64,000 nucleotides of DNA from Aciduliprofundum sp. MAR08-339 (GCF_000327505.1 NC_019942.1:1054001-1118000); one strand, 5' to 3'; numbered from the stretch's first letter, positions 1-64,000 are shown. A program made the numbers and translations. Notes: a model not told the origin generated them from the letters alone.

Positions 1-2
1 CG

Positions 3-1547
3 GTAAATCTTAAGGATTGGGACTATCTCGAAAAATTGGGATTTCCTGGAGAGTATCCCTTCACCAGGGGCGTTTATCCCACAATGTACCGTGGTCGGCT
101 GTGGACAATGAGGCAATATGCGGGTTTCGGAACCGCGGAGGAGACAAACAAAAGGTACAAGTTTCTGCTGGAGCAGGGACAAACGGGACTCAGTGTGGCA
201 TTTGATCTCCCCACTCAAGTGGGATACGATTCCGATGATCCCATGGCTTTGGGGGAAGTGGGCAAGGTGGGTGTTGCCATAGATACCATTGAGGATATGC
301 GAATCCTGTTTGATGGGATACCGCTGGACAAAATAAGCACATCAATGACCATAAATTCCACGGCGGCAATACTTTTAAGCATGTATCAAATTGTTGGGGA
401 GGAAAACGGCATCTCTCCCGGTATATTGAGGGGAACAATTCAGAATGATATACTTAAGGAATACATAGCCAGAGGCACATATATATTTCCACCTCAACCA
501 TCAATGCGCATGGTGGCGGATACCATTGTATACTGTGCTGAAAAAATACCAAAGTGGAATCCCATAAGCATCTCAGGGTATCACATTCGCGAGGCTGGAA
601 GCACTGCGGTTCAGGAGGTGGCATTCACAATAGGTGATGGTATCGAGTATGTTCGATGGATTACCCGTAGAGGTGTGGATGTTGATAAGTTTGCTCCCCG
701 CCTTTCCTTCTTCTTTGCAGCGCACAATAATTTCTTTGAAGAGATTGCCAAGTTCAGAGCCGCCAGAAGGATATGGGCAAAGGTTATGCGTGAAAGGTTT
801 GGCGCGAAAAATCCCAAGTCAATGATGATGCGTTTTCACACCCAAACCGGAGGTTCCACCCTTACTGCCCAGCAGCCCTTTAACAACATAGTTCGTGTGG
901 CAATTCAGGCACTTGCTGCTGTTCTCGGAGGGACTCAGAGTTTACATACAAATTCCTATGATGAGGCACTAGCACTACCAACCCGCAAATCTGTGGAAAT
1001 TGCCTTGCGTACGCAGCAGATTATAGCGTATGAAAGTGGCGTGGTGGATACCATCGATCCAATGGGCGGTTCCTACTATGTTGAATGGCTTACGGATACG
1101 ATTGAGGAGGAAGTGTGGAAATATCTGGATAGGATTGAAGAAATGGGTGGAATGACCAGAGCCATAGAGGTCGGATATGTGCAGAAGGAGATAGCAGATT
1201 CAGCCTACCGGATGCAGATGGATATTGAAAATGGAGACCGTATTGTAGTGGGTGTTAATAGATTTGTAGATGAAAAAGAGGAGGTGAGTATCGAGATAAT
1301 GAGGGTTTGTGAAGAAATGTGTATGAGGCAAATAGAGCGACTTCGTAGGTTTAGGGTGAACAGGGATAGCAGTAGGGTAGAAAGGGCTTTAAATGAACTA
1401 AGCAGGATTGCGGAGATGGAAGAATCCAACGAAACCAATATTGTGCCATATATTTATCAATGTGTGAAGAGCAATGCCACCCTTGGTGAGATTGTATCCG
1501 CACTCAAGGAAGTGTACGGAGAGTACCGTGCTCCAACGGTGATATGA
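3..1547 (+). CDS. Methylmalonyl-CoA mutase, catalytic subunit (5' partial)
   Basis: The open frame enters from the left edge, so the N-terminus is missing; 514 codons are visible, roughly the whole substrate-binding barrel. It carries the family block [12 protein letters not shown], the segment [12 protein letters not shown]-like ([13 protein letters not shown]) and a C-terminus ending soon after the barrel with no cobalamin-binding domain. Archaeal mutases usually have that B12 domain as a separate subunit, which is not in this window. It interconverts succinyl-CoA and R-methylmalonyl-CoA. The downstream genes encode a sodium-pumping methylmalonyl-CoA decarboxylase, so the mutase probably feeds that enzyme in propionate-type fermentation. 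The identity is clear; which direction the flux runs is inference. Confidence 0.95.
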
Positions 1548-1624
1548 TGCGCAAGTATAATATACTTGGAGCATTTACTATCGTCGAAACTCGTTAAACC
1601 GATTGACGGAAGTGAGGGATTATT

Positions 1625-3151
1625 ATGCTAGAAGAAAAAAGAAAAAAAGCCATGCAGGGTGGCGGAGAAGAGCGCATAAGAAAACAGCATGAAAAGGGTA
1701 AACTCACGGCCAGAGAGAGAATAGAGAAACTCCTTGATCCCGGAACATTTGTTGAGATAGGAATGTTTGCCCAGTCTCGTGCCACTGATTTTGGAATGGA
1801 CAAAAAGAGGGTACTGGGAGACGGAGTTGTCACAGGCTATGGTACCATAAATGGAAAACTTGTATTTGTGTACGCTCAGGATTTCACAGTTCTCGGTGGC
1901 TCCTTGGGAGAGATGCATGCTCAGAAAATAACCACGATCATGGATCTGGCGTTGAAAAACGGAGCACCGATAATTGGCATAAACGATTCAGGGGGAGCAA
2001 GGATTCAGGAGGGTGTCGATTCTCTTAAGGGATATGGAGAGATATTCTTCAGGAACACCATGGCCAGTGGAGTTGTGCCGCAGATTGCGGTGATAATGGG
2101 TCCAAGTGCAGGTGGTGCGGTATACTCACCGGCGATAATGGATTTTGTAATAATGGTGGACAAGACGGCTCACATGTTCATAACTGGACCTCAGGTAATA
2201 AAGGCTGTCACTGGGGAAGATGTTGATTTCGAGACCCTTGGTGGTGCTCTTGTGCACAATCAGAAGAGTGGAAACGCTCATCTTTTTGCCAGAAACGAAG
2301 ATGAGGCCCTTAACATGGTGAAGATTCTCCTCAGTTATCTGCCTTCAAATAACATGGAAGACCCTCCAGAGGTGGATGTTGGTGATCCTCCAGACAGGAT
2401 CGAGTACTCTCTGGACAGGATCATACCTGAGGATCCAAAGAGGTCCTACGATGTGAAGGATGTTATAGATCTCATTGTGGATCGGGGTACATTCTTTGAA
2501 ATACATCCCTTCTTTGCGGAGAACATTGTTGTGGGATTTGCCAGGATGGCGGGCAAGACAGTTGGAATAGTTGCAAATCAACCGAAGGTGTTTGCAGGGG
2601 TTCTTGATATAAATGCAAGTGATAAGGCGGCGAGGTTCATAAGATTCTGTGACGCATTCAACATACCAATCATTACCCTTGTTGATGTGCCCGGATACAT
2701 GCCCGGTGTGGAGCAGGAGCATGGCGGTATAATCAGGCATGGTGCTAAATTGCTTTACGCGTACAGTGAGGCAACTGTGCCCAAAATAACAGTGATAATG
2801 CGGAAGGCATATGGAGGAGCCTACATAGGTATGGGCTCAAAGCATCTTCGCACGGATGTGGTTTATGCGTGGCCCACCGCCGAGATTGCGGTTATGGGTC
2901 CTGAGGGTGCGGTGAACATAGTGTTCAGAAGGGAGATAAACAGTGCGGAGAACCCAGATAAAAAAAGGCAAGAGCTCATAAAAGAGTACAGGGATAAATT
3001 TGCCAACCCCTATGTGGCCGCATCCCGCTTGTACGTGGACGATGTAATATACCCCCATGAGACCAGACCGAGGATTATTCAGGCGCTCAGAATGCTGGAG
3101 AACAAGATGGAAGATAGACCCTCAAAGAAGCACGGGAACATACCTCTGTAG
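1625..3151 (+). CDS. mmdA: Methylmalonyl-CoA decarboxylase alpha subunit (carboxyltransferase)
   Basis: This 508-residue protein has the acyl-CoA carboxyltransferase fold: N-terminal half with [15 protein letters not shown] and [13 protein letters not shown]-terminal half with [19 protein letters not shown] and the RKAYGGAYI motif. Length is normal for MmdA/PccB (about 510). The same family includes propionyl-CoA carboxylase beta chains, but the OadG-like, biotin-carrier and OadB-like genes immediately downstream identify it as the alpha subunit of a sodium-translocating decarboxylase. It moves the carboxyl group from methylmalonyl-CoA to biotin. The start follows GAGGGATT; the 77-nt gap after the mutase suggests co-transcription. 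Its stop lies 5 nt before the next start. Confidence 0.93.
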
Positions 3152-3156
3152 GTGAT

Positions 3157-3924
3157 GTGTTGAGGGCCATTATCTGTATATCTCTCATTATTATTCTGAC
3201 CTTTGCCTACGCCTCTGGAGAGAGCGTGAACACAGACTGGAATGTCAGTTACAGGGCGGATCATTTTAGGGTTTCATCACAGGGAGGATGGATCAGTATA
3301 ACCTTGGAAAACGGGTTTGCTTCCCTTACAACGATACTTTCAAACATAACCACACATCCCGAAGAGGGCGCCAGGGTAAGTGTAAACGTTCAAATTCATA
3401 TCTCCCCCTCCACGCTAATGTCCGGGATGAAAATAATCATAGGAAACGATACTGTGTTCAAAAGTGTGCTGACAGACGGGAATAAAACTGTAGAGTTTTA
3501 TCTTCTTAAAAGTTACAATGCTACCGAACGCTTTGCAGTGATTTTCTATGACTTTGGTGGCTCAATGGATGTGAAAATGAGCCCAATTCATGTTGAAAAA
3601 TCCAAAAACGGCCTGAACGAGGGGATCCTTCTCTCCGGAATCGGCATGGGTGTGGTATTCTCCGTTCTGGGAATTCTTGCAGTGGTGATGTACTCATTTG
3701 CAAGATTCATGGGTGATGAGGAAAAGAATAATAAGGATGAAAAGCCTTCAAAGAAGATTGATACGAGTTCAAGGAGTGTGGAAGAAATGGATGAAGAGGT
3801 AATAGCTGCTATAACAGGTGCCATAAGCCTGTATCTGGGTGGCAGAAGGTTCAGGATAATAAGTGTTAAACCATCTCCCTGGAAATATTATGGGAGAATG
3901 GCGGGAATGAGGCGATTGAGATGA
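3157..3924 (+). CDS. mmdD: OadG/MmdD-like subunit with an added secreted domain
   Basis: The 255-residue protein starts at GTG behind AGGTGAT. It has an N-terminal signal peptide (about residues 3-20), an extracytoplasmic beta-rich domain of about 130 residues, one membrane helix (about 157-183, GILLSGIGMGVVFSVLGIL) and a cytoplasmic tail with MDEEVIAAITGAISLYLGG. The helix plus a tail of the EEVIAAI...YLG type is the usual signature of OadG/MmdD subunits, which tie the carboxyltransferase to the membrane subunit. Ordinary OadG proteins are about 80-110 residues, so the secreted domain is an addition. It overlaps the next gene by 4 nt (ATGA), consistent with a fixed subunit ratio. Assignment rests on the tail and on gene order. 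Confidence 0.75.
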   Translation: MLRAIICISLIIILTFAYASGESVNTDWNVSYRADHFRVSSQGGWISITLENGFASLTTILSNITTHPEEGARVSVNVQIHISPSTLMSGMKIIIGNDTVFKSVLTDGNKTVEFYLLKSYNATERFAVIFYDFGGSMDVKMSPIHVEKSKNGLNEGILLSGIGMGVVFSVLGILAVVMYSFARFMGDEEKNNKDEKPSKKIDTSSRSVEEMDEEVIAAITGAISLYLGGRRFRIISVKPSPWKYYGRMAGMRRLR

Positions 3925-4301
3925 AGAGGAAGTTTAAGGTTGTTGTTAACGGTAGAGAGTACACCGTTGAAGTGGAGGAGCTGGGTGAACCTTCAACGTC
4001 CAATGTGCAACCCGTGTCCATCACACCTGCAAGTGTTCCGGTAAATACCTCCCCCAAATCAAAGGAGAATGTTTCTACTGAAACGGTTGAGGGTGCGGTG
4101 ACTGCTCCGATGCCAGGTAAGATACTGGATATCAGAGTCAAGGTTGGAGATCCTGTGAAAAAAGGAGAGGTGCTTCTGATCCTGGAGGCAATGAAAATGG
4201 AGAATGAGATAGTATCGCCCAAGAACGGTAAGGTAAGAGAGATTATGGTTAATGTGGGAGATACCGTGGATAGGGGTGCACCCTTGATAGTTATAGAGTG
4301 A
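3921..4301 (+). CDS. mmdC: Biotin carboxyl carrier protein (decarboxylase gamma subunit)
   Basis: This 126-residue protein has a short basic N-terminal segment, a Pro/Ser/Thr-rich linker (about residues 24-56) and a C-terminal biotinyl domain (57-126) with the canonical EAMKMEN motif; the biotinylated lysine is K91. [10 protein letters not shown] begins the lipoyl/biotin fold. It shuttles the carboxyl group from the alpha subunit to the membrane beta subunit. It overlaps the OadG-like gene by 4 nt, and the beta-subunit gene begins 7 nt after its stop. Biotinylation needs a BirA-type ligase, which is not in the window. Confidence 0.95.
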
Positions 4302-4308
4302 GGTCAAC

Positions 4309-5418
4309 ATGTTCGGAGTGCTGGGGGAACTTCTTGGTTTCCTCTCTCTAAACTGGAAGGAAGCTGTTATGATCATAGTCGGATTGCTCTTCATTACCTT
4401 GGGAATAAAGTATAAAATGGAGCCATTGCTTCTTATCCCCATAGGCTTCAGTGCGGTAATAGTTAACCTGCCTCTGAGTGGACTGACTGAGGCGCCTCAT
4501 GGATTCCTCTACCTTGTTTACAAGTATTTGATAAGTACAGAGGCCATTCCGCTCCTCATATTTTTAGGTATAGGTGCAATGACTGATTTCGAGCCTCTGC
4601 TTGCCAACCCAAAGACCTTTCTTCTTGGGGCAGCAGCTCAGATTGGAATTTACTGTGCCATGCTTGCTGCCCTTATTTTCGGATTTAATATAAATCAGGC
4701 AGCGGCCATAGGTATAATTGGAGGGGCGGATGGGCCCACCACAATCTACACGGCTACAAAACTTGCTCCAGATATTCTGGGTGCCGTTGCGGTGGCTGCC
4801 TATTCGTACATGTCCATGGTTCCGCTCATTCAGCCGCCTGTAATAAGGGCTCTCACCACTAAAAAGGAAAGAAGTGTCGTTATGAAGCCTCTGAGAAGGG
4901 TTGGAAAGAGAGAAAAAATTCTTTTTCCTATAGTTACAACAATTGTTGTTGGGCTGTTAGTTCCAACTGCCCTGCCTTTGATCGGAATGCTCATGTTTGG
5001 AAATCTTCTGAGAGAGTGCGGAGTCACTGAGAGATTGTCAAAAACTGTACAAAATGAGTTAATAAACATTGCCACCATATTTTTGGGACTAGGTGTGGGT
5101 TATATGATGACGGCCAGTAGATTTTTAACCATACAAACTGTTGAGATTCTTCTACTTGGTGTGTTTGCATTTGCAACAGCAACTGCCGGCGGGGTGTTGC
5201 TGGGTAAACTCTTCTACATACTCTCCCACGGTAAGATAAACCCCATAATTGGAGCGGCCGGAGTGAGCGCGGTGCCCATGAGCGCACGCGTGGTTCAGAG
5301 ATTGGGTTCAAGGGAGAATCCTGGCAATTTTCTGCTCATGCATGCCATGGGTCCAAATGTGGCGGGTGTTATTGGATCTGCCATAGCGGCTGGGGTGTTC
5401 ATTGCTTATCTGCTTTGA
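4309..5418 (+). CDS. mmdB: Sodium-translocating decarboxylase beta subunit (OadB/MmdB family)
   Basis: The 369-residue integral membrane protein has around nine or more hydrophobic helices and the hallmark segment [11 protein letters not shown] near residue 140, containing the aspartate that in OadB-type pumps is linked to Na+ binding. A second conserved region is [15 protein letters not shown] near residue 315 and the ending [15 protein letters not shown]. It decarboxylates carboxybiotin and exports Na+. It closes the mutase/decarboxylase operon. Its last 20 nt overlap the convergent downstream gene. GAGGTC lies just before the ATG. Confidence 0.95.
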
Positions 5419-5779
5419 GTCTCATCTCCCTCTCCCTAAGAATTCTTAAAACCAGATCTTTCAGTTTTTCTGGATTTTCAAGTTTGAATTTCTCCCTGTA
5501 CGGGCAATCCTCATCCCTCATTATATTGTCCATCTCTGGATCGTAGATGAAAGGATAAAACCTGCAACCCTCCGGTCTTTGCTCGTATATCATACACAGT
5601 CCCCGCTCATCTAGAAACACGCATTTTCCGTTCTTGTTTTTGAGGTAAAAGAATCCGTCCTCCTCATAGTAGAAATCTTTGTATCCCAGCGCTTTTATTC
5701 TTTTTACATCCTCCTCCGTGAGCATCATCTCCGTATTGTGGCAGCATGCGGAGCATCTGTATTTAATGCAGGGTAGCAT
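5399..5779 (-). CDS. YkgJ-type cysteine cluster protein
   Basis: This 126-residue protein has the Cys pattern of the YkgJ/UPF0153 zinc-or-iron-binding family: [10 protein letters not shown] at residues 4-13, GKCVF and GLCMIY at about 50-65, GCRFYP and EDCPYR further on. Family members are thought to bind metal or Fe-S; no reaction is established. The C-terminus is charged and helical. It is a lone gene on the minus strand, convergent with the decarboxylase beta subunit and overlapping it by 20 nt. Confidence 0.75.
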
Positions 5780-5851
5780 TGATAATGGATATAACTTGAA
5801 AACTTAATCTTTTTTACGTGAAATTTTTAATCTTTAACATAATATCCCGTT

Positions 5852-6475
5852 ATGAAGCTCTTGGCACTGGCTGATATTCACGGCTCTTGGAACGCACTCT
5901 ACATGATTGATGAACTTTCCCAGGAATATGAATTCGACGCGGTGCTGATTGCCGGGGATATAACCAATTTCGGTCCTGCTGATTTTGCCCTTGAATTTTT
6001 GAATCATATTGAGAGGCCTGTGCTCGCGGTTCCTGGTAACTGCGATCCACCAGATGTGCTCGATGCCATAGAAAAAAGCAGAGCTGAAAATTTGCATGAT
6101 AGAGCCGTTGTGCTTGGGAATCAAAAATTCATCGGGCTCGGTGGCACAAATGGAAGGGGCTTCACCATGGGCATAACATTCTCTGAGGATTATGCCTACA
6201 GTGTTTTCAGGAATTGCAGAGGGTGTGTATTTTTAACTCACCAGCCGCCCTTGGGCATACTTGACGATGTTGGGGGCAGACACATAGGAAGCAGGGGTAT
6301 AAGAGATGCCGTTTTTGAGGCAAAGCCCAAGCTGGTTGTATCGGGGCATGTGCACGAGGCCAGAGGTTATAGATTCATAAAGGATATCCTCTTTGTCAAT
6401 CCAGGACCTGCCAAGGACGGATACGCTGCTATTATCAATTTGCAGGGCATGAATGTTGAAATGATAGAAAAATAG
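5852..6475 (+). CDS. Calcineurin-like metallophosphoesterase
   Basis: The 207-residue protein shows the metallophosphoesterase metal ligands: DIHG (D8, H10), GD (D36), GNCD (N63, D65), THQPP and GHVH near residue 164. The Cys in GNCD replaces the usual His of GNHD, known in several family members but expected to change the active site. The length matches the small single-domain YfcE/MJ0936-like phosphodiesterases. The substrate cannot be told from sequence. A TATA-like stretch (TTTTTAATC, about 5823-5831) roughly 25 nt upstream suggests leaderless transcription. Confidence 0.85.
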   Translation: MKLLALADIHGSWNALYMIDELSQEYEFDAVLIAGDITNFGPADFALEFLNHIERPVLAVPGNCDPPDVLDAIEKSRAENLHDRAVVLGNQKFIGLGGTNGRGFTMGITFSEDYAYSVFRNCRGCVFLTHQPPLGILDDVGGRHIGSRGIRDAVFEAKPKLVVSGHVHEARGYRFIKDILFVNPGPAKDGYAAIINLQGMNVEMIEK

Positions 6476-6525
6476 GCAAAAATTTAATATTTAATGAGGA
6501 TAATATCCATCAAGGAGGTATGACT

Positions 6526-7167
6526 ATGGCTGAGGATGAAGATTTGGGCACCCTTAACCTGTGGGAGCAGGTTCAGAACTACTTAGCAAAGATTCAGAAG
6601 AGAGAGAAGGAAGTTAATGAACGCGCCCGCCAGCTGGATGAACGGGAGAAAAAACTCAAGGAGAGGGAAGAAAGGATTGCGGATCTTGAAAAGAAGGTTC
6701 AGGAGAAGGAGAAGTTGCTTGACAGGAAGAGCTCAGAGCTGGAAAATTATGCAAAGAAACTGGAAGAGGAGAAAAGCAAATACCAGCAGATGATAAAAGA
6801 ACTTCAAAAGAGGGTTGCTGCTGTAACCTCTGCGGAGAGCGCGTTGAAGGAGTACGAAAAGACCCTGAAGACAACGAAGGATGAAATTGAGAAAAAACTT
6901 GGAGAGATATCGGCTTTGTACCGTGGCCTAACTGACCTCAGGGAAAAGATGATCCAAACCCTTGAATCCCTTGCCGGTGGTGAGGTTAAGGTTGAGGTTA
7001 AGGAAGCTCCTGGCACAAAGGAGGAGAAAAAGGAAGAATTTGAAGTTGTGATCGTGGATGGAGAGGAGTTTATCAAATGCCCACAGTGCGGAACCCTGAA
7101 TTCTAAGGATGCAATAATGTGCTATAACTGCGGTTATGTCTTCAAGCCTGAAGAGTTGGAAAAGTGA
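6526..7167 (+). CDS. Coiled-coil protein with C-terminal zinc ribbon
   Basis: About 213 residues. Residues 15-135 are an almost continuous Lys/Glu-rich coiled coil (REKEVNERARQLDEREKKL...), followed by a short linker and a C-terminal double CxxC zinc ribbon (CPQCG...CYNCG). The first ATG at 6520 touches the GGAGGT ribosome site with no spacing; the ATG at 6526 has a normal 6-nt spacing, so I use it. Coiled coil plus zinc ribbon suggests a scaffold or nucleic-acid/protein adaptor; the function is unknown. The gene ends by overlapping the convergent pantoate-pathway gene by 34 nt. Confidence 0.75.
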   Translation: MAEDEDLGTLNLWEQVQNYLAKIQKREKEVNERARQLDEREKKLKEREERIADLEKKVQEKEKLLDRKSSELENYAKKLEEEKSKYQQMIKELQKRVAAVTSAESALKEYEKTLKTTKDEIEKKLGEISALYRGLTDLREKMIQTLESLAGGEVKVEVKEAPGTKEEKKEEFEVVIVDGEEFIKCPQCGTLNSKDAIMCYNCGYVFKPEELEK

Positions 7168-7898
7168 TATGCCAACATCTCCAGCCTATTTTTTATGTGA
7201 TTTAAGCTCTGTGCGAGGATATCCCTATTATCGTATTCCTCGAGCACTCTACGTGCTCTCTCTTCGTTCATACCATCTGCAAATTTTATCATATTTTTGA
7301 TTGCCCTTGTGAGTTCGTCCACGATGGTGATATCTGCAGTTTGGGCAGTTCTGGATAGTGGATTCAGATCTATGGTGATGACGAATTTTCCCATGTCCTT
7401 AAGTGCCTTTGTACGATCTCCATCTTCAAGGGGCACAAGCACTACATCTGCTGAATATATACCCTCCCTTGTGCATAGTGCCCTTGCATGTTCAAGGTTC
7501 GGAATCCTTGCATCTGGTTCAGCCCCTAGAATACTTGCACCCAGTTTTTCAAACTCGTTCACGATTTTCCTTATTCTTTCCTCGGTGCGATAGAAAAGGT
7601 TTACCTCAATTTTTGTGTTTAAGGCTCTAGCAAATTGAATCACATCCGGAGCTGCCAGGGCTGTTACATTTCCATTCACAGAGATCACGGGGTTTTCTGC
7701 AAGGAACAATCTTGCCACTGCGGCCTCCTCTGCTCTCAATGCAAAATTCTCGCTTCTCTCACCGATGAGGTAATCGAAGGTTTCCCCCCTTCCGTGGGCT
7801 ATCAGACCTGCATGGGCAACTATCCCCTTTTTAAAACCTTCTATTATCCTTTCCCTCTTCATTAGGGATTCGTACCTCGGATGGCTTTTCGGTATCAT
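7134..7898 (-). CDS. 4-phosphopantoate-beta-alanine ligase (archaeal CoA pathway)
   Basis: The 254-residue protein begins IPKSHPRYESLMKRERI and has AHGRGETFDYLIGE, GNVTALAA and the closing region EYDNRDILAQSL, the pattern of archaeal phosphopantothenate synthetase (former DUF137). It joins 4-phosphopantoate and beta-alanine using ATP to give 4-phosphopantothenate, replacing the bacterial PanC/PanK order. Length is typical (about 250-260). It is on the minus strand directly after the DHH nuclease gene, 14 nt apart, so the two may be co-transcribed with uS15. Confidence 0.9.
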   Translation of the reverse strand: MIPKSHPRYESLMKRERIIEGFKKGIVAHAGLIAHGRGETFDYLIGERSENFALRAEEAAVARLFLAENPVISVNGNVTALAAPDVIQFARALNTKIEVNLFYRTEERIRKIVNEFEKLGASILGAEPDARIPNLEHARALCTREGIYSADVVLVPLEDGDRTKALKDMGKFVITIDLNPLSRTAQTADITIVDELTRAIKNMIKFADGMNEERARRVLEEYDNRDILAQSLNHIKNRLEMLAYHFSNSSGLKT

Positions 7899-7912
7899 AG
7901 ATCGCCAATGCT

Positions 7913-9187
7913 TCAGGAGGATAAACTTTTTTCTATCTCGGTGTTTAGTTCCTTGATAAAGTTCTCCTCTGTGCCCTTTGGAATGGTAGCCCCTGCAGCA
8001 ATGTCGTGGCCCCCGCCATTGCCACCAAATTTCTGGGAAAGTTTGCGCATCAAATCTCCCAGATGAACTTTTTTTACTATTTTCTGGGTGCCCCTTGCTG
8101 ATATGTGGACCATGTTGTCAGAGTATATCCCAAGCGTGACCTTTCTATCGTCAAGTATGTAAAGGGAACCTATGGTTGCCAGAGAGGATGCGAGATAACT
8201 GTTGTTTACGAAGAAGTACTGGAGATGGGACAACTCAAATAGGTTATCCAGCATAGAATATATCCCTTCAATAACCCTGCTCTTGTATTCCTTTCTGAGA
8301 ACTTCCATTTTTTCTTTTGCGCTTTCATCACCCAGTACGTAGCTAAGGGCAATGCTCTGATTATCGGTACGGGCTGAAGAATCGATGAGCTCTGTGAGGT
8401 ACCTTATGCTTGTTCCATCCACGCCCACATCCATATCAATTATTTTTCTCCCAATTGTTGAAACCTTGCTGTGCTTCAGTAGATTCATTGTAAGTGCAGA
8501 GACCAATTTTGTTCTCTCCCTCTCTGATAGTTCTTCAAAATCTTTCGTTGGAGGTATTTTTATTTTTCTCAGGAATTCTTCGATGGCCTCTTGGTTTCCA
8601 GATAGCCCGAAAAAGAAGGGCTCTGTGGAGTAAAGAATGGAATCAACCACGTTTCCGTGGAGTACCACAACATCTTCCACCCTCAGGCCCAGTTTTTCAA
8701 ATATTTCTCTGTTAATTCCAGTGAACCCTCCCAGATGCTGTTTATCGCCAAACACCCCTGCAAGGAAGAATTTTGCCATACTTGGATCATCCGCAAGCAT
8801 GTATGATAGTGTGCTGGCGCAGGCGTCATGGGAGCCGTTGTACCCGTCAAGATGCGGGTTCACGTGTATGATGTTTTCATTGTCTCCTGGTGGCTTGTGG
8901 TGGTCCAGCACAATCACATTTCCCTCAAGAGAATCAATAAGTCCAGAACCGAGATCCGTCATTATGACGTACTCTTCGTCCTGGATAATTTTCAAAATAG
9001 TGTCCTTTTCCACATTGCGAAAGAATGAGATGTGAAATCTCTTGCCTCTTTTTAAAAGGTATCTGGCCACAATCCCCCCTGAGCAAACACCATCAACGTC
9101 GTAGTGGGTGATAATCCTAAAATTATCACCCTCTTCAATGAGTTTTCGGGCTCTTTTTAACCTCTCTTGAATGACAGAGGACATCAC
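7913..9187 (-). CDS. DHH/DHHA1 phosphoesterase, archaeal RecJ-like nuclease
   Basis: The 424-residue protein has the DHH motifs: [12 protein letters not shown] (motif I, about residue 27), DLGSG (motif II), VLDHHKPPG (motif III, about 94), GSHDACAST (motif IV) and the DHHA1 glycine-rich motif [13 protein letters not shown] near 398. Archaeal relatives are RecJ-like single-strand exonucleases, some bound to GINS in the replisome. It overlaps the uS15 gene by 4 nt, the usual archaeal pairing. Whether this copy is the GINS-associated type or the other RecJ-like type is not decidable here. Confidence 0.9.
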
Positions 9188-9639
9188 TTCACCAGGAGCT
9201 CAGCCTCTTTCAGGCTGTATTTCCAGTCCTGTGGTAACTTCCCAACACGCTTGTAGTACTTCTCCAGGCGTCTTATCTTTGCCTCTACAAGTTGCAGGCC
9301 CCTCTTGTTTCCCAGATCTTTTGGATGTGATGCAAGATGGTTGTTTAACTTTACAGCCTTTCTCATAAGGGCCATTAAATCATCTGGAATTTGAGGGGCA
9401 AGCCCATTTTCCTGAAGTATTTTACCTATACTCATTCCGGTAACAAGTTTTACGTCGGGCACCCCGTATTCGTCCCTCAGAATGGTGCCAATCATGGCCT
9501 GGGAGTGCCCCTCTCTGCTCAGTTCTATAACCTTCTCTATGATCTCATCTTTGCTCATATCCACCCAATCGGGCTTCTCGGTTCTGAAAGGCCTTCTTGA
9601 TCCGGATCTTCCCTTCCTTCTAGCGTGAATCCTGCCCAT
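9184..9639 (-). CDS. rps15: Small ribosomal subunit protein uS15
   Basis: The 151-residue protein starts [10 protein letters not shown] and has the S15 core ([18 protein letters not shown] and [14 protein letters not shown]) with the archaeal/eukaryotic N-terminal extension. The frame can be extended to a GTG three codons earlier, but GGTGA sits correctly spaced before the ATG at 9639, which decides the start. It binds the 16S rRNA central domain. It is co-transcribed with the RecJ-like nuclease (4-nt overlap). Confidence 0.97.
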
Positions 9640-9697
9640 AAATTTCACCTTTGGGTGGCTAATATTATCAAATACTTAAAGATTTTCTTCTATGCAT

Positions 9698-10201
9698 TTA
9701 TTCTGGAATAACCACACCATCCACCGTTCTGGACTTTCCGAGAAGATGCAGGTACGCTGTATATGCTGCTATTATGGCATCCACTTCGTGCTTGTTCCTA
9801 GCACCATCAACTGAGAAATCTTTGAAGTAGGAGAGCATTTCCATCTTATTTCTTTTGTAAAATCCGAGAATCTTTGCGGTTGCCGTTGGAAACACCTCAA
9901 TCACCTTAAATCCCTTTTTTTCAAAATCTTCCTTTAATTTCAAGCCTCTTCTCGCAAGAAGTCTGATTGAGGGAATCTTGAGACTCATGGCCCCATATCT
10001 TTTCAGATATCTCTCTGCGTAACGATCTTTGAGGGTTAGAGGAGCATCTATTGCTATGACACTCGGGTTAATATGAACAATGAAGTTCAATATTTCAAAA
10101 TCATAAAAAAGTGTGAGGGTTTTAATTTTCGAACCATCCATTATGGCGATTCCCGTTGGATTTCTCTCCTTTGCAGCTAGATCTATTCCTATTATTCTCA
10201 C
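9698..10201 (-). CDS. DUF429-like predicted RNase H-fold nuclease
   Basis: The 167-residue protein starts MRIIGIDLAAKERNPTGIA, the first strand of an RNase H-like fold with the acidic residue D7, then VIAIDAPLTL (second acidic strand, about residue 50) and DGARNKHEVDAIIAAYTAYL near residue 131 with an acidic pair. This matches the COG2410/DUF429 family of predicted nucleases. No substrate is known. It overlaps the stop of the membrane protein gene upstream by 4 nt (ATGA), so the two form a transcription unit. Confidence 0.7.
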   Translation of the reverse strand: MRIIGIDLAAKERNPTGIAIMDGSKIKTLTLFYDFEILNFIVHINPSVIAIDAPLTLKDRYAERYLKRYGAMSLKIPSIRLLARRGLKLKEDFEKKGFKVIEVFPTATAKILGFYKRNKMEMLSYFKDFSVDGARNKHEVDAIIAAYTAYLHLLGKSRTVDGVVIPE

Positions 10202-11130
10202 AGAAATGCAATTGAATGCTCCCTATTTACGCTTTTCTTTTTTATGAGACTTTCCACATTCTTTGGAGTGTCCATTTCGTGTACCACAAACTTGCTCTCC
10301 CTTTCATCCTGGAATGGCCTAACTTTTTTCCTTTTCCTCGCGTGTTTTGTTGTTTTTCTTTGCTTACTAACAGGTTGATTAATGGGATATTCGTAAGGGT
10401 ACGGGGGCTGTTGTGCAGGAGGGTATTGGGGGTACTGGGGAGACCCGTACTGCTGTGGGTACTGTGGGAAATTTTGAGGTTGCGGCTGAACTTGGGGATG
10501 CATGGGCTGTGGGGCGTAGCCATACATTGGCTGTGGCGTATAATGGCCAATGGGCTCTGGATTTGGGACATATTCGCGAGGGGCTCTGCGTCTAGGAGTG
10601 TCCATCTCTTCTTCATCTTCAACACTTTCCACATCTCTTTCCCTCTCTATTTTGAATGGTTTTATCTTTTTCTTCGGTCTCACTACCTCTCTGTATATGC
10701 CCCTTTCAAGTATGATCTGTCTGCTAACAGCTCCTCCTATGAAGGCAAAGGAAAGCATGATAAAAAATGATGGAGGTGCATAGTAAATATAATGCTCAAT
10801 GTAGGTGCCCACATTCATGGCCACCCTTGTGCTAACCTGTAGGTATTGAATAAAGGGAAGTGCAGCAGTGGATGTGAGCAAGGTTCCACCAAAGTATGTT
10901 TTCACAGCGGGAGGCATGTTTATGAGCCCCTCATTTATGGCATGTACTGCCATGAAGTAAAGTGCTATTGGCACGGCCATTGCTATTAGCCCCTTTATGG
11001 GTCCTCCTGCCTTCCTTCCTGTTATGTACCCTATTATTATGGGCCCCAATATGGGAATCCACCAGAGGGTGGAGAGAAGAGCGATAGAGTATATCACGGC
11101 TGATCCCATGTTGTAAGGGTATTTTTTCAT
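10198..11130 (-). CDS. Membrane protein with Pro/Gln/Tyr-rich cytoplasmic tail
   Basis: About 310 residues. The N-terminal half has about four membrane helices (first one about 8-30 including LWWIPILGPIIIGYITG, last about 125-145). A charged linker follows, then a low-complexity Pro/Gln/Tyr stretch (about residues 195-265, repeats like QPMYGYAPQPM and PQYPQQYG) and a very basic end. The motif EMDTP occurs twice, once on each side of the low-complexity part. I take the ATG at 11130 because GGTGGT precedes it at normal spacing; an ATG at 11142 lies upstream of that site. It is not a family I recognise. The promoter holds a palindrome related to the one before smc, on the other side of the shared divergent region. 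Confidence 0.65.
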   Translation of the reverse strand: MKKYPYNMGSAVIYSIALLSTLWWIPILGPIIIGYITGRKAGGPIKGLIAMAVPIALYFMAVHAINEGLINMPPAVKTYFGGTLLTSTAALPFIQYLQVSTRVAMNVGTYIEHYIYYAPPSFFIMLSFAFIGGAVSRQIILERGIYREVVRPKKKIKPFKIERERDVESVEDEEEMDTPRRRAPREYVPNPEPIGHYTPQPMYGYAPQPMHPQVQPQPQNFPQYPQQYGSPQYPQYPPAQQPPYPYEYPINQPVSKQRKTTKHARKRKKVRPFQDERESKFVVHEMDTPKNVESLIKKKSVNREHSIAFL

Positions 11131-11150
11131 ATCAACCACCATCAGACATT

Positions 11151-11170
11151 TGTCATATAATTGTATGACA
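11151..11170. promoter_or_regulatory. Palindromic operator-like site (membrane protein side)
   Basis: Perfect inverted repeat with arms TGTCATA and TATGACA around a 6-nt spacer. On the minus strand it lies just downstream of the TATA-like TTTAAATA (about 11183-11176), near the expected transcription start of the membrane protein gene. Half-site TGTCA/TGACA recurs in the smc promoter. Inference: a dimeric regulator binds here. Confidence 0.5.
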
Positions 11171-11275
11171 AAATGGTATTTAAACCTTTTGCGAATAATT
11201 ACATATTTTAAGCATTATTCTCGGAAGATGCTGGAAGATTTAAGAGAAACATTTAAATACTATTGTGATGTTATC

Positions 11276-11310
11276 TGTCATGAATCTGACATGATATGTT
11301 ATCATGTCAG
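11276..11310. promoter_or_regulatory. Palindromic operator-like site in the smc promoter
   Basis: A perfect 10-bp inverted repeat, CTGACATGAT (11286-11295) and ATCATGTCAG (11301-11310), with a 5-nt centre. A further TGTCA at 11276 makes a second overlapping palindrome with the TGACA at 11287. The TATA-like TTTAAATA is at 11252-11259, so the element covers the expected transcription start and the leader. It could be an operator or a hairpin in the smc leader RNA. Confidence 0.55.
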
Positions 11311-11337
11311 ACAAAATATTTGCCAGAAGGTGATGGG

Positions 11338-14300
11338 ATGTATCTTAAAGCCATTGAGCTTGAAAATTTCAAATCATTCGGCAGAAGGACAAGATTGGAG
11401 TTTAAAAAGGGTTTTACAGCCATAAGTGGTCCCAACGGAAGTGGTAAAAGCAACATAACTGATGCCATACTCTTCGTTCTGGGACCGAAATCCTCCAAGA
11501 AGATAAGGGCTCAGAGGCTTACTGACCTGATATACAATGGGGGCAAGAATGGGAGGCCTGCTGATTACTGCAAGGTTAGTTTGATTTTTGATAACCGTGA
11601 CCGTGTTTTGCCCATCGATGAGGATGAGGTAAAGCTCACAAGGTACATAAAAAGGGCCAACAACGAGGAGGGATACAACAGTTATTTTTACATAAACGGC
11701 GATCGTGCCAGGCTTCAGGATTTCAATTCCATTCTTATGCATGCAAAGATCAGTGCAGATGGATATAATTTTGTGCAGCAGGGAGATGTGACGAGCATAG
11801 TCAAGATGACTCCCACAGAGCGGAGGATCATTTTGGATGATATTGCGGGCATAACAAAGTTCGATAGCGATATCAAGAAGGCTGAGGATGATAGACGCAT
11901 AACGGAGGAGAACATGGGTCGCATCGAGGTGCGGCTGGATGAGATAAAGAGGAACATGGAAAAATTGGAGAGAGATAGGCAAATTGCACTGCGTTACAGG
12001 GAACTGGAAGAGAAGATGCTGGAGACAAATGCAAAAATTGCCTATTCGGCTATGAAGGAGGCCGAAATGTCCATCCAATCTCTCAGAAGGCAGTTGGATG
12101 GGATAACGGAGAATATAAATAATCTAAGGAAGGAGATAAATGCCAGAGAAGAGGAGGAGAGGGAGGTTGAAAGGAAAATTGACGAAATAGACAGGAAGAT
12201 CAAGGCCATGGGAATGGAAGAGATATCCAAGATGAGCAAAAAAATTGAGGATTTGAAGATAAAATATGCTGAGGTCAAGATGGACAAGGAGAACAAGGAG
12301 TACCGTGTTGAGGAGATGAGGGATGAGATAAAAAATCTTGAAACTCTCCTTGCCCAGATCAGGAAGGATAAAAAATCAAAAATTGATGAGTTAAATGTCC
12401 TCAGGAGTGATAGGGATTCCATAAAGAAGGAATATGAGGGCAAGTTTAGGGAGTTGAAGACCAAGGAGCAGAATCTTGGTCAGGCCAACAGGAAATTCAA
12501 GGAACTGCAGAACGAGGTCACTAAAATAGAGGGGGAGATCAAAAATTTGAGAAAGGTTTATGCCTCAAAGGTTGATGAGGAGAATAGGATAAAGGGGGAG
12601 ATCAGCAGGATAAGGGGAGAAATAGCATCCAAGGAGGAGAGTATAAAGGATGTTGAAGCAGCCATAAGGGATGCAGAGTGGAGGATCTCCCAGTTCAAGA
12701 ACGAGACAAGAGATTTTGAGAAGGAGAAAAAATCCTTGGAGAAGCGGTACTACGATCTCAGCAACGAAGAATCCAGGCTTTCAAAGGAGTTGCAACAGAA
12801 GGAAAAACTCGTCACCCAGCTTACAGCCGAGTACGAGAAGGTAAAGGCTAGGATGGAAGGAAGCGAAGATTCTCTGAGCAGGGCTGTTATGGCCATTCTC
12901 GCTGCAAGGGATAGGGGAGAGTTGAGGGGAATATACGGCACCATAGCCGAACTCGGAAATGTGGATGATAAATACGCTCTTGCCATTGAGATTGCCGCTG
13001 GAACCAGGATGATGAGCATAGTTTGTGAGAATGATGATGCTGCTGCCAGGGCCATAGAGTACCTGAAGAAGAACAGGCTTGGAAGGGCCATATTCTTGCC
13101 TCTCAACAAGATGCTCCGTGGAAGGCCCAGGGGCAAGGCAATACTCGCTGCCAGAGATTCTCATGCCTTGGGATTTGCCATGGACCTAATAAGTTTTGAC
13201 AAGAAATTTGAGGCAGCATTCTGGTACGTGTTTGGAGACACCGTTATTGTGGACAATCTTGACAATGCTCGTAGATTGATGGGCGGTGTGCGTCTTGTCA
13301 CTCTTGATGGGCAACTCATAGAGGCAAGCGGTGCCATGGTAGGAGGAAGTGTGGAGAGGAGAAAGAAGATAAGCATGGGCAATCTGGAGGAAATTGGACG
13401 CAAATTAAGGGAAGCGATGAGCGAGCGTGATGAAATCAGATCAAGACTGGAGAGTTTGAGAGAGGAACTTGAAGATGTGATAAGAAAAATAAGAGAGTTG
13501 AAGGCCCAGGATAACAGCTCCCAGATTGCAATATGGAACGAGGAGAGGAAGAGAAACCAGGAAAAACTCAAAATCTTGCGCTCGCAGGTGAAGAAACTTG
13601 AGGATGAAATCCAGAATTACGAGAAGATTCTTGAAAGTGTGAGGGCTGAAGAGGAGGAGATAAAGGGGAAGATTGAAGGAATGGAGAAGATGGAATCCAA
13701 GATGCGGGAAGAGATGCAGAGACTCATTCCCGAGAACGTATCTTCTGAGATCAATGCACTCCGGGATGAGGTAGAATCCCTAAGGGTGAAATTGGAGAGC
13801 ACTGAGAAGGAGATCGTGCGTGTTGAGGGGGAGGTAAAGACCCTTCAATCCAGGGAGGACGATGCCCTTGCAGATAAGAAGAAGAAAGAGAGTGGCATAG
13901 AGAACCTGCTCAATGAGATAAGGAACCTTGAGATGCAAATGGAAAATTTGAAGGTTGAGCGTCGCAAACTTGAAGAGATTTTAGAGAGGGAGAAGAGCAA
14001 GGTCCAGGGATTGGTGGACGAGCGTGATGCTCTGGTGAAGAGGATAGAGAGTATAAAGGAGGAAATTGCCCAGAAGAAGTGGGATATAGAGGTGAATGAG
14101 GGACTTAAAATTCATGTGATTGCAAATCTGAAAACCCAGGAGGCAAATTATGAGGAGGCGAAGAAGGATTACGAGAGTTACGGAATAGAGGTACACAGCG
14201 TCGAGACCGTGGCGAGGCTCAAGAACATCCTCAAGGATTTGCAATCTCAGATGCTTTCTCTAGGTCCTGTGAATATGAGGAGCATTGAGGAGTATGAGGA

Positions 14301-14874
14301 GGAACGGAAGAGATACGAGACCTTGAGGGAGGAGTACAACAGGTTGAAGGAAGAGAGGAAGAATCTACTCAATCTTGTCAAGGAACTCAATGGGAAGAAG
14401 AAGGATGGGTTGATGAAGGTATTCAACGCCATAAACGAGAACTTCAAGAAGATATACAAGGAGGTAAGCAACGGTGGAGATGCGGAACTTGTGCTTGAGA
14501 ACCCAGATGATCCATTCAAAGGAGGTCTGATAATACGCGTGAAGCCTGTGGGTAAGAAGTTCGTACTTCTTGACTCTCTGAGCGGTGGAGAGAAGAGTCT
14601 GACTGCCCTTGCCTTCATATTTGCAATTCAGCAGTACGATCCATCTCCATTTTACGTGCTTGACGAGGTTGACATGTTCTTGGACGGTGTGAACGCAGAG
14701 ATGGTTGGAAGGATAATAAAGAGAAACTCAGCCACGGCCCAGTTCATCGTCATATCCCTCAGAAAGGCCACATTGAAATTTGCAGATTATGTCATAGGTG
14801 TGACTCACAGGGGAGATGGTCTCTCCCGTGTATTCATTCAGAAGGTTCCGGAGGTGGAAGAAGGTGCAGCATGA
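11338..14874 (+). CDS. smc: Chromosome segregation ATPase SMC
   Basis: The 1178-residue SMC starts at ATG 11338 behind AGGTGAT; the frame extends 14 codons upstream, but that part is the operator palindrome. Walker A is GPNGSGKS (31-38); two long coiled coils flank a hinge (about 505-660, with GIYGTIAELG and GAMVGGSVERR); the C-terminal head has LSGGEKSLTALA and Walker B FYVLDEVDMFLD. It forms the condensin-like ring with ScpA and ScpB to compact and segregate the chromosome. The ScpA gene overlaps its end. The palindrome in its leader suggests specific control, unusual for smc. Confidence 0.98.
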   Translation: MYLKAIELENFKSFGRRTRLEFKKGFTAISGPNGSGKSNITDAILFVLGPKSSKKIRAQRLTDLIYNGGKNGRPADYCKVSLIFDNRDRVLPIDEDEVKLTRYIKRANNEEGYNSYFYINGDRARLQDFNSILMHAKISADGYNFVQQGDVTSIVKMTPTERRIILDDIAGITKFDSDIKKAEDDRRITEENMGRIEVRLDEIKRNMEKLERDRQIALRYRELEEKMLETNAKIAYSAMKEAEMSIQSLRRQLDGITENINNLRKEINAREEEEREVERKIDEIDRKIKAMGMEEISKMSKKIEDLKIKYAEVKMDKENKEYRVEEMRDEIKNLETLLAQIRKDKKSKIDELNVLRSDRDSIKKEYEGKFRELKTKEQNLGQANRKFKELQNEVTKIEGEIKNLRKVYASKVDEENRIKGEISRIRGEIASKEESIKDVEAAIRDAEWRISQFKNETRDFEKEKKSLEKRYYDLSNEESRLSKELQQKEKLVTQLTAEYEKVKARMEGSEDSLSRAVMAILAARDRGELRGIYGTIAELGNVDDKYALAIEIAAGTRMMSIVCENDDAAARAIEYLKKNRLGRAIFLPLNKMLRGRPRGKAILAARDSHALGFAMDLISFDKKFEAAFWYVFGDTVIVDNLDNARRLMGGVRLVTLDGQLIEASGAMVGGSVERRKKISMGNLEEIGRKLREAMSERDEIRSRLESLREELEDVIRKIRELKAQDNSSQIAIWNEERKRNQEKLKILRSQVKKLEDEIQNYEKILESVRAEEEEIKGKIEGMEKMESKMREEMQRLIPENVSSEINALRDEVESLRVKLESTEKEIVRVEGEVKTLQSREDDALADKKKKESGIENLLNEIRNLEMQMENLKVERRKLEEILEREKSKVQGLVDERDALVKRIESIKEEIAQKKWDIEVNEGLKIHVIANLKTQEANYEEAKKDYESYGIEVHSVETVARLKNILKDLQSQMLSLGPVNMRSIEEYEEERKRYETLREEYNRLKEERKNLLNLVKELNGKKKDGLMKVFNAINENFKKIYKEVSNGGDAELVLENPDDPFKGGLIIRVKPVGKKFVLLDSLSGGEKSLTALAFIFAIQQYDPSPFYVLDEVDMFLDGVNAEMVGRIIKRNSATAQFIVISLRKATLKFADYVIGVTHRGDGLSRVFIQKVPEVEEGAA

Positions 14875-15715
14875 ACTCACAGATCATCTTATGTACTACA
14901 AAGCGCTTTTAGACGAGGACATTGATATTGATTATTACATCCACATGGCCCGTACCCTGGAGGAGGGCATACATATATCCGCGAAGAATCCTGTGGACAA
15001 GGCGGTGGCCATAGCATTTGAACTTGTTCTTGATGAAAAACTCGACCCTTGGAAAATAGACCTCATGAAATTCACAAAGCTCTACCTTGAAAGGATAAGG
15101 AAGGAGAGGGAAATAGATTTCATCATCGCTGGCAGGATAATATACATGGCGTGGAATGTACTGATGAAGAAGAGCAAGGATGTGCTTGAAGAGGCCGAAA
15201 GAGAGATGTACTATGTGGACGAGGATTTCTTCGATATTGATGTGGGTGCCTTTGAATTTGATGAGGAAGAATTTGTGGAGCCAAGTATTGAGATAAAGGA
15301 ACCTGTGAGACGTGAGGAAGAGCGCCCCGTTAGTTTGATGGAACTCATTCAGGCCATAAACGAAGCAAGAAGGGAAGTAGAGATAAAGAAAAGACAGCGC
15401 AAGATTCGTGAAAAGTTCAAGTTCAATCTGGATGAGAAGGTTCATCGTGAGGATCTGGAGGAGGAGATAAAGGAGGTTTGGGCCAGGTTGAGTGAGGTTC
15501 ATGGTGAGGAGATTTCTCTCAGTATGGTATACGATGGAACAAGGGAGGATTTCATCAAGGTTTTTCTCTCTCTTCTATTCCTTGAGAAATTTGATAAGGT
15601 GGAACTGCATCAGGATGTGCCTTACGGGGAGATAACCATAAAAATACTGATACCGGAGGAGCTGAGAAACATAGAGTTTATAAATCCTCCAGAAATAAGT
15701 TTGGAAACTATTTAA
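14864..15715 (+). CDS. scpA: Segregation and condensation protein A (kleisin)
   Basis: About 283 residues. It has the ScpA N-terminal helical region (KLDPWKIDLMKFTKLYLERIRK, quoted only in part: DPWKIDLMKF near residue 63), an acidic middle linker (DEDFFDIDVGAFEFDEEEF) and a C-terminal winged-helix end. The kleisin bridges the SMC heads. I use GTG 14864, which has GGAGGTGG about 8 nt upstream inside smc and gives an 11-nt overlap with it; the ATG at 14891 has no ribosome site. No ScpB gene is visible nearby. Confidence 0.88.
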   Translation: MQHELTDHLMYYKALLDEDIDIDYYIHMARTLEEGIHISAKNPVDKAVAIAFELVLDEKLDPWKIDLMKFTKLYLERIRKEREIDFIIAGRIIYMAWNVLMKKSKDVLEEAEREMYYVDEDFFDIDVGAFEFDEEEFVEPSIEIKEPVRREEERPVSLMELIQAINEARREVEIKKRQRKIREKFKFNLDEKVHREDLEEEIKEVWARLSEVHGEEISLSMVYDGTREDFIKVFLSLLFLEKFDKVELHQDVPYGEITIKILIPEELRNIEFINPPEISLETI

Positions 15716-15989
15716 CCCTTTCAAACTCTTTTTCCATTTCCTCAAAAATCTTTTCCAATCTCTTTGCAGCCCTCTTTATTGCCGCCTGGGGCTTTCCACT
15801 TTTCACCCTTATTTTAAGGGTGGGATTTTCAAGGTATGGGTGCTCATAGTGGTAAATGGCCTGCTCAACCATGTCATCCCTGTTGAGTTCCTCAACCAGG
15901 GGAATCAAAAGGGTTCTGTCCGCGTTCACAACTTCCAGAACCATCTCGTTTTTCTCCTTTGAAATTATCCTGAACTCCATTTCCTTCAT
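15708..15989 (-). CDS. rpoL: DNA-directed RNA polymerase subunit L (Rpb11/RpoL)
   Basis: The 93-residue protein has the Rpb11 pattern: [17 protein letters not shown] (promoted from NTLxN-type in relatives), then [19 protein letters not shown] and a C-terminal helix rich in charged residues. It dimerises with RpoD (Rpb3-like) in RNA polymerase assembly. Translation is probably leaderless: a TATA-like AATTAAATAA lies about 25 nt before the ATG. The gene is convergent with scpA, overlapping 8 nt. Confidence 0.93.
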
Positions 15990-16083
15990 ATTGTGGGTTA
16001 AATTTCGCTATTATTTAATTATTCCGCCCCTGTCGCATAAGTTTAAAATACCAAGAAGCCAATATGGAAAACGGTGCTTGAAT

Positions 16084-17271
16084 ATGCCTAAGGATTTCGT
16101 GGATAGCGGTGACATAATCGATTATGATTACGATAAGGAGGAACTGCAGAGGCAGGTGCGGATTCTGGAGGATGAAAAACGTTATCTTGAGGCAGAACTG
16201 CGTAGATTGCAGGGCGAGATTGAGCGTCTCCGAAAGGAGATAAACCGTATGAAGACCCCTCCCCTTCTTGTGGGAACCATTGAGGATGTTATTGATGATA
16301 ACAAGATCGTTGTGAGAAGCAGTGCAGGTCCAACATTCATTGTTAACGTATCCTCCTATGTGCCCAGGGAATCCATAAAACCAGGTGCCAAGGTTGCACT
16401 AAACAAGCAGACCTTTGCCATAGTCCATATGATTCCTGAATCCTACGATCCATCCATTGCTGCGGCTGAAATAATTGAGAAGCCAAACGTGACATACGAT
16501 GATATTGGAGGGTTGGATAAGCAGATTAGAGAGATCCGGGAGGCGGTGGAACTTCCCCTTCTGAAGCCAGAGCTCTATAAGAAGGTCGGTATTGAGCCGC
16601 CAAAGGGTGTGCTTCTGGCAGGCCCTCCGGGCACGGGAAAAACCCTGCTCGCCAAGGCGGTGGCCCACCATACCCACGCAACGTTTATCCGCACTGTGGG
16701 GAGCGAGTTGGTACGTAAGTACATTGGGGAGGGAGCAAAACTTGTGCGAGAACTGTTTGATCTTGCGAGGAAAAAGGCGCCGAGCATAGTTTTCATTGAC
16801 GAGATAGATGCAATAGGTGCCAGGCGCCTTGATATGGCCACATCCGGGGATAGGGAAGTGCAGCGTACCCTCATGCAACTTCTGGCGGAACTTGACGGAT
16901 TTGAGCCCCTGGATAATGTGAAGATAATCGCAGCCACAAACAGACCTGATATACTTGATGAGGCTCTACTCAGGCCCGGAAGGTTTGACAGGATCATTCA
17001 GGTGCCCTATCCCGATTACGATGCCCGTGTTGAGATTCTCAAGATCCACACGAGGCGCATGAACCTTAAGGATGTGGACCTTGAGAGAGTTGCCAAGAAG
17101 ACAGATGGGTTCAGTGGCGCTGATCTCAAGGTAATATGTATGGAGGCGGGAATGTTCGCCATCCGCGATGAGCGGGACTACGTTACCCATGATGACTTTG
17201 AGAAGGCAATAAGAAAATTCCTTCACGCGGATGAGATGAGAAAAGAAGCACCGGGTGAGATGTTCGCATAA
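16084..17271 (+). CDS. pan: Proteasome-activating nucleotidase PAN
   Basis: The 395-residue ATPase has an N-terminal coiled coil (about 18-58), an OB domain (about 62-120), Walker A GPPGTGKT (180-187), Walker [11 protein letters not shown] (235-244) and the arginine-finger region RPGRFDR. It unfolds substrates for the 20S proteasome. The open frame runs upstream, but ATG 16084 starts the normal PAN N-terminus, with a TATA-like TTTAAAATA at 16042-16050. The last three residues are MFA, a Phe version of the HbYX proteasome-docking motif. The genome also has VAT/CDC48 (24.8-27.1 kb). Confidence 0.95.
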
Positions 17272-17297
17272 ACAGAATTGCCAGAAGGGATGGATAA

Positions 17298-18785
17298 ATG
17301 AGCGCGATAGATGTTAATACGGCAAGTGGGGAATATACGAATAATGGGCTTAAAAAGGTTGGAATAATCTACGGCGATGTGGGTACCACTGAGTTTCTAT
17401 GCCATGTGACTGGAAATCTGGAGCAGGGGGATTACGTTCAGGTGTACCACGAACGTTTTGGTTGGGTTCTTGGAAAGGTTGATGAGATAAAGAGGAAAAC
17501 CAATCTTACCCTTGAAAAGGCTGTTAGAATGGCCAATGAGGATCTGAAGATAAATGAGGTTGTCTCTGCCATGGTGGTTGTTATAGGCTATCGTGATGAG
17601 CGTGGACTTCTTCAATTTCCGCGCACGCCCTTCAATGTGGGCAGTGTGGTTTACAAGGCCGAGGAAGAGTTCATAAAGAGGGTAATTGGCATCAAGGATA
17701 TAAGTGAAAAGGGAGCATATATTGGACGTCTCTACAGGTACAGAAAGATCCCCATTTACCTGGACATAAACGTTTTGGTGCAGAAGCATGTGAGCATACT
17801 TGCAAAGACAGGAGCGGGCAAGAGCTACTTCACAGGAGTGCTTCTTGAAGAACTTCTTAAGCACAATGTAACGGCTGTGGTCATTGATCCCCACGGAGAG
17901 TACATTTCCCTCAGCACTCCTGGAAAGAAAACGAAGATGCATGGAGTATTCGGCGTTACACCCCGTGGTTACGCATCAAAAATAAAGGTATTCTCCCCGG
18001 ATGTGCAGCTTAACAAGGGTAAGCCTTTAAAGTTCACCCTTGCATCCATGAGTCCCCGTGAACTGTTGAATCTGATGAACCTTGATGCTAGGCAGTACCT
18101 AATACCTCTCCGCAAGGCAATGGATTTGCTAAAGACCTCCAAGCAGTATTTCAACATACGTGATGTTATTCGCATTCTTGAAAGTGAAGAGAATAACTCT
18201 CTTGCACCCCTCATAGCCCAGCTTGAGTACCTTGATGAGATGGGTGTGTTTGACAGGAAAGGAACAAGGTTGGGAGATATTGTGCAGCAGGGGAAACTCT
18301 CAATAATAAATCTGAGGGGAGTGCCCCCGGATATTCAGGAACTGGTTGTTCAGAGGCTCTCCATGGCGCTGTTTGAGTTGAGAAAGAGGAACAAGATCCC
18401 ACCACTTATGCTTGTTATTGAAGAGGCTCACAATTATGCGCCCCAGCAGGGAACGGCCTCATCCACAAAAATTTTAAGAACAATTGCCTCGGAGGGCCGG
18501 AAATTCGGGCTAGGGCTCTGCATAATATCCCAGAGACCTGCCAAGGTGGACAAGAATATTCTATCCCAGTGCAACACGCAGATTATTCTCCGCGTGACCA
18601 ATCCAAACGATCTCCGCGCAATTGGCAACTCGGTTGAGGGCCTGACTAAGGGCTCACTTGAGGAGATACAGCGCTTGCCCGTGGGTGTGGCCCTGGTGAC
18701 AGGTGGAAATATTCCCATGCCTCTGTTTGTGGAAATTAGACCTCGGGAAACTAAACATGGTGGAGAGAGCGTGAAGGTGGTTTGA
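17298..18785 (+). CDS. herA: DNA double-strand break repair helicase HerA
   Basis: The 495-residue protein has an N-terminal HAS-barrel domain (about 20-150), Walker A ILAKTGAGKSYF (about residue 173), IDPHGEYISL, Walker B LMLVIEEAHNYAPQ (about 373) and the sensor region SQRPAKVDKNILSQCNTQI. HerA is a hexameric FtsK-like translocase that works with the nuclease NurA and Mre11-Rad50 in end resection. NurA is usually adjacent but I do not see it in this window. The start lies 26 nt after pan, so co-transcription is likely. Confidence 0.95.
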   Translation: MSAIDVNTASGEYTNNGLKKVGIIYGDVGTTEFLCHVTGNLEQGDYVQVYHERFGWVLGKVDEIKRKTNLTLEKAVRMANEDLKINEVVSAMVVVIGYRDERGLLQFPRTPFNVGSVVYKAEEEFIKRVIGIKDISEKGAYIGRLYRYRKIPIYLDINVLVQKHVSILAKTGAGKSYFTGVLLEELLKHNVTAVVIDPHGEYISLSTPGKKTKMHGVFGVTPRGYASKIKVFSPDVQLNKGKPLKFTLASMSPRELLNLMNLDARQYLIPLRKAMDLLKTSKQYFNIRDVIRILESEENNSLAPLIAQLEYLDEMGVFDRKGTRLGDIVQQGKLSIINLRGVPPDIQELVVQRLSMALFELRKRNKIPPLMLVIEEAHNYAPQQGTASSTKILRTIASEGRKFGLGLCIISQRPAKVDKNILSQCNTQIILRVTNPNDLRAIGNSVEGLTKGSLEEIQRLPVGVALVTGGNIPMPLFVEIRPRETKHGGESVKVV

Positions 18786-18823
18786 GGCATCATCTTTTTA
18801 TCCATTTGTCCATATCCTCATCT

Positions 18824-19111
18824 ATGGAAATAGACGATAAGACCCTTCATCATTATTTTGAAATAACGAGGAAGGCGTACGAAAAGGTCAGGATCTCCGT
18901 GCCTGAGAACTCTCATCTTTACCCCATAGCCAGGGATTTTCTGGGCATGGCCAGGGCCTACATAGAGGATGCAGAGTACTTTCGAAAAAAGGGAGATTAT
19001 GTAAGGGCCCTGGGAGCAATTTATTACGCCCATGGCTGGCTAGATGCGGGAGCCAGATTGGGTATTTTTGATGTTGAAGATGACCACACTCTGTTCACGC
19101 TTGCAAGGTGA
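18824..19111 (+). CDS. DUF357 family protein
   Basis: About 95 residues, starting MEIDDKTLHHYFEIT. The pattern MARAYIEDAEYFRKKGDYVRAL...YYAHGWLDAGARLG matches the small all-helical archaeal DUF357 family, function unknown. The frame can be read from 18782, but a TATA-like CTTTTTATCC about 25-30 nt before ATG 18824 supports a leaderless start there. It sits after herA and its stop abuts the stop of the convergent gene. Confidence 0.75.
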   Translation: MEIDDKTLHHYFEITRKAYEKVRISVPENSHLYPIARDFLGMARAYIEDAEYFRKKGDYVRALGAIYYAHGWLDAGARLGIFDVEDDHTLFTLAR

Positions 19112-20506
19112 TTAAACCTGTCCCACTGCCAGGAATTTATCTTTTTTTCTTATAACTATACCCTTCTGCACAAGTTCCTCAAATATCCTTTCTGCATTTC
19201 TGAATATCCCCCTCTCCTCCAGTTTTCTTTCAAAGTAGAAGAAGTCCCAGCCCTCTGGACGGAGAACGTTGAGTTCCCATAGGATTCGGTTTATGGCTCT
19301 TTCAAATCTCCTTTTCTCGCTGAGTGCAGATATCTCACTCCTGAGCCTATCCTGTAATGCATCCTCTATTCTCTCAAAAAGAATGGTGTAGATATTCAGC
19401 ACCTTTCCCAGGGGATCACCCATGCCCAGTCTCTCCCAGGAGTTTATCAACCTTCCGATGTGCTCCCCAAATCCGTTCACATCAGAAATGTCCATAAGTA
19501 TTCCCATCTTCATAGCCTCTGAGAGCAGGGGAAATTCGGAGTCAATCTTTCTCATAATTCTCTCCTTCATCGGGATTATTGCATTTATGTCTATTTCTGG
19601 CTGAATAACATGCCTGTGCAGTACGTAGGTGGCTATGTCAAGGGAGTATTCGCGAAGTTCAGAATCATCCACCTGCACCTCTTCCCTATAAGGTATGAAG
19701 GCAAGTTCTGCAGAGTTGATCAGATTTTCCATTTTTACTGTGGCATCTGTTATTGCACTCTTCTCCCATTCCCTCCCTCTCCGGGTCTCGTAAAACTTTG
19801 CCGCTTTGCTGCTCTTCATCTTCTCGTACTTTATTCTCAGAGCGCTTCTGATGCTCACCTTCAGCGGCTCTTCGTATATCAGTTCCACCCTCATTGAATT
19901 CTTCGTTAAAATGGGGTTGAGCCCCTTTACAATGCTCTCAATATCCTTAAAATTTGAAGCGTAATTCTCGGATAGGGGGGTGAGAAGCGATACTGTGCAT
20001 CCTCCAATTCTCGTTAGATAATTACCAGACGACATAAAGAAGGAAAGCATCACATCCCTGGTGGATTCTGCGAATGCCATGTCAAATACGTTGTATATTT
20101 TCCCACCGTCCAAGGAGGGAGCGTCACCGATCAGATACTTCTCCACCTGCATTTTTCTCGCATCTTCCACAAGCAGAAATCTTCCGTGGAGTGGAGAAAA
20201 CTGGGATAGGTCGTATACCCTTCCCTCCACAAAACCGAATGAAAAGTTGAGTTTTACCCAGTGGGGTATGAGAACTGGCATAACTGGGTAACCATTTTGT
20301 GGAAATGGGGTTATGCCCTTGATTGTAAAATCACCAATCTTGGGAGACAGGGACCTCCAGAGAAGGTCTCTTATGTGCTGTGCATTCGGAACTCTGACTA
20401 TGAAACCTTCAAAGCTGCGATGCTCTCCAATTTTCAAAGTACCTCCCAAAAATTTCGATTTGAGTTTTTCCGGAAGAGGAGTTGGTAGAATGTAATCCTC
20501 TATCAT
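19112..20506 (-). CDS. Uncharacterised 464-residue protein
   Basis: I do not recognise this family. The N-terminal 130 residues look beta-rich (VKLNFSFGFVEGRVYDLS), possibly an OB-like or beta-barrel domain. The middle is mixed; residues 230-400 are mostly helical with charged patches (RRGREWEKSAITDA). The last 70 residues (FYFERKLEERGIFRNAERIFEELVQKGIV) look like a winged helix. No catalytic motif is obvious and no membrane segment is present. It overlaps the small gene upstream by 4 nt, and its stop abuts DUF357 downstream of herA. A role in DNA metabolism is only a guess from the neighbours. Confidence 0.6.
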   Translation of the reverse strand: MIEDYILPTPLPEKLKSKFLGGTLKIGEHRSFEGFIVRVPNAQHIRDLLWRSLSPKIGDFTIKGITPFPQNGYPVMPVLIPHWVKLNFSFGFVEGRVYDLSQFSPLHGRFLLVEDARKMQVEKYLIGDAPSLDGGKIYNVFDMAFAESTRDVMLSFFMSSGNYLTRIGGCTVSLLTPLSENYASNFKDIESIVKGLNPILTKNSMRVELIYEEPLKVSIRSALRIKYEKMKSSKAAKFYETRRGREWEKSAITDATVKMENLINSAELAFIPYREEVQVDDSELREYSLDIATYVLHRHVIQPEIDINAIIPMKERIMRKIDSEFPLLSEAMKMGILMDISDVNGFGEHIGRLINSWERLGMGDPLGKVLNIYTILFERIEDALQDRLRSEISALSEKRRFERAINRILWELNVLRPEGWDFFYFERKLEERGIFRNAERIFEELVQKGIVIRKKDKFLAVGQV

Positions 20507-20751
20507 CTGTACACGCTGTACTTGTAAAGCAGGTCTATCAATCTTTTCGCCAGTTTTTCGTCTATAACACCTTCATCCTTCTTCTTCAGAATGTACTCCT
20601 TTGCTTCCCTTATTCCCTGATTTGATGCCTTTGCGTATATGCTACCCTTGAGAGAACCCTGCACACCCTCGGGAAGCTCCTTGAGTGCCTGACCCAGCAT
20701 GTAGCGAAACTCGAAGTCCTTTCTCATATTCAGTTTTCTTATCTTCTTCAC
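20503..20751 (-). CDS. Small uncharacterised helical protein
   Basis: About 82 residues, basic and helical (MRKDFEFRYMLGQAL, KGSIYAKASNQGIREAKEY). I use GTG 20751, 26 nt downstream of a TATA-like box (CTTATATTATC on the minus strand, 20782-20772), as a leaderless start; a TTG at 20802 inside purF is the alternative. It overlaps the 464-residue protein by 4 nt (ATGA), so the two are translationally coupled and probably act together. Function unknown. Confidence 0.5.
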   Translation of the reverse strand: MKKIRKLNMRKDFEFRYMLGQALKELPEGVQGSLKGSIYAKASNQGIREAKEYILKKKDEGVIDEKLAKRLIDLLYKYSVYR

Positions 20752-20788
20752 GGCATACCCATGGTCTACGGGATAATATAAGTTGTGG

Positions 20789-22198
20789 TCAGAACTCCTC
20801 AAGATCGCTCTGGAACCTTATCTTCTCTCCATCAATGGGTACCGGGTACTCTCCCGTCAGGCACCCTAGGCAGATATCCTCCCTTGGCAGTCCTATCGCC
20901 TTCACGAGCCCATCAATGCTTATGTATCCAAGAGAGTCTGCTCCTATGACCCTTCTTATCTCTTCCACACTCTTTCCGGCGGCTATGAATTGCTCACGCG
21001 TTTTCATATCAATGCCAAGATAGCAGGGTGCGATTATGGGAGGGGAGCCTATGCGGACATGCACTTCCTTTGCTCCTGCATCCTTCAGCATCCTCACGAT
21101 TTTTCGCATGGTGTTTCCCCGTACTATGCTATCGTCCACAAGCACAATTCTCTTTCCATCCACAACAGATTTAACGGGACTGAGTTTCATATTTATTTCC
21201 ATCACCCTTGTTTCCTGGGATGGAAGAATGAAGGTGCGCTCCACGTATCTGTTCTTCATAAGTCCCTCTGCGTAGGGGATACCGCTTCCTTCAGAGAATC
21301 CCAGGGCATGGGCTCTTCCGGAATCGGGAACGGGAACAACCACATCTGCATTTGCGGGATGTTCCTTTGCAAGAATATGCCCAATTCTGCGACGTACATC
21401 GTAAACCAGTTGCCCATCAATTATGCTATCGGCCCTTGCAAAGTAAACATACTCAAACATGCAGTGAGCGTAATGTTGTTTCCTGAATACATGGTGGCTT
21501 ACAAAACCATCTTCTCTTATCTCAACAATCTCTCCCGGCTGCACATCTCTGGTGAATGTGCCACCTATGGCATGGAACGCGGTGCTTTCAGATGCAACCC
21601 CGAATCCTCCGTTTATCTCCCCCAGTGCAAGTGGCCTGATTCCAAAGGGGTCCCGAATGGCAAACAGGCGGCTGTCTATGAGAATGACAAGGGAGAAGGA
21701 TCCCTTAAGCATCCGAACCATGTTCTTCAAACTCTCAATTACATCGTGCTTGCTCAACTCGTAGGCAAGTAATCTGGCTATGATTTCGCTGTCTGCCTTT
21801 GTCACAAATGCAGAACCTGCCCTTCCCAAAAAATCCTGCAGTTCCCGGACATTCACTATTTCCCCATTGTGCGCCACTGCGATCCTGTACTCCTTCGTGT
21901 AAATTTTTATGGGCTGGGCGTTCTCCTCTATTGAACCTCCTGTGGTGGAGTACCTTACATGCCCAATACCCACTTTACCTCTCAGATGATTCAGAATCTG
22001 AGAATTGAAAACCTCGTGAACTAGTCCCATCCCCCTGTGTATAAGAATATCCTCGTTGGCGTATGTGGCTATGCCCGCGCTCTCCTGACCCCTATGTTGA
22101 AGAGCGCGAAGGGAAAAATAAAGCAGTTGAGAAACATCAAATTTGGAAACAAAACCTGCTATCCCGCAGTACTCATTTCTTCTTTTTAGCCCACGCAT
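20789..22198 (-). CDS. purF: Amidophosphoribosyltransferase PurF
   Basis: About 469 residues. The glutaminase domain starts with the nucleophile in EYCGIAGF; from ATG 22198 the Cys is residue 11, giving a 10-residue propeptide as expected for the self-processing Ntn class. [14 protein letters not shown] follows. The phosphoribosyltransferase domain has [16 protein letters not shown] (PRPP-binding motif), and there are late Cys residues ([13 protein letters not shown]) typical of the Fe-S-containing class. It makes phosphoribosylamine, the first purine-synthesis step. The start is inside the last 26 nt of the eL37 gene, so LSm-eL37-purF appears to be one operon. Confidence 0.95.
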
Positions 22199-22340
22199 AG
22201 GAGCGCATTCTTGGGGCAGGATAGCCACAGTGGGAGCACCTCTTTGTATGCACGTTATAGGTTTTGTGTCCGCATCTTCTGCACACTATGTGTGTGGGCG
22301 TTCTGTTTCGCTTACCCTTTGATGCTGTACCTTTCGTCAT
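22173..22340 (-). CDS. rpl37e: Large ribosomal subunit protein eL37
   Basis: A 55-residue gene read directly from the sequence. The protein starts [19 protein letters not shown] and has two zinc-binding pairs, CRRCG and CSHCG, followed by [16 protein letters not shown]. This is the full eL37 pattern. The ATG at 22340 follows GAGGTGAGC. It sits 11 nt after the LSm gene, the common archaeal LSm-eL37 pair, and its last 26 nt overlap the purF start. Confidence 0.95.
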
Positions 22341-22351
22341 TTTTGCTCACC

Positions 22352-22579
22352 TCAAGGTGGAGATATGTAAATTACATTATCTCCTCTCACGATCACAACG
22401 TTATGCACGCCTTTGGATTCTCCATTTATTATTTCTTCCACATTTTTCAGCACGAGATTGAGATGCTGGTCGTATCCATCCAGCACTCCACGATACTCTT
22501 TATTGCCCTTCATCGCGACAAGCACGGGCTTGTTGAGGCTTTCGTGGAGAACATGCAGAGGTTTCAGTTGTTCTGTCAT
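22352..22579 (-). CDS. Archaeal Sm-like protein (LSm/SmAP)
   Basis: About 75 residues with the two Sm motifs: Sm1 around KPVLVAMKGNKEYRGVLDGYDQHLNLVL and Sm2 IVRGDNVIYI (key residues VRGDNV). It forms heptameric rings that bind U-rich RNA. I prefer ATG 22579 over the GTG at 22588; the TATA-like TTTAAATA is about 30 nt further upstream. It is first in the LSm-eL37-purF operon. Confidence 0.92.
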   Translation of the reverse strand: MTEQLKPLHVLHESLNKPVLVAMKGNKEYRGVLDGYDQHLNLVLKNVEEIINGESKGVHNVVIVRGDNVIYISPP

Positions 22580-22675
22580 CTTTACCACTACGCCCCTTTA
22601 TTTAATTCCCATATTTAAATTTTGGCTTGGGCGCAACGCCAAATTTATATATCCCCTCATTATTTCCGTTTTTGG

Positions 22676-22748
22676 GCAGGCGTAGTGTAGTCTGGCAGCA
22701 CAAGGGCCTTCCAAGCCCTTAGCCCGGGTTCAAATCCCGGCGCCTGCA
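22676..22748 (+). tRNA. tRNA-Gly (TCC)
   Basis: A 73-nt cloverleaf: acceptor GCAGGCG/CGCCTGC, anticodon stem AGGGC/GCCCT with loop CTTCCAA (anticodon TCC, reads GGA), T-arm with GGTTCAAATCC. There is no intron. A TATA-like TTTATATA (about 22643-22650) lies upstream. CCA is not encoded. Confidence 0.95.
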
Positions 22749-22852
22749 CTATTTCAAAACCCTTACTTTTAGTAAATTTGTTTTTATGTAGATCCCAATT
22801 CACAAGCAACGGGTAAGGCTAGGTATGCTCGCATCATCAAATAATTTTTTAA

Positions 22853-23275
22853 TTATATGTCAAACAGAACCTTGGCACATCCCCTTTCCGGATCTACTTT
22901 CAATTCATGATAGGTGACGGCCTTTATCTCAGTCTTTATTCCATGCTTTTTCTTCCTGTACGGTTCGCCCCAGCAGGTTGCATCCAGACGATATCCGTCC
23001 TTGAGTTTTTTTATTCTCACATCAAATTTTCCCATAACGAAGAGTTCTGTGGAGAATACGTAGAGCAGTTCGGAGAGCCAGTCAACCATGAGATCCTCCA
23101 GGGTTGGTGATGATACGGATACCCTGTACCTCCCCGCATGTTGAATTCTTTCAGCATTTAAAATTATGTCAAACATTGCGTACGCGGCCTTCTCAAAGAG
23201 TTCTTCCAGTGTTTTCCCACGCACGATTATGCCCACGTCTGCTGTGTGGTCAAAGATTTCATAATCGTATTCCAC
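22853..23275 (-). CDS. Archease
   Basis: The 140-residue protein starts (GTG) EYDYEIFDHTADVGI and has LVDWLSELLYVFSTELFV-type core and the ending AVTYHELKVDPERG; DHTADVGI and the calcium-binding acidic residues are the archease hallmarks. Archease activates the RNA ligase RtcB in tRNA splicing. This fits the intron-containing tRNA-Trp at 30.2 kb, whose exons need joining. Leaderless: a TATA-like AATTTAAATT lies about 25 nt upstream. RtcB is not in the window. Confidence 0.93.
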   Translation of the reverse strand: MEYDYEIFDHTADVGIIVRGKTLEELFEKAAYAMFDIILNAERIQHAGRYRVSVSSPTLEDLMVDWLSELLYVFSTELFVMGKFDVRIKKLKDGYRLDATCWGEPYRKKKHGIKTEIKAVTYHELKVDPERGCAKVLFDI

Positions 23276-23363
23276 ACCGGGAAAAGCGAAATGTAGAATT
23301 TAAATTTTTCTTAGGGCTAATATTTATTAGAGAGAACCATTTCCCCAATTAAGGTGTGGAAAA

Positions 23364-24584
23364 ATGGACAGCGAGGAGGCACGGAAAAAATACGAGTTTC
23401 GGAGGTATCTGGAGGAACTTGAGAAATACGAGGGTAGAGGCACCGAGCTCATATCCGTTTACGTACCTCCAAAGCGCCCCATTTCGGATGTGATAGCATA
23501 CCTGCGGGATGAGTATGGAACCTCGGCAAATATAAAGAGCAAAACCACACGAAAGAATGTTATGAGCGCAATTGAGAGCATAATGTCTCGCTTGAAGTAC
23601 TTCAAGATGCCCCCTCCAAACGGTCTGGTGGTTTTTGTGGGACATGTCATAAAGCGAGGGGATCAGACCGAGATGGTTTCATACGTTTTTGAGCCTCCAG
23701 AGCCAGTGCAGTCCTTTATTTATAAATGTGATTCTAAATTCTATCTTGAGCCCCTGAAGGCAATGCTGGGGGATAAGGACATATACGGGCTTCTGGTCAT
23801 AGACAGGAAGGAAGCCACCATTGGATTTCTGAAGGGCACCAGAATTGAGGTTGTGAAGCATCTGGATAGCATGGTTCCCAGCAAGCATCACCAGGGAGGG
23901 CAGTCATCGCGAAGATTTGAGAGACTCATAGAACTTGCCGTGCACGAATTTTTCAAGAAGGTTGGAGACAAGGCCAACGAGGTATTCCTCGCCGAAGAAA
24001 GGCTCAAGGGCATACTTGTCGGTGGTCCAGGAGGCACGAAGGATAGTTTTCTAAAGGGTGATTACCTGCATCATGAACTTAAAAAGAAGATAATTGAGGT
24101 TTTTGATGTGGGTTATACAGACGAGTATGGACTACATGAACTCGTGGAAAAGGCATCAACCACGCTGAAAAACCTTGAGGTTTTCCGTGAGAGGCAATTG
24201 CTTCAGAGATTTTTCAAGGAGATCAGAAAGCCCGATGGGGGACTGGCTCTTTACGGAGAGATGGAAGTTCGTGAGGCTCTTGAGCGTGGTGCTGTGGATG
24301 TGCTTCTTATCTCCGATAGTTTGAGAAGATACAGGGTTACCTGGAAATGCCCCCAGTGTGGGTATGAAATAAAGGAAACTGTGAAGGGCGCGATTCCAGA
24401 AAAAACATGTCCAAACTGCGGTTCAGTAATGGACACGGTGGAAAAAAAGGACCTGATAGAGGAGTACTACGATATAGCAGAGCAGTTCAACACTCAGGTT
24501 GAACTCATCTCCGATGAAAGTGAAGAGGGAAAAATATTTTCAAAGGCTTTTGGTGGTATAGCCGCAATACTGCGCTATCGCTGA
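23364..24584 (+). CDS. prf1: Peptide chain release factor aRF1
   Basis: The 406-residue factor has NIKS (56-59) for stop-codon recognition, GGQ (178-180) for peptide release, and a zinc ribbon in the C-terminal domain (CPQCG...CPNCG, about 332-352). It reads all three stop codons and acts with aIF/EF1A-family GTPase. AGGTG precedes the ATG. It is divergent from archease and convergent with the PRC-barrel gene (abutting stops). Confidence 0.97.
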   Translation: MDSEEARKKYEFRRYLEELEKYEGRGTELISVYVPPKRPISDVIAYLRDEYGTSANIKSKTTRKNVMSAIESIMSRLKYFKMPPPNGLVVFVGHVIKRGDQTEMVSYVFEPPEPVQSFIYKCDSKFYLEPLKAMLGDKDIYGLLVIDRKEATIGFLKGTRIEVVKHLDSMVPSKHHQGGQSSRRFERLIELAVHEFFKKVGDKANEVFLAEERLKGILVGGPGGTKDSFLKGDYLHHELKKKIIEVFDVGYTDEYGLHELVEKASTTLKNLEVFRERQLLQRFFKEIRKPDGGLALYGEMEVREALERGAVDVLLISDSLRRYRVTWKCPQCGYEIKETVKGAIPEKTCPNCGSVMDTVEKKDLIEEYYDIAEQFNTQVELISDESEEGKIFSKAFGGIAAILRYR

Positions 24585-24827
24585 TTATTTTTTAAGGGTA
24601 AGTACAACCACATCCCGTACAGAGCGCATTGTCTGGAACGGCATTATCAACCTGCCCTGGGCATCCTTTTTGAATCCCCTTGCATCAAAATCTTCAGCGG
24701 GAATTATCAGCATGTGCATTATTTTGCCCGTCTCCGTGTCTATCACGAAATTGTCAATGGTTCCGAGAATCATCCCGTCATCCGTCATGGCAGTTTTTCC
24801 TCTCAATTCCGTTACGAACTTCTTCAT
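24585..24827 (-). CDS. PRC-barrel domain protein
   Basis: The 80-residue protein is a single PRC-barrel (LRGKTAMTDDGMILGTIDNFVIDTETG, key features GK...GxxLGxIxDxxxD pattern). Such small archaeal proteins are common; roles in RNA metabolism or as adaptors have been suggested but not shown here. It lies 9 nt after the VAT/CDC48 stop on the same strand, so it may be co-transcribed. Confidence 0.85.
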   Translation of the reverse strand: MKKFVTELRGKTAMTDDGMILGTIDNFVIDTETGKIMHMLIIPAEDFDARGFKKDAQGRLIMPFQTMRSVRDVVVLTLKK

Positions 24828-24836
24828 ATTACCACC

Positions 24837-27053
24837 TCACGAGTAGTAGCCCAAATCCTCCTTTTTGGTTTTAACACCCTTACTCAACTCTAACCCAATG
24901 TTTTCGTAGTATTTTATTGTTTCTTTGTCCAGAGAGGGATGTACTATTTTCAGCGCCTCTTCAAAGTGTTTCATGCCAACCTTTTCACTATCTTCCCTTA
25001 TGGCAGCCATTCCAGCCTCCCTGCACAGATTTTCCAGATCCGCTCCCGTGTAGAATTCCGTCTCTCCTGCAATTTTCTCCAGTGATACATCTTCGGAAAG
25101 GGGCATGTTGCGGGTATGAACCTTTAAAATTTCAAGCCTAGCCTTCTCATCTGGAGGGGGTATGTAGACTATCCTGTCTATTCTTCCGGGCCTGAGTAAT
25201 GCAGGGTCCACAATATCTGGGCGATTCGTAGCCGCAATGACAACCACACCCTCCATTTTTGTGAGCCCGTCCATGGAGGTTAGAAGTTGATTCACAATTC
25301 TCTCGGTCACGCCGGAACCCGCGTAGTAACCGCGGCGGGGGGCAATGGAGTCTATCTCATCGAGAAAGACTATGCAGGGTGAGGATTGCTTTGCCTTTTT
25401 GAAGATCTCCCTTATGGCCTTCTCACTCTCGCCAACCCACTTGCTCATGACCTCTGGCCCCTTTATGCTTATGAAATTTGCCTCACTCTCGGTGGCGACT
25501 GCCTTGGCCAGCAGGGTTTTTCCTGTGCCCGGGGGACCGTAGAGAAGCACACCCTTGGAGGGTCTTATCCCCATCTCCTTGAATTTCTGTGGCTCCTTTA
25601 GGGGCAGTTCAATGGCCTCCTTCAGTACCCTTTTTGCCTCCTCCAGATCACCTATCTCATCCCAGTGGACGGAGGGTATTTCGATCATAACCTCACGCAG
25701 AACACTGGGCTCTATCTCCTTAAGTGCCTCTTTGAAATCCTCCCTCTTTACCTTCATATTTTCAAGGATCTCGGTGGGTACGGGCTTATCCAGATCTATC
25801 TGGGGAAGGTATCTGCGAAGCGCTTTCATGGCAGCCTCCCTTGCAAGCGCAGCAAGATCTGCACCCACAAATCCGTGGGTGAGCTCTGCAAGTTCTTCAA
25901 GCAGCTTATCTCTATCTTCAGGAGTGCCCTCAATTGGCATACCTCTTGTGTGAATTTGAAGAATCTCCTTTCTTCCCTTCTTGTCAGGTATACCAATTTC
26001 AATTTCTCTGTCAAACCTGCCAGGCCTGCGCAGGGCGGGGTCTATGGCATCTATCCTGTTTGTTGCTCCTATAACAATTATGTGCCCCCTCCTGCTCAAA
26101 CCATCCATAAGTGTTAGAAGCTGGGCAACCACCCTTCTCTCAACCTCACCTGTTACCTCCTCCCTCTTTGGAGCGATACTGTCAATCTCGTCAATGAATA
26201 TTATGCTTGGTGCATTTTTCTGAGCCTTTTGGAAGATATCCCTCAACCTTTGCTCACTCTGTCCATAGAACTTGCTCATTATCTCAGGCCCGTTTATGGC
26301 GTAAAAATTCGCATTGCTTTCATTGGCCACTGCCTTTGCTATGAGAGTTTTTCCCGTGCCCGGGGGACCGTAGAGAAGCACACCCTTGGGAGGCTCAATT
26401 CCCAATCTTTCAAACAGTTCTGGATGTTTCAGAGGTAACTCGATCATCTCTCGAACCTTCTGAAGTTCGCTCTCCAGTCCTCCTATGTCCTCGTAGGTAA
26501 CGTGCTCAAGCTCCTCCTCCATCTCGGTGGGTGGTTCCTCTCTCACCTCTATGACTGTCTGTACTCCCACCTGAACAACCTTCTTTCCCGGCAGGGTTTT
26601 TACAACCTGAAAAAGTATGCCTGTGCGCCCCATGAGGGTTATGTTAGGTACAACTATCTCATCCCCCTCAACCAGGGGTCTTTTGAGCAGAACCCTTCTT
26701 ATAAACTCGCCTATGCCCTCCCCGAATCTGAGTCTCTGGTTTTTCCCGATAAGTGGAGCAATCACAATTTTTTCGGCCTCAACGGGTTCGGCCTTTCTGA
26801 CGCGAACCTTATCACCAACGGTGACCTTGGCATTGCGTCTTATGTGTCCATCTATCCTTATTATTCCGCGGCCCTCATCCTCCTGCTTGGCCCTGAAAAC
26901 CCTCGCGACTGTTACCCGTTTTCCTTCAATCTCTATTACATCACCTACCTCCAGACCAAGCATGAGGCGTGATGAGGTATCCAACCTCGCTCTTCCGAGA
27001 CCGACATCCATCTGTGGAGCCTCTGCAACTCTGAGTATGAGTTCCTTTTCCAT
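24837..27053 (-). CDS. vat: CDC48/VCP-like AAA ATPase (VAT)
   Basis: About 738 residues with the N-terminal double-psi barrel and four-stranded domain (1-180) and two AAA modules, each with GPPGTGKT (first at 229-236, second near 505) and [20 protein letters not shown]. It unfolds proteins for the proteasome and remodels complexes. ATG 27053 begins the usual N-domain ([18 protein letters not shown]); a TTG at 27092 is the longer alternative. The end is GYYS, compatible with an HbYX-type proteasome tail. The genome thus carries both PAN and VAT with possible docking tails. Confidence 0.96.
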
Positions 27054-27088
27054 GGGGCACGCAAACTCCGAAGAGTTAATAAACTTTT

Positions 27089-27760
27089 TCAATCGTTGTT
27101 CTTGGGCATGTACCTGTACAGGATATTTGCGAAAACTGGCAGATTTCTGGACTGTATGAACACCCTTCCTGGGCCCTCAAACTCGGTGAGCAGGTACTCT
27201 CCACCGAAAAGGAAGGATTTCAACTTTCCAAATTTGCGCAATCTGAATTGCATTCCGGCGTCAAAGGCTGCCAGATGAATGTTGTCTATCAGCAGATGCT
27301 CTCCGGGTTTCAGCTCAATCACATCCACACCACCGAAGGTTGCAAGCCACACCTTTCCGATGCCTTCAAGTTTGAACCAGAACATTCCACCGGGCGTGAA
27401 TATGCCTCTGAATCCTGTGAATTTCACTCCAAACTGCAACCCTGTGCTGGCAAGATAGTTCGTGTCTGAAACGTACAGGGGTTTTGACACATCAATTTCC
27501 ATGATGTCTCCCGGCAATCCGGGTGCAAATACAACGTAACCCTCGCTGCCCTCCGCATAGTATGTGTTCATAAAAAGTGTTTGCTTGGTCAGTATCTTCC
27601 GCGCAAGTCCCTTCAAAAATCCTCCACCTGTGGTTGTTTTAACCCCTATGTTTGAGGACATGTACACCATGGCTCCGGCCTCGGCGGTCACACTCTCTCC
27701 GGGGGAGAGATGAACCTTCAGTTCTGCAAATGCAGGTTTGTGCAAAATCTCGCTCTTCAT
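27089..27760 (-). CDS. AIM24/TIGR00266 family protein
   Basis: The 223-residue beta-rich protein has the family features [18 protein letters not shown] near residue 17, [17 protein letters not shown] and the glycine-rich ending [20 protein letters not shown]. The family (DUF124/AIM24) has a tryptophan RNA-binding attenuator-like fold; its biochemical function is unknown. It lies upstream of vat on the same strand with 35 nt between and is divergent from the metallophosphoesterase. Confidence 0.85.
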
Positions 27761-27832
27761 TTTTATCCCCGTAACCCATGAGAATTGGCCTATTAATCTT
27801 TTTCCAACGTTAATTTTATTTTAACCCTGGGC

Positions 27833-28513
27833 ATGGCTTTCATGATGCTCGCTCTTATTTCGGACATACATGGCAATCTTCCAGCCCTCAAGGTTGTGCT
27901 TGAAGAGATTGGAGAGGCCGATTTGATTCTCTGTGCAGGGGATGTTGTTGGGTACAATCCATGGCCCAATGAGGTGATATGGGAGATAAGGAAAAGAGAT
28001 ATTCAATGTATCCGTGGAAACCATGATCGTGCCGTCATATACGATGATTATTCCCGTTTCAATACCTATGCAGCCATGGCAGGGGCGTGGACCCGGAGTG
28101 TACTCACCAGGGTGAACCTTGAGTATCTTTACTCCCTTAAGGACAGTATGCTTGTTGAATATGAGGGAAGGAGAATTGCAGTTCACCACGGGGCACCATT
28201 TGACGAGGATTACTACGTGTACCCTGAGGATGCCGGTGAGAGTTTGCTTCGGTACGAGAATCCCGATATGCTCGTGCTGGGCCACACCCATGTACCCTTC
28301 GTTAAGAAATTTGAAAATGGGGTTATAATAAACCCTGGAAGTGTGGGACAGCCAAGGGATGGAGATCCCAGAGCGTCCTTTGCCATCGTGGACCTTGATA
28401 ATGGGGTCTACGAGATAAGGCGGGTGGAGTATCCAATAGACGAGGTTTACAATGCCATTATTGAAAATGATCTGCCACCCATTTTGGGAGAGAGGCTTTA
28501 CCTAGGCTACTGA
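27833..28513 (+). CDS. Calcineurin-like metallophosphoesterase
   Basis: The 226-residue protein has DIHGN (metal ligands D and H), CAGDVVGYNPWPNEV, RGNHDRAV and GHTHVPF, with INPGSVGQPRDGDPRASF near the end, so all canonical ligands are present. It belongs to the YfcE/DR1281-like phosphodiesterase group; substrate unknown. Three in-frame ATGs (27833, 27842, 27845) are possible. The TATA-like TTTTATTTTA (about 27813-27822) would put a leaderless start at 27842 or 27845. Its end overlaps the convergent membrane protein by 7 nt. Confidence 0.87.
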   Translation: MAFMMLALISDIHGNLPALKVVLEEIGEADLILCAGDVVGYNPWPNEVIWEIRKRDIQCIRGNHDRAVIYDDYSRFNTYAAMAGAWTRSVLTRVNLEYLYSLKDSMLVEYEGRRIAVHHGAPFDEDYYVYPEDAGESLLRYENPDMLVLGHTHVPFVKKFENGVIINPGSVGQPRDGDPRASFAIVDLDNGVYEIRRVEYPIDEVYNAIIENDLPPILGERLYLGY

Positions 28514-29241
28514 TTTTTCTTTTTCATCTTCTCTTTGACTCTCCTTTCAAGGTACCTGTACTTGCCCTTGAGTTGATATGCGTATTCCTCCTTTTTTCCT
28601 ATCTTTCCCTCCTCGTGTAAATAGGTGTAAAATGCTGCTATTCCCACAAGGGTTGTTATTCCAATGAGCACGTAGAGTATCCAGAGTAAACTGCTCTTAA
28701 CGCTGAAGGAAGAATCGGGTATTATGCCATCCACCCTCTCGCCGAGCACCTGTGAGAGATAGTTTAGGTTAATGGTGTGGTTCTCAGTTGCCCGGTTCCA
28801 TTCTTCCTTGGAGAAATACCCGGGAGACCACATTTTGTACGTGGTCCCGTTGTATTTGAAGAACAGGGAAAATCTCACAAAGTACACGCCATCGGGAGTG
28901 CCTGAGAAGGTTTTAATGTGAAATGCTACAGGTATGATTTCTTTTGAATTGATATCTCCAAGATTTATTGTGTAGTTAACACTACCGGATTCTTCTATAA
29001 CAGGAGGATCCTTTATTTTCCATATGCTCTTTGCCTCCTGCTCGGTGGCCCACATGTAAATTGTTACGTGCAGCACACAGTTTTTCATAGTAGCAACGTA
29101 CCTGTTCTCTATTGTGAAATTGAACTTTCCGGTATGGCCGGGCTCAATCACGGGAGTGGTAAAATTATCAAAATTGGGTACATGAGCAGGAGAACTCACG
29201 TAGGTGAGCATAAGAGCCAGGAGTATAACGGTGAATCTCAT
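28507..29241 (-). CDS. Secreted-domain membrane-anchored protein
   Basis: The 244-residue protein has a signal peptide (about 1-18, ending near SSPAHVP), an extracytoplasmic beta-sandwich-like region with several N-glycosylation-type sequons (NFT, NYT, NGT, NHT), one membrane helix (about 184-206, LLWILYVLIGITTLVGIAAF) and a basic cytoplasmic tail rich in Lys/Arg. The pattern IEPGHTGKFNFTIEN resembles archaeal CARDB/Ig-like surface domains. No enzyme motif is seen. Function unknown. Confidence 0.65.
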   Translation of the reverse strand: MRFTVILLALMLTYVSSPAHVPNFDNFTTPVIEPGHTGKFNFTIENRYVATMKNCVLHVTIYMWATEQEAKSIWKIKDPPVIEESGSVNYTINLGDINSKEIIPVAFHIKTFSGTPDGVYFVRFSLFFKYNGTTYKMWSPGYFSKEEWNRATENHTINLNYLSQVLGERVDGIIPDSSFSVKSSLLWILYVLIGITTLVGIAAFYTYLHEEGKIGKKEEYAYQLKGKYRYLERRVKEKMKKKNQ

Positions 29242-29273
29242 TTAAATCCCTATATTTTGCATAATTTTAAACT

Positions 29274-29840
29274 TTACCATGGCACAGACTTCTTTCCCAT
29301 CTTGTACGCTGCAATATTCACGCCCCTGTGTATCAGAGGGGTCAGGACGAGTATTGTGAGCAATGCGGGAATGTTGCCAAATGCAAACATGAAGAAAGAT
29401 GGGTAAAAGATCCAAACCAGAAACCAGGCAACGAATACGAAGGTGAGTTGATCCAGTAGAAATGCTCTTCCTCCGCTTTCTATTCCCAACCTCCTTTTTA
29501 TGAACGAGCCCGTTGCATCTCCAAGCATGGCTCCAAATGCCAGGCAGAGAATTATGCCAATGGCTTTAAGTATGCTCTCAGAGAATGGGGGAAAATAGGG
29601 CTGGGGAAGGAACTTGGCGAGAACATTGAGAATTATCCCAAGGAAGAATCCCGTGAGCGAGCCACCTAAAAACCCGCGCCATGTTTTACCTTTTCCCAAG
29701 ATTCTCCTCCCATCTATGAAATTTTTTCCTAGGTCCATGGGGATTTTTCCCCTGAATAGTACGGCTGCCGAATTTGGTACGTAGGCGGGGAGCATGAACC
29801 ATAGGGCTGCAATTATCTCTGCAAGTACGTTCATCGGCAT
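29274..29840 (-). CDS. carS: CDP-archaeol synthase
   Basis: About 188 residues with five or so membrane helices and the CarS/DUF46 signature LGKGKTWRGFLGG...G near residue 50-65 and AMLGDATGSFIKRRLG later. It activates unsaturated archaetidic acid with CTP in archaeal phospholipid synthesis. The reading frame runs on upstream through a tRNA-Arg gene, but the conserved protein begins at ATG 29840 (MPMNVLAEI). Confidence 0.9.
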   Translation of the reverse strand: MPMNVLAEIIAALWFMLPAYVPNSAAVLFRGKIPMDLGKNFIDGRRILGKGKTWRGFLGGSLTGFFLGIILNVLAKFLPQPYFPPFSESILKAIGIILCLAFGAMLGDATGSFIKRRLGIESGGRAFLLDQLTFVFVAWFLVWIFYPSFFMFAFGNIPALLTILVLTPLIHRGVNIAAYKMGKKSVPW

Positions 29841-29905
29841 GGCAATGCATATGCTCAAAATAAATTTTTGGTAAAAATTAAATAAGGCGTGCTTATTAGG
29901 GGATT

Positions 29906-29980
29906 GGGCGCGTGGCCTAGCATGGATAGGGCGCTGGCCTTCTAAGTCAGTGGTCGCGGGTTCGAATCCCGCCGCGCCCG
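29906..29980 (+). tRNA. tRNA-Arg (TCT)
   Basis: A 75-nt cloverleaf: acceptor GGGCGCG/CGCGCCC, anticodon stem CTGGC/GTCAG around CTTCTAA (anticodon TCT, reads AGA), T-arm with GGTTCGAATCC. No intron. The carS frame on the opposite strand reads through it spuriously. Confidence 0.95.
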
Positions 29981-30034
29981 TTTTTGTGGGCAAAATTTAT
30001 ATTTGAGTTCAATTTACCGAGGGTTGGTGTCACA

Positions 30035-30142
30035 ATGAAGCGAAGTTCAAGAAGCTGGAAAAAACGGGGAAAGATGCGCTGGAAGTGGAGAAAGAAGAGA
30101 ATGCGCCGTCTTATGAGGCAGAGGCGGGCAAACAAGAGCTGA
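30035..30142 (+). CDS. rpl41e: Large ribosomal subunit protein eL41 with N-terminal extension
   Basis: A 35-residue, extremely basic protein read directly from the sequence. Its C-terminal 22 residues ([20 protein letters not shown] plus KS) match the eL41 pattern, which in most organisms is the whole 24-25-residue protein. Here the frame starts 13 codons earlier at ATG 30035 ([13 protein letters not shown]), preceded by GGTTGGTGT. An inner ATG at 30074 after GGGGAAAG would give the classical short protein. It sits between two tRNA genes. Confidence 0.75.
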
Positions 30143-30224
30143 TACTCTTTTCATTTCTTGCTCCTCTGATTTGTCCATCTTTAATGGTAAATTTTATATC
30201 TTTGCTGAAATTACCCGTAATTGC

Positions 30225-30362
30225 GGGGGCATGGGGTAGTCAGGCATCCTGGTGGGCTCCAGTTAGATGATGACAAGCGGGTCAGCTGAAAAATGATGAG
30301 TAACTGGAGCGCTGACCCACAGGAGAGACCCGCGGACCTGGGTTCGAATCCCAGTGCCCCCA
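30225..30362 (+). tRNA. tRNA-Trp (CCA) with intron
   Basis: Exon 1 is 30225-30262 and exon 2 is 30328-30362; the mature RNA is 73 nt. Acceptor GGGGGCA/TGCCCCC; anticodon stem GTGGG/CCCGC around CTCCAGA (anticodon CCA). The 65-nt intron lies at the archaeal 37/38 position and is itself a box C/D guide RNA. Splicing would need the tRNA endonuclease and RtcB; archease is encoded at 22.9 kb. Discriminator A at 30362. Exact cut sites could shift by one nucleotide because of a shared G. Confidence 0.95.
30263..30327 (+). ncRNA. Box C/D guide RNA within the tRNA-Trp intron
   Basis: Boxes are C ATGATGA (30267-30273), D' CTGA (30286-30289), C' ATGATGA (30293-30299) and D CTGA (30312-30315). By the N+5 rule the guide before D (CTGGAGC) pairs with the anticodon loop and targets C34; the guide before D' (GCGGGT) pairs with exon 2 and targets C39. 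Euryarchaeal tRNA-Trp introns are known to direct 2'-O-methylation at 34 and 39, so the whole arrangement is conserved here, with C rather than U at 39. Confidence 0.92.
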
Positions 30363-30435
30363 CTTCCTGGTAAACATTTTTCAAAATTGATAAAAATCGT
30401 TTTCTTTGAGTATGGCTGTCTTTTCTTGCAAAACC

Positions 30436-30451
30436 GGGGGCATCCGCCCCC
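30436..30451. other. GC hairpin downstream of tRNA-Trp
   Basis: Perfect inverted repeat GGGGGC-ATCC-GCCCCC in an AT-rich gap between tRNA-Trp and the four-repeat protein gene. No strong T-run follows on either strand, so a terminator role is only possible. The 264-nt gap (30363-30626) shows nothing else I can identify. Confidence 0.35.
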
Positions 30452-30626
30452 TATAAAGTTTTCGGTGTTAGGTGTCAAAAATCGCTAAAATTTTAATGGG
30501 TTCGGGGGCACAGTAATACAATTATGATCACTAGAAATATTTCAATGATAGATTCTACAGGATAAAACTCCATTATAATTTATACTATTTTGTACCATTT
30601 CAATCTTGAAATTTTGTAGTTCTCTA

Positions 30627-31787
30627 TTACTCAGAGGTTTTACGGGAGGAATCGTATATCACTTTGCCCTCATCATCGTAAACCACAACACTTTCATACT
30701 CATCCGCAAATTTAGAAAGTTCCTCTGCATTTTTGATAGCCTCCTCCTTGGAAGGATAATCGCCAATTATATCCGCTGTGAGGCTCCAGGAGTCTAGAAG
30801 GACCACCCGAAACATTCCCTGGGGAATCTCGTATCTTACTTTATCTACTCCATCCGACAGAAACTCCTCATACTCCTTCTCTTTTTCCTTTACTGTTGGA
30901 GGATGAAGCTCGCTCTTTGGTTCTCTGGGAGGTTCTTTTCTATAGACAGCTTTTATCTCCGCATTTCTGTCCACAACAGCAACCAAGGCAAGATCCTCAG
31001 GTCCTTTTTCAAATTCATTTCTAGCAAACTCTAGGGCCTCTTCAAGATTATCGTAAAGTTCTATGCTCGAATTCCTTTGAGATCCATCCTCATCCGCATA
31101 GAAGGAAAACACCACGTACTTCCATTCATCGTCTTCATCCATTTCTATTCCGACTGGGCTATCTCCAAGTCCAGATGTGGAGAGAAACATATTACCGTCA
31201 AGCATTTCTACCCATGCCTTGAATCCCTTGTACTCGTGCTCCTCTTCAATAATCTCATAATCATCAATAACCACACTTTCGTAGTGTTTACCAGCATCCA
31301 CCACCTTTCCCTTGGAATCGTGGATTTCAAAACTCTCAGGGTTAAGAGGCACCTTCTCAAGATACTCCGCAAGGAAATGCGAAGCATCTCCCATGGATTT
31401 GAATCCTTTGATCATAAAGTAAAAGGGAATTAGGGGATTAGCTATTTCAAGAATCCAGTAACTCATTCCCGGTGGCACACTATTCTCTCTCAAGGCACAC
31501 ATTATCATGCGAATAAGGTTTCCTTCCCTATCATAGACATCGAGGGTATATCCATGCATTAGCCCAAAACTCTTCATATAACTATATAGGGATGCAATGG
31601 CATCCTCCTTACTCTCAAACATACCAAGAAGAAATCCAGAGTACTCATGGGTATCATTATCTTCTCCACCTTCTAACCTTGAGACAAAGACAAGATAGTT
31701 GATCTTCGAATTTCTCTGTTTCTCCTCCTCGTGGATTATTTTTTCCCAATCGCTTATCATATTGGGATCTTCCACCTCTTTCTTCAC
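30627..31787 (-). CDS. Acidic four-repeat protein (uncharacterised)
   Basis: The 386-residue acidic protein shows a module repeated four times (about residues 30-95, 108-167, 222-284, 325-380). Each runs strand, strand, helix beginning near a SKEEA-like motif, strand, D-x-x-G-type turn, strand (YDREGNLIR, HDSKGKVVD, VDRNAEIKA, YDDEGKVIYD). No signal peptide, membrane helix or catalytic motif is seen. GTG 31787 lies about 26 nt after a TATA-like GTTTAAATAA, so a leaderless start; ATG 31760 after GAGGTGG is the alternative. A related protein lies at 49780-50709, at the far end of the island. Function unknown. Confidence 0.7.
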   Translation of the reverse strand: MKKEVEDPNMISDWEKIIHEEEKQRNSKINYLVFVSRLEGGEDNDTHEYSGFLLGMFESKEDAIASLYSYMKSFGLMHGYTLDVYDREGNLIRMIMCALRENSVPPGMSYWILEIANPLIPFYFMIKGFKSMGDASHFLAEYLEKVPLNPESFEIHDSKGKVVDAGKHYESVVIDDYEIIEEEHEYKGFKAWVEMLDGNMFLSTSGLGDSPVGIEMDEDDEWKYVVFSFYADEDGSQRNSSIELYDNLEEALEFARNEFEKGPEDLALVAVVDRNAEIKAVYRKEPPREPKSELHPPTVKEKEKEYEEFLSDGVDKVRYEIPQGMFRVVLLDSWSLTADIIGDYPSKEEAIKNAEELSKFADEYESVVVYDDEGKVIYDSSRKTSE

Positions 31788-31958
31788 ACTAATCTCTATT
31801 TTGGGCCTTATTTAAACATTGTTCCGAAGTATCTGCATTATTGAGATAAAGTATGGAAAATTTTATCGAAGATTCAAATATTTATTGGAATTTTATAAGG
31901 TATCATTTAAGATTTATTTTATCTTTATTTTCTGAGTTTATAACTTTTATTTACAGAT

Positions 31959-32532
31959 TCAAATATTAGTAGAGGCAATGGGAATCAAAAAAGATAACCT
32001 ACAAAATGTCCAATTATGTTGGTAGGGTTTTCAGATGTAGGAGGAGCCAAAAATGCAGGAAATGCACAAAAAAGGAAAATAAATACCAGAGAATAAATAA
32101 TAGAAGTTATTATTCTGGTATAAAACTTCATCTCAGCATATTTTCTTTTTATAGATAGATAATGCATATTTTATATTATTTATCTATATTATTTATCTGT
32201 AAGATTAACCAGAGAATAGAAATAGAGAATAGAAGTGAGAGGCATTGCCCATCTACTAATTGCTGGGTAATACCTCATTATTAAAATTGTAAAATTTACG
32301 GAGAGTACTATTATAGGGAAGTAGTAATTAAGAGTTGAAATATAGTTTTTCTTTATATATTGATAATATACATAAACGAAGTATCCTATAAACGCAGTTA
32401 CTAAACCAGAAAATCCAAGGACGTTTAGAGATGAGTGATGAAATACAACTATGGATGTGCATGAGACTACAAAAGGAGTGACGAGAAAAATAATAACAAA
32501 TATAATTTTTCTCTCTCTCGAAAGAATTGCAT
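31959..32532 (-). pseudogene. Frameshifted rhomboid-like membrane protein
   Basis: Three successive minus-strand frames join into one hydrophobic protein. A start MQFFRERE (ATG 32532) shifts frame in an A/GA run near 32505 into a start-less 115-codon frame (down to 32189) containing NVLGFSGLVTAFIGYF. Another frame (32167 to 31985) has PTNIIGHFVGYLF and needs a further shift in a T-run to end as LIPIAS. GFSG and H-x3-G-x3 fit the rhomboid serine and histidine motifs and their order. So this looks like a decayed rhomboid-family gene with at least three frameshifts. Family assignment is by motif only. Confidence 0.45.
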
Positions 32533-32772
32533 TTCATTCTTCTTATTTAAAAAGGTTAAAATTATTATTTAGAGGTAGTATAGCATGATTAGAAACTGAA
32601 AAATCGCTTCGGATTAAGGCAGAGGAAGAGAATACTCTGAAAAATATTGATCTCTGCGCTGTGTGTGAGGACTTTGAAAAGCTAGAACAAAATAAAATCT
32701 AAATGAGGTAAGAGTGAATAGGGAGATAATAGCAACACTGAGTGTGTATTTTGCATCAATATGGTAACTTTA
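32533..32772. other. Non-coding/remnant stretch
   Basis: AT-rich, no intact gene. One start-less 34-codon plus-strand frame (about 32600-32702) encodes a charged peptide with CAVCEDFEKLEQ, possibly debris of a zinc-binding protein. Together with the pseudogene beside it this makes nearly 1 kb (31788-32772) without an intact gene, typical of an island margin. The 13-mer AGATTCAAATATT occurs at 31870-31882 and 31955-31967. Confidence 0.4.
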
Positions 32773-35700
32773 TTACTTTATAAATGGAGAGATGATTTTC
32801 TCCACAGCTTTAATTTTATCTTCCATAAATAAAATATGAGAATTCTCAAGCTGATCTTTGGACATATTAAACATGTATTTTAGAGTGTCATAAGGTGTGA
32901 CGGATATGATGTAAGAATTAAGTGTTATATTTCTCTCATATTTTTCATTTAATTTTTTCTCTAACTCCTTTAGTTTTCTATGAAGTTCAATTTTTTCTTT
33001 ATCTCTCTCGCTAAAATGTGCAAGTCCATGAGGCTCCACAAAAATAATATGTTCTATATCTTTTCTTTTAATCCACACTATGAAATCTGGGTAAAATCCA
33101 TAATTTTCAAAGAACCCAATTCCCTTTCCTCGGGTTCTATTTCTAAGTACGTATACGTATATGTCCTTTTTCTGCAATTGATTACTTATGGAAGACAAAT
33201 ATATTTTCAAGTATTCTATGAATTTTTCCTCTCCTTCATTGAGGCCTTTCGGAATTATTGTAATCTCCGGATGATCTTTTAAAAGAGGTTGATACAAATG
33301 CACATCAATGTAAACATTTTTTATTATGTTGTCGTACTCTCCATATAGAGGCTCGAAATCCTCATTTTCCAGTAAATCTACTAACTCCTTAAATTTTTGG
33401 AGATCTTTTAATTTAATTTTGATAGTGTACTTGTCTATGAGCAGCTCTTTATCACCTGAGCTTAGATAATCATACTTTAAGTTACTTGTTTCCCACATCA
33501 TTTTATGTTTCATATAGTATTTATACACATATTTTTTTAATATTCTTATGGTCAAATCTTCAAGATATTCCAAATCTTCCATTTTAGCAGGCATCACTTT
33601 CCTTGGATCTGGCAAGTACAAATCATAAATGAATTTTCCATTTACCTCTGGCATCAGTATATCCTTTAGAGCATCCTTTGATACTTTAAGATTATAGAGA
33701 CCTCTTTCCATTTTGTATTCTACTATTTCCCTGTATATGTAATTCCAATTTAATAAATCCAGATATCCGGGATCTATGTGCGAACTTATGTCTTTACTTT
33801 GAGCTAAAAGTGCCTTCTCCTCTTTGCTGCTGAGAATAGTTGCCCTTGGCCTGAGATCTAAGTTTATTTTAATATGCTCATCTTTTTCTAACTTCAAAAA
33901 GGCACTTTTTCTGAAATCAACTTTAGATGGTAACTTAGGAATGGTGAGCTTCTGAGATCCTTTTTCAATAATCTCATGAATTTTTGTTGGTATGAAAAAT
34001 TCTCTTTGAGGTTCTGTAGGCACGCCTTCTTTCTCCAGGTATCCTTTAAACACTTCCATATAATTTGCCTGTATGCCGAATATGTTCAAAGTTTCTAATA
34101 TGGATATGTGTTCTGGATGTGCTACATTGGGTATTGCAGTGCTTCTTTTCAGCATTTTGTTGTAGCCTTTGAGCCTCACGCCTCTGCCAAACAACTGAAT
34201 CACAAGGGGCCCCTCTGTTTTACCCATGTTTATGAGTCCCATTGTGGATACCCTCCAACTATTCCAACCTTCCACAAATTTTCGCGCTCCTATTAATATG
34301 TCAATGCTGGAGTTTTCTATACCTTCAAATAGGGAATTTGTGGTATCATCTCTTTCCACAACCATACCATATTCTTCTGCGTTATCTTTTATGAATTTCA
34401 GGAACCCCTCTTTATCTCCAATGTTGATGACTCCGAAGTATTTTCCAAAAGGACCTATTTTCAATCCAATTTCTCCCTCAGCATTTTTTATGTTTACCAG
34501 ATGAAGAGCATCTTTTGTGCTTATTTTGAAAATCTTTCTTTTCATATCTTCATAAATCTTCCTAGCACTTATTTCCCCTCCCCTCAAAAATGGAAAATTG
34601 GTCTCAGGGTAAGTTCTCGCAAAAACATCATTACCTTCTTTATCCAAAATTCCGGACCTTCCTTGTAGTACTCTCTCTATAGTTCTAATGGCCCAACTCT
34701 CATCATTGATGAATTTATTTATGAATTTTACCACTTTTAAAATATCAGAAACCGTTTTCCTGTCTTCTTTATTACCAAATATGTCTAATCCCTTCTTTTT
34801 TGATTCTTTTTTTCTATTCTTTGGTTGCACGGTACTTCCAATGAATACCCAGAGTGGCCGTTCAATATGGTACTTCTTTCTGTAACCCTCGTTAGAGCTA
34901 TATACTTCTACCTGCTCGTAAAAAGATAGAGCATTTGCAAGAAGAAATGTGTACTGCAAATCCTCCGTAAGTGTTCTTGTGTTTATTATCCGGTAATCCT
35001 TCCCATATCCATCTCCGTAAAAATATTTGTAGGAATAATCGAATATTATGGATTTTGCATAACTCTGTAAGAGTTCATCCCCTGGAGAGATATTTTTCAA
35101 TGCTTGGCCGAATGTGGCACTATACTCAAATCTGAAACCATTCTTAGATAAATCTTCTCTGTATTTTTTCCACGCGTCTCCACCGGCACCTTTATGTGCC
35201 TCATCGGCAAACACAATATTTTTGGAAGTCACACTCTTTGTGGATATGCTTACCCCTTCACCCTTCTTGTTTTCCACAAACTTGGTTATTTCAATGATTT
35301 TAACTGGAGGATAATCTCCAGAGAAAGAAGTGCCGCTCTCTTCTATGAAATAAACTGCGGGTATGCTGCTGAGCTCCAATTCCTTTTTGTGCTGTGCCGA
35401 TAGCCCGGCATTTGGAGTTATTAGAATGATGTTCTCATAATTAATTTTGTGAGGGCCTTTGTTGTATTTCAAAAATTGAAGGTAGTTTATGTGCATAATT
35501 ATGGTTTTACCGCTACCAGTGGCCATCCAGAATGCTAGAGTGCGGAGATCTTGTGGAGTGAAACCATACAGATTCGCTTCATCATCGTATTTGCGTTTGT
35601 TTTTCCATCCAAACTGTGTAATTTCGTTCATCAGTTGAATTGGGTCTTGGAAATATCTGTCTAAGAATATCTCCGTAAAGAGTACAGCCAAGTACTGAAA

Positions 35701-35997
35701 ATACTTCAAGTTTATTTGAAAATCCCTTTTAGCATTTATGTGTTTCAAATACCCATATATGTTCGCATCGTAATCATCCATTTTATCCCTGATACGCGGG
35801 TCAAGATTTTTTAATGACAAGATGCGGTGATACATATAACTGTGACCTTCCTCATCATAGCCATCTTCCACATCCTCAAATTGCTTCTTCAACTCCTTAA
35901 ATGAATCATATCCAAATAGGGAGCACATGTAATGGTTGAGCACCAGGTAATCATCAAGTCTTTTGGAATTCGTAGTTTTATTTTTTCCCCTGGGCAT
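32773..35997 (-). CDS. res: Type III restriction enzyme, Res subunit
   Basis: The 1074-residue protein has a superfamily 2 helicase core: Walker A WMATGSGKTIIMH (near residue 156), DEAHKGAG (near 265), and the later motif region GARKFVEGWNSWRVSTMGLIN and LFGRGVRLKG (motif VI). The C-terminus has a PD-(D/E)xK-like end: GFYPDFIVWIKR followed by IIFVEPHG. In type III systems Res translocates or switches on DNA and cleaves after meeting a second unmethylated site. It starts 6 nt after the Mod gene. Codon use is much richer in A/T than the backbone genes, suggesting transfer. Confidence 0.92.
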   Translation of the reverse strand: MPRGKNKTTNSKRLDDYLVLNHYMCSLFGYDSFKELKKQFEDVEDGYDEEGHSYMYHRILSLKNLDPRIRDKMDDYDANIYGYLKHINAKRDFQINLKYFQYLAVLFTEIFLDRYFQDPIQLMNEITQFGWKNKRKYDDEANLYGFTPQDLRTLAFWMATGSGKTIIMHINYLQFLKYNKGPHKINYENIILITPNAGLSAQHKKELELSSIPAVYFIEESGTSFSGDYPPVKIIEITKFVENKKGEGVSISTKSVTSKNIVFADEAHKGAGGDAWKKYREDLSKNGFRFEYSATFGQALKNISPGDELLQSYAKSIIFDYSYKYFYGDGYGKDYRIINTRTLTEDLQYTFLLANALSFYEQVEVYSSNEGYRKKYHIERPLWVFIGSTVQPKNRKKESKKKGLDIFGNKEDRKTVSDILKVVKFINKFINDESWAIRTIERVLQGRSGILDKEGNDVFARTYPETNFPFLRGGEISARKIYEDMKRKIFKISTKDALHLVNIKNAEGEIGLKIGPFGKYFGVINIGDKEGFLKFIKDNAEEYGMVVERDDTTNSLFEGIENSSIDILIGARKFVEGWNSWRVSTMGLINMGKTEGPLVIQLFGRGVRLKGYNKMLKRSTAIPNVAHPEHISILETLNIFGIQANYMEVFKGYLEKEGVPTEPQREFFIPTKIHEIIEKGSQKLTIPKLPSKVDFRKSAFLKLEKDEHIKINLDLRPRATILSSKEEKALLAQSKDISSHIDPGYLDLLNWNYIYREIVEYKMERGLYNLKVSKDALKDILMPEVNGKFIYDLYLPDPRKVMPAKMEDLEYLEDLTIRILKKYVYKYYMKHKMMWETSNLKYDYLSSGDKELLIDKYTIKIKLKDLQKFKELVDLLENEDFEPLYGEYDNIIKNVYIDVHLYQPLLKDHPEITIIPKGLNEGEEKFIEYLKIYLSSISNQLQKKDIYVYVLRNRTRGKGIGFFENYGFYPDFIVWIKRKDIEHIIFVEPHGLAHFSERDKEKIELHRKLKELEKKLNEKYERNITLNSYIISVTPYDTLKYMFNMSKDQLENSHILFMEDKIKAVEKIISPFIK

Positions 35998-36003
35998 TGA
36001 TTA

Positions 36004-39003
36004 TCACGCTCCCAGCAACTTCATAAATTCCGTTTCAATGGGAATTGCATTTTCCACATAGCTGTCTCCATTCACATAAATGTAATCCGGCTCAGTATCT
36101 GCAATTTCATTCATTTTTTCCTCAATGTGGTTTTTGTCCTTCTCCAAGTCCAAATTTTCCGTGTTTCTCCACACAATAACTGTCAAGGATCCATCGCTCT
36201 TGGTGCCCACAACCCACACGTATTTTCTGTCCTCAAATCTCTCCACGAAGTATTTTTTCACATGCAAACCGAGCAGATAATTGAATGTTTCCGCCAAATC
36301 CACATTCTCATCCTTCTCCATACCATTCTCCAGAATTCTCAGTTTGTAGGAGAATGGTTTCTGGAATTTGTCAATGTTGAGCCGGCTCATACTTCCACGT
36401 GTACCGTACTCAAGCATGTGGAATATGTAATCCTCAAATTCTGCGAGTTTTGCCTGCCTACCCTCCTCATTGGCAAACACAATGTTGTTCAGGGTGTCCT
36501 CGTACTGCTCCAGGGTGTGGTATTTGAAGAAGCCACTGCCACTCCAATTAATATCATTACTTAGATGTGATCTCCTTCTCTTCCCTAATATATTAAATTC
36601 TTTATCTCCATACAAAACTATTTTTAATCTACCCAACAAGCCCAGTTTTTTCTCACTGTTATCATGGTAAAACTCACTAAAATATTCTTCTAACTCAATT
36701 CCAATCCATTTTCTTCTCAATTTATGTGATACTACCAAAGTAGTTCCAGATCCAGCAAAGAAGTCCATTACTAGATCTCCTTTTTCTGTAGTAGATTGGA
36801 GTATCCTTCTTAATAAATTCTCAGGTTTTTGTGTATTAAAACTTACATTCTCAGTTGTTCTTAATTCTGATTGCGTAAAATGGTAAATATCGTTCCATAT
36901 ATCACCAATAGGGTAAACTTTTTCCTTTACTTCTAACTTTTGAAGAACAAGATTTCCTTTATCGTTATATTTCTCTACGAAAAATTCAAAATCTTCAAGT
37001 CTTTGACCTCTCTTAGTCCCCTCTTTAGTGTAAGAAATCAAATCCAACCAGCCTATTGGTAATTTTGTTGTGTTTCTATTTGGCTTCCACAGTTTGATAA
37101 ATTTGTAATCATTTATATATGAGCATTGAAATATTGTATCATGCTGTCTTACATATTTTTCTCCAAAACTTTTGTAGCTAAATAGTCCACTCTCATCATC
37201 TTTTGTTGCATTGGTATTCCAAATAATTTCGTTAATAACTGGAAACATTGAATTTACTAAATATCTTCCTAAATAATTAGCGTTCCAATCCAAATGGATA
37301 AAAAATGATCCGGTTTCTCTCATAAACTCTCTTGCTAATTTTATTCTGTCTATTAACAATGTAAGCCAAGATGAAGTTTGGTAATTATCTTTATAAATGA
37401 AGTCTTTTCCTGTTTTAAATGGTGGATCAATGTAAATCGTCTGCACCTTCTCGTAGTATTTATTCAAAAGCAAATTCAACGCCTGCCAGTTTTCACTTTT
37501 AATCAAAACTCCATCCAAAATATCATCCAGATAGTTGTTTTTGCTCAGAGCCACCAGCAAATTCCACTTGAATTCCTCATCAAAGTACTTAGTATCTATA
37601 GGTAACTTTTTCCACACATTTCCCTCCAGAGTGCGCTTTTCAATGAGATCCTCTTTTCTACTTACTTCCACGCCAAATAATTCTTTCCATTCTTCAATCT
37701 GCTTTTCATTATTCAATATATCATCAATTATACCTTCCAGAAATTCCTCACCTGCAAACTCTTTTATTTTATCCAGAGTGATCACATACTCAGTTTTTAG
37801 CACAAACTTCTTCTTCTCCCACAGCATTTTCTCAAAATCTTCAATTTCGGCCAGGAATTCAATTATTTTCTGGCTCAAATTTCTGAACACCTTTACTCTT
37901 CTCATGAGTTTTCGCAATTCATTCTCGTCCATACTCTCAATGCTCTCCATATTCAGCATCTCATTCTTTATGTAGAAATCAAGCTCGGTCAGGAAAAATT
38001 TTTTCAGATTTTTGTGTATGAAATAATCCTTGGTGTTCTTGGCCACATATTGCGCTATGCGTGCTTCCAAAACCGTTCTATCGCTTTCTTCACCGGATTT
38101 CTTCACAAACTTCTTGTTCAACTGCTTCTTAATATCAGGATGATTGTTCTCCTGCAACCATTCATTTATCCTTTTTACAGCATCTTCTTGCAGAGTGGTT
38201 TTTACGGTTGTTTTGTTGGTTCTATCACCAAATCCAAATCTTTGGTACTCTTCATTTGTTAATTCCCTGAACTCAAAGTATATGTTCACACTCTTACCCT
38301 TCACTTCCATAAAATCCTCTGCAGAGAGAATGAAATACTTGTCCTTTCCCTTCACATTATTTTTATCAATATGCGCCTCCCTCAACTTGAAATTTATTTC
38401 GTAAGCACCGGCACGAAATGTGTATTTCTGGAAGTACTCGGTTGTTTTCACATAGTACTGATCTTTATTTGCCCAGTAAAGCATCACTTCTTCCCCATTG
38501 TAAGGCACTATGTAATCGTTGGATTTTGTGTATCTTCTTATGGGAATCAAATCTCCATCTTGATAATATCTATCAAAAAACTCGTAAATCCTGCTGAAAA
38601 TCTCTCTTTTATCTGCTGTCACATTTTCCACATTTTTCAAAGCTTTCTGTTTCTCCTTATACTTCTTTACGATAGGCACATTTTCAAACATTGGATTTAT
38701 GTTACCATCTTCATCAAACACACCCTCGCCTAGATTCTCCACAACTTCCCTCCTCAAATCTTTTAATTCCTTCTCCAAATCTTTTGCATCCTGTTTGTAG
38801 AGCTCTTTGAATTCCTCCTCAACAGCATTTATTAAATCGTTTTCTATGAAATTCCTTATTTCTTCCCTTTTGAAATTCATTATTTTGTAGATGCCAAAAT
38901 CCAAATCTTCCACATCAAATCTGAAAAGATTCAAAAGCAAATCTTTGAGTTTTCTCTCCATGTTTTCTTCTTCCTTCTTCAAATTTTCCACATTACCATA
39001 CAT
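36004..39003 (-). CDS. mod: Type III DNA methyltransferase, Mod subunit (long form)
   Basis: The 999-residue protein has beta-class amino-methyltransferase order: DPPF (motif IV, near residue 525) then DFFAGSGTT (motif I, near 747). About 500 residues precede the methylase, far longer than classical Mod (600-700 total), and appear mostly helical (LEKELKDLRREVVENLG). The C-terminal 200 residues form a further domain. It modifies adenine and provides target recognition for Res. The frame extends 45 codons upstream into the helicase gene, but ATG 39003 follows GAAGGTGAG at proper spacing, so I start there, immediately at the helicase stop. Confidence 0.9.
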   Translation of the reverse strand: MYGNVENLKKEEENMERKLKDLLLNLFRFDVEDLDFGIYKIMNFKREEIRNFIENDLINAVEEEFKELYKQDAKDLEKELKDLRREVVENLGEGVFDEDGNINPMFENVPIVKKYKEKQKALKNVENVTADKREIFSRIYEFFDRYYQDGDLIPIRRYTKSNDYIVPYNGEEVMLYWANKDQYYVKTTEYFQKYTFRAGAYEINFKLREAHIDKNNVKGKDKYFILSAEDFMEVKGKSVNIYFEFRELTNEEYQRFGFGDRTNKTTVKTTLQEDAVKRINEWLQENNHPDIKKQLNKKFVKKSGEESDRTVLEARIAQYVAKNTKDYFIHKNLKKFFLTELDFYIKNEMLNMESIESMDENELRKLMRRVKVFRNLSQKIIEFLAEIEDFEKMLWEKKKFVLKTEYVITLDKIKEFAGEEFLEGIIDDILNNEKQIEEWKELFGVEVSRKEDLIEKRTLEGNVWKKLPIDTKYFDEEFKWNLLVALSKNNYLDDILDGVLIKSENWQALNLLLNKYYEKVQTIYIDPPFKTGKDFIYKDNYQTSSWLTLLIDRIKLAREFMRETGSFFIHLDWNANYLGRYLVNSMFPVINEIIWNTNATKDDESGLFSYKSFGEKYVRQHDTIFQCSYINDYKFIKLWKPNRNTTKLPIGWLDLISYTKEGTKRGQRLEDFEFFVEKYNDKGNLVLQKLEVKEKVYPIGDIWNDIYHFTQSELRTTENVSFNTQKPENLLRRILQSTTEKGDLVMDFFAGSGTTLVVSHKLRRKWIGIELEEYFSEFYHDNSEKKLGLLGRLKIVLYGDKEFNILGKRRRSHLSNDINWSGSGFFKYHTLEQYEDTLNNIVFANEEGRQAKLAEFEDYIFHMLEYGTRGSMSRLNIDKFQKPFSYKLRILENGMEKDENVDLAETFNYLLGLHVKKYFVERFEDRKYVWVVGTKSDGSLTVIVWRNTENLDLEKDKNHIEEKMNEIADTEPDYIYVNGDSYVENAIPIETEFMKLLGA

Positions 39004-39004
39004 C

Positions 39005-41779
39005 TTACTCACCTTCATCACCCATTCTGAATTTACATATGTCCCGGTAATCGCAATTTTCACAGAAATCACCGGGGTTGGGGTTATAGTTCTGATTTTG
39101 AATTTGAGATAGTAAATTCTCCGTATATATTTTTGCATTGCGGAGAGTATCTTGGCTCACGTCAATCTCATCTATTTCTCCTTCACCTAAATATACAACG
39201 CTTCCCCTTCCCACATTATATCCGAGCCCTTTGAGCCCTAAGGCATATAAACGTACCTGAAGGGCCACATGCTCCGGTTTGGTAACTTTTGTGGATGTTT
39301 TGTATTCCCTCACCTCCACAACATCACCCTTATCTATGATTACATCCACTTTACCTGCTATTGTGGAATTTTTGCTGGGAAATTCCAATCTGTATTCCAC
39401 CTCTGCCACAGAGGAAATGTCTTCCATATGATCTGCCACATAATTCACAAGAATATTCTCCGCACTTTTCTTTAGTTTTTGAGCTTTATATTTCGGTGCA
39501 TAAGGTAAGTAGAATCCTTTATCTACAGCCTCTAATATTGCACTTAATGGATTATACCCTTCTTTATGGAGTTCTACAGCTCTGCGTAAGGAGTAATGAA
39601 GTGCATTCCCATATCCCAGTTCCTCTGCAAGTGGAGCTTGATAGTTCCATACATGTCTTAATCTGTAAAAGTAGGGGCACTTCACATAATCCACTATTTC
39701 ACCTGCCTCAAATGTGGATACCTCGATCTCACCGGTAACCACTGAAGGTGAATCAGTATCTATTTTGAATTTATCTTCTGCTCTTAAAATCTCCAAATTT
39801 CTGGGATTATCTTCCAGGACCTCCCGTAGGAAGCAGCTGATAGTTGCCTTCTTAACATTATATTTCTCAAAAAAGCTTAGCACCAATGTACTTTTTGCTC
39901 TTGTTGCAGCCACATAAAACAATCTTCTTTCATCTTCCATTTTTGTATCGTATCTACGTGCAGGGAATAGATCCCTGTCTATGAGCCACATTCTCTTTTC
40001 CGCTATATGTGAAGAGGGAAATCTTCTACTCACTAATGATGGTATGAACACAACATGCCATTCAAGACCTTTTGCTTGGTGAATTGTGGTTACCTGCACA
40101 GCATCCACTGCTCTGATGTCCTCACTTGGTTGCTCCTCATAGGCTGTGGATGCATATGTTATAATGTACCATATTAATCCCTTTAGCAAAGAATTGTTCC
40201 ATTTAAGTTTGTTCCCCCCCAATCTCACAGCATTCTCATAATCTCCCAGTAAAACGCTAAATCTTCCAAGATTTGCCATTATGGCAGCATGGAGTTTGTT
40301 AGAGGGTTCCAAATCCTTAAACTTGAGAATGTTAAGAACCTCATGATAAACCTCTTGGAAGTTATGGTATTTGCCATTTAACACATCCTCCCTCCAGATC
40401 TCTAATTTTTCTTTAACCTGATCTTTTTCATCTAAATCCAACAATTTTGTGGCACTTATCCAATCATTCAATGCAGAGTCTAATAGTTCTTCATTTTCCA
40501 CTTTACCGTGGTAATCATACCAAAATCCCTCATCCCAGAGCCAGCAGAATAACTTGCCTAGAGCCAAGGCCTCCTCCCTTCTAAATAAACCAATAGTCCC
40601 TCCTACGATGTATGGGATGTCCCTACTTTTTAGTTCTTGGATAATGGGATCGCCTGAGGTAGTCACACTTCTTAGAAGAATACCAAAATCTGAATACCTC
40701 ATATTCTTCTCACTTACTAAATTCTCTATCTGATCTACAATCCATTTTGCTTCCTCTTTTGGAGTTTTTGCTTTTGCCACATACACATGTCCATCTTCAT
40801 CTTTCACAGGTGTCATTTCATCAAATTTCCTTTTTTCAAATCTGTTAGCAATTTTATTTCCTACTTCTACTATTCTTTTGGTGCTCCTCCTATTTTCAGG
40901 AATAACTATAGTTTCCGCATCTGGATATATTTCCGTGAATCTTTCAAAACACTCATCATCCGAACCTCTCCACTGATAAATGGTTTGTCTTGGATCTCCT
41001 ACAACCATAATGCTAGCATTTTTTCCAACTAATTTTATTAGCTCCTCTTGGGCATGATTTATATCCTGATACTCATCCACAATGAGATACTTCACCATGG
41101 GTAATCTTTCCGGATTTTCCTTTATATTTTTAACTGCAAGATAAATGAGGCGTCCAAATGTAAGTTTGTGGTACTCATCTAAAGTACTTTCATATTTTTC
41201 AAACACATGGTAAAATTCTGGATTTTTCTTGGATAACTTGTCTCTTGGAATAATCTCATCATACACAACATTTACTGCCTCTAGGAATTTTTTGCACTTG
41301 TCTCCATAATTTTGTCCCCTTAGTTTATTCACTCCTATTCCCCAACCTCTCTTCATAACAAAAGCCATCTCTTGTTTATCGTCCATAACATCGTAATTTC
41401 CATATCCGAAATAATCTTGAAGTATGCGAAGGGCGTAGCTGTGGATTGTCCCAATATACATTTTGCCTAACTTATGGGCGTATTCTTCGCCTTTTATATC
41501 AATTATGCGGGAGTATATTCTGGATTTCATAGATTGTGCGGCCTTCTCCGTAAATGTAAATGCTACGATGGTATCTGGTTCAACATTTTTGCATAACAAT
41601 AAATACAGAATTCTTCTTGTTAGAGTTTCTGTTTTACCAGCTCCTGCACCTGCTAAAATACGTATATGTTTTGCACTGCTCTCTACGGCACTTTTTTGAG
41701 CAGGAGACAAAGGAGAATTTTGGAAGGGTCCATTGATAATCATATTATAAATTTCATCTGAACAAATTTCATTCACCAT
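39005..41779 (-). CDS. UvrD/Rep-family helicase fused to RecB/Cas4-like nuclease
   Basis: The 924-residue protein starts with a superfamily 1 helicase: Walker A GAGAGKTE (44-51), VDEYQDINHAQ (motif II, near 230), GDPRQTIYQWRG (motif III), TTIHQAKGLEW (motif V) and VAATRAK (motif VI). The last 230 residues are a PD-(D/E)xK nuclease (GKVDVIID...VVEVREYKTS) with four cysteines positioned as an Fe-S cluster, one in VKCPYFYRL and three in CENCDYRDIC. This is the AddAB/Dna2/Cas4 style of end-processing enzyme. Its stop and the Mod start are adjacent, so the three genes form one operon. A role in defence with Mod/Res is inferred. Confidence 0.9.
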   Translation of the reverse strand: MVNEICSDEIYNMIINGPFQNSPLSPAQKSAVESSAKHIRILAGAGAGKTETLTRRILYLLLCKNVEPDTIVAFTFTEKAAQSMKSRIYSRIIDIKGEEYAHKLGKMYIGTIHSYALRILQDYFGYGNYDVMDDKQEMAFVMKRGWGIGVNKLRGQNYGDKCKKFLEAVNVVYDEIIPRDKLSKKNPEFYHVFEKYESTLDEYHKLTFGRLIYLAVKNIKENPERLPMVKYLIVDEYQDINHAQEELIKLVGKNASIMVVGDPRQTIYQWRGSDDECFERFTEIYPDAETIVIPENRRSTKRIVEVGNKIANRFEKRKFDEMTPVKDEDGHVYVAKAKTPKEEAKWIVDQIENLVSEKNMRYSDFGILLRSVTTSGDPIIQELKSRDIPYIVGGTIGLFRREEALALGKLFCWLWDEGFWYDYHGKVENEELLDSALNDWISATKLLDLDEKDQVKEKLEIWREDVLNGKYHNFQEVYHEVLNILKFKDLEPSNKLHAAIMANLGRFSVLLGDYENAVRLGGNKLKWNNSLLKGLIWYIITYASTAYEEQPSEDIRAVDAVQVTTIHQAKGLEWHVVFIPSLVSRRFPSSHIAEKRMWLIDRDLFPARRYDTKMEDERRLFYVAATRAKSTLVLSFFEKYNVKKATISCFLREVLEDNPRNLEILRAEDKFKIDTDSPSVVTGEIEVSTFEAGEIVDYVKCPYFYRLRHVWNYQAPLAEELGYGNALHYSLRRAVELHKEGYNPLSAILEAVDKGFYLPYAPKYKAQKLKKSAENILVNYVADHMEDISSVAEVEYRLEFPSKNSTIAGKVDVIIDKGDVVEVREYKTSTKVTKPEHVALQVRLYALGLKGLGYNVGRGSVVYLGEGEIDEIDVSQDTLRNAKIYTENLLSQIQNQNYNPNPGDFCENCDYRDICKFRMGDEGE

Positions 41780-41945
41780 TACTAATTAGTATGAAAGGAT
41801 GATTAATAAATTTTTCCACATACTATTAAAAACCATGGGTTAAACCTTAAAAATCCCCTTTTTGCCTTACAATTTTTGGTGGCTAAATAGAAACAATGTT
41901 ACTTGGTAGAATATTGAGAGCTAAAAAGCATACCCTAGTAATTAT

Positions 41946-42236
41946 TCATTTCTCAGACCTTAACAAATTAACAATATTCTCCATATGATCTTTACTGAAA
42001 AAAATAGTTGCAGGTTTTCCGGCGATATCGATTTCTATCTCATATCCCATATTTGTTGGTCTATTTGGGACATACTCAGCCGTATATTCATCATTCTTTA
42101 TCTTTTCAGCGAGGATCAATATATTAGTTAAATCATATCCTCCAACTTTCATACGGGTATGACAATTAGGACACAAGGAGAGCGCATTAAACTTACTATC
42201 GGCCCAAGTATGTTTTCCTCTCACCTCATTATACAT
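41946..42236 (-). pseudogene. HNH nuclease fragment (N-terminus missing)
   Basis: The 96-codon frame (open up to a stop at about 42256) begins with AVHMYNEVRGKHTW...FNALSLCPNCHTRM, which fits the second half of an HNH motif (H, N, then C-x2-C-H). The upstream Cys pair and first His strand expected of an HNH nuclease are missing, and the sequence upstream is the palindromic element at 42280-42381. The C-terminal 55 residues (YEIEIDIAGKPATIFF...) are unassigned. I read it as a gene truncated at the element; it could also be an intact small protein. Confidence 0.5.
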
Positions 42237-42279
42237 ATGTACAGCCGTATTTAATCCTTTCTAACCCCATCGCCCGCAA

Positions 42280-42381
42280 TTTCGGACAACGTTTTGCGGA
42301 CATATGAAGTTGGTGAACTAAGTGAGCCAATTTGGGCGGATGTGCGAAGCACCATAGCCGTATGTCCGCGGTTAGGCGAAG
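42280..42381. repeat. Structured palindromic element (attC-like)
   Basis: Inner arms GCGGACATA (42296-42304) and TATGTCCGC (42361-42369) are perfect inverted repeats around a 56-nt centre that itself contains the hairpin GTGC-TTC-GCAC. Outer arms TTCGGACAAC (about 42281-42290) and GTTAGGCGAA (42371-42380) are imperfect inverted repeats (7 of 10). GTTAGGC fits the integron attC core GTTRRRY and the overall shape resembles an attC site, but no integrase is in the window. It lies between the HNH fragment and the ATPase/helicase operon. Confidence 0.5.
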
Positions 42382-42393
42382 CGGTTGCAACAA

Positions 42394-43977
42394 TCATTTT
42401 ATACCCCCCATTTTGTCTCGTATATTTTTGGGCAAGAAATAGTAAAAATATCCTTTTGCATTATGACTTTTGAACTTTGCTGGAAGTGCTTTAGATTTTT
42501 CAGATTTTACGTAAATCTTATCACCTGATACGTGAACAACCTTCCAAACTTTCCCAGCAAGCACGAAAATATCATCAATAGGATATTGTACTTCACCAAC
42601 GATTTGCTTAGAGCTAACATCGACAACTTTTAATGTTTTGGTAGATGGAATATTTGAGTGAATTTTACCCCTTTCGCCCCAATCCATCAGTTTAGTTGTT
42701 GCATACCACTTATCATATCTTTTCTCTATCCATCCTTTTGTTTCTAAATGACTCAATATGTCTTTTAGATCACCTTCTGAACAAAATCCGTTAAAAAGTT
42801 CAATAAAATAATCGCTTTCTAATCCGCTTGGATTTGCATAAAGAGATGAGAATATTTGTTGGACAACTACAGATAAATCGGGTGAATATTCTACTGGTTC
42901 CACCAACCCTTCAATTGCTACCTTAAACATCCTCTCAAACATTGCTCTCTCCTCTTCAGAACTAAATATAGCAAAAACCCTACATTTCTGTGTACGACGA
43001 TTGCCCCTTCCAATCCGCTGAAGCAACGATGAGATACTCCAAGGGATCTCAGCAAGCACAATAGCATCTATGTCTCCGATGTCAATACCAACTTCAAGTG
43101 TCATGGTAGCGACGCAAACTCCATATTGGGTCTCTTTCATAAAACTCTCTGCTTCCTTCCGAATTTGCTTGCTTAAACTTCCATGATGAACAACGACTAT
43201 ATCGTTACCCCATAATCTTTTACATTCTTTTGCAACATTCTCTACATTAGCCCTCTTATTGCAGAAAATTAATAACTTCTTTAATTTCTCTTCTCTCGCG
43301 TAATCAAAAACTTCTCTGAGTGATTTTACAAGAGTATATTTAATTTCTCGTTTAGCGGAGGCTATAATAACTTCAAAGTCTTTTAAATACCTGCTACCCA
43401 CGCTTTCAGGGTCGGCAATTGTGGCAGATAGTGCATACATGTTAAAATCTGTCTCTGCGATATATTCTAATCTCCTTAAAAGTAATCTTAGCTGGTCACC
43501 TCTATAGGTATTATCAATGAGGTGTATCTCATCTAATATTACTGCTTTTAAATTCTTAAAACTTGAAGGATATCTGCATATTAAAGAGTCCAAGGATTCG
43601 GGAGTAGTTATCAAAAAATCTGGAAGTTTATCTGGATTAAACTGTGGCTTGTCGCCAGTTTTTAATGATAGCGAGACATTAAGTTCCTCCAATTGCTCTT
43701 TCAGTCGATAATACATATCATTTACTAATGCTCTGGTAGGACAAACATAAAGTATTGACAAACCTTTCCAGTTTTCATTAAGCAATCTCTCGATTAATGG
43801 TGCTACAACGGCTTCTGTTTTTCCACTTGCTGTAGAGGATACTATGATGGCATTTTTTCTTTTTAAAATCAGAGGGATTGCTTTTTCTTGGATAGGAAGT
43901 AATTTTCCGAATCTACCAAAGAAAGTCGTCCATGTTCGTTTTAATTTCAACTTTAATTCTTTTTGAGCAGTTATCAT
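42394..43977 (-). CDS. Lhr/BrxHI-like superfamily 2 helicase
   Basis: The 527-residue helicase has SSTASGKTEAVVAPLIE (Walker A near residue 50), CPTRALVNDM (Ia), TTPESLDSL, ILDEIHLID (motif II near 150), ALSATI (III), FCNKRANVE (IV), VATMTLEVGIDIGDID (V) and LQRIGRGNRR (VI). Gly-Asp-Ile-Asp after motif V and the short C-terminal extension resemble Lhr and the BREX helicase BrxHI, though it is shorter than full Lhr. It overlaps the upstream ATPase gene by 4 nt (ATGA) and ends 13 nt before the inverted-repeat end. It is the last gene of a four-gene operon with two BrxD-like ATPases. Confidence 0.85.
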   Translation of the reverse strand: MITAQKELKLKLKRTWTTFFGRFGKLLPIQEKAIPLILKRKNAIIVSSTASGKTEAVVAPLIERLLNENWKGLSILYVCPTRALVNDMYYRLKEQLEELNVSLSLKTGDKPQFNPDKLPDFLITTPESLDSLICRYPSSFKNLKAVILDEIHLIDNTYRGDQLRLLLRRLEYIAETDFNMYALSATIADPESVGSRYLKDFEVIIASAKREIKYTLVKSLREVFDYAREEKLKKLLIFCNKRANVENVAKECKRLWGNDIVVVHHGSLSKQIRKEAESFMKETQYGVCVATMTLEVGIDIGDIDAIVLAEIPWSISSLLQRIGRGNRRTQKCRVFAIFSSEEERAMFERMFKVAIEGLVEPVEYSPDLSVVVQQIFSSLYANPSGLESDYFIELFNGFCSEGDLKDILSHLETKGWIEKRYDKWYATTKLMDWGERGKIHSNIPSTKTLKVVDVSSKQIVGEVQYPIDDIFVLAGKVWKVVHVSGDKIYVKSEKSKALPAKFKSHNAKGYFYYFLPKNIRDKMGGIK

Positions 43978-45263
43978 CTTAGTAACTCCTCCATTGATTT
44001 ATTTGGATAAAAACGTATAAGATCAAGAACCTCCACAACTCCTTTTATAAATTTGCGAGTTTTGTCGTTGGGTATCTTATCAAATAATAGTTCCGAGTTA
44101 TAGTTTATACTGATGTCTTCATATGCATCTTTGTAATATTTAATTATTTTATTTAATAGCTCTTTAAATGCATCATTGCTAATTACACCAATGTCGATCT
44201 TATTTTTATAATCCCATATAGGTGTAAAAGCAAATAAAACTTTTAAATGGGACGGTAGCTTCCAAGCAAACCTAATCGGATTATTTCTTGGAAAACCACA
44301 ATAAGTTAATCCCGTATTTTTTCCTTTCAAGTTTTCTATTTTCTCAGTTAAAAGTAAATTGAAGTTATTTGACAAAAGTATAATTCCTTTAATAAAGTTC
44401 ATCCCTTTTTCAGACTGATATTTGTAGTCATACTCACTTATATTCTCTGCTTCATCAAATAATATTAAAAAACCTCTCATTTTTAGAATTTCATATGCTG
44501 CCCATGAGATTCCATTCAAAATATAACAATATATATTAGCTGCCGTCCCAGATTTATATAGAGATGGACGATACCAATTATATTCTCCCTCAATCCATTC
44601 CCAGATAATTTCTTCACTTAATCGTTGATATAACCAAGTATTTCTCTTTTTAAATTCGTCAATGAGCTTTTTAAAATATATGTGGTTTTCCAAATATGGG
44701 GATTTGTTACTGTTTATCACTTCTCTTATAAAATCACGAAATCCTAGATATTTACCATTCTTCTTCCATTTGATGTTCTTTATAATCTGCTGATATATTT
44801 GATACGGTCTGAAAAATGGATTTTCATTACGACCTATTTCCACGAGTGAAACCATCCAATTATTATTAAGAGAAATAGAATATATATATTCTAGAAGATG
44901 TGTTTTTCCAGAACCATAATCACCCCGGATTATAAATGTCCCATCCTGTTCATTATTAAGCCACTTTTTTATTTCGTTTATTTCTTCTTCACGTCCAAAT
45001 GTAAATTCCTCCACGTATTCATGAGGAACGATACCCAATCTTAAAGCTTCAATTATTTGTCTTGCTTTAAATTGTTTTTCAGAAAGCACTCGTTTTGTAT
45101 GTTTATGTTTAACCAGAATAGGGGCTTCTGATAAGAATCTAACTTCATCTTTTCTTACCCATCTCCTAATTCCATCCTCGAATTCTACATATAGCTCAAA
45201 TCCCCCATATCTCTCCCGCAGTATTTTTCCTTTTCCGTAAGTTCTGTGCTCTATCAACTGCAT
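43974..45263 (-). CDS. BrxD-like P-loop ATPase with N-terminal SH3/CarD-like domain
   Basis: The 429-residue protein has a small N-terminal beta domain (1-45; HRTYGKGKILRERYGG...VEFEDGIRRWV, the look of a CarD/Tudor-like SH3 barrel), then a FGREEE entry, Walker A GDYGSGKTHLL (114-124) and Walker B FLILFDEAENIS (near 270). This layout fits the DUF2791 ATP-binding family that includes BREX BrxD. It lies between a second such ATPase and the helicase, overlapping the helicase by 4 nt. Two different ATPases of one family in tandem suggests a hetero-oligomeric ring or a loader pair; that is inference. Confidence 0.7.
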   Translation of the reverse strand: MQLIEHRTYGKGKILRERYGGFELYVEFEDGIRRWVRKDEVRFLSEAPILVKHKHTKRVLSEKQFKARQIIEALRLGIVPHEYVEEFTFGREEEINEIKKWLNNEQDGTFIIRGDYGSGKTHLLEYIYSISLNNNWMVSLVEIGRNENPFFRPYQIYQQIIKNIKWKKNGKYLGFRDFIREVINSNKSPYLENHIYFKKLIDEFKKRNTWLYQRLSEEIIWEWIEGEYNWYRPSLYKSGTAANIYCYILNGISWAAYEILKMRGFLILFDEAENISEYDYKYQSEKGMNFIKGIILLSNNFNLLLTEKIENLKGKNTGLTYCGFPRNNPIRFAWKLPSHLKVLFAFTPIWDYKNKIDIGVISNDAFKELLNKIIKYYKDAYEDISINYNSELLFDKIPNDKTRKFIKGVVEVLDLIRFYPNKSMEELLR

Positions 45264-45272
45264 ATCACATCC

Positions 45273-46502
45273 CTATCCCATACCTATGTCTTCAGGTGTA
45301 ACGGTTTTTCCCGTTTTGCGTAATTTATGGAAGGTTTTAATTATGTCCTGGACAAATAGCCTTTTATATCCAATTTCCAGCTTTCTCTTATAAGCTGCTT
45401 CAGCAATGTTCTTTATTGTTTCCTTAAGCACATTGTCATCAAATTTTATACTATAGGCTATTTCATAGATTCTGGCTAATTTTTGACCTATCTCTTTTAA
45501 AAGTTCAACGGGTTCAATCGGGATGTTATCAAGGTATATTTTAACTCCAGTTGGGTTTATTTCTGTATCAAAAATCGTAGCAACTCTCTGTCGTAAAGCT
45601 TCATAAATTTGTGAATGCCCTTCAAGAAAATTTTCATCAGGTACTGCATAGAACCACATAGTATTCTTGAAATTGGCATGTCCGCATTCATCTATTAGCT
45701 CCCTTAAATTATTTAAAAGAAGACCTTTTTGTTTAGAAGACATGCTTGGTGTTTGCTCGGCTTCGTCCATTAAAACAATAACTCCCGAATACCCTATTTC
45801 TCGTATCCACTGGACAAGAGATCGAATCATTTTAAAAGCGGTGCTTTTGTCTATCTTTTCAAAAATTTTAAAGTCTTTCAACATATTTTTAGGAGGGTTT
45901 TCGCCTTTCAACCACTGCATTATTAGCGTAAAATCTTCTTCACGTTTTTCAGATAAAGCTATAAACGCCTCCTTCACAGCATTTCTAAAGCTTGTGCTTT
46001 CATAAGGTCCTAATGATGATGCGTAGGTATGTAGTTCCCTTAATACAGCGTCACCAGACAATCTTTTTGAGAGCTCTTGGTATTTCTCACCATACCACTT
46101 TTTTATAACGGCTTCTATGCCTCTATCGTAGCCAGTCAAAAGTTTTTTGGGCTTTTGTGGATAAACTAAGTTTGTCACTATGGATTTATACACTTGCTCT
46201 AATTTGTGAAATGGTGTTTGTTCAGGACTCAGCATTATGAAAGATGTTATGTAATTGTAATTCCAAGCCCTTTCTCTGATACTATATAAAAAATGTGTTT
46301 TTCCACCACCATATATGCCAATTACCATTTTAAATGCTGAACCACCCTCTCTTATGAAACTTCTAAGATATTCCTCATCTATCGTATCCAAATAGATGTC
46401 CAGTCCCGCTGTAAAAAACTGGAATCCGTACTCTGGCGGATTTCCTTGACCTCCCACTATCTCTATAATCTTTCTTGCTACATTGGGATCTATATCGTTC
46501 AT
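45273..46502 (-). CDS. BrxD-like P-loop ATPase
   Basis: The 409-residue protein has Walker A GIYGGGKTHFL (62-72), SPEQTPFHKLEQVYKSIV after it, and Walker B VIVLMDEAEQTPS (near 243), followed by AVPDENFLEGHSQIYEALRQR. This is the DUF2791/BrxD pattern; the segment IGIYGGGKTHFLYSIRERA is especially close to what I know of that family. A C-terminal helical domain follows. It overlaps the upstream coiled-coil gene by 4 nt and is 9 nt before the second ATPase, so translation is coupled. In BREX these ATPases are needed for defence, but their action is unknown. Confidence 0.75.
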   Translation of the reverse strand: MNDIDPNVARKIIEIVGGQGNPPEYGFQFFTAGLDIYLDTIDEEYLRSFIREGGSAFKMVIGIYGGGKTHFLYSIRERAWNYNYITSFIMLSPEQTPFHKLEQVYKSIVTNLVYPQKPKKLLTGYDRGIEAVIKKWYGEKYQELSKRLSGDAVLRELHTYASSLGPYESTSFRNAVKEAFIALSEKREEDFTLIMQWLKGENPPKNMLKDFKIFEKIDKSTAFKMIRSLVQWIREIGYSGVIVLMDEAEQTPSMSSKQKGLLLNNLRELIDECGHANFKNTMWFYAVPDENFLEGHSQIYEALRQRVATIFDTEINPTGVKIYLDNIPIEPVELLKEIGQKLARIYEIAYSIKFDDNVLKETIKNIAEAAYKRKLEIGYKRLFVQDIIKTFHKLRKTGKTVTPEDIGMG

Positions 46503-47344
46503 GTTCTCACCTCCCTAAACTTAATGTGTGATATATAATTACCATCGCCTTTTTCATTGGATGGGATCCAGAGGAAGTCAGATTTTTTTCTGGTGTATGC
46601 TCGTGTAGCGGTGATAAGGTTTAATTCCATATCATTAAGTCTTCTTTCTTTCAATCTATATAAGTCATAACTAAAGAAAACGCGACCATACTCCTTGTAA
46701 TTGTTTTTTGTTGGATTTATTTTAAACTTTTTATCTTGGATGAGAAATGCATACTCAAAAAGAATATCAGAAATTGGTATTTGGTCGCCTATTTTTTTAT
46801 TTTGACGATATGCAGAAATCCTGTATGCCTCATATACTTTTGATAGAAATTCATTATCATTAAAATGTCGTTGAGTAAGTTTCTTATGTATAGTGCTTAA
46901 TTTTTTAACTACTTCTTCTGGAGCTAATTTACATGTAGCTAATTTCTCTTGCTGTGGGCCATACCATATCAAAACTTTAAAGTTTTCTAAATCTACTTCA
47001 AGCGTATAAAAAGATACCTTAAGCAAGGGGTAATGACCCCTTAGTTCAAAACCCATTTTCCTCATGTCTTCTTCTAATTTTTGTCCAAAAGTATTTTTTG
47101 CTTCCTCTTCCCACTCAGCAACTCTTGATTTAATCGATTGGACATCCTCTTCTATTCTTTCTTTTACGAAATCTTCTAATTTGCTTTGTTTTAGTGTTTT
47201 TTCAATCTTGAGCACCTCTTGTTTTATTTTATGCAGATTGGTTAGTGGATCACTTTGATACTTATCGATATTCTTAACAAATTTTAATAGATTTTGAAGA
47301 TTGGCCTTTTCTTTGGATAATATTTTTAAGATTTCCTCATCCAT
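46499..47344 (-). CDS. Coiled-coil protein of the ATPase/helicase operon
   Basis: The 281-residue protein has an N-terminal Lys/Glu-rich coiled coil (about 1-90), a central beta-rich part (KVSFYTLEVDLENFKVLIWYGPQQ, key block LKVSFYTLEVDLEN) and a helical/beta C-terminal domain (FFSYDLYRLKERRLND...FLWIPSNEKGDG). I do not recognise a family. AAGGTGAT lies 5 nt before ATG 47344. It overlaps BrxD-like ATPase 1 by 4 nt. As the invariant partner of the ATPases it may be the sensor or substrate-binding subunit; that is inference. Confidence 0.65.
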   Translation of the reverse strand: MDEEILKILSKEKANLQNLLKFVKNIDKYQSDPLTNLHKIKQEVLKIEKTLKQSKLEDFVKERIEEDVQSIKSRVAEWEEEAKNTFGQKLEEDMRKMGFELRGHYPLLKVSFYTLEVDLENFKVLIWYGPQQEKLATCKLAPEEVVKKLSTIHKKLTQRHFNDNEFLSKVYEAYRISAYRQNKKIGDQIPISDILFEYAFLIQDKKFKINPTKNNYKEYGRVFFSYDLYRLKERRLNDMELNLITATRAYTRKKSDFLWIPSNEKGDGNYISHIKFREVRT

Positions 47345-47561
47345 CTTTTATCACCTTCTTATTGTTTAATGTAACCGTTTCGCCTAACTTCTGTTGTACG
47401 AACTCTTTATTCTCATAACCTCCCACACCAGAGTTATTCGGGAGTTTTATCGCGCTACAACGCATCAACGAAGATATAAACATATAGGATAAAAACCTTG
47501 CTCCGAAGGATCTATTTACAAATTTCAAGAATGGGGCAGAGATGTCCCACGAGTACCGCAT
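47337..47561 (-). CDS. Short hypothetical frame at the head of the ATPase operon
   Basis: A 74-codon frame overlapping the coiled-coil gene by 8 nt. Its ATG lies 26 nt from the TATA-like GTATATAAAG (47592-47584), as in a leaderless gene, and the same TATA box in the other direction serves the gene at 47616. Against it: no recognisable domain, and the inverted-repeat copy at 47371-47388 lies inside it. It may be a decayed gene tail or chance. Confidence 0.3.
   Translation of the reverse strand: MRYSWDISAPFLKFVNRSFGARFLSYMFISSLMRCSAIKLPNNSGVGGYENKEFVQQKLGETVTLNNKKVIKDG
47371..47388. repeat. Inverted copy of the 42371-42388 sequence
   Basis: On the minus strand this reads GTTAGGCGAAACGGTTAC, matching plus-strand 42371-42388 (GTTAGGCGAAGCGGTTGC) at 16 of 18 positions, in opposite orientation. 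The two copies bracket the four-gene ATPase/helicase operon (42394-47344) closely on both sides. Flanking sequence (47393-47461) also has short inverted arms GTTGTA/TACAAC and CTCCC/GGGAG. Confidence 0.5.
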
Positions 47562-47615
47562 ACCTCTGAAATTTCGGAGATAACTTTATATACCCTCTCG
47601 TAAAAGTGCAATAAA

Positions 47616-47906
47616 ATGCTCCCCGAAAATCTCATGGGCAAGGATGTTGAAGTCAGCGTTGGGGATATGATTTACACCGGGAGAGTTGCAGATGTTGATG
47701 ATGAGGCACTTTTCGTGGAGGATGGCGGGGAGAAATACATAATCCCCTGGCAAAATGTGCTCTACATCGCCGAGAAGAGAGATGCGTACATGGACTATGC
47801 ACTGCGCAGGGAGATAAGGCATAAAAAACTTGTTTATGTGGCAATATGTTTTGCCATGATGGCCGGGGGCGCTTTGGTAGGGCTTCTTGTGAGGTGGTTA
47901 TCTTGA
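47616..47906 (+). CDS. Tail-anchored small Sm/SH3-like protein 1
   Basis: The 96-residue protein has an N-terminal small beta-barrel-like domain (about 5-50; GKDVEVSVGDMIYTGRVADVD, DGGEKYIIPWQNVLYI), resembling an Sm or SH3-like fold, and one C-terminal membrane helix (about 72-93, VYVAICFAMMAGGALVGLLV). It is leaderless: TATA-like CTTTATATA at about 47584-47592. Its stop overlaps the start of a second protein of the same layout. The fold call is by eye and function is unknown. Confidence 0.65.
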   Translation: MLPENLMGKDVEVSVGDMIYTGRVADVDDEALFVEDGGEKYIIPWQNVLYIAEKRDAYMDYALRREIRHKKLVYVAICFAMMAGGALVGLLVRWLS

Positions 47907-48220
47907 ATTACAGGGAGAAGTATGGTGACTCTAAGGTTCTCATAGAGCTTGATGACTCCACGCTTATATACGGAGTTATATCCGAGGAAGATCCTGCATT
48001 CATCCTTGTTGATAACTCTCTTGAAATCACGCCAGATGGAAAGGCATACTCGCACAGCAAAACGGTGGTGAAGCGGGACAGAATAAAGAGTGTTGAGAAT
48101 CCCAAGATTGATGAAATTCGTGGGATTGCAGCCGAGCGCAGGACAGATGATTATACGGTGTTAATTTTATCTGCTTTCTTTGGAGCGGCAATTCTGTTTC
48201 TTATTTTGGGGTTTGGATAA
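47903..48220 (+). CDS. Tail-anchored small Sm/SH3-like protein 2
   Basis: About 105 residues from TTG 47903 (overlapping the upstream TGA as TTGA; GAGGTGG is correctly placed upstream). The N-terminal domain (SKVLIELDDSTLIYGVISEED...VDNSLEITPDG, VVKRDRIKSVE) again looks like a small Sm/SH3 barrel, and the end is a membrane helix (YTVLILSAFFGAAILFLILG). Coupled translation and matching architecture suggest a duplicated pair acting together at the membrane. Confidence 0.6.
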   Translation: MNYREKYGDSKVLIELDDSTLIYGVISEEDPAFILVDNSLEITPDGKAYSHSKTVVKRDRIKSVENPKIDEIRGIAAERRTDDYTVLILSAFFGAAILFLILGFG

Positions 48221-48294
48221 ATGATAGAATCTTCGCAGTAATAATTATATACACCCATCATTGTTTTGTTAGTTGTACTACTGGAGGCGAAAAT

Positions 48295-48351
48295 ATGGAT
48301 TTAAGAGAGGGTATGATAAAAAAAGTGAAAGAGAATGGGATTAGTTCCTGA
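48295..48351 (+). other. 18-codon frame with good promoter and ribosome site
   Basis: A TATA-like AATTATATA (48242-48250), then GGAGGCG and ATG 48295 give MDLREGMIKKVKENGISS and a stop. The signals are those of a real gene, but the product is too short to assign. It may be the 5' remnant of a gene cut at the edge of the repeat-rich region, or a small peptide. Confidence 0.35.
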
Positions 48352-48549
48352 ACCTCCCAACCTCGTACCCGGCCAGGGCTGTTATATCCATGCATCTACC
48401 CTGTGTTAGAATCTGGAACATGGTAGGATGAAAATTTTGGAAGTTTAGAAAAAGTTGAGAAAATCGAAAATGTCCCGGAAATTTTTCACGCAACTTCTTG
48501 GGTAGTATCACTATGATGAGAGGAGGATTTTCCATGTATACATGTATAT

Positions 48550-48577
48550 ATAGAGATGCCCCATGGGGCATCTCTAT
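48550..48577. repeat. 28-bp perfect palindrome
   Basis: Perfect palindrome centred at CCATGG (arms ATAGAGATGCCCCA and its complement), flanked by looser arms TGTATATAT and ATATATACA. It could extrude as a cruciform or form a strong RNA hairpin. It lies in a gene-free stretch between the small Sm-like pair and the TTTCTAAAC repeat field. Confidence 0.7.
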
Positions 48578-48646
48578 TATAATATATACATGAGAATGCA
48601 CGTGTTTTTCCTATAGGAAATCATGGAAATATGGGAGTAATATGAG

Positions 48647-48801
48647 GTTTAGACCTAAACTTTTTCTAAACTTTTCTAAACCATCTCAAAAACCTGTAAA
48701 ATACTACTTCCAACCAATTTCTAAACTTTTTCTAAACCTTTCTAAATTTTCCTAAACTTTTCTAAACCGCTCTAAACTTTCGTGTAATACTACTTCCAAC
48801 C
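48647..48801. repeat. Iteron-like TTTCTAAAC repeats with a 16-bp direct repeat
   Basis: About nine copies of a degenerate unit YCTAAA(C), most preceded by T-runs, occur in 48653-48779, the first forming an inverted pair GTTTAG/CTAAAC at 48647-48660. A longer direct repeat AATACTACTTCCAACC is found at 48700-48715 and 48786-48801, 86 bp apart, each preceded by TGTA. Such arrays occur at replication origins, partition sites and promoters of plasmid-like elements; which applies is unknown. Confidence 0.65.
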
Positions 48802-49084
48802 GCTCTCAACCCGCTGATTTTTGAGGGGATTTTTATATATTACTCAGCCACGATAAAATTCCATGTTTCTCTGATTTTCAACCATATTTTGGAAAAAATT
48901 TGAAATAAAAATAATGCGTTGAAAAATAAGTTAAATACAGAAAATTTTGAATTTTGCAGTAGCATAGAATCAGTACCATTATACAAAATTAAAATTCGGA
49001 AAAATACAGGAAAAATATGGAAATTTTGGAAAATCTCCCAAAATCTTTTCCAATTTTGGAAAAATTTAAAAATATTGCATTTTA
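48802..49084. other. AT-rich stretch before the orphan basic protein
   Basis: No gene seen. It is very A-rich with recurring GGAAAAAT and TTTTGGAAAA strings and the palindrome CCAATTTTGG-like core near 49050. With the repeats to its left it makes 48352-49084 free of convincing genes. Confidence 0.4.
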
Positions 49085-49093
49085 GTGGTGAGT

Positions 49094-49597
49094 ATGGGAA
49101 GGTTGAACATGCGTGATGAAGTATGGCGATATGTGAAGGAGGGATACATGCTCAGAGAGTCACCAAAATGGTACGGAGGATACGGATATTTCTATTTCAT
49201 CTATCCTGGAGAAAAGACCGATAGGAAGAATTTGCGCATAAAAATCACAAAGAAAGCTCTGGAGGATTTGGAGAGGGATATAAAGGCGGAGATAAAAAAG
49301 AGGCATGGGAGAATCTACTATATCGAGCCAGATAGAAGGGGTGGGAGATATGAATTGAGGTTGACCCTAAAAAAGGTAATGAGGCGCGTGGATGAAAAAA
49401 CATTTGAGAAACTGTTTCAACTTGGAGGTAGAGGGGTGAATCTTGATGTGCTAATCTATGATTTGGGACTGAGCACACTTTTTCTCCTTCTGCCCCGAGT
49501 TAATCTAAATGAGGAAGATATACTGGATTCTGAGAAGGTTGTGAATGCTGTGATGAAGCAACTGCTTACACTTATTGAGGAGACGCAGAAAAATTGA
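49094..49597 (+). CDS. Orphan basic protein beside the repeat field
   Basis: About 167 residues, basic N-terminal two thirds (KITKKALEDLERDIKAEIKKRHGRIYYIEPDRRGG) and an acidic helical end. A beta hairpin plus helix near residues 30-100 could bind nucleic acid, but no known domain is recognised. GTG 49085, ATG 49094 and ATG 49106 are possible starts; GGTGA lies before 49094. Position directly after the iteron-like repeats suggests it may act on them; that is inference. Confidence 0.5.
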   Translation: MGRLNMRDEVWRYVKEGYMLRESPKWYGGYGYFYFIYPGEKTDRKNLRIKITKKALEDLERDIKAEIKKRHGRIYYIEPDRRGGRYELRLTLKKVMRRVDEKTFEKLFQLGGRGVNLDVLIYDLGLSTLFLLLPRVNLNEEDILDSEKVVNAVMKQLLTLIEETQKN

Positions 49598-49779
49598 AAG
49601 GGAAAAATTATGCTTTATAAAGTGAAGATGAGAATTTATGATTTGTAAATGATGCTTCAGGAGAACTTTGTAGTGTGGAAATCAATCCACATCACCAAAC
49701 TCGTATATTATATAGAAATCAATTGAAGGAGCAAAAGAAAAATATGGGTTGGATAAAGTTTGGAATGCAATAAATGCGG

Positions 49780-50709
49780 CTACTCAAAAGGATCCATTTG
49801 CCAGTTTCTCGCTGCCATAACTATATCTATTTTCTCGATGTCAGCCACCAGGATTGCCCATATATATCCGGGATCGTTCTCAAATTTTTCTATGGATTGG
49901 AACACTATTTCCTCCTCATCTCCTTCAATTATTTCATATTCAAAGTTTTGATGGTTCATATCTAGGTATCCGACTAGAAAACCTCTTTTGTTGGTTATGT
50001 TTACTATCGTGTAAAAATCATCTATATTTATATGCAGATACTTCTCGTCTGATGTTTCTTCTAGCCACACGGTGAATACATCCTGGCTATCCTTCTTGAT
50101 GGATGGATCTTCATCAAAAATATTTTCATCGGGTATCATGGAGTCTTCATCATCGAATATAGGAAAATCATCTAAGTATGTTGGTAATTCATCCTCAAAG
50201 CTATCTTCGGATAGCATGTCTGGAAGGTTACCTGCATATTCTTTCTCCGTATCCACCACATCGCCATACTCATTCTCTATTACATAACCTCCGTCGTTTT
50301 CATGTATTACAAAATTCAAAATGCTTGAGAGGCACATATCGGCTTCTGGAATGGTATCAAAGGTGTTTATTATGTACTCCGTACTGTCAACGATTTTTAC
50401 AACCTTGTACCGTCTTCCTTTGATATTCAAAGGATGCGTGGTTGTGTGTCTCTGGAGGGTGGCCATTTTCTTCAGCACATTGCCTTTAGAATCTACCAGG
50501 AGTATAACTATGCTGGAAGATATTCCAAAACTGGAAACTATGGAATGTACGACTCTCCACAGTTCTTCTGGATCATTGTTCTCTATTTGAAGGGAAATCC
50601 TTTTTTCATCTATATTTATAAACAGTGCCCGGTTTGTGTATAGCTTTTCAGAATTTCCTTTCAGAAAAGCCTCTATCCGTTCCTTACCCAACTCGTTTTC
50701 TCCGTTCAT
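49780..50709 (-). CDS. Acidic repeat protein related to the one at 30.6-31.8 kb
   Basis: The 309-residue acidic protein contains at least two modules like those of the 386-residue protein (about residues 26-82 ending VDSKGNVLKK and 99-156 ending NEYGDVVD), then an Asp/Glu-rich linker (FEDELPTYLDDFPIFDDEDS) and a C-terminal region (215-305) with DPGYIWAILVADIEKI. No membrane or catalytic motif. The two genes stand near the opposite ends of the accessory island on the same strand. Relationship is by eye. Confidence 0.6.
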   Translation of the reverse strand: MNGENELGKERIEAFLKGNSEKLYTNRALFINIDEKRISLQIENNDPEELWRVVHSIVSSFGISSSIVILLVDSKGNVLKKMATLQRHTTTHPLNIKGRRYKVVKIVDSTEYIINTFDTIPEADMCLSSILNFVIHENDGGYVIENEYGDVVDTEKEYAGNLPDMLSEDSFEDELPTYLDDFPIFDDEDSMIPDENIFDEDPSIKKDSQDVFTVWLEETSDEKYLHINIDDFYTIVNITNKRGFLVGYLDMNHQNFEYEIIEGDEEEIVFQSIEKFENDPGYIWAILVADIEKIDIVMAARNWQMDPFE

Positions 50710-50859
50710 AGTGGTTGGTGCTTCTACTATAATTTTAATTTATCGCCGAACTATTTTCATGCAGGTTGGAGCCCCACCAAAATTTGCCCAAGTTTGGGTA
50801 TTGCGTTTATATGTTGGAGTGATAAGACAAACCTAAAGAAATTTAGGAGGTTGATGAAG

Positions 50860-51081
50860 ATGGGTAGCTATACCAAAGGTATAATTGGTACGGGTGTGGG
50901 CTTGGCCTTGCTAGTGTTCTCTCCCAAGATTGGAGGGTATCTTTACTCCAAGTTTGAGGCCATGGGTGGCATAACCATTCCCTTTGTGGGTGCAGATATT
51001 ACCAGCATGATTTTTCATGCGGTATTCAGCTTCATAGTAATCCTCGTGGGGCTTGAGATAATACTGGTCAGCTGGAAATGA
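50860..51081 (+). CDS. Small two-helix membrane protein
   Basis: About 73 residues with two hydrophobic helices (about 7-27, GIIGTGVGLALLVFSPKIGG, and 48-70, FHAVFSFIVILVGLEIILV). ATG 50860 is 8 nt after GGAGGT; ATG 50854 is only 2 nt from it. Not recognised. It ends 14 nt before the convergent small membrane protein. Confidence 0.6.
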   Translation: MGSYTKGIIGTGVGLALLVFSPKIGGYLYSKFEAMGGITIPFVGADITSMIFHAVFSFIVILVGLEIILVSWK

Positions 51082-51094
51082 TAAGAGATCTTAA

Positions 51095-51307
51095 TCATTT
51101 GAACTGTCTCCATATCTCCGTCTCCACACCTCTGATTATTCTTGCAGCGATGTAGGAGAGGTAGAAAAGTATGGTGAATCCGACAAAGAAGTATACGGTA
51201 AAGCACACGGTGAAGCCCATAGGTGTTCTGTTTGCAACTGCCAAAATAAAAAATGCGATGGCTATGAAGAGAGACACACCCATTGAGATTTTCAATCCAC
51301 GATTCAT
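51095..51307 (-). CDS. Small two-helix membrane protein
   Basis: A 70-residue protein with two hydrophobic helices (about 7-26, SMGVSLFIAIAFFILAVA, and 31-57, FTVCFTVYFFVGFTILFYL) and a charged end (RGVETEIWRQFK). No family recognised. A convergent partner lies across a 13-nt gap. Confidence 0.6.
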   Translation of the reverse strand: MNRGLKISMGVSLFIAIAFFILAVANRTPMGFTVCFTVYFFVGFTILFYLSYIAARIIRGVETEIWRQFK

Positions 51308-51361
51308 GGATAGCCATTTGTAACTGGAAAATATAAACTTTTTTACGAAATATGAAAAAAT

Positions 51362-52084
51362 TCAAAGCATGTACCTGCCTCCGTTTATGTCCACCACTGT
51401 GCCGTTCATGTAATCGTTTTCGAGCAGGAATACCACCGCGTGGGCTATCTCCTCAGGCCTGGCCACTCTTCCGAGGGGTGTGAGTTTTGAGAGCTGTTCC
51501 TTCTTCTCCTCACTCAAAAGATCCGTATCCACAGGTCCTGGAGCAACAGCATTCACCAGTATATTGGGTGCAAGCTGGGATGCGAGTGCAAACGTGAGCC
51601 CGATTATTCCTGCCTTGGAAGATGCATAGTGCACCCCAACAGTCCCTCCGTTCCTGCCGGCTATTGAAGCCAGATTTACTATTTTTCCCTTCTTTATATA
51701 CTTTACCGCTTCCTGGGTTACAATGAATGCACCCTTAAGGTTCACGTTGAGCACGTGATCCCACTCTTCATCATCTATCTCGCTGAATTTGTGCTTATCT
51801 CCAAGTACGCCCGCGTTGTTGACTAGGATATCAATCCTGCCAAAATGATCAACTATCCTCTTCACACCTTCTTTAACCTCATTCCTGTTTGATACATCAA
51901 ACTGGACGGTCATTGCCCTAACCCCATATCTCTCAGCCAGGCCCTTTGTTCTCTCGGCATCTTCATCATTTTTCCTGTAATTTATGGCCACATTGCATCC
52001 CCTCTCTGCCAGTGCCAGCGTTATGGCCCTTCCAATTCCTCTATCTCCCCCGGTTACGAGGGCGACCTTCCCTTTCAGATCCAC
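51362..52084 (-). CDS. Short-chain dehydrogenase/reductase (FabG-like)
   Basis: The 240-residue SDR starts at GTG behind GGAGGTGA. It has the dinucleotide motif TGGDRGIGRAI (residues 11-21), NNAGVLG (about 90), the catalytic Ser in NLASIAG, Tyr-x3-Lys in YASSKAG (about 154) and AVAPGPVDTD. It resembles 3-oxoacyl-ACP reductases, but in archaea lacking fatty-acid synthesis such enzymes act on other alcohols/ketones; the substrate is unknown. Confidence 0.88.
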   Translation of the reverse strand: MDLKGKVALVTGGDRGIGRAITLALAERGCNVAINYRKNDEDAERTKGLAERYGVRAMTVQFDVSNRNEVKEGVKRIVDHFGRIDILVNNAGVLGDKHKFSEIDDEEWDHVLNVNLKGAFIVTQEAVKYIKKGKIVNLASIAGRNGGTVGVHYASSKAGIIGLTFALASQLAPNILVNAVAPGPVDTDLLSEEKKEQLSKLTPLGRVARPEEIAHAVVFLLENDYMNGTVVDINGGRYML

Positions 52085-52199
52085 TCTCTCACCTCCAGGT
52101 TGATATTTCTTTCAGACTTAAAATTTTTACGTGAATTCCCCATTTTTGTACCGCAAATATTTTTATATGAGCGCTCATACCCACAAAAAGGTGGTTATG

Positions 52200-52850
52200 A
52201 TGGGATATATAAGGGATGAAGATAAAAAATATCTGAAGGGAGAGTTCGATAAAAACTTGAAAAAGGATGTTTACCTCCTCGTGTTTGTGGGTGATAACTG
52301 TCAGTACTGCAGCGTGGCTTCTGCCATTGCCCAGGAGGTTGCTGAACTGCACCCACTGATTCATTTTGAGGAGCACAGAGTTGGGGATGATCTTGCTCAG
52401 GAATACGGTCTTGAGCACGCTCCAACCGTTGTGATCACCGATAAGGATAGGTATGGTGGCCGCATAAGGTATGTGGGCCTCCCCTCTGGATACGAGTTCT
52501 CTTCGATGATCGAGGACATCGTTGATGTGTCACGCAGAACCGCAGAGGTCAGCGAGGAGGTCAGAATGAAACTTGAGAAGATAGATAAACCTGTTATAAT
52601 TCAGATATTTGTCACTCCCACCTGCCCGTACTGTCCCAGGGCGGTGCGCACGGCCCACAGATTTGCCATATTGAATGAGAATGTGACTGGCGAGATGGTT
52701 GAGGCCATGGAGTTCCCCGAGTGGGCCGATAGGTGGAAGGTTATGAGCGTGCCCCATATCGTTATAAATGAGGATGTGCAGTTCATAGGTGCGTATCCTG
52801 ATGAGCAGTACATAGATTACGTTGTTCAGGCCTATGAGAAGACGAGGTGA
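52200..52850 (+). CDS. Protein disulfide oxidoreductase (two thioredoxin folds)
   Basis: About 216 residues with two thioredoxin-like domains, each with a CxxC: CQYC (34-37) and CPYC (142-145), and cis-Pro strands APTVVIT and VPHIVIN. This matches the archaeal PDO/glutaredoxin-like protein (about 220-230 residues), which makes and shuffles disulfides in the cytosol of thermophiles. The frame is open further upstream, but ATG 52200 follows AGGTGG, with a TATA-like box near 52160. The thioredoxin reductase gene follows 5 nt later, its likely electron donor. Confidence 0.92.
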   Translation: MGYIRDEDKKYLKGEFDKNLKKDVYLLVFVGDNCQYCSVASAIAQEVAELHPLIHFEEHRVGDDLAQEYGLEHAPTVVITDKDRYGGRIRYVGLPSGYEFSSMIEDIVDVSRRTAEVSEEVRMKLEKIDKPVIIQIFVTPTCPYCPRAVRTAHRFAILNENVTGEMVEAMEFPEWADRWKVMSVPHIVINEDVQFIGAYPDEQYIDYVVQAYEKTR

Positions 52851-52855
52851 GGCCC

Positions 52856-53806
52856 ATGAATTTTGGATTTGTGCTTCCCACGGGGGCCAGGGAAAGCAAG
52901 GATGTGGACCTTGCCATAATTGGAGGCGGTCCTGCGGGTCTAAGCGCGGGAATATACGCTACCCGTGCGGGACTTGAAGCCATAATAATCGATAAGGGCA
53001 ATGCCGGAGGCCTTGCAGAGGAGGCACCGTTTGTGGAGAACTACCTCGGATTCAAGGGAATAAAGGGAGAGGAACTTGTCAAAGAGTTTAAGGAGCATGC
53101 TATGGACTATCTTGAGATTTCTGAGAGAAACGAGGTGAGGGATATAACAAGGGATGGTGAGGTATTCCACATAAAGGCAGAGAAGGGAGAGTACAATGCC
53201 AGGTCAATAATATTCGCCACGGGAACGACCCACAAAACCCTGGGTGTGCCTGGTGAGAGGGAGTTTTTCGGAAAGGGGGTATCCTACTGCGTTACCTGCG
53301 ATGGATATTTCTTTAGAGGCAAGAAGGTGGCAGTTATAGGCGGTGGCAATTCGGGAGCAATAGCGGCCATATACCTCAAGGATATTGGTGTTGAACCTGT
53401 GGTGCTTGAGTACATGCCCCATTACATGTGCGAAAAGGCATACCAGAATATAATTGATGAGAGGGGCATATCCTACCTCACAAACGTCCAGGTCACCTCC
53501 ATTGAGGGAAGCGATAATGTTGAAAGGGTTGTTTACAAGGATCGGGCCACTGGGGAAGAGCATAGTGTGGAGGTTGATGGAGTATTCATATACGTGGGTC
53601 TGATACCCATAAGCGATCTCGCCAAGAAACTCGGAGTTGAAACGGATTCAAGGGGCTACATAAAGGTGGATTTGAATATGCGCACAAATGTGCCACGCAT
53701 CTATGCTGCTGGAGATGTGACGGGCCATGCGGGGCAGATAATCATAGCCGCAGGGCAGGGAGCTCTGGCAGCCTTGAGCGCATATGAGGATTTAATGCTT
53801 CATTAA
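52856..53806 (+). CDS. trxB: Thioredoxin reductase
   Basis: About 316 residues with FAD motif GGGPAGLSAG (23-32), redox pair CVTC (145-148), NAD(P)H motif GGGNSGAIAA and the C-terminal AAGDVTGHAGQIIIAAGQG. ATG 52856 follows GAGGTGA; the GTG at 52847 lies in that site. It reduces the protein disulfide oxidoreductase encoded just upstream. Confidence 0.95.
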   Translation: MNFGFVLPTGARESKDVDLAIIGGGPAGLSAGIYATRAGLEAIIIDKGNAGGLAEEAPFVENYLGFKGIKGEELVKEFKEHAMDYLEISERNEVRDITRDGEVFHIKAEKGEYNARSIIFATGTTHKTLGVPGEREFFGKGVSYCVTCDGYFFRGKKVAVIGGGNSGAIAAIYLKDIGVEPVVLEYMPHYMCEKAYQNIIDERGISYLTNVQVTSIEGSDNVERVVYKDRATGEEHSVEVDGVFIYVGLIPISDLAKKLGVETDSRGYIKVDLNMRTNVPRIYAAGDVTGHAGQIIIAAGQGALAALSAYEDLMLH

Positions 53807-53873
53807 TTTTTTTCAAAAATAATTCCGATAAATTTATATAGATGTTGGATAATTGCTTGAAAGGTGATAATGC

Positions 53874-54182
53874 GTGAGTGAAGAGGTAACGAGAGTTCCG
53901 CTGCCCGATCGGAACAAGGGTGAGATGTTTGGCATAGTTGACAAAATATTGGGCGGTTCCAGGATGATAGTTATGTGCGCAGATGGCAAGTCCAGAATGG
54001 CTCGCATACCCGGGAAGATAAAGAGGAGAATGTGGATCAAGGAGGGGGATCTTGTAGTAATAAGGCCATGGGATTTTCAGGATGAGAAGGCCGATGTTAT
54101 TTACCGTTATACAAGAACTCAGGCAAGTTATCTGAGCAGAAACGGAAAGCTTCCTGAGCTTCTGGATGTGTTCGGGAAATGA
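53874..54182 (+). CDS. eif1A: Translation initiation factor aIF1A
   Basis: The 102-residue OB-fold protein has GEMFGIVDKILGGSRM, DGKSRMARIPGKIKRRMWI and VVIRPWDFQDEKADVIYRY, the full aIF1A pattern. GTG start behind AGGTGAT. It helps place initiator tRNA on the small subunit. First gene of a cluster with RIO1 (4-nt overlap) and a KH protein. Confidence 0.97.
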   Translation: MSEEVTRVPLPDRNKGEMFGIVDKILGGSRMIVMCADGKSRMARIPGKIKRRMWIKEGDLVVIRPWDFQDEKADVIYRYTRTQASYLSRNGKLPELLDVFGK

Positions 54183-54943
54183 GAGAGGATATTGAGGATT
54201 TTCTCTATGAGAAGATTCTACCGTACCGCAGGGAAAAAAGGGAAAAGGGAATGGAGGATAGGAAAACCTACGATGGTGTATTTGACAGGCGTACTCTTCT
54301 TGCATTTTACAAACTTCTCAAGAGGGGCACCATAAAGGAGGTTGAATTTCCCATATCCACAGGTAAGGAGGGTGATGTTTTCAGGGGCATAGGCAAGGAG
54401 GGATACATTGCCATAAAGGTTTACAGGATGACCACCGCAAATTATCGTGGGCTTTCAAGGTTCATAGATGGAGATGACCGATTTGCCCACCTTCACAAGA
54501 CGAAGGACACCATAATCCTTATCTGGGCCCAGAAGGAGTTCAGGAATTTGAAGGATTACAGAGATGGGGGGGTGAATGTACCCGGACCAGTTGACAGGTG
54601 GAAGAACATAATAGTTATGGACTACATAGGCGATGATAGCATGCCCGCACCGCTCCTGAAGGATGTGATGGAAAGTGTTAAAAAGGAGATGGTATACGAG
54701 ATAATTCAAGAGATGAAGAAAATGTACGATGTGGGCCTGGTTCATGGGGATCTGAGCGAGTACAACATCCTTGTATGGGGTGATAGGCCATACATAATAG
54801 ATGTGGCTCAGGCGGTACCGCTTGATCACCCATTGGCGGATGAACTCCTGCTCAGGGATATGAAGAATATGGTCCGTGTGTTCAAAAAATTGGGTGTGAA
54901 TATGAGCGTTAAAGAACTGGCCCGTGAGGTAGGAGTGGTATAA
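54179..54943 (+). CDS. rio1: RIO1-type atypical protein kinase
   Basis: The 254-residue kinase has ISTGKEGDVF (RIO P-loop), AIKVYRM (lysine), STANYRGLSRF-like TTANYRG, catalytic VHGDLSEYNIL and IIDVAQAV (metal Asp). RIO1 acts in late 40S/30S ribosome maturation. It overlaps aIF1A by 4 nt and touches the KH gene. Confidence 0.95.
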   Translation: MREDIEDFLYEKILPYRREKREKGMEDRKTYDGVFDRRTLLAFYKLLKRGTIKEVEFPISTGKEGDVFRGIGKEGYIAIKVYRMTTANYRGLSRFIDGDDRFAHLHKTKDTIILIWAQKEFRNLKDYRDGGVNVPGPVDRWKNIIVMDYIGDDSMPAPLLKDVMESVKKEMVYEIIQEMKKMYDVGLVHGDLSEYNILVWGDRPYIIDVAQAVPLDHPLADELLLRDMKNMVRVFKKLGVNMSVKELAREVGVV

Positions 54944-55492
54944 ATGATGTACGTAAAAATTCCAAAATCGAGAATAGGCGCTTTGATCGGAAAGAATGGG
55001 GAAGTAAAGAAAAGAGTTGAGAGCATATCGGGGGTAAAGATGGAGATAGATTCCAGAGAGGGGGATGTGGTGATAGATGAATCCTCAGGTGATCCGCTTA
55101 TGGCCCTGAAGGTAAGAGATTTCGTTATGGCGGTGGGGCGCGGATTTTCTCCAGAGCGTGCATGGCGCATATTCAACGAAGATGTTTACTTTGAGGTAAT
55201 TGATATCAAAGAGTTTGCAGGAAAGAGAGAGAGCAGGATCCGTGTTCTCAGGGGCAGAATAATAGGTAAAAATGGGAAGACAAGGAGAATAATAGAAGAG
55301 CTGAGCGGTGCATCCCTTTCCATCTACGGTTACTCCGTGGCCATAATTGGAAGTTATACCCAGATTGAAACGGCCAAGCATGCAGTTGAGATGCTCCTTC
55401 GTGGAAGCAAGCATGCAACAATCTATCACTATCTTGAGAAGAAAAGGCGCGAGAACAAATACCGCGCACTGGATTACTATTATATCCAGTGA
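54944..55492 (+). CDS. KH-domain protein, Dim2/Pno1-like
   Basis: The 182-residue protein has two KH domains with GxxG loops: IGKNGEVKKR (about 15) and IIGKNGKTRRIIEELS (about 105). It matches the archaeal counterpart of Dim2/Pno1, which binds the 3' end region of small-subunit rRNA during maturation and partners RIO kinases. The aIF1A-RIO1-KH order is a common archaeal cluster. Confidence 0.92.
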   Translation: MMYVKIPKSRIGALIGKNGEVKKRVESISGVKMEIDSREGDVVIDESSGDPLMALKVRDFVMAVGRGFSPERAWRIFNEDVYFEVIDIKEFAGKRESRIRVLRGRIIGKNGKTRRIIEELSGASLSIYGYSVAIIGSYTQIETAKHAVEMLLRGSKHATIYHYLEKKRRENKYRALDYYYIQ

Positions 55493-55497
55493 TTTTA

Positions 55498-56718
55498 ATG
55501 AGCATAAACGACTTTCTCTTCTCTCTGATTCTCCTCATCTTTCTTGGCCGTGTACTCGGTTTGCTCTTCGTTAGGTACAAGTTTCAGAGCATGATTGGCG
55601 AAGTTCTCGGCGGGGTACTCTTGAGTCCCCTATTTCTCGGGTTTCTCTATCCCAATGAAATTCTGAGGATATTCAGTCAGTTTGGTATAATTATGATCAT
55701 GCTTCTCTCTGGCTTGCTCACAGATTTTCGTGCATTCAATGAGCACAAGTACAAGAGCATACTGATAGGTGTACTGGGTGTTGTTTTTTCAATGGCCATA
55801 ATTTTTGCGATTTTACATATTTTCGGCGTGAGTTTGGAAGCATCTCTTTTTATAAGCGTTATCCTGTCAAACACGGCTGTGGAGGTCTGTGCCAACATAC
55901 TGATCAAGAGCAAAGTTTCGAAGGACATTCAGGCCGTCATAATGGGGGCCAGCTTTGTTGACGATATAGTGGCTGTTTTTCTTATTGGGGTTGTGGGCTC
56001 TATTACCCTTGGCTCTGAGATAACCCTGGCATCAATACTCGTTCTGTCATTAAGCGTAATAGCGTTTTTGGTCGTTTTCCTTATACTTGTGCCCTATCTC
56101 CTTGAACGCTATCAGGTGATAGATAAACTGATCGGCAGTGGCCCGCAACGGGAGAAGGTTCTTTTGACCTTTACCATACTCTTTTCTCTGCTTCTTGGTC
56201 TGATAGCCCAGTACACTGGGCTCCAGGTTGTAATTGGTGCCTATATAGCGGGTCTGATAATTGGAAAATGGGGCTCTAAGGTTGGGCCAATGCTGCGGAG
56301 ACGGGTTGCCTACGAAGATCTTATTGGGGATATTGAGCCATTTTCCCATGCCCTTTTTACACCTCTGTTCTTCGGATATGTGGGCCTGAGTCTGGGTAAC
56401 GTGCTTGCAGAGTTTGGCATCACCTGGGAGATGGGATTGTTGGTGATTACCCTGACTATCGGGGCACTCGCAGGTAAATGGCTTGGTTGTGGAACTGGGG
56501 CATATCTCTCAAAAATTGATATGAAGGAATCCCATTTTGTTGGTATTGCAATGGGTGGTCGTGGGGCATTGGAGTTGGTGCTTCTATCTCTGGGATATCA
56601 GAATGGAATAATCAACGGAGCCCTATTTGCCTCAGTGGTGCTCGTGACTTTGCTCACGGTGATAATAACGCCCATTCTTCTGTCCATCTACGAGAAAAGG
56701 CTCATGGCTTCCCTTTAG
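55498..56718 (+). CDS. CPA2-family cation/proton antiporter
   Basis: About 406 residues with around 12 membrane helices, including IGEVLGGVLLSP (N-terminal), GASFVDDIVAVFLIG (the ion-binding Asp pair region) and GMGGRGALELVLLSLG (C-terminal). This is the Kef/NapA/NhaS3 type. No TrkA-N regulatory domain follows. It probably exchanges Na+ or K+ for protons, fitting a Na+-pumping metabolism; the ion is not determined. ATG 55498 is preferred over the GTG at 55489 that overlaps the KH stop. Confidence 0.9.
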   Translation: MSINDFLFSLILLIFLGRVLGLLFVRYKFQSMIGEVLGGVLLSPLFLGFLYPNEILRIFSQFGIIMIMLLSGLLTDFRAFNEHKYKSILIGVLGVVFSMAIIFAILHIFGVSLEASLFISVILSNTAVEVCANILIKSKVSKDIQAVIMGASFVDDIVAVFLIGVVGSITLGSEITLASILVLSLSVIAFLVVFLILVPYLLERYQVIDKLIGSGPQREKVLLTFTILFSLLLGLIAQYTGLQVVIGAYIAGLIIGKWGSKVGPMLRRRVAYEDLIGDIEPFSHALFTPLFFGYVGLSLGNVLAEFGITWEMGLLVITLTIGALAGKWLGCGTGAYLSKIDMKESHFVGIAMGGRGALELVLLSLGYQNGIINGALFASVVLVTLLTVIITPILLSIYEKRLMASL

Positions 56719-57274
56719 ATTCACCAAAGTGCAGGGCAGAGGCGATGAGGTGTGCAACTCTCAAAGGCTCTGGAATTGCGCCACGGAGGGTGAACGAGCT
56801 AATTACTCTCCTTGCCTCATCCATGGAAATACCCGCACGCTGCACATATATCTCAAATTCTCCATTTTGGATCATTTCAATTTTGTGCTTTCTCAACAAA
56901 TTCATTCTGTATTCCCAGTCCTCAAAATGCTTTCTAAGTGCATATTCTATGGCTCTCAAATCTGGATTTTTTCTGGATATCACAATTACGGGGACTTCTC
57001 TTTCTCTCCATATTCTTTCTATGTCAACTATGTTGAACCCGCCGAAGGTTATGCCCTGCAGAAAGACCACCTTTATCTGTCTCCCGTACTTTGAGTTAAG
57101 CATGTCAATGATTGAATCGGTTGAATCAAGGGCATCCACCCCTATTTTCCTTCTCAGCATGCCTTCAAGGTAGTTTGGGGCTCTCAAAACCACGCCGATA
57201 AGATCAACCTCACCCGGAATGTGGGGAACGAAATAGGAATCGTCTATACCGAGAGCCCTTATGTGTTTCTTCAT
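56702..57274 (-). CDS. DUF99 family protein (endonuclease V-like)
   Basis: The 190-residue protein starts MKKHIRALGIDDSYF and has VDLIGVVLRAP, the conserved FLQGITFGGFNIVD and the end RGAIPEPLRVAHLIASA, matching DUF99, a family related in fold to endonuclease V. Activity unproven. It overlaps Pth2 by 4 nt in a three-gene operon with a DUF1616-like membrane protein, and its end overlaps the antiporter by 17 nt. Confidence 0.88.
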   Translation of the reverse strand: MKKHIRALGIDDSYFVPHIPGEVDLIGVVLRAPNYLEGMLRRKIGVDALDSTDSIIDMLNSKYGRQIKVVFLQGITFGGFNIVDIERIWREREVPVIVISRKNPDLRAIEYALRKHFEDWEYRMNLLRKHKIEMIQNGEFEIYVQRAGISMDEARRVISSFTLRGAIPEPLRVAHLIASALHFGESKGKP

Positions 57275-57624
57275 AACAGGGGTAAATTGCCCGTGACCTT
57301 ATTAATTGTTTCCTCTGGGGCAGGGCCTATCCCAAGGCATGTGATCGTTCCGGGGGGCACTTCGGTGAGTCCCGCATCTTTTATTAGAGATGTCACGATC
57401 CCAAGTGTTTTCGCCTTGAATTCAAGTTCATAGAGGTCCCGAAGAGTCTTTGCCTTCACAACAACCTTCTTCTGTCCCTCCCTCACCCATTCTTCCAGAT
57501 ACGGGTTTTTCTGCTTCTTGGATTTTAAGGTGCATTCTACGGCCGCATGGGCCACCTGAACCGCTAGTTTGCCGCACGAGAGTTTGAGATCCTCCCTTAC
57601 CACAATCACCATTTTATATTTCAT
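57271..57624 (-). CDS. pth2: Peptidyl-tRNA hydrolase, Pth2 family
   Basis: About 117 residues: MVIVVREDLKLSCGKLAVQVAHAAVE, the conserved Gln-His pair, and VPPGTITCLGIGPAPEETINKVTG at the end (key block GPAPEE). It recycles peptidyl-tRNA. ATG 57624 overlaps the stop region of the upstream gene by 11 nt. Confidence 0.95.
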   Translation of the reverse strand: MKYKMVIVVREDLKLSCGKLAVQVAHAAVECTLKSKKQKNPYLEEWVREGQKKVVVKAKTLRDLYELEFKAKTLGIVTSLIKDAGLTEVPPGTITCLGIGPAPEETINKVTGNLPLL

Positions 57625-58132
57625 CCACAACACCTTTTAGTTCATCAATTTGCATATCCAGATTTCTTATCTCTTCAAGTACCTTCTTGCGTCTTTCTTC
57701 GTAGCGATCCTTTCTTCTTGGGTTGATTCTTATGAGCCTCTCAATTTCCTCAAGTTCTTTTATTTTTTTCTTTCTCTCCTTTAAAAGCGTGTCTAAGAGC
57801 ACTAGCTTGTCGTGCTTATCCTCCTTCTCGAGGCCTATCATCCTTCTTATGGTTGGATATCCTCCACGGTAGAATCCCACCACGAAGAATATTACTGTGA
57901 GGTTTATCAGAGCGATCCATATGTATTTGGCATAAAAAAGAGCCGAGTAGCCCAAAACGTATCCTACAAGGATGGATATAACTATGCTCATTCCCATTCC
58001 CAGGCCTATTCTGTAGAGCTGATCGTATTCCAGATCCAACTCACCTCTCTTGGGGAAGAGCATGTTTATGAATGTGTATCCTGGAAGGAAGAACAGCATT
58101 AGCACAGCGGCGATCACCTGAAGTACGCCCAT
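57614..58132 (-). CDS. DUF1616-like membrane protein with coiled-coil tail
   Basis: The 172-residue protein has three membrane helices (about 3-25, 42-64, 68-88) with FFLPGYTFINMLFPKRGELD, a DUF1616-type beginning, then a Lys/Glu coiled coil (about 105-165). Family function is unknown. It heads an operon with Pth2 and DUF99. Confidence 0.7.
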   Translation of the reverse strand: MGVLQVIAAVLMLFFLPGYTFINMLFPKRGELDLEYDQLYRIGLGMGMSIVISILVGYVLGYSALFYAKYIWIALINLTVIFFVVGFYRGGYPTIRRMIGLEKEDKHDKLVLLDTLLKERKKKIKELEEIERLIRINPRRKDRYEERRKKVLEEIRNLDMQIDELKGVVDEI

Positions 58133-58205
58133 CCATTGAATATATGTCCATAATATTTAAATGTTTTAAGGGAGGGCTTAAATATGCAGTTATCATTCTT
58201 TCTCC

Positions 58206-59786
58206 GTGAAGGTCGTGATTCTTGATGGCTATGTGGACGAGCCCTCAATTCTAGGTGTGCCTCCCTACATCTCACCCTATGTTCGGGAACTCGCGGGTGT
58301 GTGCAACGAGCTTGGGGTTGAATGGGAGTACATCACCATCGATGATTGGAGGAGTGGAAGGAGAGTAAGGGGAGATATGCTCGTTCTCATAGGTGGCGCC
58401 GTGGTGCCCGGAAAGTACCTGCGCACCTATCCTGCCTCGCTCAGGGAGATAAGGGAGATATTCTCCTCCTTCAAGGATCTTAAAATCTTTGGGGGCAGTG
58501 TTGCGAGATTTGAGAGGCCCAATGTGGGCGCTGATATTCTTGCATTGGGGGATGTGGATGCCCTTCTCTATGATGTCCTTACAGATAATTTCACGCACCA
58601 CAGGTTTCACGGGCTTGATGAGTGGAATCGCTGGTTAAAACTTGGCGCAGAGGTTGTCACGAGGCACCCTGATTATCCAGAACCCCTTGTAGTGGAGATA
58701 GAGACCTTTCGTGGATGTCCCAGATATTTGAGTGGTGGATGTTCATTCTGCATAGAGCCATTGTATGGAAAACCAATTTTCAGAAGCCAGGAGGATATTG
58801 TGGAGGAGATGCAACTCCTTGCATCTCTCGGAGTGAGGAATTTCAGAATTGGCGGGCAGACATGCATATACTCCTACCGCGCACACGGTGTGGGAAAGAA
58901 GGAGATTCCAGAGCCAAATGTGGGAGCCTTAGAGAGTTTATTCAAGAAAGCGAGCAGGGTGTCCCACAGGGTTCTGCATGTGGATAATGCCAATCCTGCG
59001 GTAATTGCGTCCTATCCTGAGAAGGGAGAGAAGATAACTGAAATTCTAGTAAAATACACCACTCCCGGCAATGTTGTGGCCTTTGGAATGGAAAGCGCAG
59101 ATCCCCAAGTAATTGAGAAAAACAATCTGAATTCCACACCTGATGATGTTATGGAAGCCATAAAAATAGTCAACGAGATGGGTGCTGAAAGGGGCGAAAA
59201 TGGCATGCCAAGACTTCTTCCCGGGCTGAATTTCATATGCGGGCTATGGGGAGAGAGGAAAGAGACATATTCCATGAATTTCAGATTTCTGAAGGATGTG
59301 CTTGAGAGGGGATACCTGTTGCGCAGGATAAACATAAGGCAGGTGGCCTCCATCCGCAACGATTTCAGGATGAAGTACAGGCACGAGTGCTGGAAGTTCC
59401 GCAATGAGGTCAGAAGGAATATAGATGCCCCCATGCTCAGAAGAATTGTTCCAAAAGGCACGGTGCTCAGGGATGTGTACCTTGAAATGCAGAGGGGAAA
59501 CTACACCTATGGAAGACAGCCTGGATCATATCCCATCATAGTGGTGCTTCCATACAGGGCAAGGATGAACAGATATGTGGATGTGAAGATATTCGATTAT
59601 GGAGAGAGAAGCTTAACAGGTGTGGAGTACCCTCTAAATGTGAACGAGGTCCCATACTCAACCCTAAAGGCCCTGCCCGGAGTGGGGGAGAAAAAGGCGG
59701 CTGAGATCGTGCGCAGGAGACCGTTTAAGAGTATGAGAGAATTGCAAGAAATTTTTGGAGAGGCCGACGAGTACTTCGCCCTGTGA
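58206..59786 (+). CDS. Radical SAM protein with C-terminal helix-hairpin-helix (COG1031-like)
   Basis: The 526-residue protein has an N-terminal Rossmann-like domain (1-150), then a radical SAM core whose cluster cysteines are in RGCPRYLSGGCSFCIEP (spacing C-x7-C-x2-C rather than C-x3-C-x2-C), GMESADPQVIEKNNL and, at the end, a helix-hairpin-helix (LKALPGVGEKKAAEIVRRRPF). COG1031 proteins are uncharacterised; the HhH suggests nucleic-acid contact. Leaderless GTG start: a TATA-like CTTAAATA lies about 25 nt upstream. Confidence 0.85.
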   Translation: MKVVILDGYVDEPSILGVPPYISPYVRELAGVCNELGVEWEYITIDDWRSGRRVRGDMLVLIGGAVVPGKYLRTYPASLREIREIFSSFKDLKIFGGSVARFERPNVGADILALGDVDALLYDVLTDNFTHHRFHGLDEWNRWLKLGAEVVTRHPDYPEPLVVEIETFRGCPRYLSGGCSFCIEPLYGKPIFRSQEDIVEEMQLLASLGVRNFRIGGQTCIYSYRAHGVGKKEIPEPNVGALESLFKKASRVSHRVLHVDNANPAVIASYPEKGEKITEILVKYTTPGNVVAFGMESADPQVIEKNNLNSTPDDVMEAIKIVNEMGAERGENGMPRLLPGLNFICGLWGERKETYSMNFRFLKDVLERGYLLRRINIRQVASIRNDFRMKYRHECWKFRNEVRRNIDAPMLRRIVPKGTVLRDVYLEMQRGNYTYGRQPGSYPIIVVLPYRARMNRYVDVKIFDYGERSLTGVEYPLNVNEVPYSTLKALPGVGEKKAAEIVRRRPFKSMRELQEIFGEADEYFAL

Positions 59787-59836
59787 GCGTTATCTTTATA
59801 TAGAAGAACTATCTTACCGAGTTTGAGGTGATAAAG

Positions 59837-61498
59837 ATGATGGGAGGACAAGTACCTATTCTCGTGCTCAAGGAAGGCACTGAGAGAGAGACTGGCAGAG
59901 GAGCACAGAAGAAGAACATTGAGGTTGCAAAGGCAATAGCAGATGCAGTACGCACCACACTCGGTCCAAAGGGTATGGACAAGATGCTTGTGGATAGCCT
60001 TGGAGATATAGTGATCACAAATGACGGTGCAACCATACTCAAGGAGATAGATGTGGCACACCCAACTGCCAAGATGATGGTTGAAGTGGCAAAGGTTCAG
60101 GATACCGAGGTTGGAGATGGAACCACAAGCGCTGTTGTGCTTTCAGGTGAACTTCTCCACAAGGCTGAGGAGCTCCTTGATCAGAATGTTCATCCAACAA
60201 TCATAACCAACGGTTACAGGCTTGCAGCTGAGAAGGCTTTGGAACTTCTCCCTGAGCTTGGCATAAAGGTTGATAGCGATGAACTTCTCAAGGAGATAGC
60301 CATGACCGCAATGACTGGCAAGAATGTGGCTGAGGCCAAGGAGTACCTTGCTGATATCGCAGTAAAGGCCGTCAAGTCCATTGCGGAGGAGAAGGACGGC
60401 AAGACAGTTGTGAATGTTGATAACATTAAGGTGGAGAAGAAGCAGGGAGGAGGCATAAAGGATACTGAACTCATTGATGGCGTGATCCTTGATAAGGAGA
60501 AGGTTCATCCACGCATGCCCAAGGTTGTGAAGAACGCCAAGATTGCCCTTATCAATACCGGATTTGAGGTAAAGAAGACCGAGATAAGTGCTAAGATTGA
60601 GATCACAGACCCAACTCAGATACAGGCGTTCCTTGACCAGGAGCAGGAAGAGATAAAGAAGATGGTTGACAAGGTTAAGGAAGTTGGAGCAAATGTCGTA
60701 TTCTGCCAGAAGGCCATAGATGATATCGCGCAGCACTACATGGCAAAATATGGCATATACGCAGTACGCCGTGTTAAGAAGAGCGATATGAGCAAACTGG
60801 CCAAGGCAACAGGCGCCAAGATAATAACCAATCTGGACGACCTAACTCCTGAGGATCTTGGATATGCAGAGATAGTTGAGGAGAGGAAGATAGGTGAAGA
60901 CAATATGACCTTCGTGCGCGGATGCAGGAATCCAAAGAGCGTGAGCATACTCATACGCGGAGGAACCGAGCACGTTGTGGATGAGGCTGAGAGAGCGCTG
61001 CACGATGCTCTGAAGGTTGTTGGAGTTGCTCTGGAGGATGGCTACGCTGTTGCAGGTGGTGGAGCCACTGAAATTGAACTGGCACTGAAGCTCCGCGAGT
61101 ATGCTCCCAGCGTGGGTGGCAGAGAGCAGCTGGCAATCGAGAAGTTTGCAGACGCTCTTGAAATAATACCCAGAACCCTTGCAGAGAATGCAGGTCTGGA
61201 TGCAATAGATATAATAATGAAACTCAAGGCAGAGCATCAGGCAGGGAAGAAATATGCAGGCATAGATGTCTTTGAGGGCAAGATCGTTGACATGGTGGAG
61301 AGGAAGGTCATAGAGCCTATGCGCGTTAAGAAGCAGGCCATTGAGAGTGCCACAGAAGTGGCCACAATGATACTTCGCATAGACGACGTCATAGCCTCCA
61401 AGAAGAGCGAGACACCCAAAGGACCTCAGGGAGGACCTGGCGGACCTGGAGGAATGGGCGGCATGGGCGGCATGGGCGGAATGCCCGGTATGATGTAA
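59837..61498 (+). CDS. ths: Thermosome (group II chaperonin) subunit
   Basis: About 553 residues: [44 protein letters not shown] (ATPase Asp), [11 protein letters not shown] and a Gly/Met-rich C-terminal tail ([11 protein letters not shown]). It forms a double-ring folding chamber. ATG 59837 is 5 nt after GAGGTGAT. It is a single-gene unit with a T-rich run after the stop. Confidence 0.97.
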
Positions 61499-61506
61499 AT
61501 CCCCAA

Positions 61507-61520
61507 TTTTTTACTTTTTT
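61507..61520 (+). terminator. T-rich run after the thermosome gene
   Basis: Two runs of six T residues (61507-61512 and 61515-61520) separated by AC, just after the thermosome stop. Archaeal RNA polymerase terminates at such oligo-T tracts. The convergent gene ends at 61522. Confidence 0.5.
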
Positions 61521-61521
61521 A

Positions 61522-62466
61522 TCAGATATCTATTTTCAGATCCTGGGCGAATGTGTACGATTTAAGGAGTTTTGGCTTATCTTTTAGGTATCGAAGTATG
61601 AACATGCCGCAGTTAGAGCCTATTTCATTTTCTTTTGTATCTCCTATGGAGATTATGACCCTGTACCCGAATTTTTTAAGTTTTTCCAAGAATTCCCTGT
61701 GATTCTCAGGAAGACCGTTTTTGAGATTCACATCGTTGGTGATTCCGTTTAGAGATGAGCTCACGGTAGGGTTGATGGGGGTTATCTTTATCAGAAAGTG
61801 CTCTGGTGAAAAATAATGGTGTACAATATCAGCGCTCACCGGATTTTCCTTTGCAAGTGCAAAATTCAGCGTGATTTTCAAGCCACCATCGTCGTAGAAT
61901 CTGTCTCCGTATTCTGCAATTTTTTCAAAATCCCATTTTTTGACGGGAATCAGTGAATCTCTCACTCTATCATCTGTGGTGTGTATTGAGAACTGGAGCT
62001 GAAAGTTATGCGGATACTTTTCTTTTTTCAGAGAAAGCAGTTTTTCGAAAAATGCATCAACGCCAACAGGAGCCACTGTGGACAGTGAGGGAAAGAAATT
62101 GTCATATCTATCTCCCAGATCTCTCATCACGTCTATTACTGCGGGATTGAAACTTGGCTCCCCCATCCTTGCAAACTGCACCTTGAATTTCTTTGTTTTG
62201 GGCTCATTTCCAAATCTCCTCCTTATGGGGTATTCAATCTGCTCCATTATTTCCTCATACGTTAATTTGCCTCTGTAAAACAGGCCTGCATCGCACATTT
62301 TGCATCCTACAGGACAGCCGTTTAGAGAGGAGACGATCAAAACCCATTTCTCCTCCGGATTGTATGTGGGTGTGGATTCAACAAACTCCACGATATTTCC
62401 CCGGCTCGTCTTTCCTATATATACCCTTGCAACTCGTTCATCACCAATCTCGGCAAGAATCTCCAT
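61522..62466 (-). CDS. RlmN-like radical SAM enzyme
   Basis: About 314 residues. The cluster motif CPVGCKMCDAG (C-x3-C-x2-C) preceded by IVSSLNG and followed by LTYEEI mirrors the RlmN/Cfr arrangement, and a late Cys in GSNCGMF sits where RlmN has its methyl-carrying Cys. The other RlmN Cys, seven residues before the cluster, is replaced by Ile. So it is probably related to RNA-methylating radical SAM enzymes but may use changed chemistry. ATG 62466 is 8 nt after GGAGGTG. It overlaps the flavoprotein gene by 26 nt. Confidence 0.75.
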   Translation of the reverse strand: MEILAEIGDERVARVYIGKTSRGNIVEFVESTPTYNPEEKWVLIVSSLNGCPVGCKMCDAGLFYRGKLTYEEIMEQIEYPIRRRFGNEPKTKKFKVQFARMGEPSFNPAVIDVMRDLGDRYDNFFPSLSTVAPVGVDAFFEKLLSLKKEKYPHNFQLQFSIHTTDDRVRDSLIPVKKWDFEKIAEYGDRFYDDGGLKITLNFALAKENPVSADIVHHYFSPEHFLIKITPINPTVSSSLNGITNDVNLKNGLPENHREFLEKLKKFGYRVIISIGDTKENEIGSNCGMFILRYLKDKPKLLKSYTFAQDLKIDI

Positions 62467-63247
62467 ACTTCTCACACCTCCATATTTTCATCGCTGCCCT
62501 GATCCCGTCCGCTATTGCAAGTGAACTCTGGCGGTATATTCCGTTCCTTGCATCTCCCACAATGAACATCCTATCGGAGGTAATGTGACGGACTATATCT
62601 ATATTTGGAACCCTTCCAATGGCCACCAGAATAACATCAACATCAAAAATGCCTGCAGAGGTTACGGCCCTGCTTCCGTTCCATGAGTGAAGCACTCCCC
62701 TAACCAGCCTTACCCTGGGATTTTTTTGCACTTCTTCCTGCAATGATGGTATTGCCTTAAGCTCGCTGCGATGCAGAACGATAGCCTCTCCAATCTCAGA
62801 GGCACTGAGCGCGTAATCCAGTGCGATATCGCCCCCACCAATTATCATTACTCTCCTCTCATCCTCAATATCGGTTATGTGGTATTTAGCCCCAGGAATA
62901 TCCAGTTTCTTCGGCTTGGTGCCCGTGGCCACGATAAGGTAAGAAAACACGTACTCTCCCTCCCGGGTATGAATAATGAATTTTTCATTCTTTTCCACCC
63001 TTAGAACCTCCTCTTTTTTTATATCTATCCTGTATCTTCTTGCATAATCTTCAAGGATTTTAACGAACTCTCTGCCAGAAATTCCGTCTGGATAGAGCAT
63101 TGAGTTATCAATTCTGTACGCGTTTTCAACCAAGCCTCCAATTTTCCTCTTTTCAAATACAGTTGTTGATATGCCATACCTGGTGAGCTGCACAGCGGCG
63201 CTTATGCCCGATGGGCCCGCCCCTATTATTCCCACCTTTTTAGCCAT
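62441..63247 (-). CDS. Thioredoxin reductase-like flavoprotein without CxxC
   Basis: The 268-residue protein has FAD motif GAGPSGISAA (9-18), ATGTKPKKL, NAD(P)H motif IGGGDIALDYAL and the C-terminal VGDARNG. It resembles the thioredoxin reductase family but has no redox CxxC and is about 50 residues shorter than the true reductase at 52.9 kb. It may be a ferredoxin/NADP reductase or donate electrons to the radical SAM enzyme encoded downstream with a 26-nt overlap. That partnership is inference. Confidence 0.85.
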   Translation of the reverse strand: MAKKVGIIGAGPSGISAAVQLTRYGISTTVFEKRKIGGLVENAYRIDNSMLYPDGISGREFVKILEDYARRYRIDIKKEEVLRVEKNEKFIIHTREGEYVFSYLIVATGTKPKKLDIPGAKYHITDIEDERRVMIIGGGDIALDYALSASEIGEAIVLHRSELKAIPSLQEEVQKNPRVRLVRGVLHSWNGSRAVTSAGIFDVDVILVAIGRVPNIDIVRHITSDRMFIVGDARNGIYRQSSLAIADGIRAAMKIWRCEKYGDSCRDW

Positions 63248-63858
63248 GATTTCACCTCTTCAAGCGTGGGCACGGGAGCGAAACCGTGGGAAATTGCCCT
63301 TATTGTTCCCTCATGAAGCTCGGAATTCTGCGTGACCGTGCCATCGATGGGAAATATCACATAGAGTCCATGAACGAACGCGGATCTTGCGGAGGTTTCA
63401 CAGCACAGATGAGTCATCACTCCAGTGATGATTACCGTATTCACATTTTTCTCCCTCAAAATATTTTCAAGGTCTGTGCGGTAAAACGCATCGTAGGTTC
63501 TCTTCTCAACAATCTCATCTCCATACTCTCTCATCTCATTAATTATTTCCGTGTCGTGATTGCAGGGCATGGTATCGCCCCACCATCCTTCCATGATGTC
63601 TCCACCATGGCAGTGTCTTGTCATTATTATCGGAATCTCAAGGCCCTTTGCGAATGAATAGAAATCCCGCAGTCTCTGTATCAGCCGTGGGGCGCTGGGC
63701 AGGTATGCCTTTTTATCTCGCTCTAAAAAATAGCGCTGCAGGTCTATGCCAAGAACGGCGATTCCTTTCGGATTTATCCATTCCAATTTTCTGGGCCTGA
63801 AATATCTTTTTCTCATACTTTCAATGAACGATGGGGTGAGATAATCCTCCCTGTGCAT
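63226..63858 (-). CDS. Isochorismatase/nicotinamidase-like cysteine hydrolase
   Basis: The 210-residue protein has the family triad: D in VLGIDLQRYFL (near 35), Lys in VEKRTYDAF (near 118) and Cys in GVMTHLCCETSARSAF (near 152). Nicotinamidase, isochorismatase and related amidases share this pattern, so the substrate is open. It overlaps the flavoprotein gene by 22 nt, making a tight three-gene operon. Confidence 0.85.
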   Translation of the reverse strand: MHREDYLTPSFIESMRKRYFRPRKLEWINPKGIAVLGIDLQRYFLERDKKAYLPSAPRLIQRLRDFYSFAKGLEIPIIMTRHCHGGDIMEGWWGDTMPCNHDTEIINEMREYGDEIVEKRTYDAFYRTDLENILREKNVNTVIITGVMTHLCCETSARSAFVHGLYVIFPIDGTVTQNSELHEGTIRAISHGFAPVPTLEEVKSWLKRWE

Positions 63859-63933
63859 GACCGGCCATGGCGGTGCGAGATTAAGATTTTTTCCGACGCA
63901 CCATTTTTATACTCTCTTCCCATATCCACCAAT

Positions 63934-64000
63934 ATGCTTCTCATCAAGAACGCTTCGCAGCTTCTCACCCTGCATGGGGGAATAAGAAGGGGAAGTTACG
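63934..64000 (+). CDS. Imidazolonepropionase-like amidohydrolase (3' partial)
   Basis: Only the first 22 codons are in the window (MLLIKNASQLLTLHGGIRRG). The start LLIKNASQLLTL and a following Arg-Arg-Gly fit the N-terminal strand of imidazolonepropionase (HutI) and related amidohydrolases; the evidence is short. A TATA-like TTTTTATAC (63904-63912) about 25 nt upstream fits a leaderless start. If HutI, it acts in histidine degradation. Confidence 0.45.
   Translation, partial: MLLIKNASQLLTLHGGIRRGSY

What the first reader, a model, noticed from the sequence alone, without database searches (positions are those of the whole stretch)
42371..47388. Four-gene coiled-coil / BrxD-like ATPase x2 / Lhr-like helicase module bracketed by inverted repeats: candidate undescribed defence system
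The sequence shows four coupled genes on one strand (4-nt overlaps at two of the three junctions): an unrecognised 281-residue coiled-coil protein, two different P-loop ATPases of the BrxD (DUF2791) style, and an Lhr/BrxHI-like helicase. BREX type 2-like systems contain one BrxD and BrxHI, but here the hallmark methylase PglX and phosphatase PglZ are absent. The position next to restriction genes fits defence. The doubled ATPase and the new first subunit suggest a distinct minimal system.
Basis: partly seen in the sequence, partly recalled or inferred. Interest (0 to 1): 0.85.

Follow-up and report, generated by a model that had tools for sequence, protein, structure and literature searches.

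The report
Four-gene twin-ATPase helicase system
An archaeal chromosome carries a compact four-gene set (an unknown helical protein, two related ATPases and a helicase) that also occurs, in the same gene order, in three unrelated bacterial phyla; it looks like a third, apparently undescribed relative of the Shango and BREX-2 anti-virus systems, though no one has yet shown that it stops a virus.

Summary
In detail: four coupled minus-strand genes (42394-47344), two 4-nt overlaps and one 9-nt gap. Both ATPases match BrxC/BrxD (PF10923), and the helicase matches BrxHI and Shango SngC best. The 281-aa first protein (P1) matches no library. No PglZ passes cut-off anywhere in the genome.

The same four genes, in the same order, were found in three bacteria: an Oligoflexales MAG (27/46/36/39 % identity), a Desulfomonile tiedjei plasmid with no BREX genes, and an Aulosira plasmid directly after a BREX operon. 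The P1 proteins are homologous (hhalign 97 %) and unrelated to TerB. The four helicases form one clade (100/99) apart from BrxHI+SngC and from Lhr; the second ATPases group together (87/91). The window helicase is not truncated: the Oligoflexales one is also 528 aa.

The inverted repeats are real but weak, unique in the genome and not conserved with the module.

Most likely function (inferred): an ORC/Cdc6-type twin-ATPase loader places an SF2 helicase on invading DNA, with P1 as adaptor or sensor. Defence activity is untested. Verdict: real, coherent, apparently undescribed; a new variant of the BrxD-BrxHI/Shango kind.

The parts
46499..47344 (-). P1: 281-aa first subunit; N-terminal long helices (about residues 3-96), central small beta region (101-128), C-terminal helical/winged-helix-like part; no known family
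   Evidence: homologues in L017, L005, L004; low-confidence AF2 model pLDDT 66
45273..46502 (-). ATPase1 (AT1): BrxC/BrxD-family AAA+ P-loop ATPase, full length, Walker A GIYGGGKT, Walker B IVLMDEA
   Evidence: PF10923 4.5e-46, PADLOC BrxD 5.9e-39 and SngB 9.5e-22; 46 % identical to L017
43974..45263 (-). ATPase2 (AT2): diverged BrxD-family ATPase with intact Walker motifs (GDYGSGKT, LILFDEA)
   Evidence: PF10923 6.2e-21 over residues 66-185; groups with AT2 of the other loci (87/91)
45129..45263 (-). N-terminal SH3/Tudor-like small beta-barrel of AT2 (residues about 1-45), shared with L017 AT2, absent in type B
   Evidence: five strands at pLDDT about 78; sub-threshold matches MSSS SH3 and PcrA_UvrD_tudor; alignments
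42394..43977 (-). SF2 helicase, BrxHI/SngC/Lhr-like, 527 aa, without the C-terminal Lhr-like domain of BrxHI
   Evidence: natural length because L017 is 528 aa; trees
42371..42396 (.). left inverted-repeat arm GTTAGGCGAAGCGGTTGCAACAATCA, overlaps the helicase stop codon; role unproven
47363..47388 (.). right inverted-repeat arm (reverse complement GTTAGGCGAAACGGTTACATTAAACA); role unproven

Best explanation
The four genes encode one horizontally moving, probably anti-invader, system: a third branch beside Shango (TerB-SngB-SngC) and the BrxD-BrxHI pair of BREX type 2. Shown: four homologous, co-linear genes in one archaeal and three bacterial phyla; two BrxD-family ATPases with intact nucleotide sites; a BrxHI/SngC/Lhr-like helicase with intact motifs; a new small first subunit in place of TerB; no need for BREX methylase or phosphatase. 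Inferred: ATPase1 and ATPase2 form a mixed AAA+ (ORC/Cdc6-type) ring or loader that puts the helicase on foreign DNA, as proposed for BrxD and BrxHI. P1, a long helical protein with a winged-helix-like end, is the adaptor or DNA/protein sensor; the SH3/Tudor domain on ATPase2 adds a contact to DNA or polymerase. The helicase then blocks the invader by translocating or unwinding (replication, circularisation or packaging), since none of the four proteins looks like a nuclease.
For: Families. Same four-gene order in L017, L005 and L004. P1 homology across types A and B: hhalign 97.2 %, 232 columns. Helicase clade 100/99 separate from BrxHI+SngC and Lhr. AT2 clade 87/91. Low-GC island next to Type III R-M, absent beside the orthologous flanking gene in two relatives. 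D. tiedjei plasmid carries it near AbiEi/AbiEii genes. BrxD-BrxHI are described as a tightly linked dyad with proposed helicase loading (PMC12839542). Helicases SngC, BrxHI, DruE and DpdJ form a potential clade defined by anti-phage systems (PMC12278908). Shango with one such ATPase and helicase blocks phages (PMC10250203). Type III Druantia, whose DruE is in that helicase clade, stops phage DNA circularisation and replication (PMC13316683).
Against: No experiment on any member. Only four loci were found, none in phage or virus collections, and the family is absent from all other genomes sampled in the phylum, so the census is thin. P1 and ATPase2 structures were low confidence, so adaptor and loader roles are guesses. 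The L017 operon sits among housekeeping genes, not an obvious defence island. Lhr-type helicases also serve DNA repair.
Confidence: 0.64

Rival explanations
1. It is a diverged Shango system in which the TerB subunit degenerated or was replaced; function and mechanism are simply Shango's.
For: Same ATPase-helicase families (SngB 9.5e-22, SngC 3.5e-75); same position of the first subunit; classical Shango is present elsewhere in the phylum.
Against: P1 is not TerB (hhalign probability 0.1-0.2 %). Two ATPases instead of one. The helicases do not group with SngC, which groups with BrxHI (98/96 with Lhr outgroup). P1 has homologues in four phyla with the same partners, so it is not a decayed TerB.
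Confidence: 0.15
2. It is an accessory or orphaned part of BREX type 2 (BrxD-BrxHI dyad duplicated) that needs PglX/PglZ elsewhere.
For: PF10923 and BrxHI matches; in Aulosira the module follows a BREX operon that already has its own PglZ, BrxD and BrxHI.
Against: No PglZ over cut-off in the window's genome; none on the whole 27-kb D. tiedjei plasmid; none in the 8 kb of L017 examined. Helicase and ATPases fall outside the BrxD/BrxHI clades.
Confidence: 0.08
3. It is a DNA-repair or replication-restart module (Lhr-type helicase with ORC-like loaders), carried in islands for other reasons.
For: Lhr similarity of the helicase (best solved match 5v9x); ORC/Cdc6 nature of BrxD-type ATPases (PMC12839542); L017 copy lies among housekeeping genes.
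Against: Sporadic distribution (1 of 400 class genomes), location on two plasmids and in a low-GC island; the genome already has two native Lhr helicases outside this clade.
Confidence: 0.1
4. The inverted repeats mark the module as a transposon-like or integron-like cassette of its own.
For: Arms abut the module on both sides; 15/16 match not reached in 300 shuffles; the D. tiedjei module is also bracketed by repeats.
Against: No target-site duplication, no recombinase inside, single pair in the genome. The downstream stem is not better than shuffles (z -0.57). The D. tiedjei repeats have another sequence and recur elsewhere on that plasmid. None bracketing the module in Aulosira or L017.
Confidence: 0.07

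Closest known systems
Shango (SngA TerB - SngB ATPase - SngC helicase)
   Same: A BrxD-family ATPase gene followed by a BrxHI-like helicase gene, preceded by a first subunit; minimal; no methylase or PglZ; anti-phage activity shown (PMC10250203).
   Different: First subunit is P1, not TerB; two ATPases; helicases form a separate clade; type A helicase lacks the C-terminal Lhr-like domain; AT2 of type A carries an SH3/Tudor domain.
BREX type 2 (PglW, PglX, BrxC, PglZ, BrxD, BrxHI)
   Same: BrxD-type ATPase and BrxHI-type helicase as an adjacent pair.
   Different: No PglX, PglZ, BrxC or PglW in the operon; doubled ATPase; P1 not described in BREX; separate clades in both trees.
Coiled-coil/LRV protein + BrxD + BrxHI locus of Deinococcus psychrotolerans plasmid (L054)
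   Same: BrxD-BrxHI pair without PglZ annotated next to it, with long helical front proteins.
   Different: Single ATPase per set; front proteins do not match the P1 profiles; ATPase and helicase are BrxD/BrxHI relatives.
Lhr helicases (archaeal/mycobacterial)
   Same: SF2 core plus Lhr-like winged-helix part (weak PF19306 match).
   Different: Much shorter; separate clade (100/100 for Lhr, 100/99 for the module's helicases); embedded in a four-gene operon.

Membership tests
BrxC/BrxD ATPase family (PF10923) | profile score above the curated cut-off (22.2 bits) | tested here: met
   ATPase1 158 bits, ATPase2 75.2 bits
BrxD proper (NF033438 equivalog) | score above 350 bits | tested here: not met
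   130.3 and 61.6 bits; outside the BrxD clade
BREX type 2 | PglZ phosphatase/nuclease in the system | tested here: not met
   No PF08665 match over cut-off in the genome; one 19.9-bit match about 460 kb away; none in the D. tiedjei plasmid annotation
BREX type 2 | PglX methylase in the operon | tested here: not met
   None of the four genes; the nearby methylase is Type III Mod (PADLOC MTase_III 1.1e-116). A whole-genome PglX profile search was not run
BREX type 2 | BrxHI-type helicase | tested here: inconclusive
   Best PADLOC match is BrxHI, but the tree puts it outside BrxHI+SngC and the C-terminal domain is missing
Shango | TerB-domain first subunit (SngA) | tested here: not met
   No TerB_N/TerB/TerB_C match; hhalign 0.1-0.2 %; positive controls L007, L008, L019 and L023 match
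Shango | single SngB ATPase | tested here: not met
   Two ATPases, neither in the SngB clade
Shango | SngC helicase | tested here: not met
   SngC groups with BrxHI to the exclusion of the module's helicases (98/96 with Lhr outgroup)
Shango / any defence system | protection against phage | not testable with these tools
   needs an experiment
P1-AT1-AT2-helicase system (as defined here) | four homologous genes in this order | tested here: met
   window, L017, L005, L004
Transposon or integron cassette | terminal inverted repeats with target-site duplication or recombinase | tested here: not met

The most novel reading that the evidence does not exclude
A third, separately evolved class of ATPase-helicase immune system, spread across Archaea and Bacteria, that uses a two-ATPase ORC-like loader and a new adaptor/sensor protein to put a translocating helicase on invading DNA with neither a nuclease nor a self-marking methylase.
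Probability: 0.42. Interest if true: 0.78.

Novelty: new variant of a known kind. Interest (0 to 1): 0.62.

Why it matters
BrxD-BrxHI/SngB-SngC pairs recur in unrelated immune systems, yet how they work is unknown. A compact four-gene version that exists without BREX or TerB shows that the ATPase-helicase pair is a portable core with exchangeable front subunits. It also offers small, partly thermophilic proteins for biochemistry of the loader-helicase idea. No library searched here (Pfam, NCBIfam, PADLOC, PHROGs) recognises the first subunit, so annotation calls these loci partial or wrong 'BREX'.

Tried and rejected
(1) Helicase truncated by the left repeat: suggested by the ~700-aa relatives in L004/L005, rejected because the closest relative, L017, is 528 aa and ends at nearly the same place. 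(2) attC-like integron site downstream: considered because of GTTAGGC/GCCTAAC boxes; strand fold not better than shuffles and no matching second R box; rejected. (3) P1 as diverged TerB: rejected. (4) P1 fold by Foldseek against PDB: no match at E <= 0.001. (5) P1 against PDB sequences: nothing below E 0.05. (6) Seven viral-contig scans and two phage searches: no relative. (7) AF2 of ATPase2: mean pLDDT 40, only the N-terminal barrel usable. (8) Published description: searches for Shango/BrxD/BrxHI/DUF2791/PF10923 found no four-gene twin-ATPase system; the library lacks most subscription papers and says it holds no bioRxiv preprints, so a prior description cannot be excluded. (9) HNH-like ORF 41946-42236 as a fifth gene: lacks the N-terminal HNH half and matches only below cut-off; not seen after the helicase in L017, L005 or L004.

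Full report
WHAT IS THERE. The window lies in a 1.437-Mb single-contig archaeal genome (from memory the size and GC fit Aciduliprofundum sp. MAR08-339, not tested). A low-GC stretch (about 30-42 % against ~46 %) runs from about 30.4 to 51 kb. Inside it, on the minus strand, are four tightly coupled genes: P1 (46499-47344, 281 aa), ATPase1 (45273-46502, 409 aa), ATPase2 (43974-45263, 429 aa) and a helicase (42394-43977, 527 aa), with an overlap of 4 nt, a gap of 9 nt and an overlap of 4 nt.

FAMILIES. ATPase1 matches BrxC/BrxD (PF10923) over its whole length (E 4.5e-46). ATPase2 matches only over its P-loop part (6.2e-21). Both score far below the BrxD equivalog cut-off (130 and 62 bits against 350). 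PADLOC ranks the helicase as BrxHI (4.8e-80) and SngC of Shango (3.5e-75); ATPase1 also matches SngB (9.5e-22). P1 matches nothing over a curated cut-off in Pfam or NCBIfam and nothing of note in PADLOC or PHROGs. Walker A/B motifs of both ATPases and helicase motifs I, II and VI are intact. ATPase2 starts with a ~45-residue five-stranded barrel (pLDDT ~78) with sub-threshold similarity to MutS2-associated SH3 and PcrA/UvrD Tudor domains.

THE SAME FOUR GENES ELSEWHERE. A scan of GTDB genome contigs with a three-sequence P1 alignment returned one locus, L017, an Oligoflexales MAG. It carries P1, ATPase1, ATPase2 with the same N-terminal domain, and a 528-aa helicase, in that order: 27, 46, 36 and 39 % identity to the window proteins. 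Plasmid searches gave two more: Desulfomonile tiedjei pDESTI.01 (279, 430, 397, 701 aa) and Aulosira laxa plasmid3 (279, 420, 398, 697 aa). I call the window and L017 type A (short helicase, SH3/Tudor on ATPase2) and the plasmid pair type B (long helicase, no barrel). P1 of type A and type B are homologous: hhalign 97.2 %, E 3e-11, 232 columns; hmmsearch E 1e-8 for the best cross-match. The other three proteins match across types with E 4e-19 or better.

NOT BREX. No PglZ passes cut-off anywhere in the window's genome. The whole annotated 27-kb D. tiedjei plasmid has no BREX gene apart from the two ATPases themselves, which are labelled 'BREX system ATP-binding domain-containing', and the 8 kb of L017 examined have none (its left side is the contig end). 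Only Aulosira has a BREX operon, directly upstream, and that operon has its own PglZ, BrxD and BrxHI, so there the four-gene set is an addition. The 2026 census of BREX (PMC12839542) places BrxD and BrxHI as a dyad in type 2 and, in the sections read, does not mention a twin-ATPase set.

NOT SHANGO EITHER, BUT CLOSE. Shango is TerB-ATPase-helicase and is anti-phage (PMC10250203). In 390 genomes of the window's phylum, 17 others have a match to the ATPase1 profile, all in one family of the same class. Where the neighbourhood could be read these are Shango loci: SngB- and SngC-like genes, with TerB_N/TerB_C confirmed in the two first subunits I scanned. None of 293 or 400 sampled genomes encodes P1 apart from the window's own. 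P1 is not a TerB protein. In maximum-likelihood trees the module's four helicases form a 100/99 clade while SngC and BrxHI group together (98/96), with native Lhr helicases as a further clade. Among the ATPases, the second ATPases of all four loci group (87/91), SngB is a 100/100 clade and BrxD a 96/96 clade (with the Deinococcus sequence); ATPase1 of type A and of type B are separate well-supported pairs whose joint origin is unresolved. The data therefore describe a third, internally coherent set with two subtypes. The tree is small and branches are long.

THE HELICASE IS NOT BROKEN. Against the 700-aa relatives it looked truncated exactly at the left repeat. L017 shows that a 527-528-aa helicase without the C-terminal Lhr-like domain (domain layout of BrxHI from PMC12839542) is the natural form of type A.

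THE INVERTED REPEATS. The arms 42371-42396 and 47363-47388 are real: 15 of 16 core bases complementary, not reached in 300 shuffles of the flanks, and the only exact-class pair in the genome. But there is no target-site duplication, no recombinase between them, and no such repeat around L004 or L017. D. tiedjei has bracketing repeats of a different sequence that also recur elsewhere on the plasmid. I treat the arms as possible insertion scars, not as part of the system.

CONTEXT. Downstream on the same strand lie a UvrD helicase fused to a PD-DExK nuclease domain (39005-41779) and a Type III restriction-modification pair (36004-39138, 32773-35997). In the two relatives compared, the island is missing next to the orthologue of the right-flanking gene (51362-52084). 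In D. tiedjei the module is near an AbiEi/AbiEii pair. This fits mobile defence cargo, but L017 sits beside housekeeping genes.

HOW IT MOST LIKELY WORKS. Shown here: conserved set, intact ATPase and helicase motifs, no recognisable nuclease. From the literature: BrxD-type proteins are ORC/Cdc6-like AAA+ ATPases thought to load BrxHI (PMC12839542); SngC, BrxHI, DruE and DpdJ helicases form a potential anti-phage clade (PMC12278908); type III Druantia, with a helicase of that clade, blocks phage DNA circularisation and replication (PMC13316683). Inferred: ATPase1 and ATPase2 form a mixed loader, P1 is the adaptor or sensor, and the helicase acts on the invader's DNA. I give 0.64 to 'one distinct anti-invader system working this way in outline', with the structural claim (one conserved four-gene unit) near certain and the mechanism steps clearly weaker.

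NOVELTY AND LIMITS. I found no description of this set in the papers searched; subscription papers and bioRxiv preprints are not covered. The census rests on four loci because the broad genome scan could be run only once and needs near-exact peptide words. I file it as a new variant of a known kind (BrxD-BrxHI/Shango-type systems), possibly a class of its own.

Noticed in passing
window 30215-30363: An intron-containing tRNA-Trp that ARAGORN missed (read from the sequence); Rfam finds box C/D RNA sR3 at 30263-30317, inside the intron. It marks the left edge of the low-GC island.
   Followed up: partly
window 39005-41779 and 32773-39138: UvrD-type helicase fused to a PD-DExK/Cas4-like nuclease domain, directly upstream of and overlapping a Type III mod-res pair; may be an accessory of that R-M system.
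   Followed up: no
window 41946-42236: 96-aa ORF with only the C-terminal half of an HNH motif (LCPNCH), between the module and the UvrD gene; probably a remnant.
   Followed up: partly
L054 1993-9407: Deinococcus psychrotolerans plasmid: long coiled-coil proteins (one with LRV repeats) before a BrxD ATPase and BrxHI helicase, no PglZ annotated in the region, second partial copy nearby: another possible BREX-less BrxD-BrxHI system.
   Followed up: partly
L049 4762-24287: Aulosira laxa plasmid3 carries a BREX operon with PglZ, BrxD and BrxHI followed after 172 nt by the complete four-gene set.
   Followed up: partly
L019-L035: 17 genomes of one family in the window's class carry Shango-like loci (SngB/SngC-like genes, TerB_N/TerB_C in those scanned), indicating that Shango is common in some archaea.
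   Followed up: partly
L057 1090, 10126, 15682-15706, 23805: Dispersed palindromic repeat CTTTAAGTGCNTACTC on D. tiedjei pDESTI.01, five matches against 0.4 expected, two places bracketing the module.
   Followed up: partly
G000:C1:636834-637070 (locus L058): Sub-cut-off PglZ-like match (19.9 bits) in a 353-aa ORF, about 460 kb from the module.
   Followed up: no
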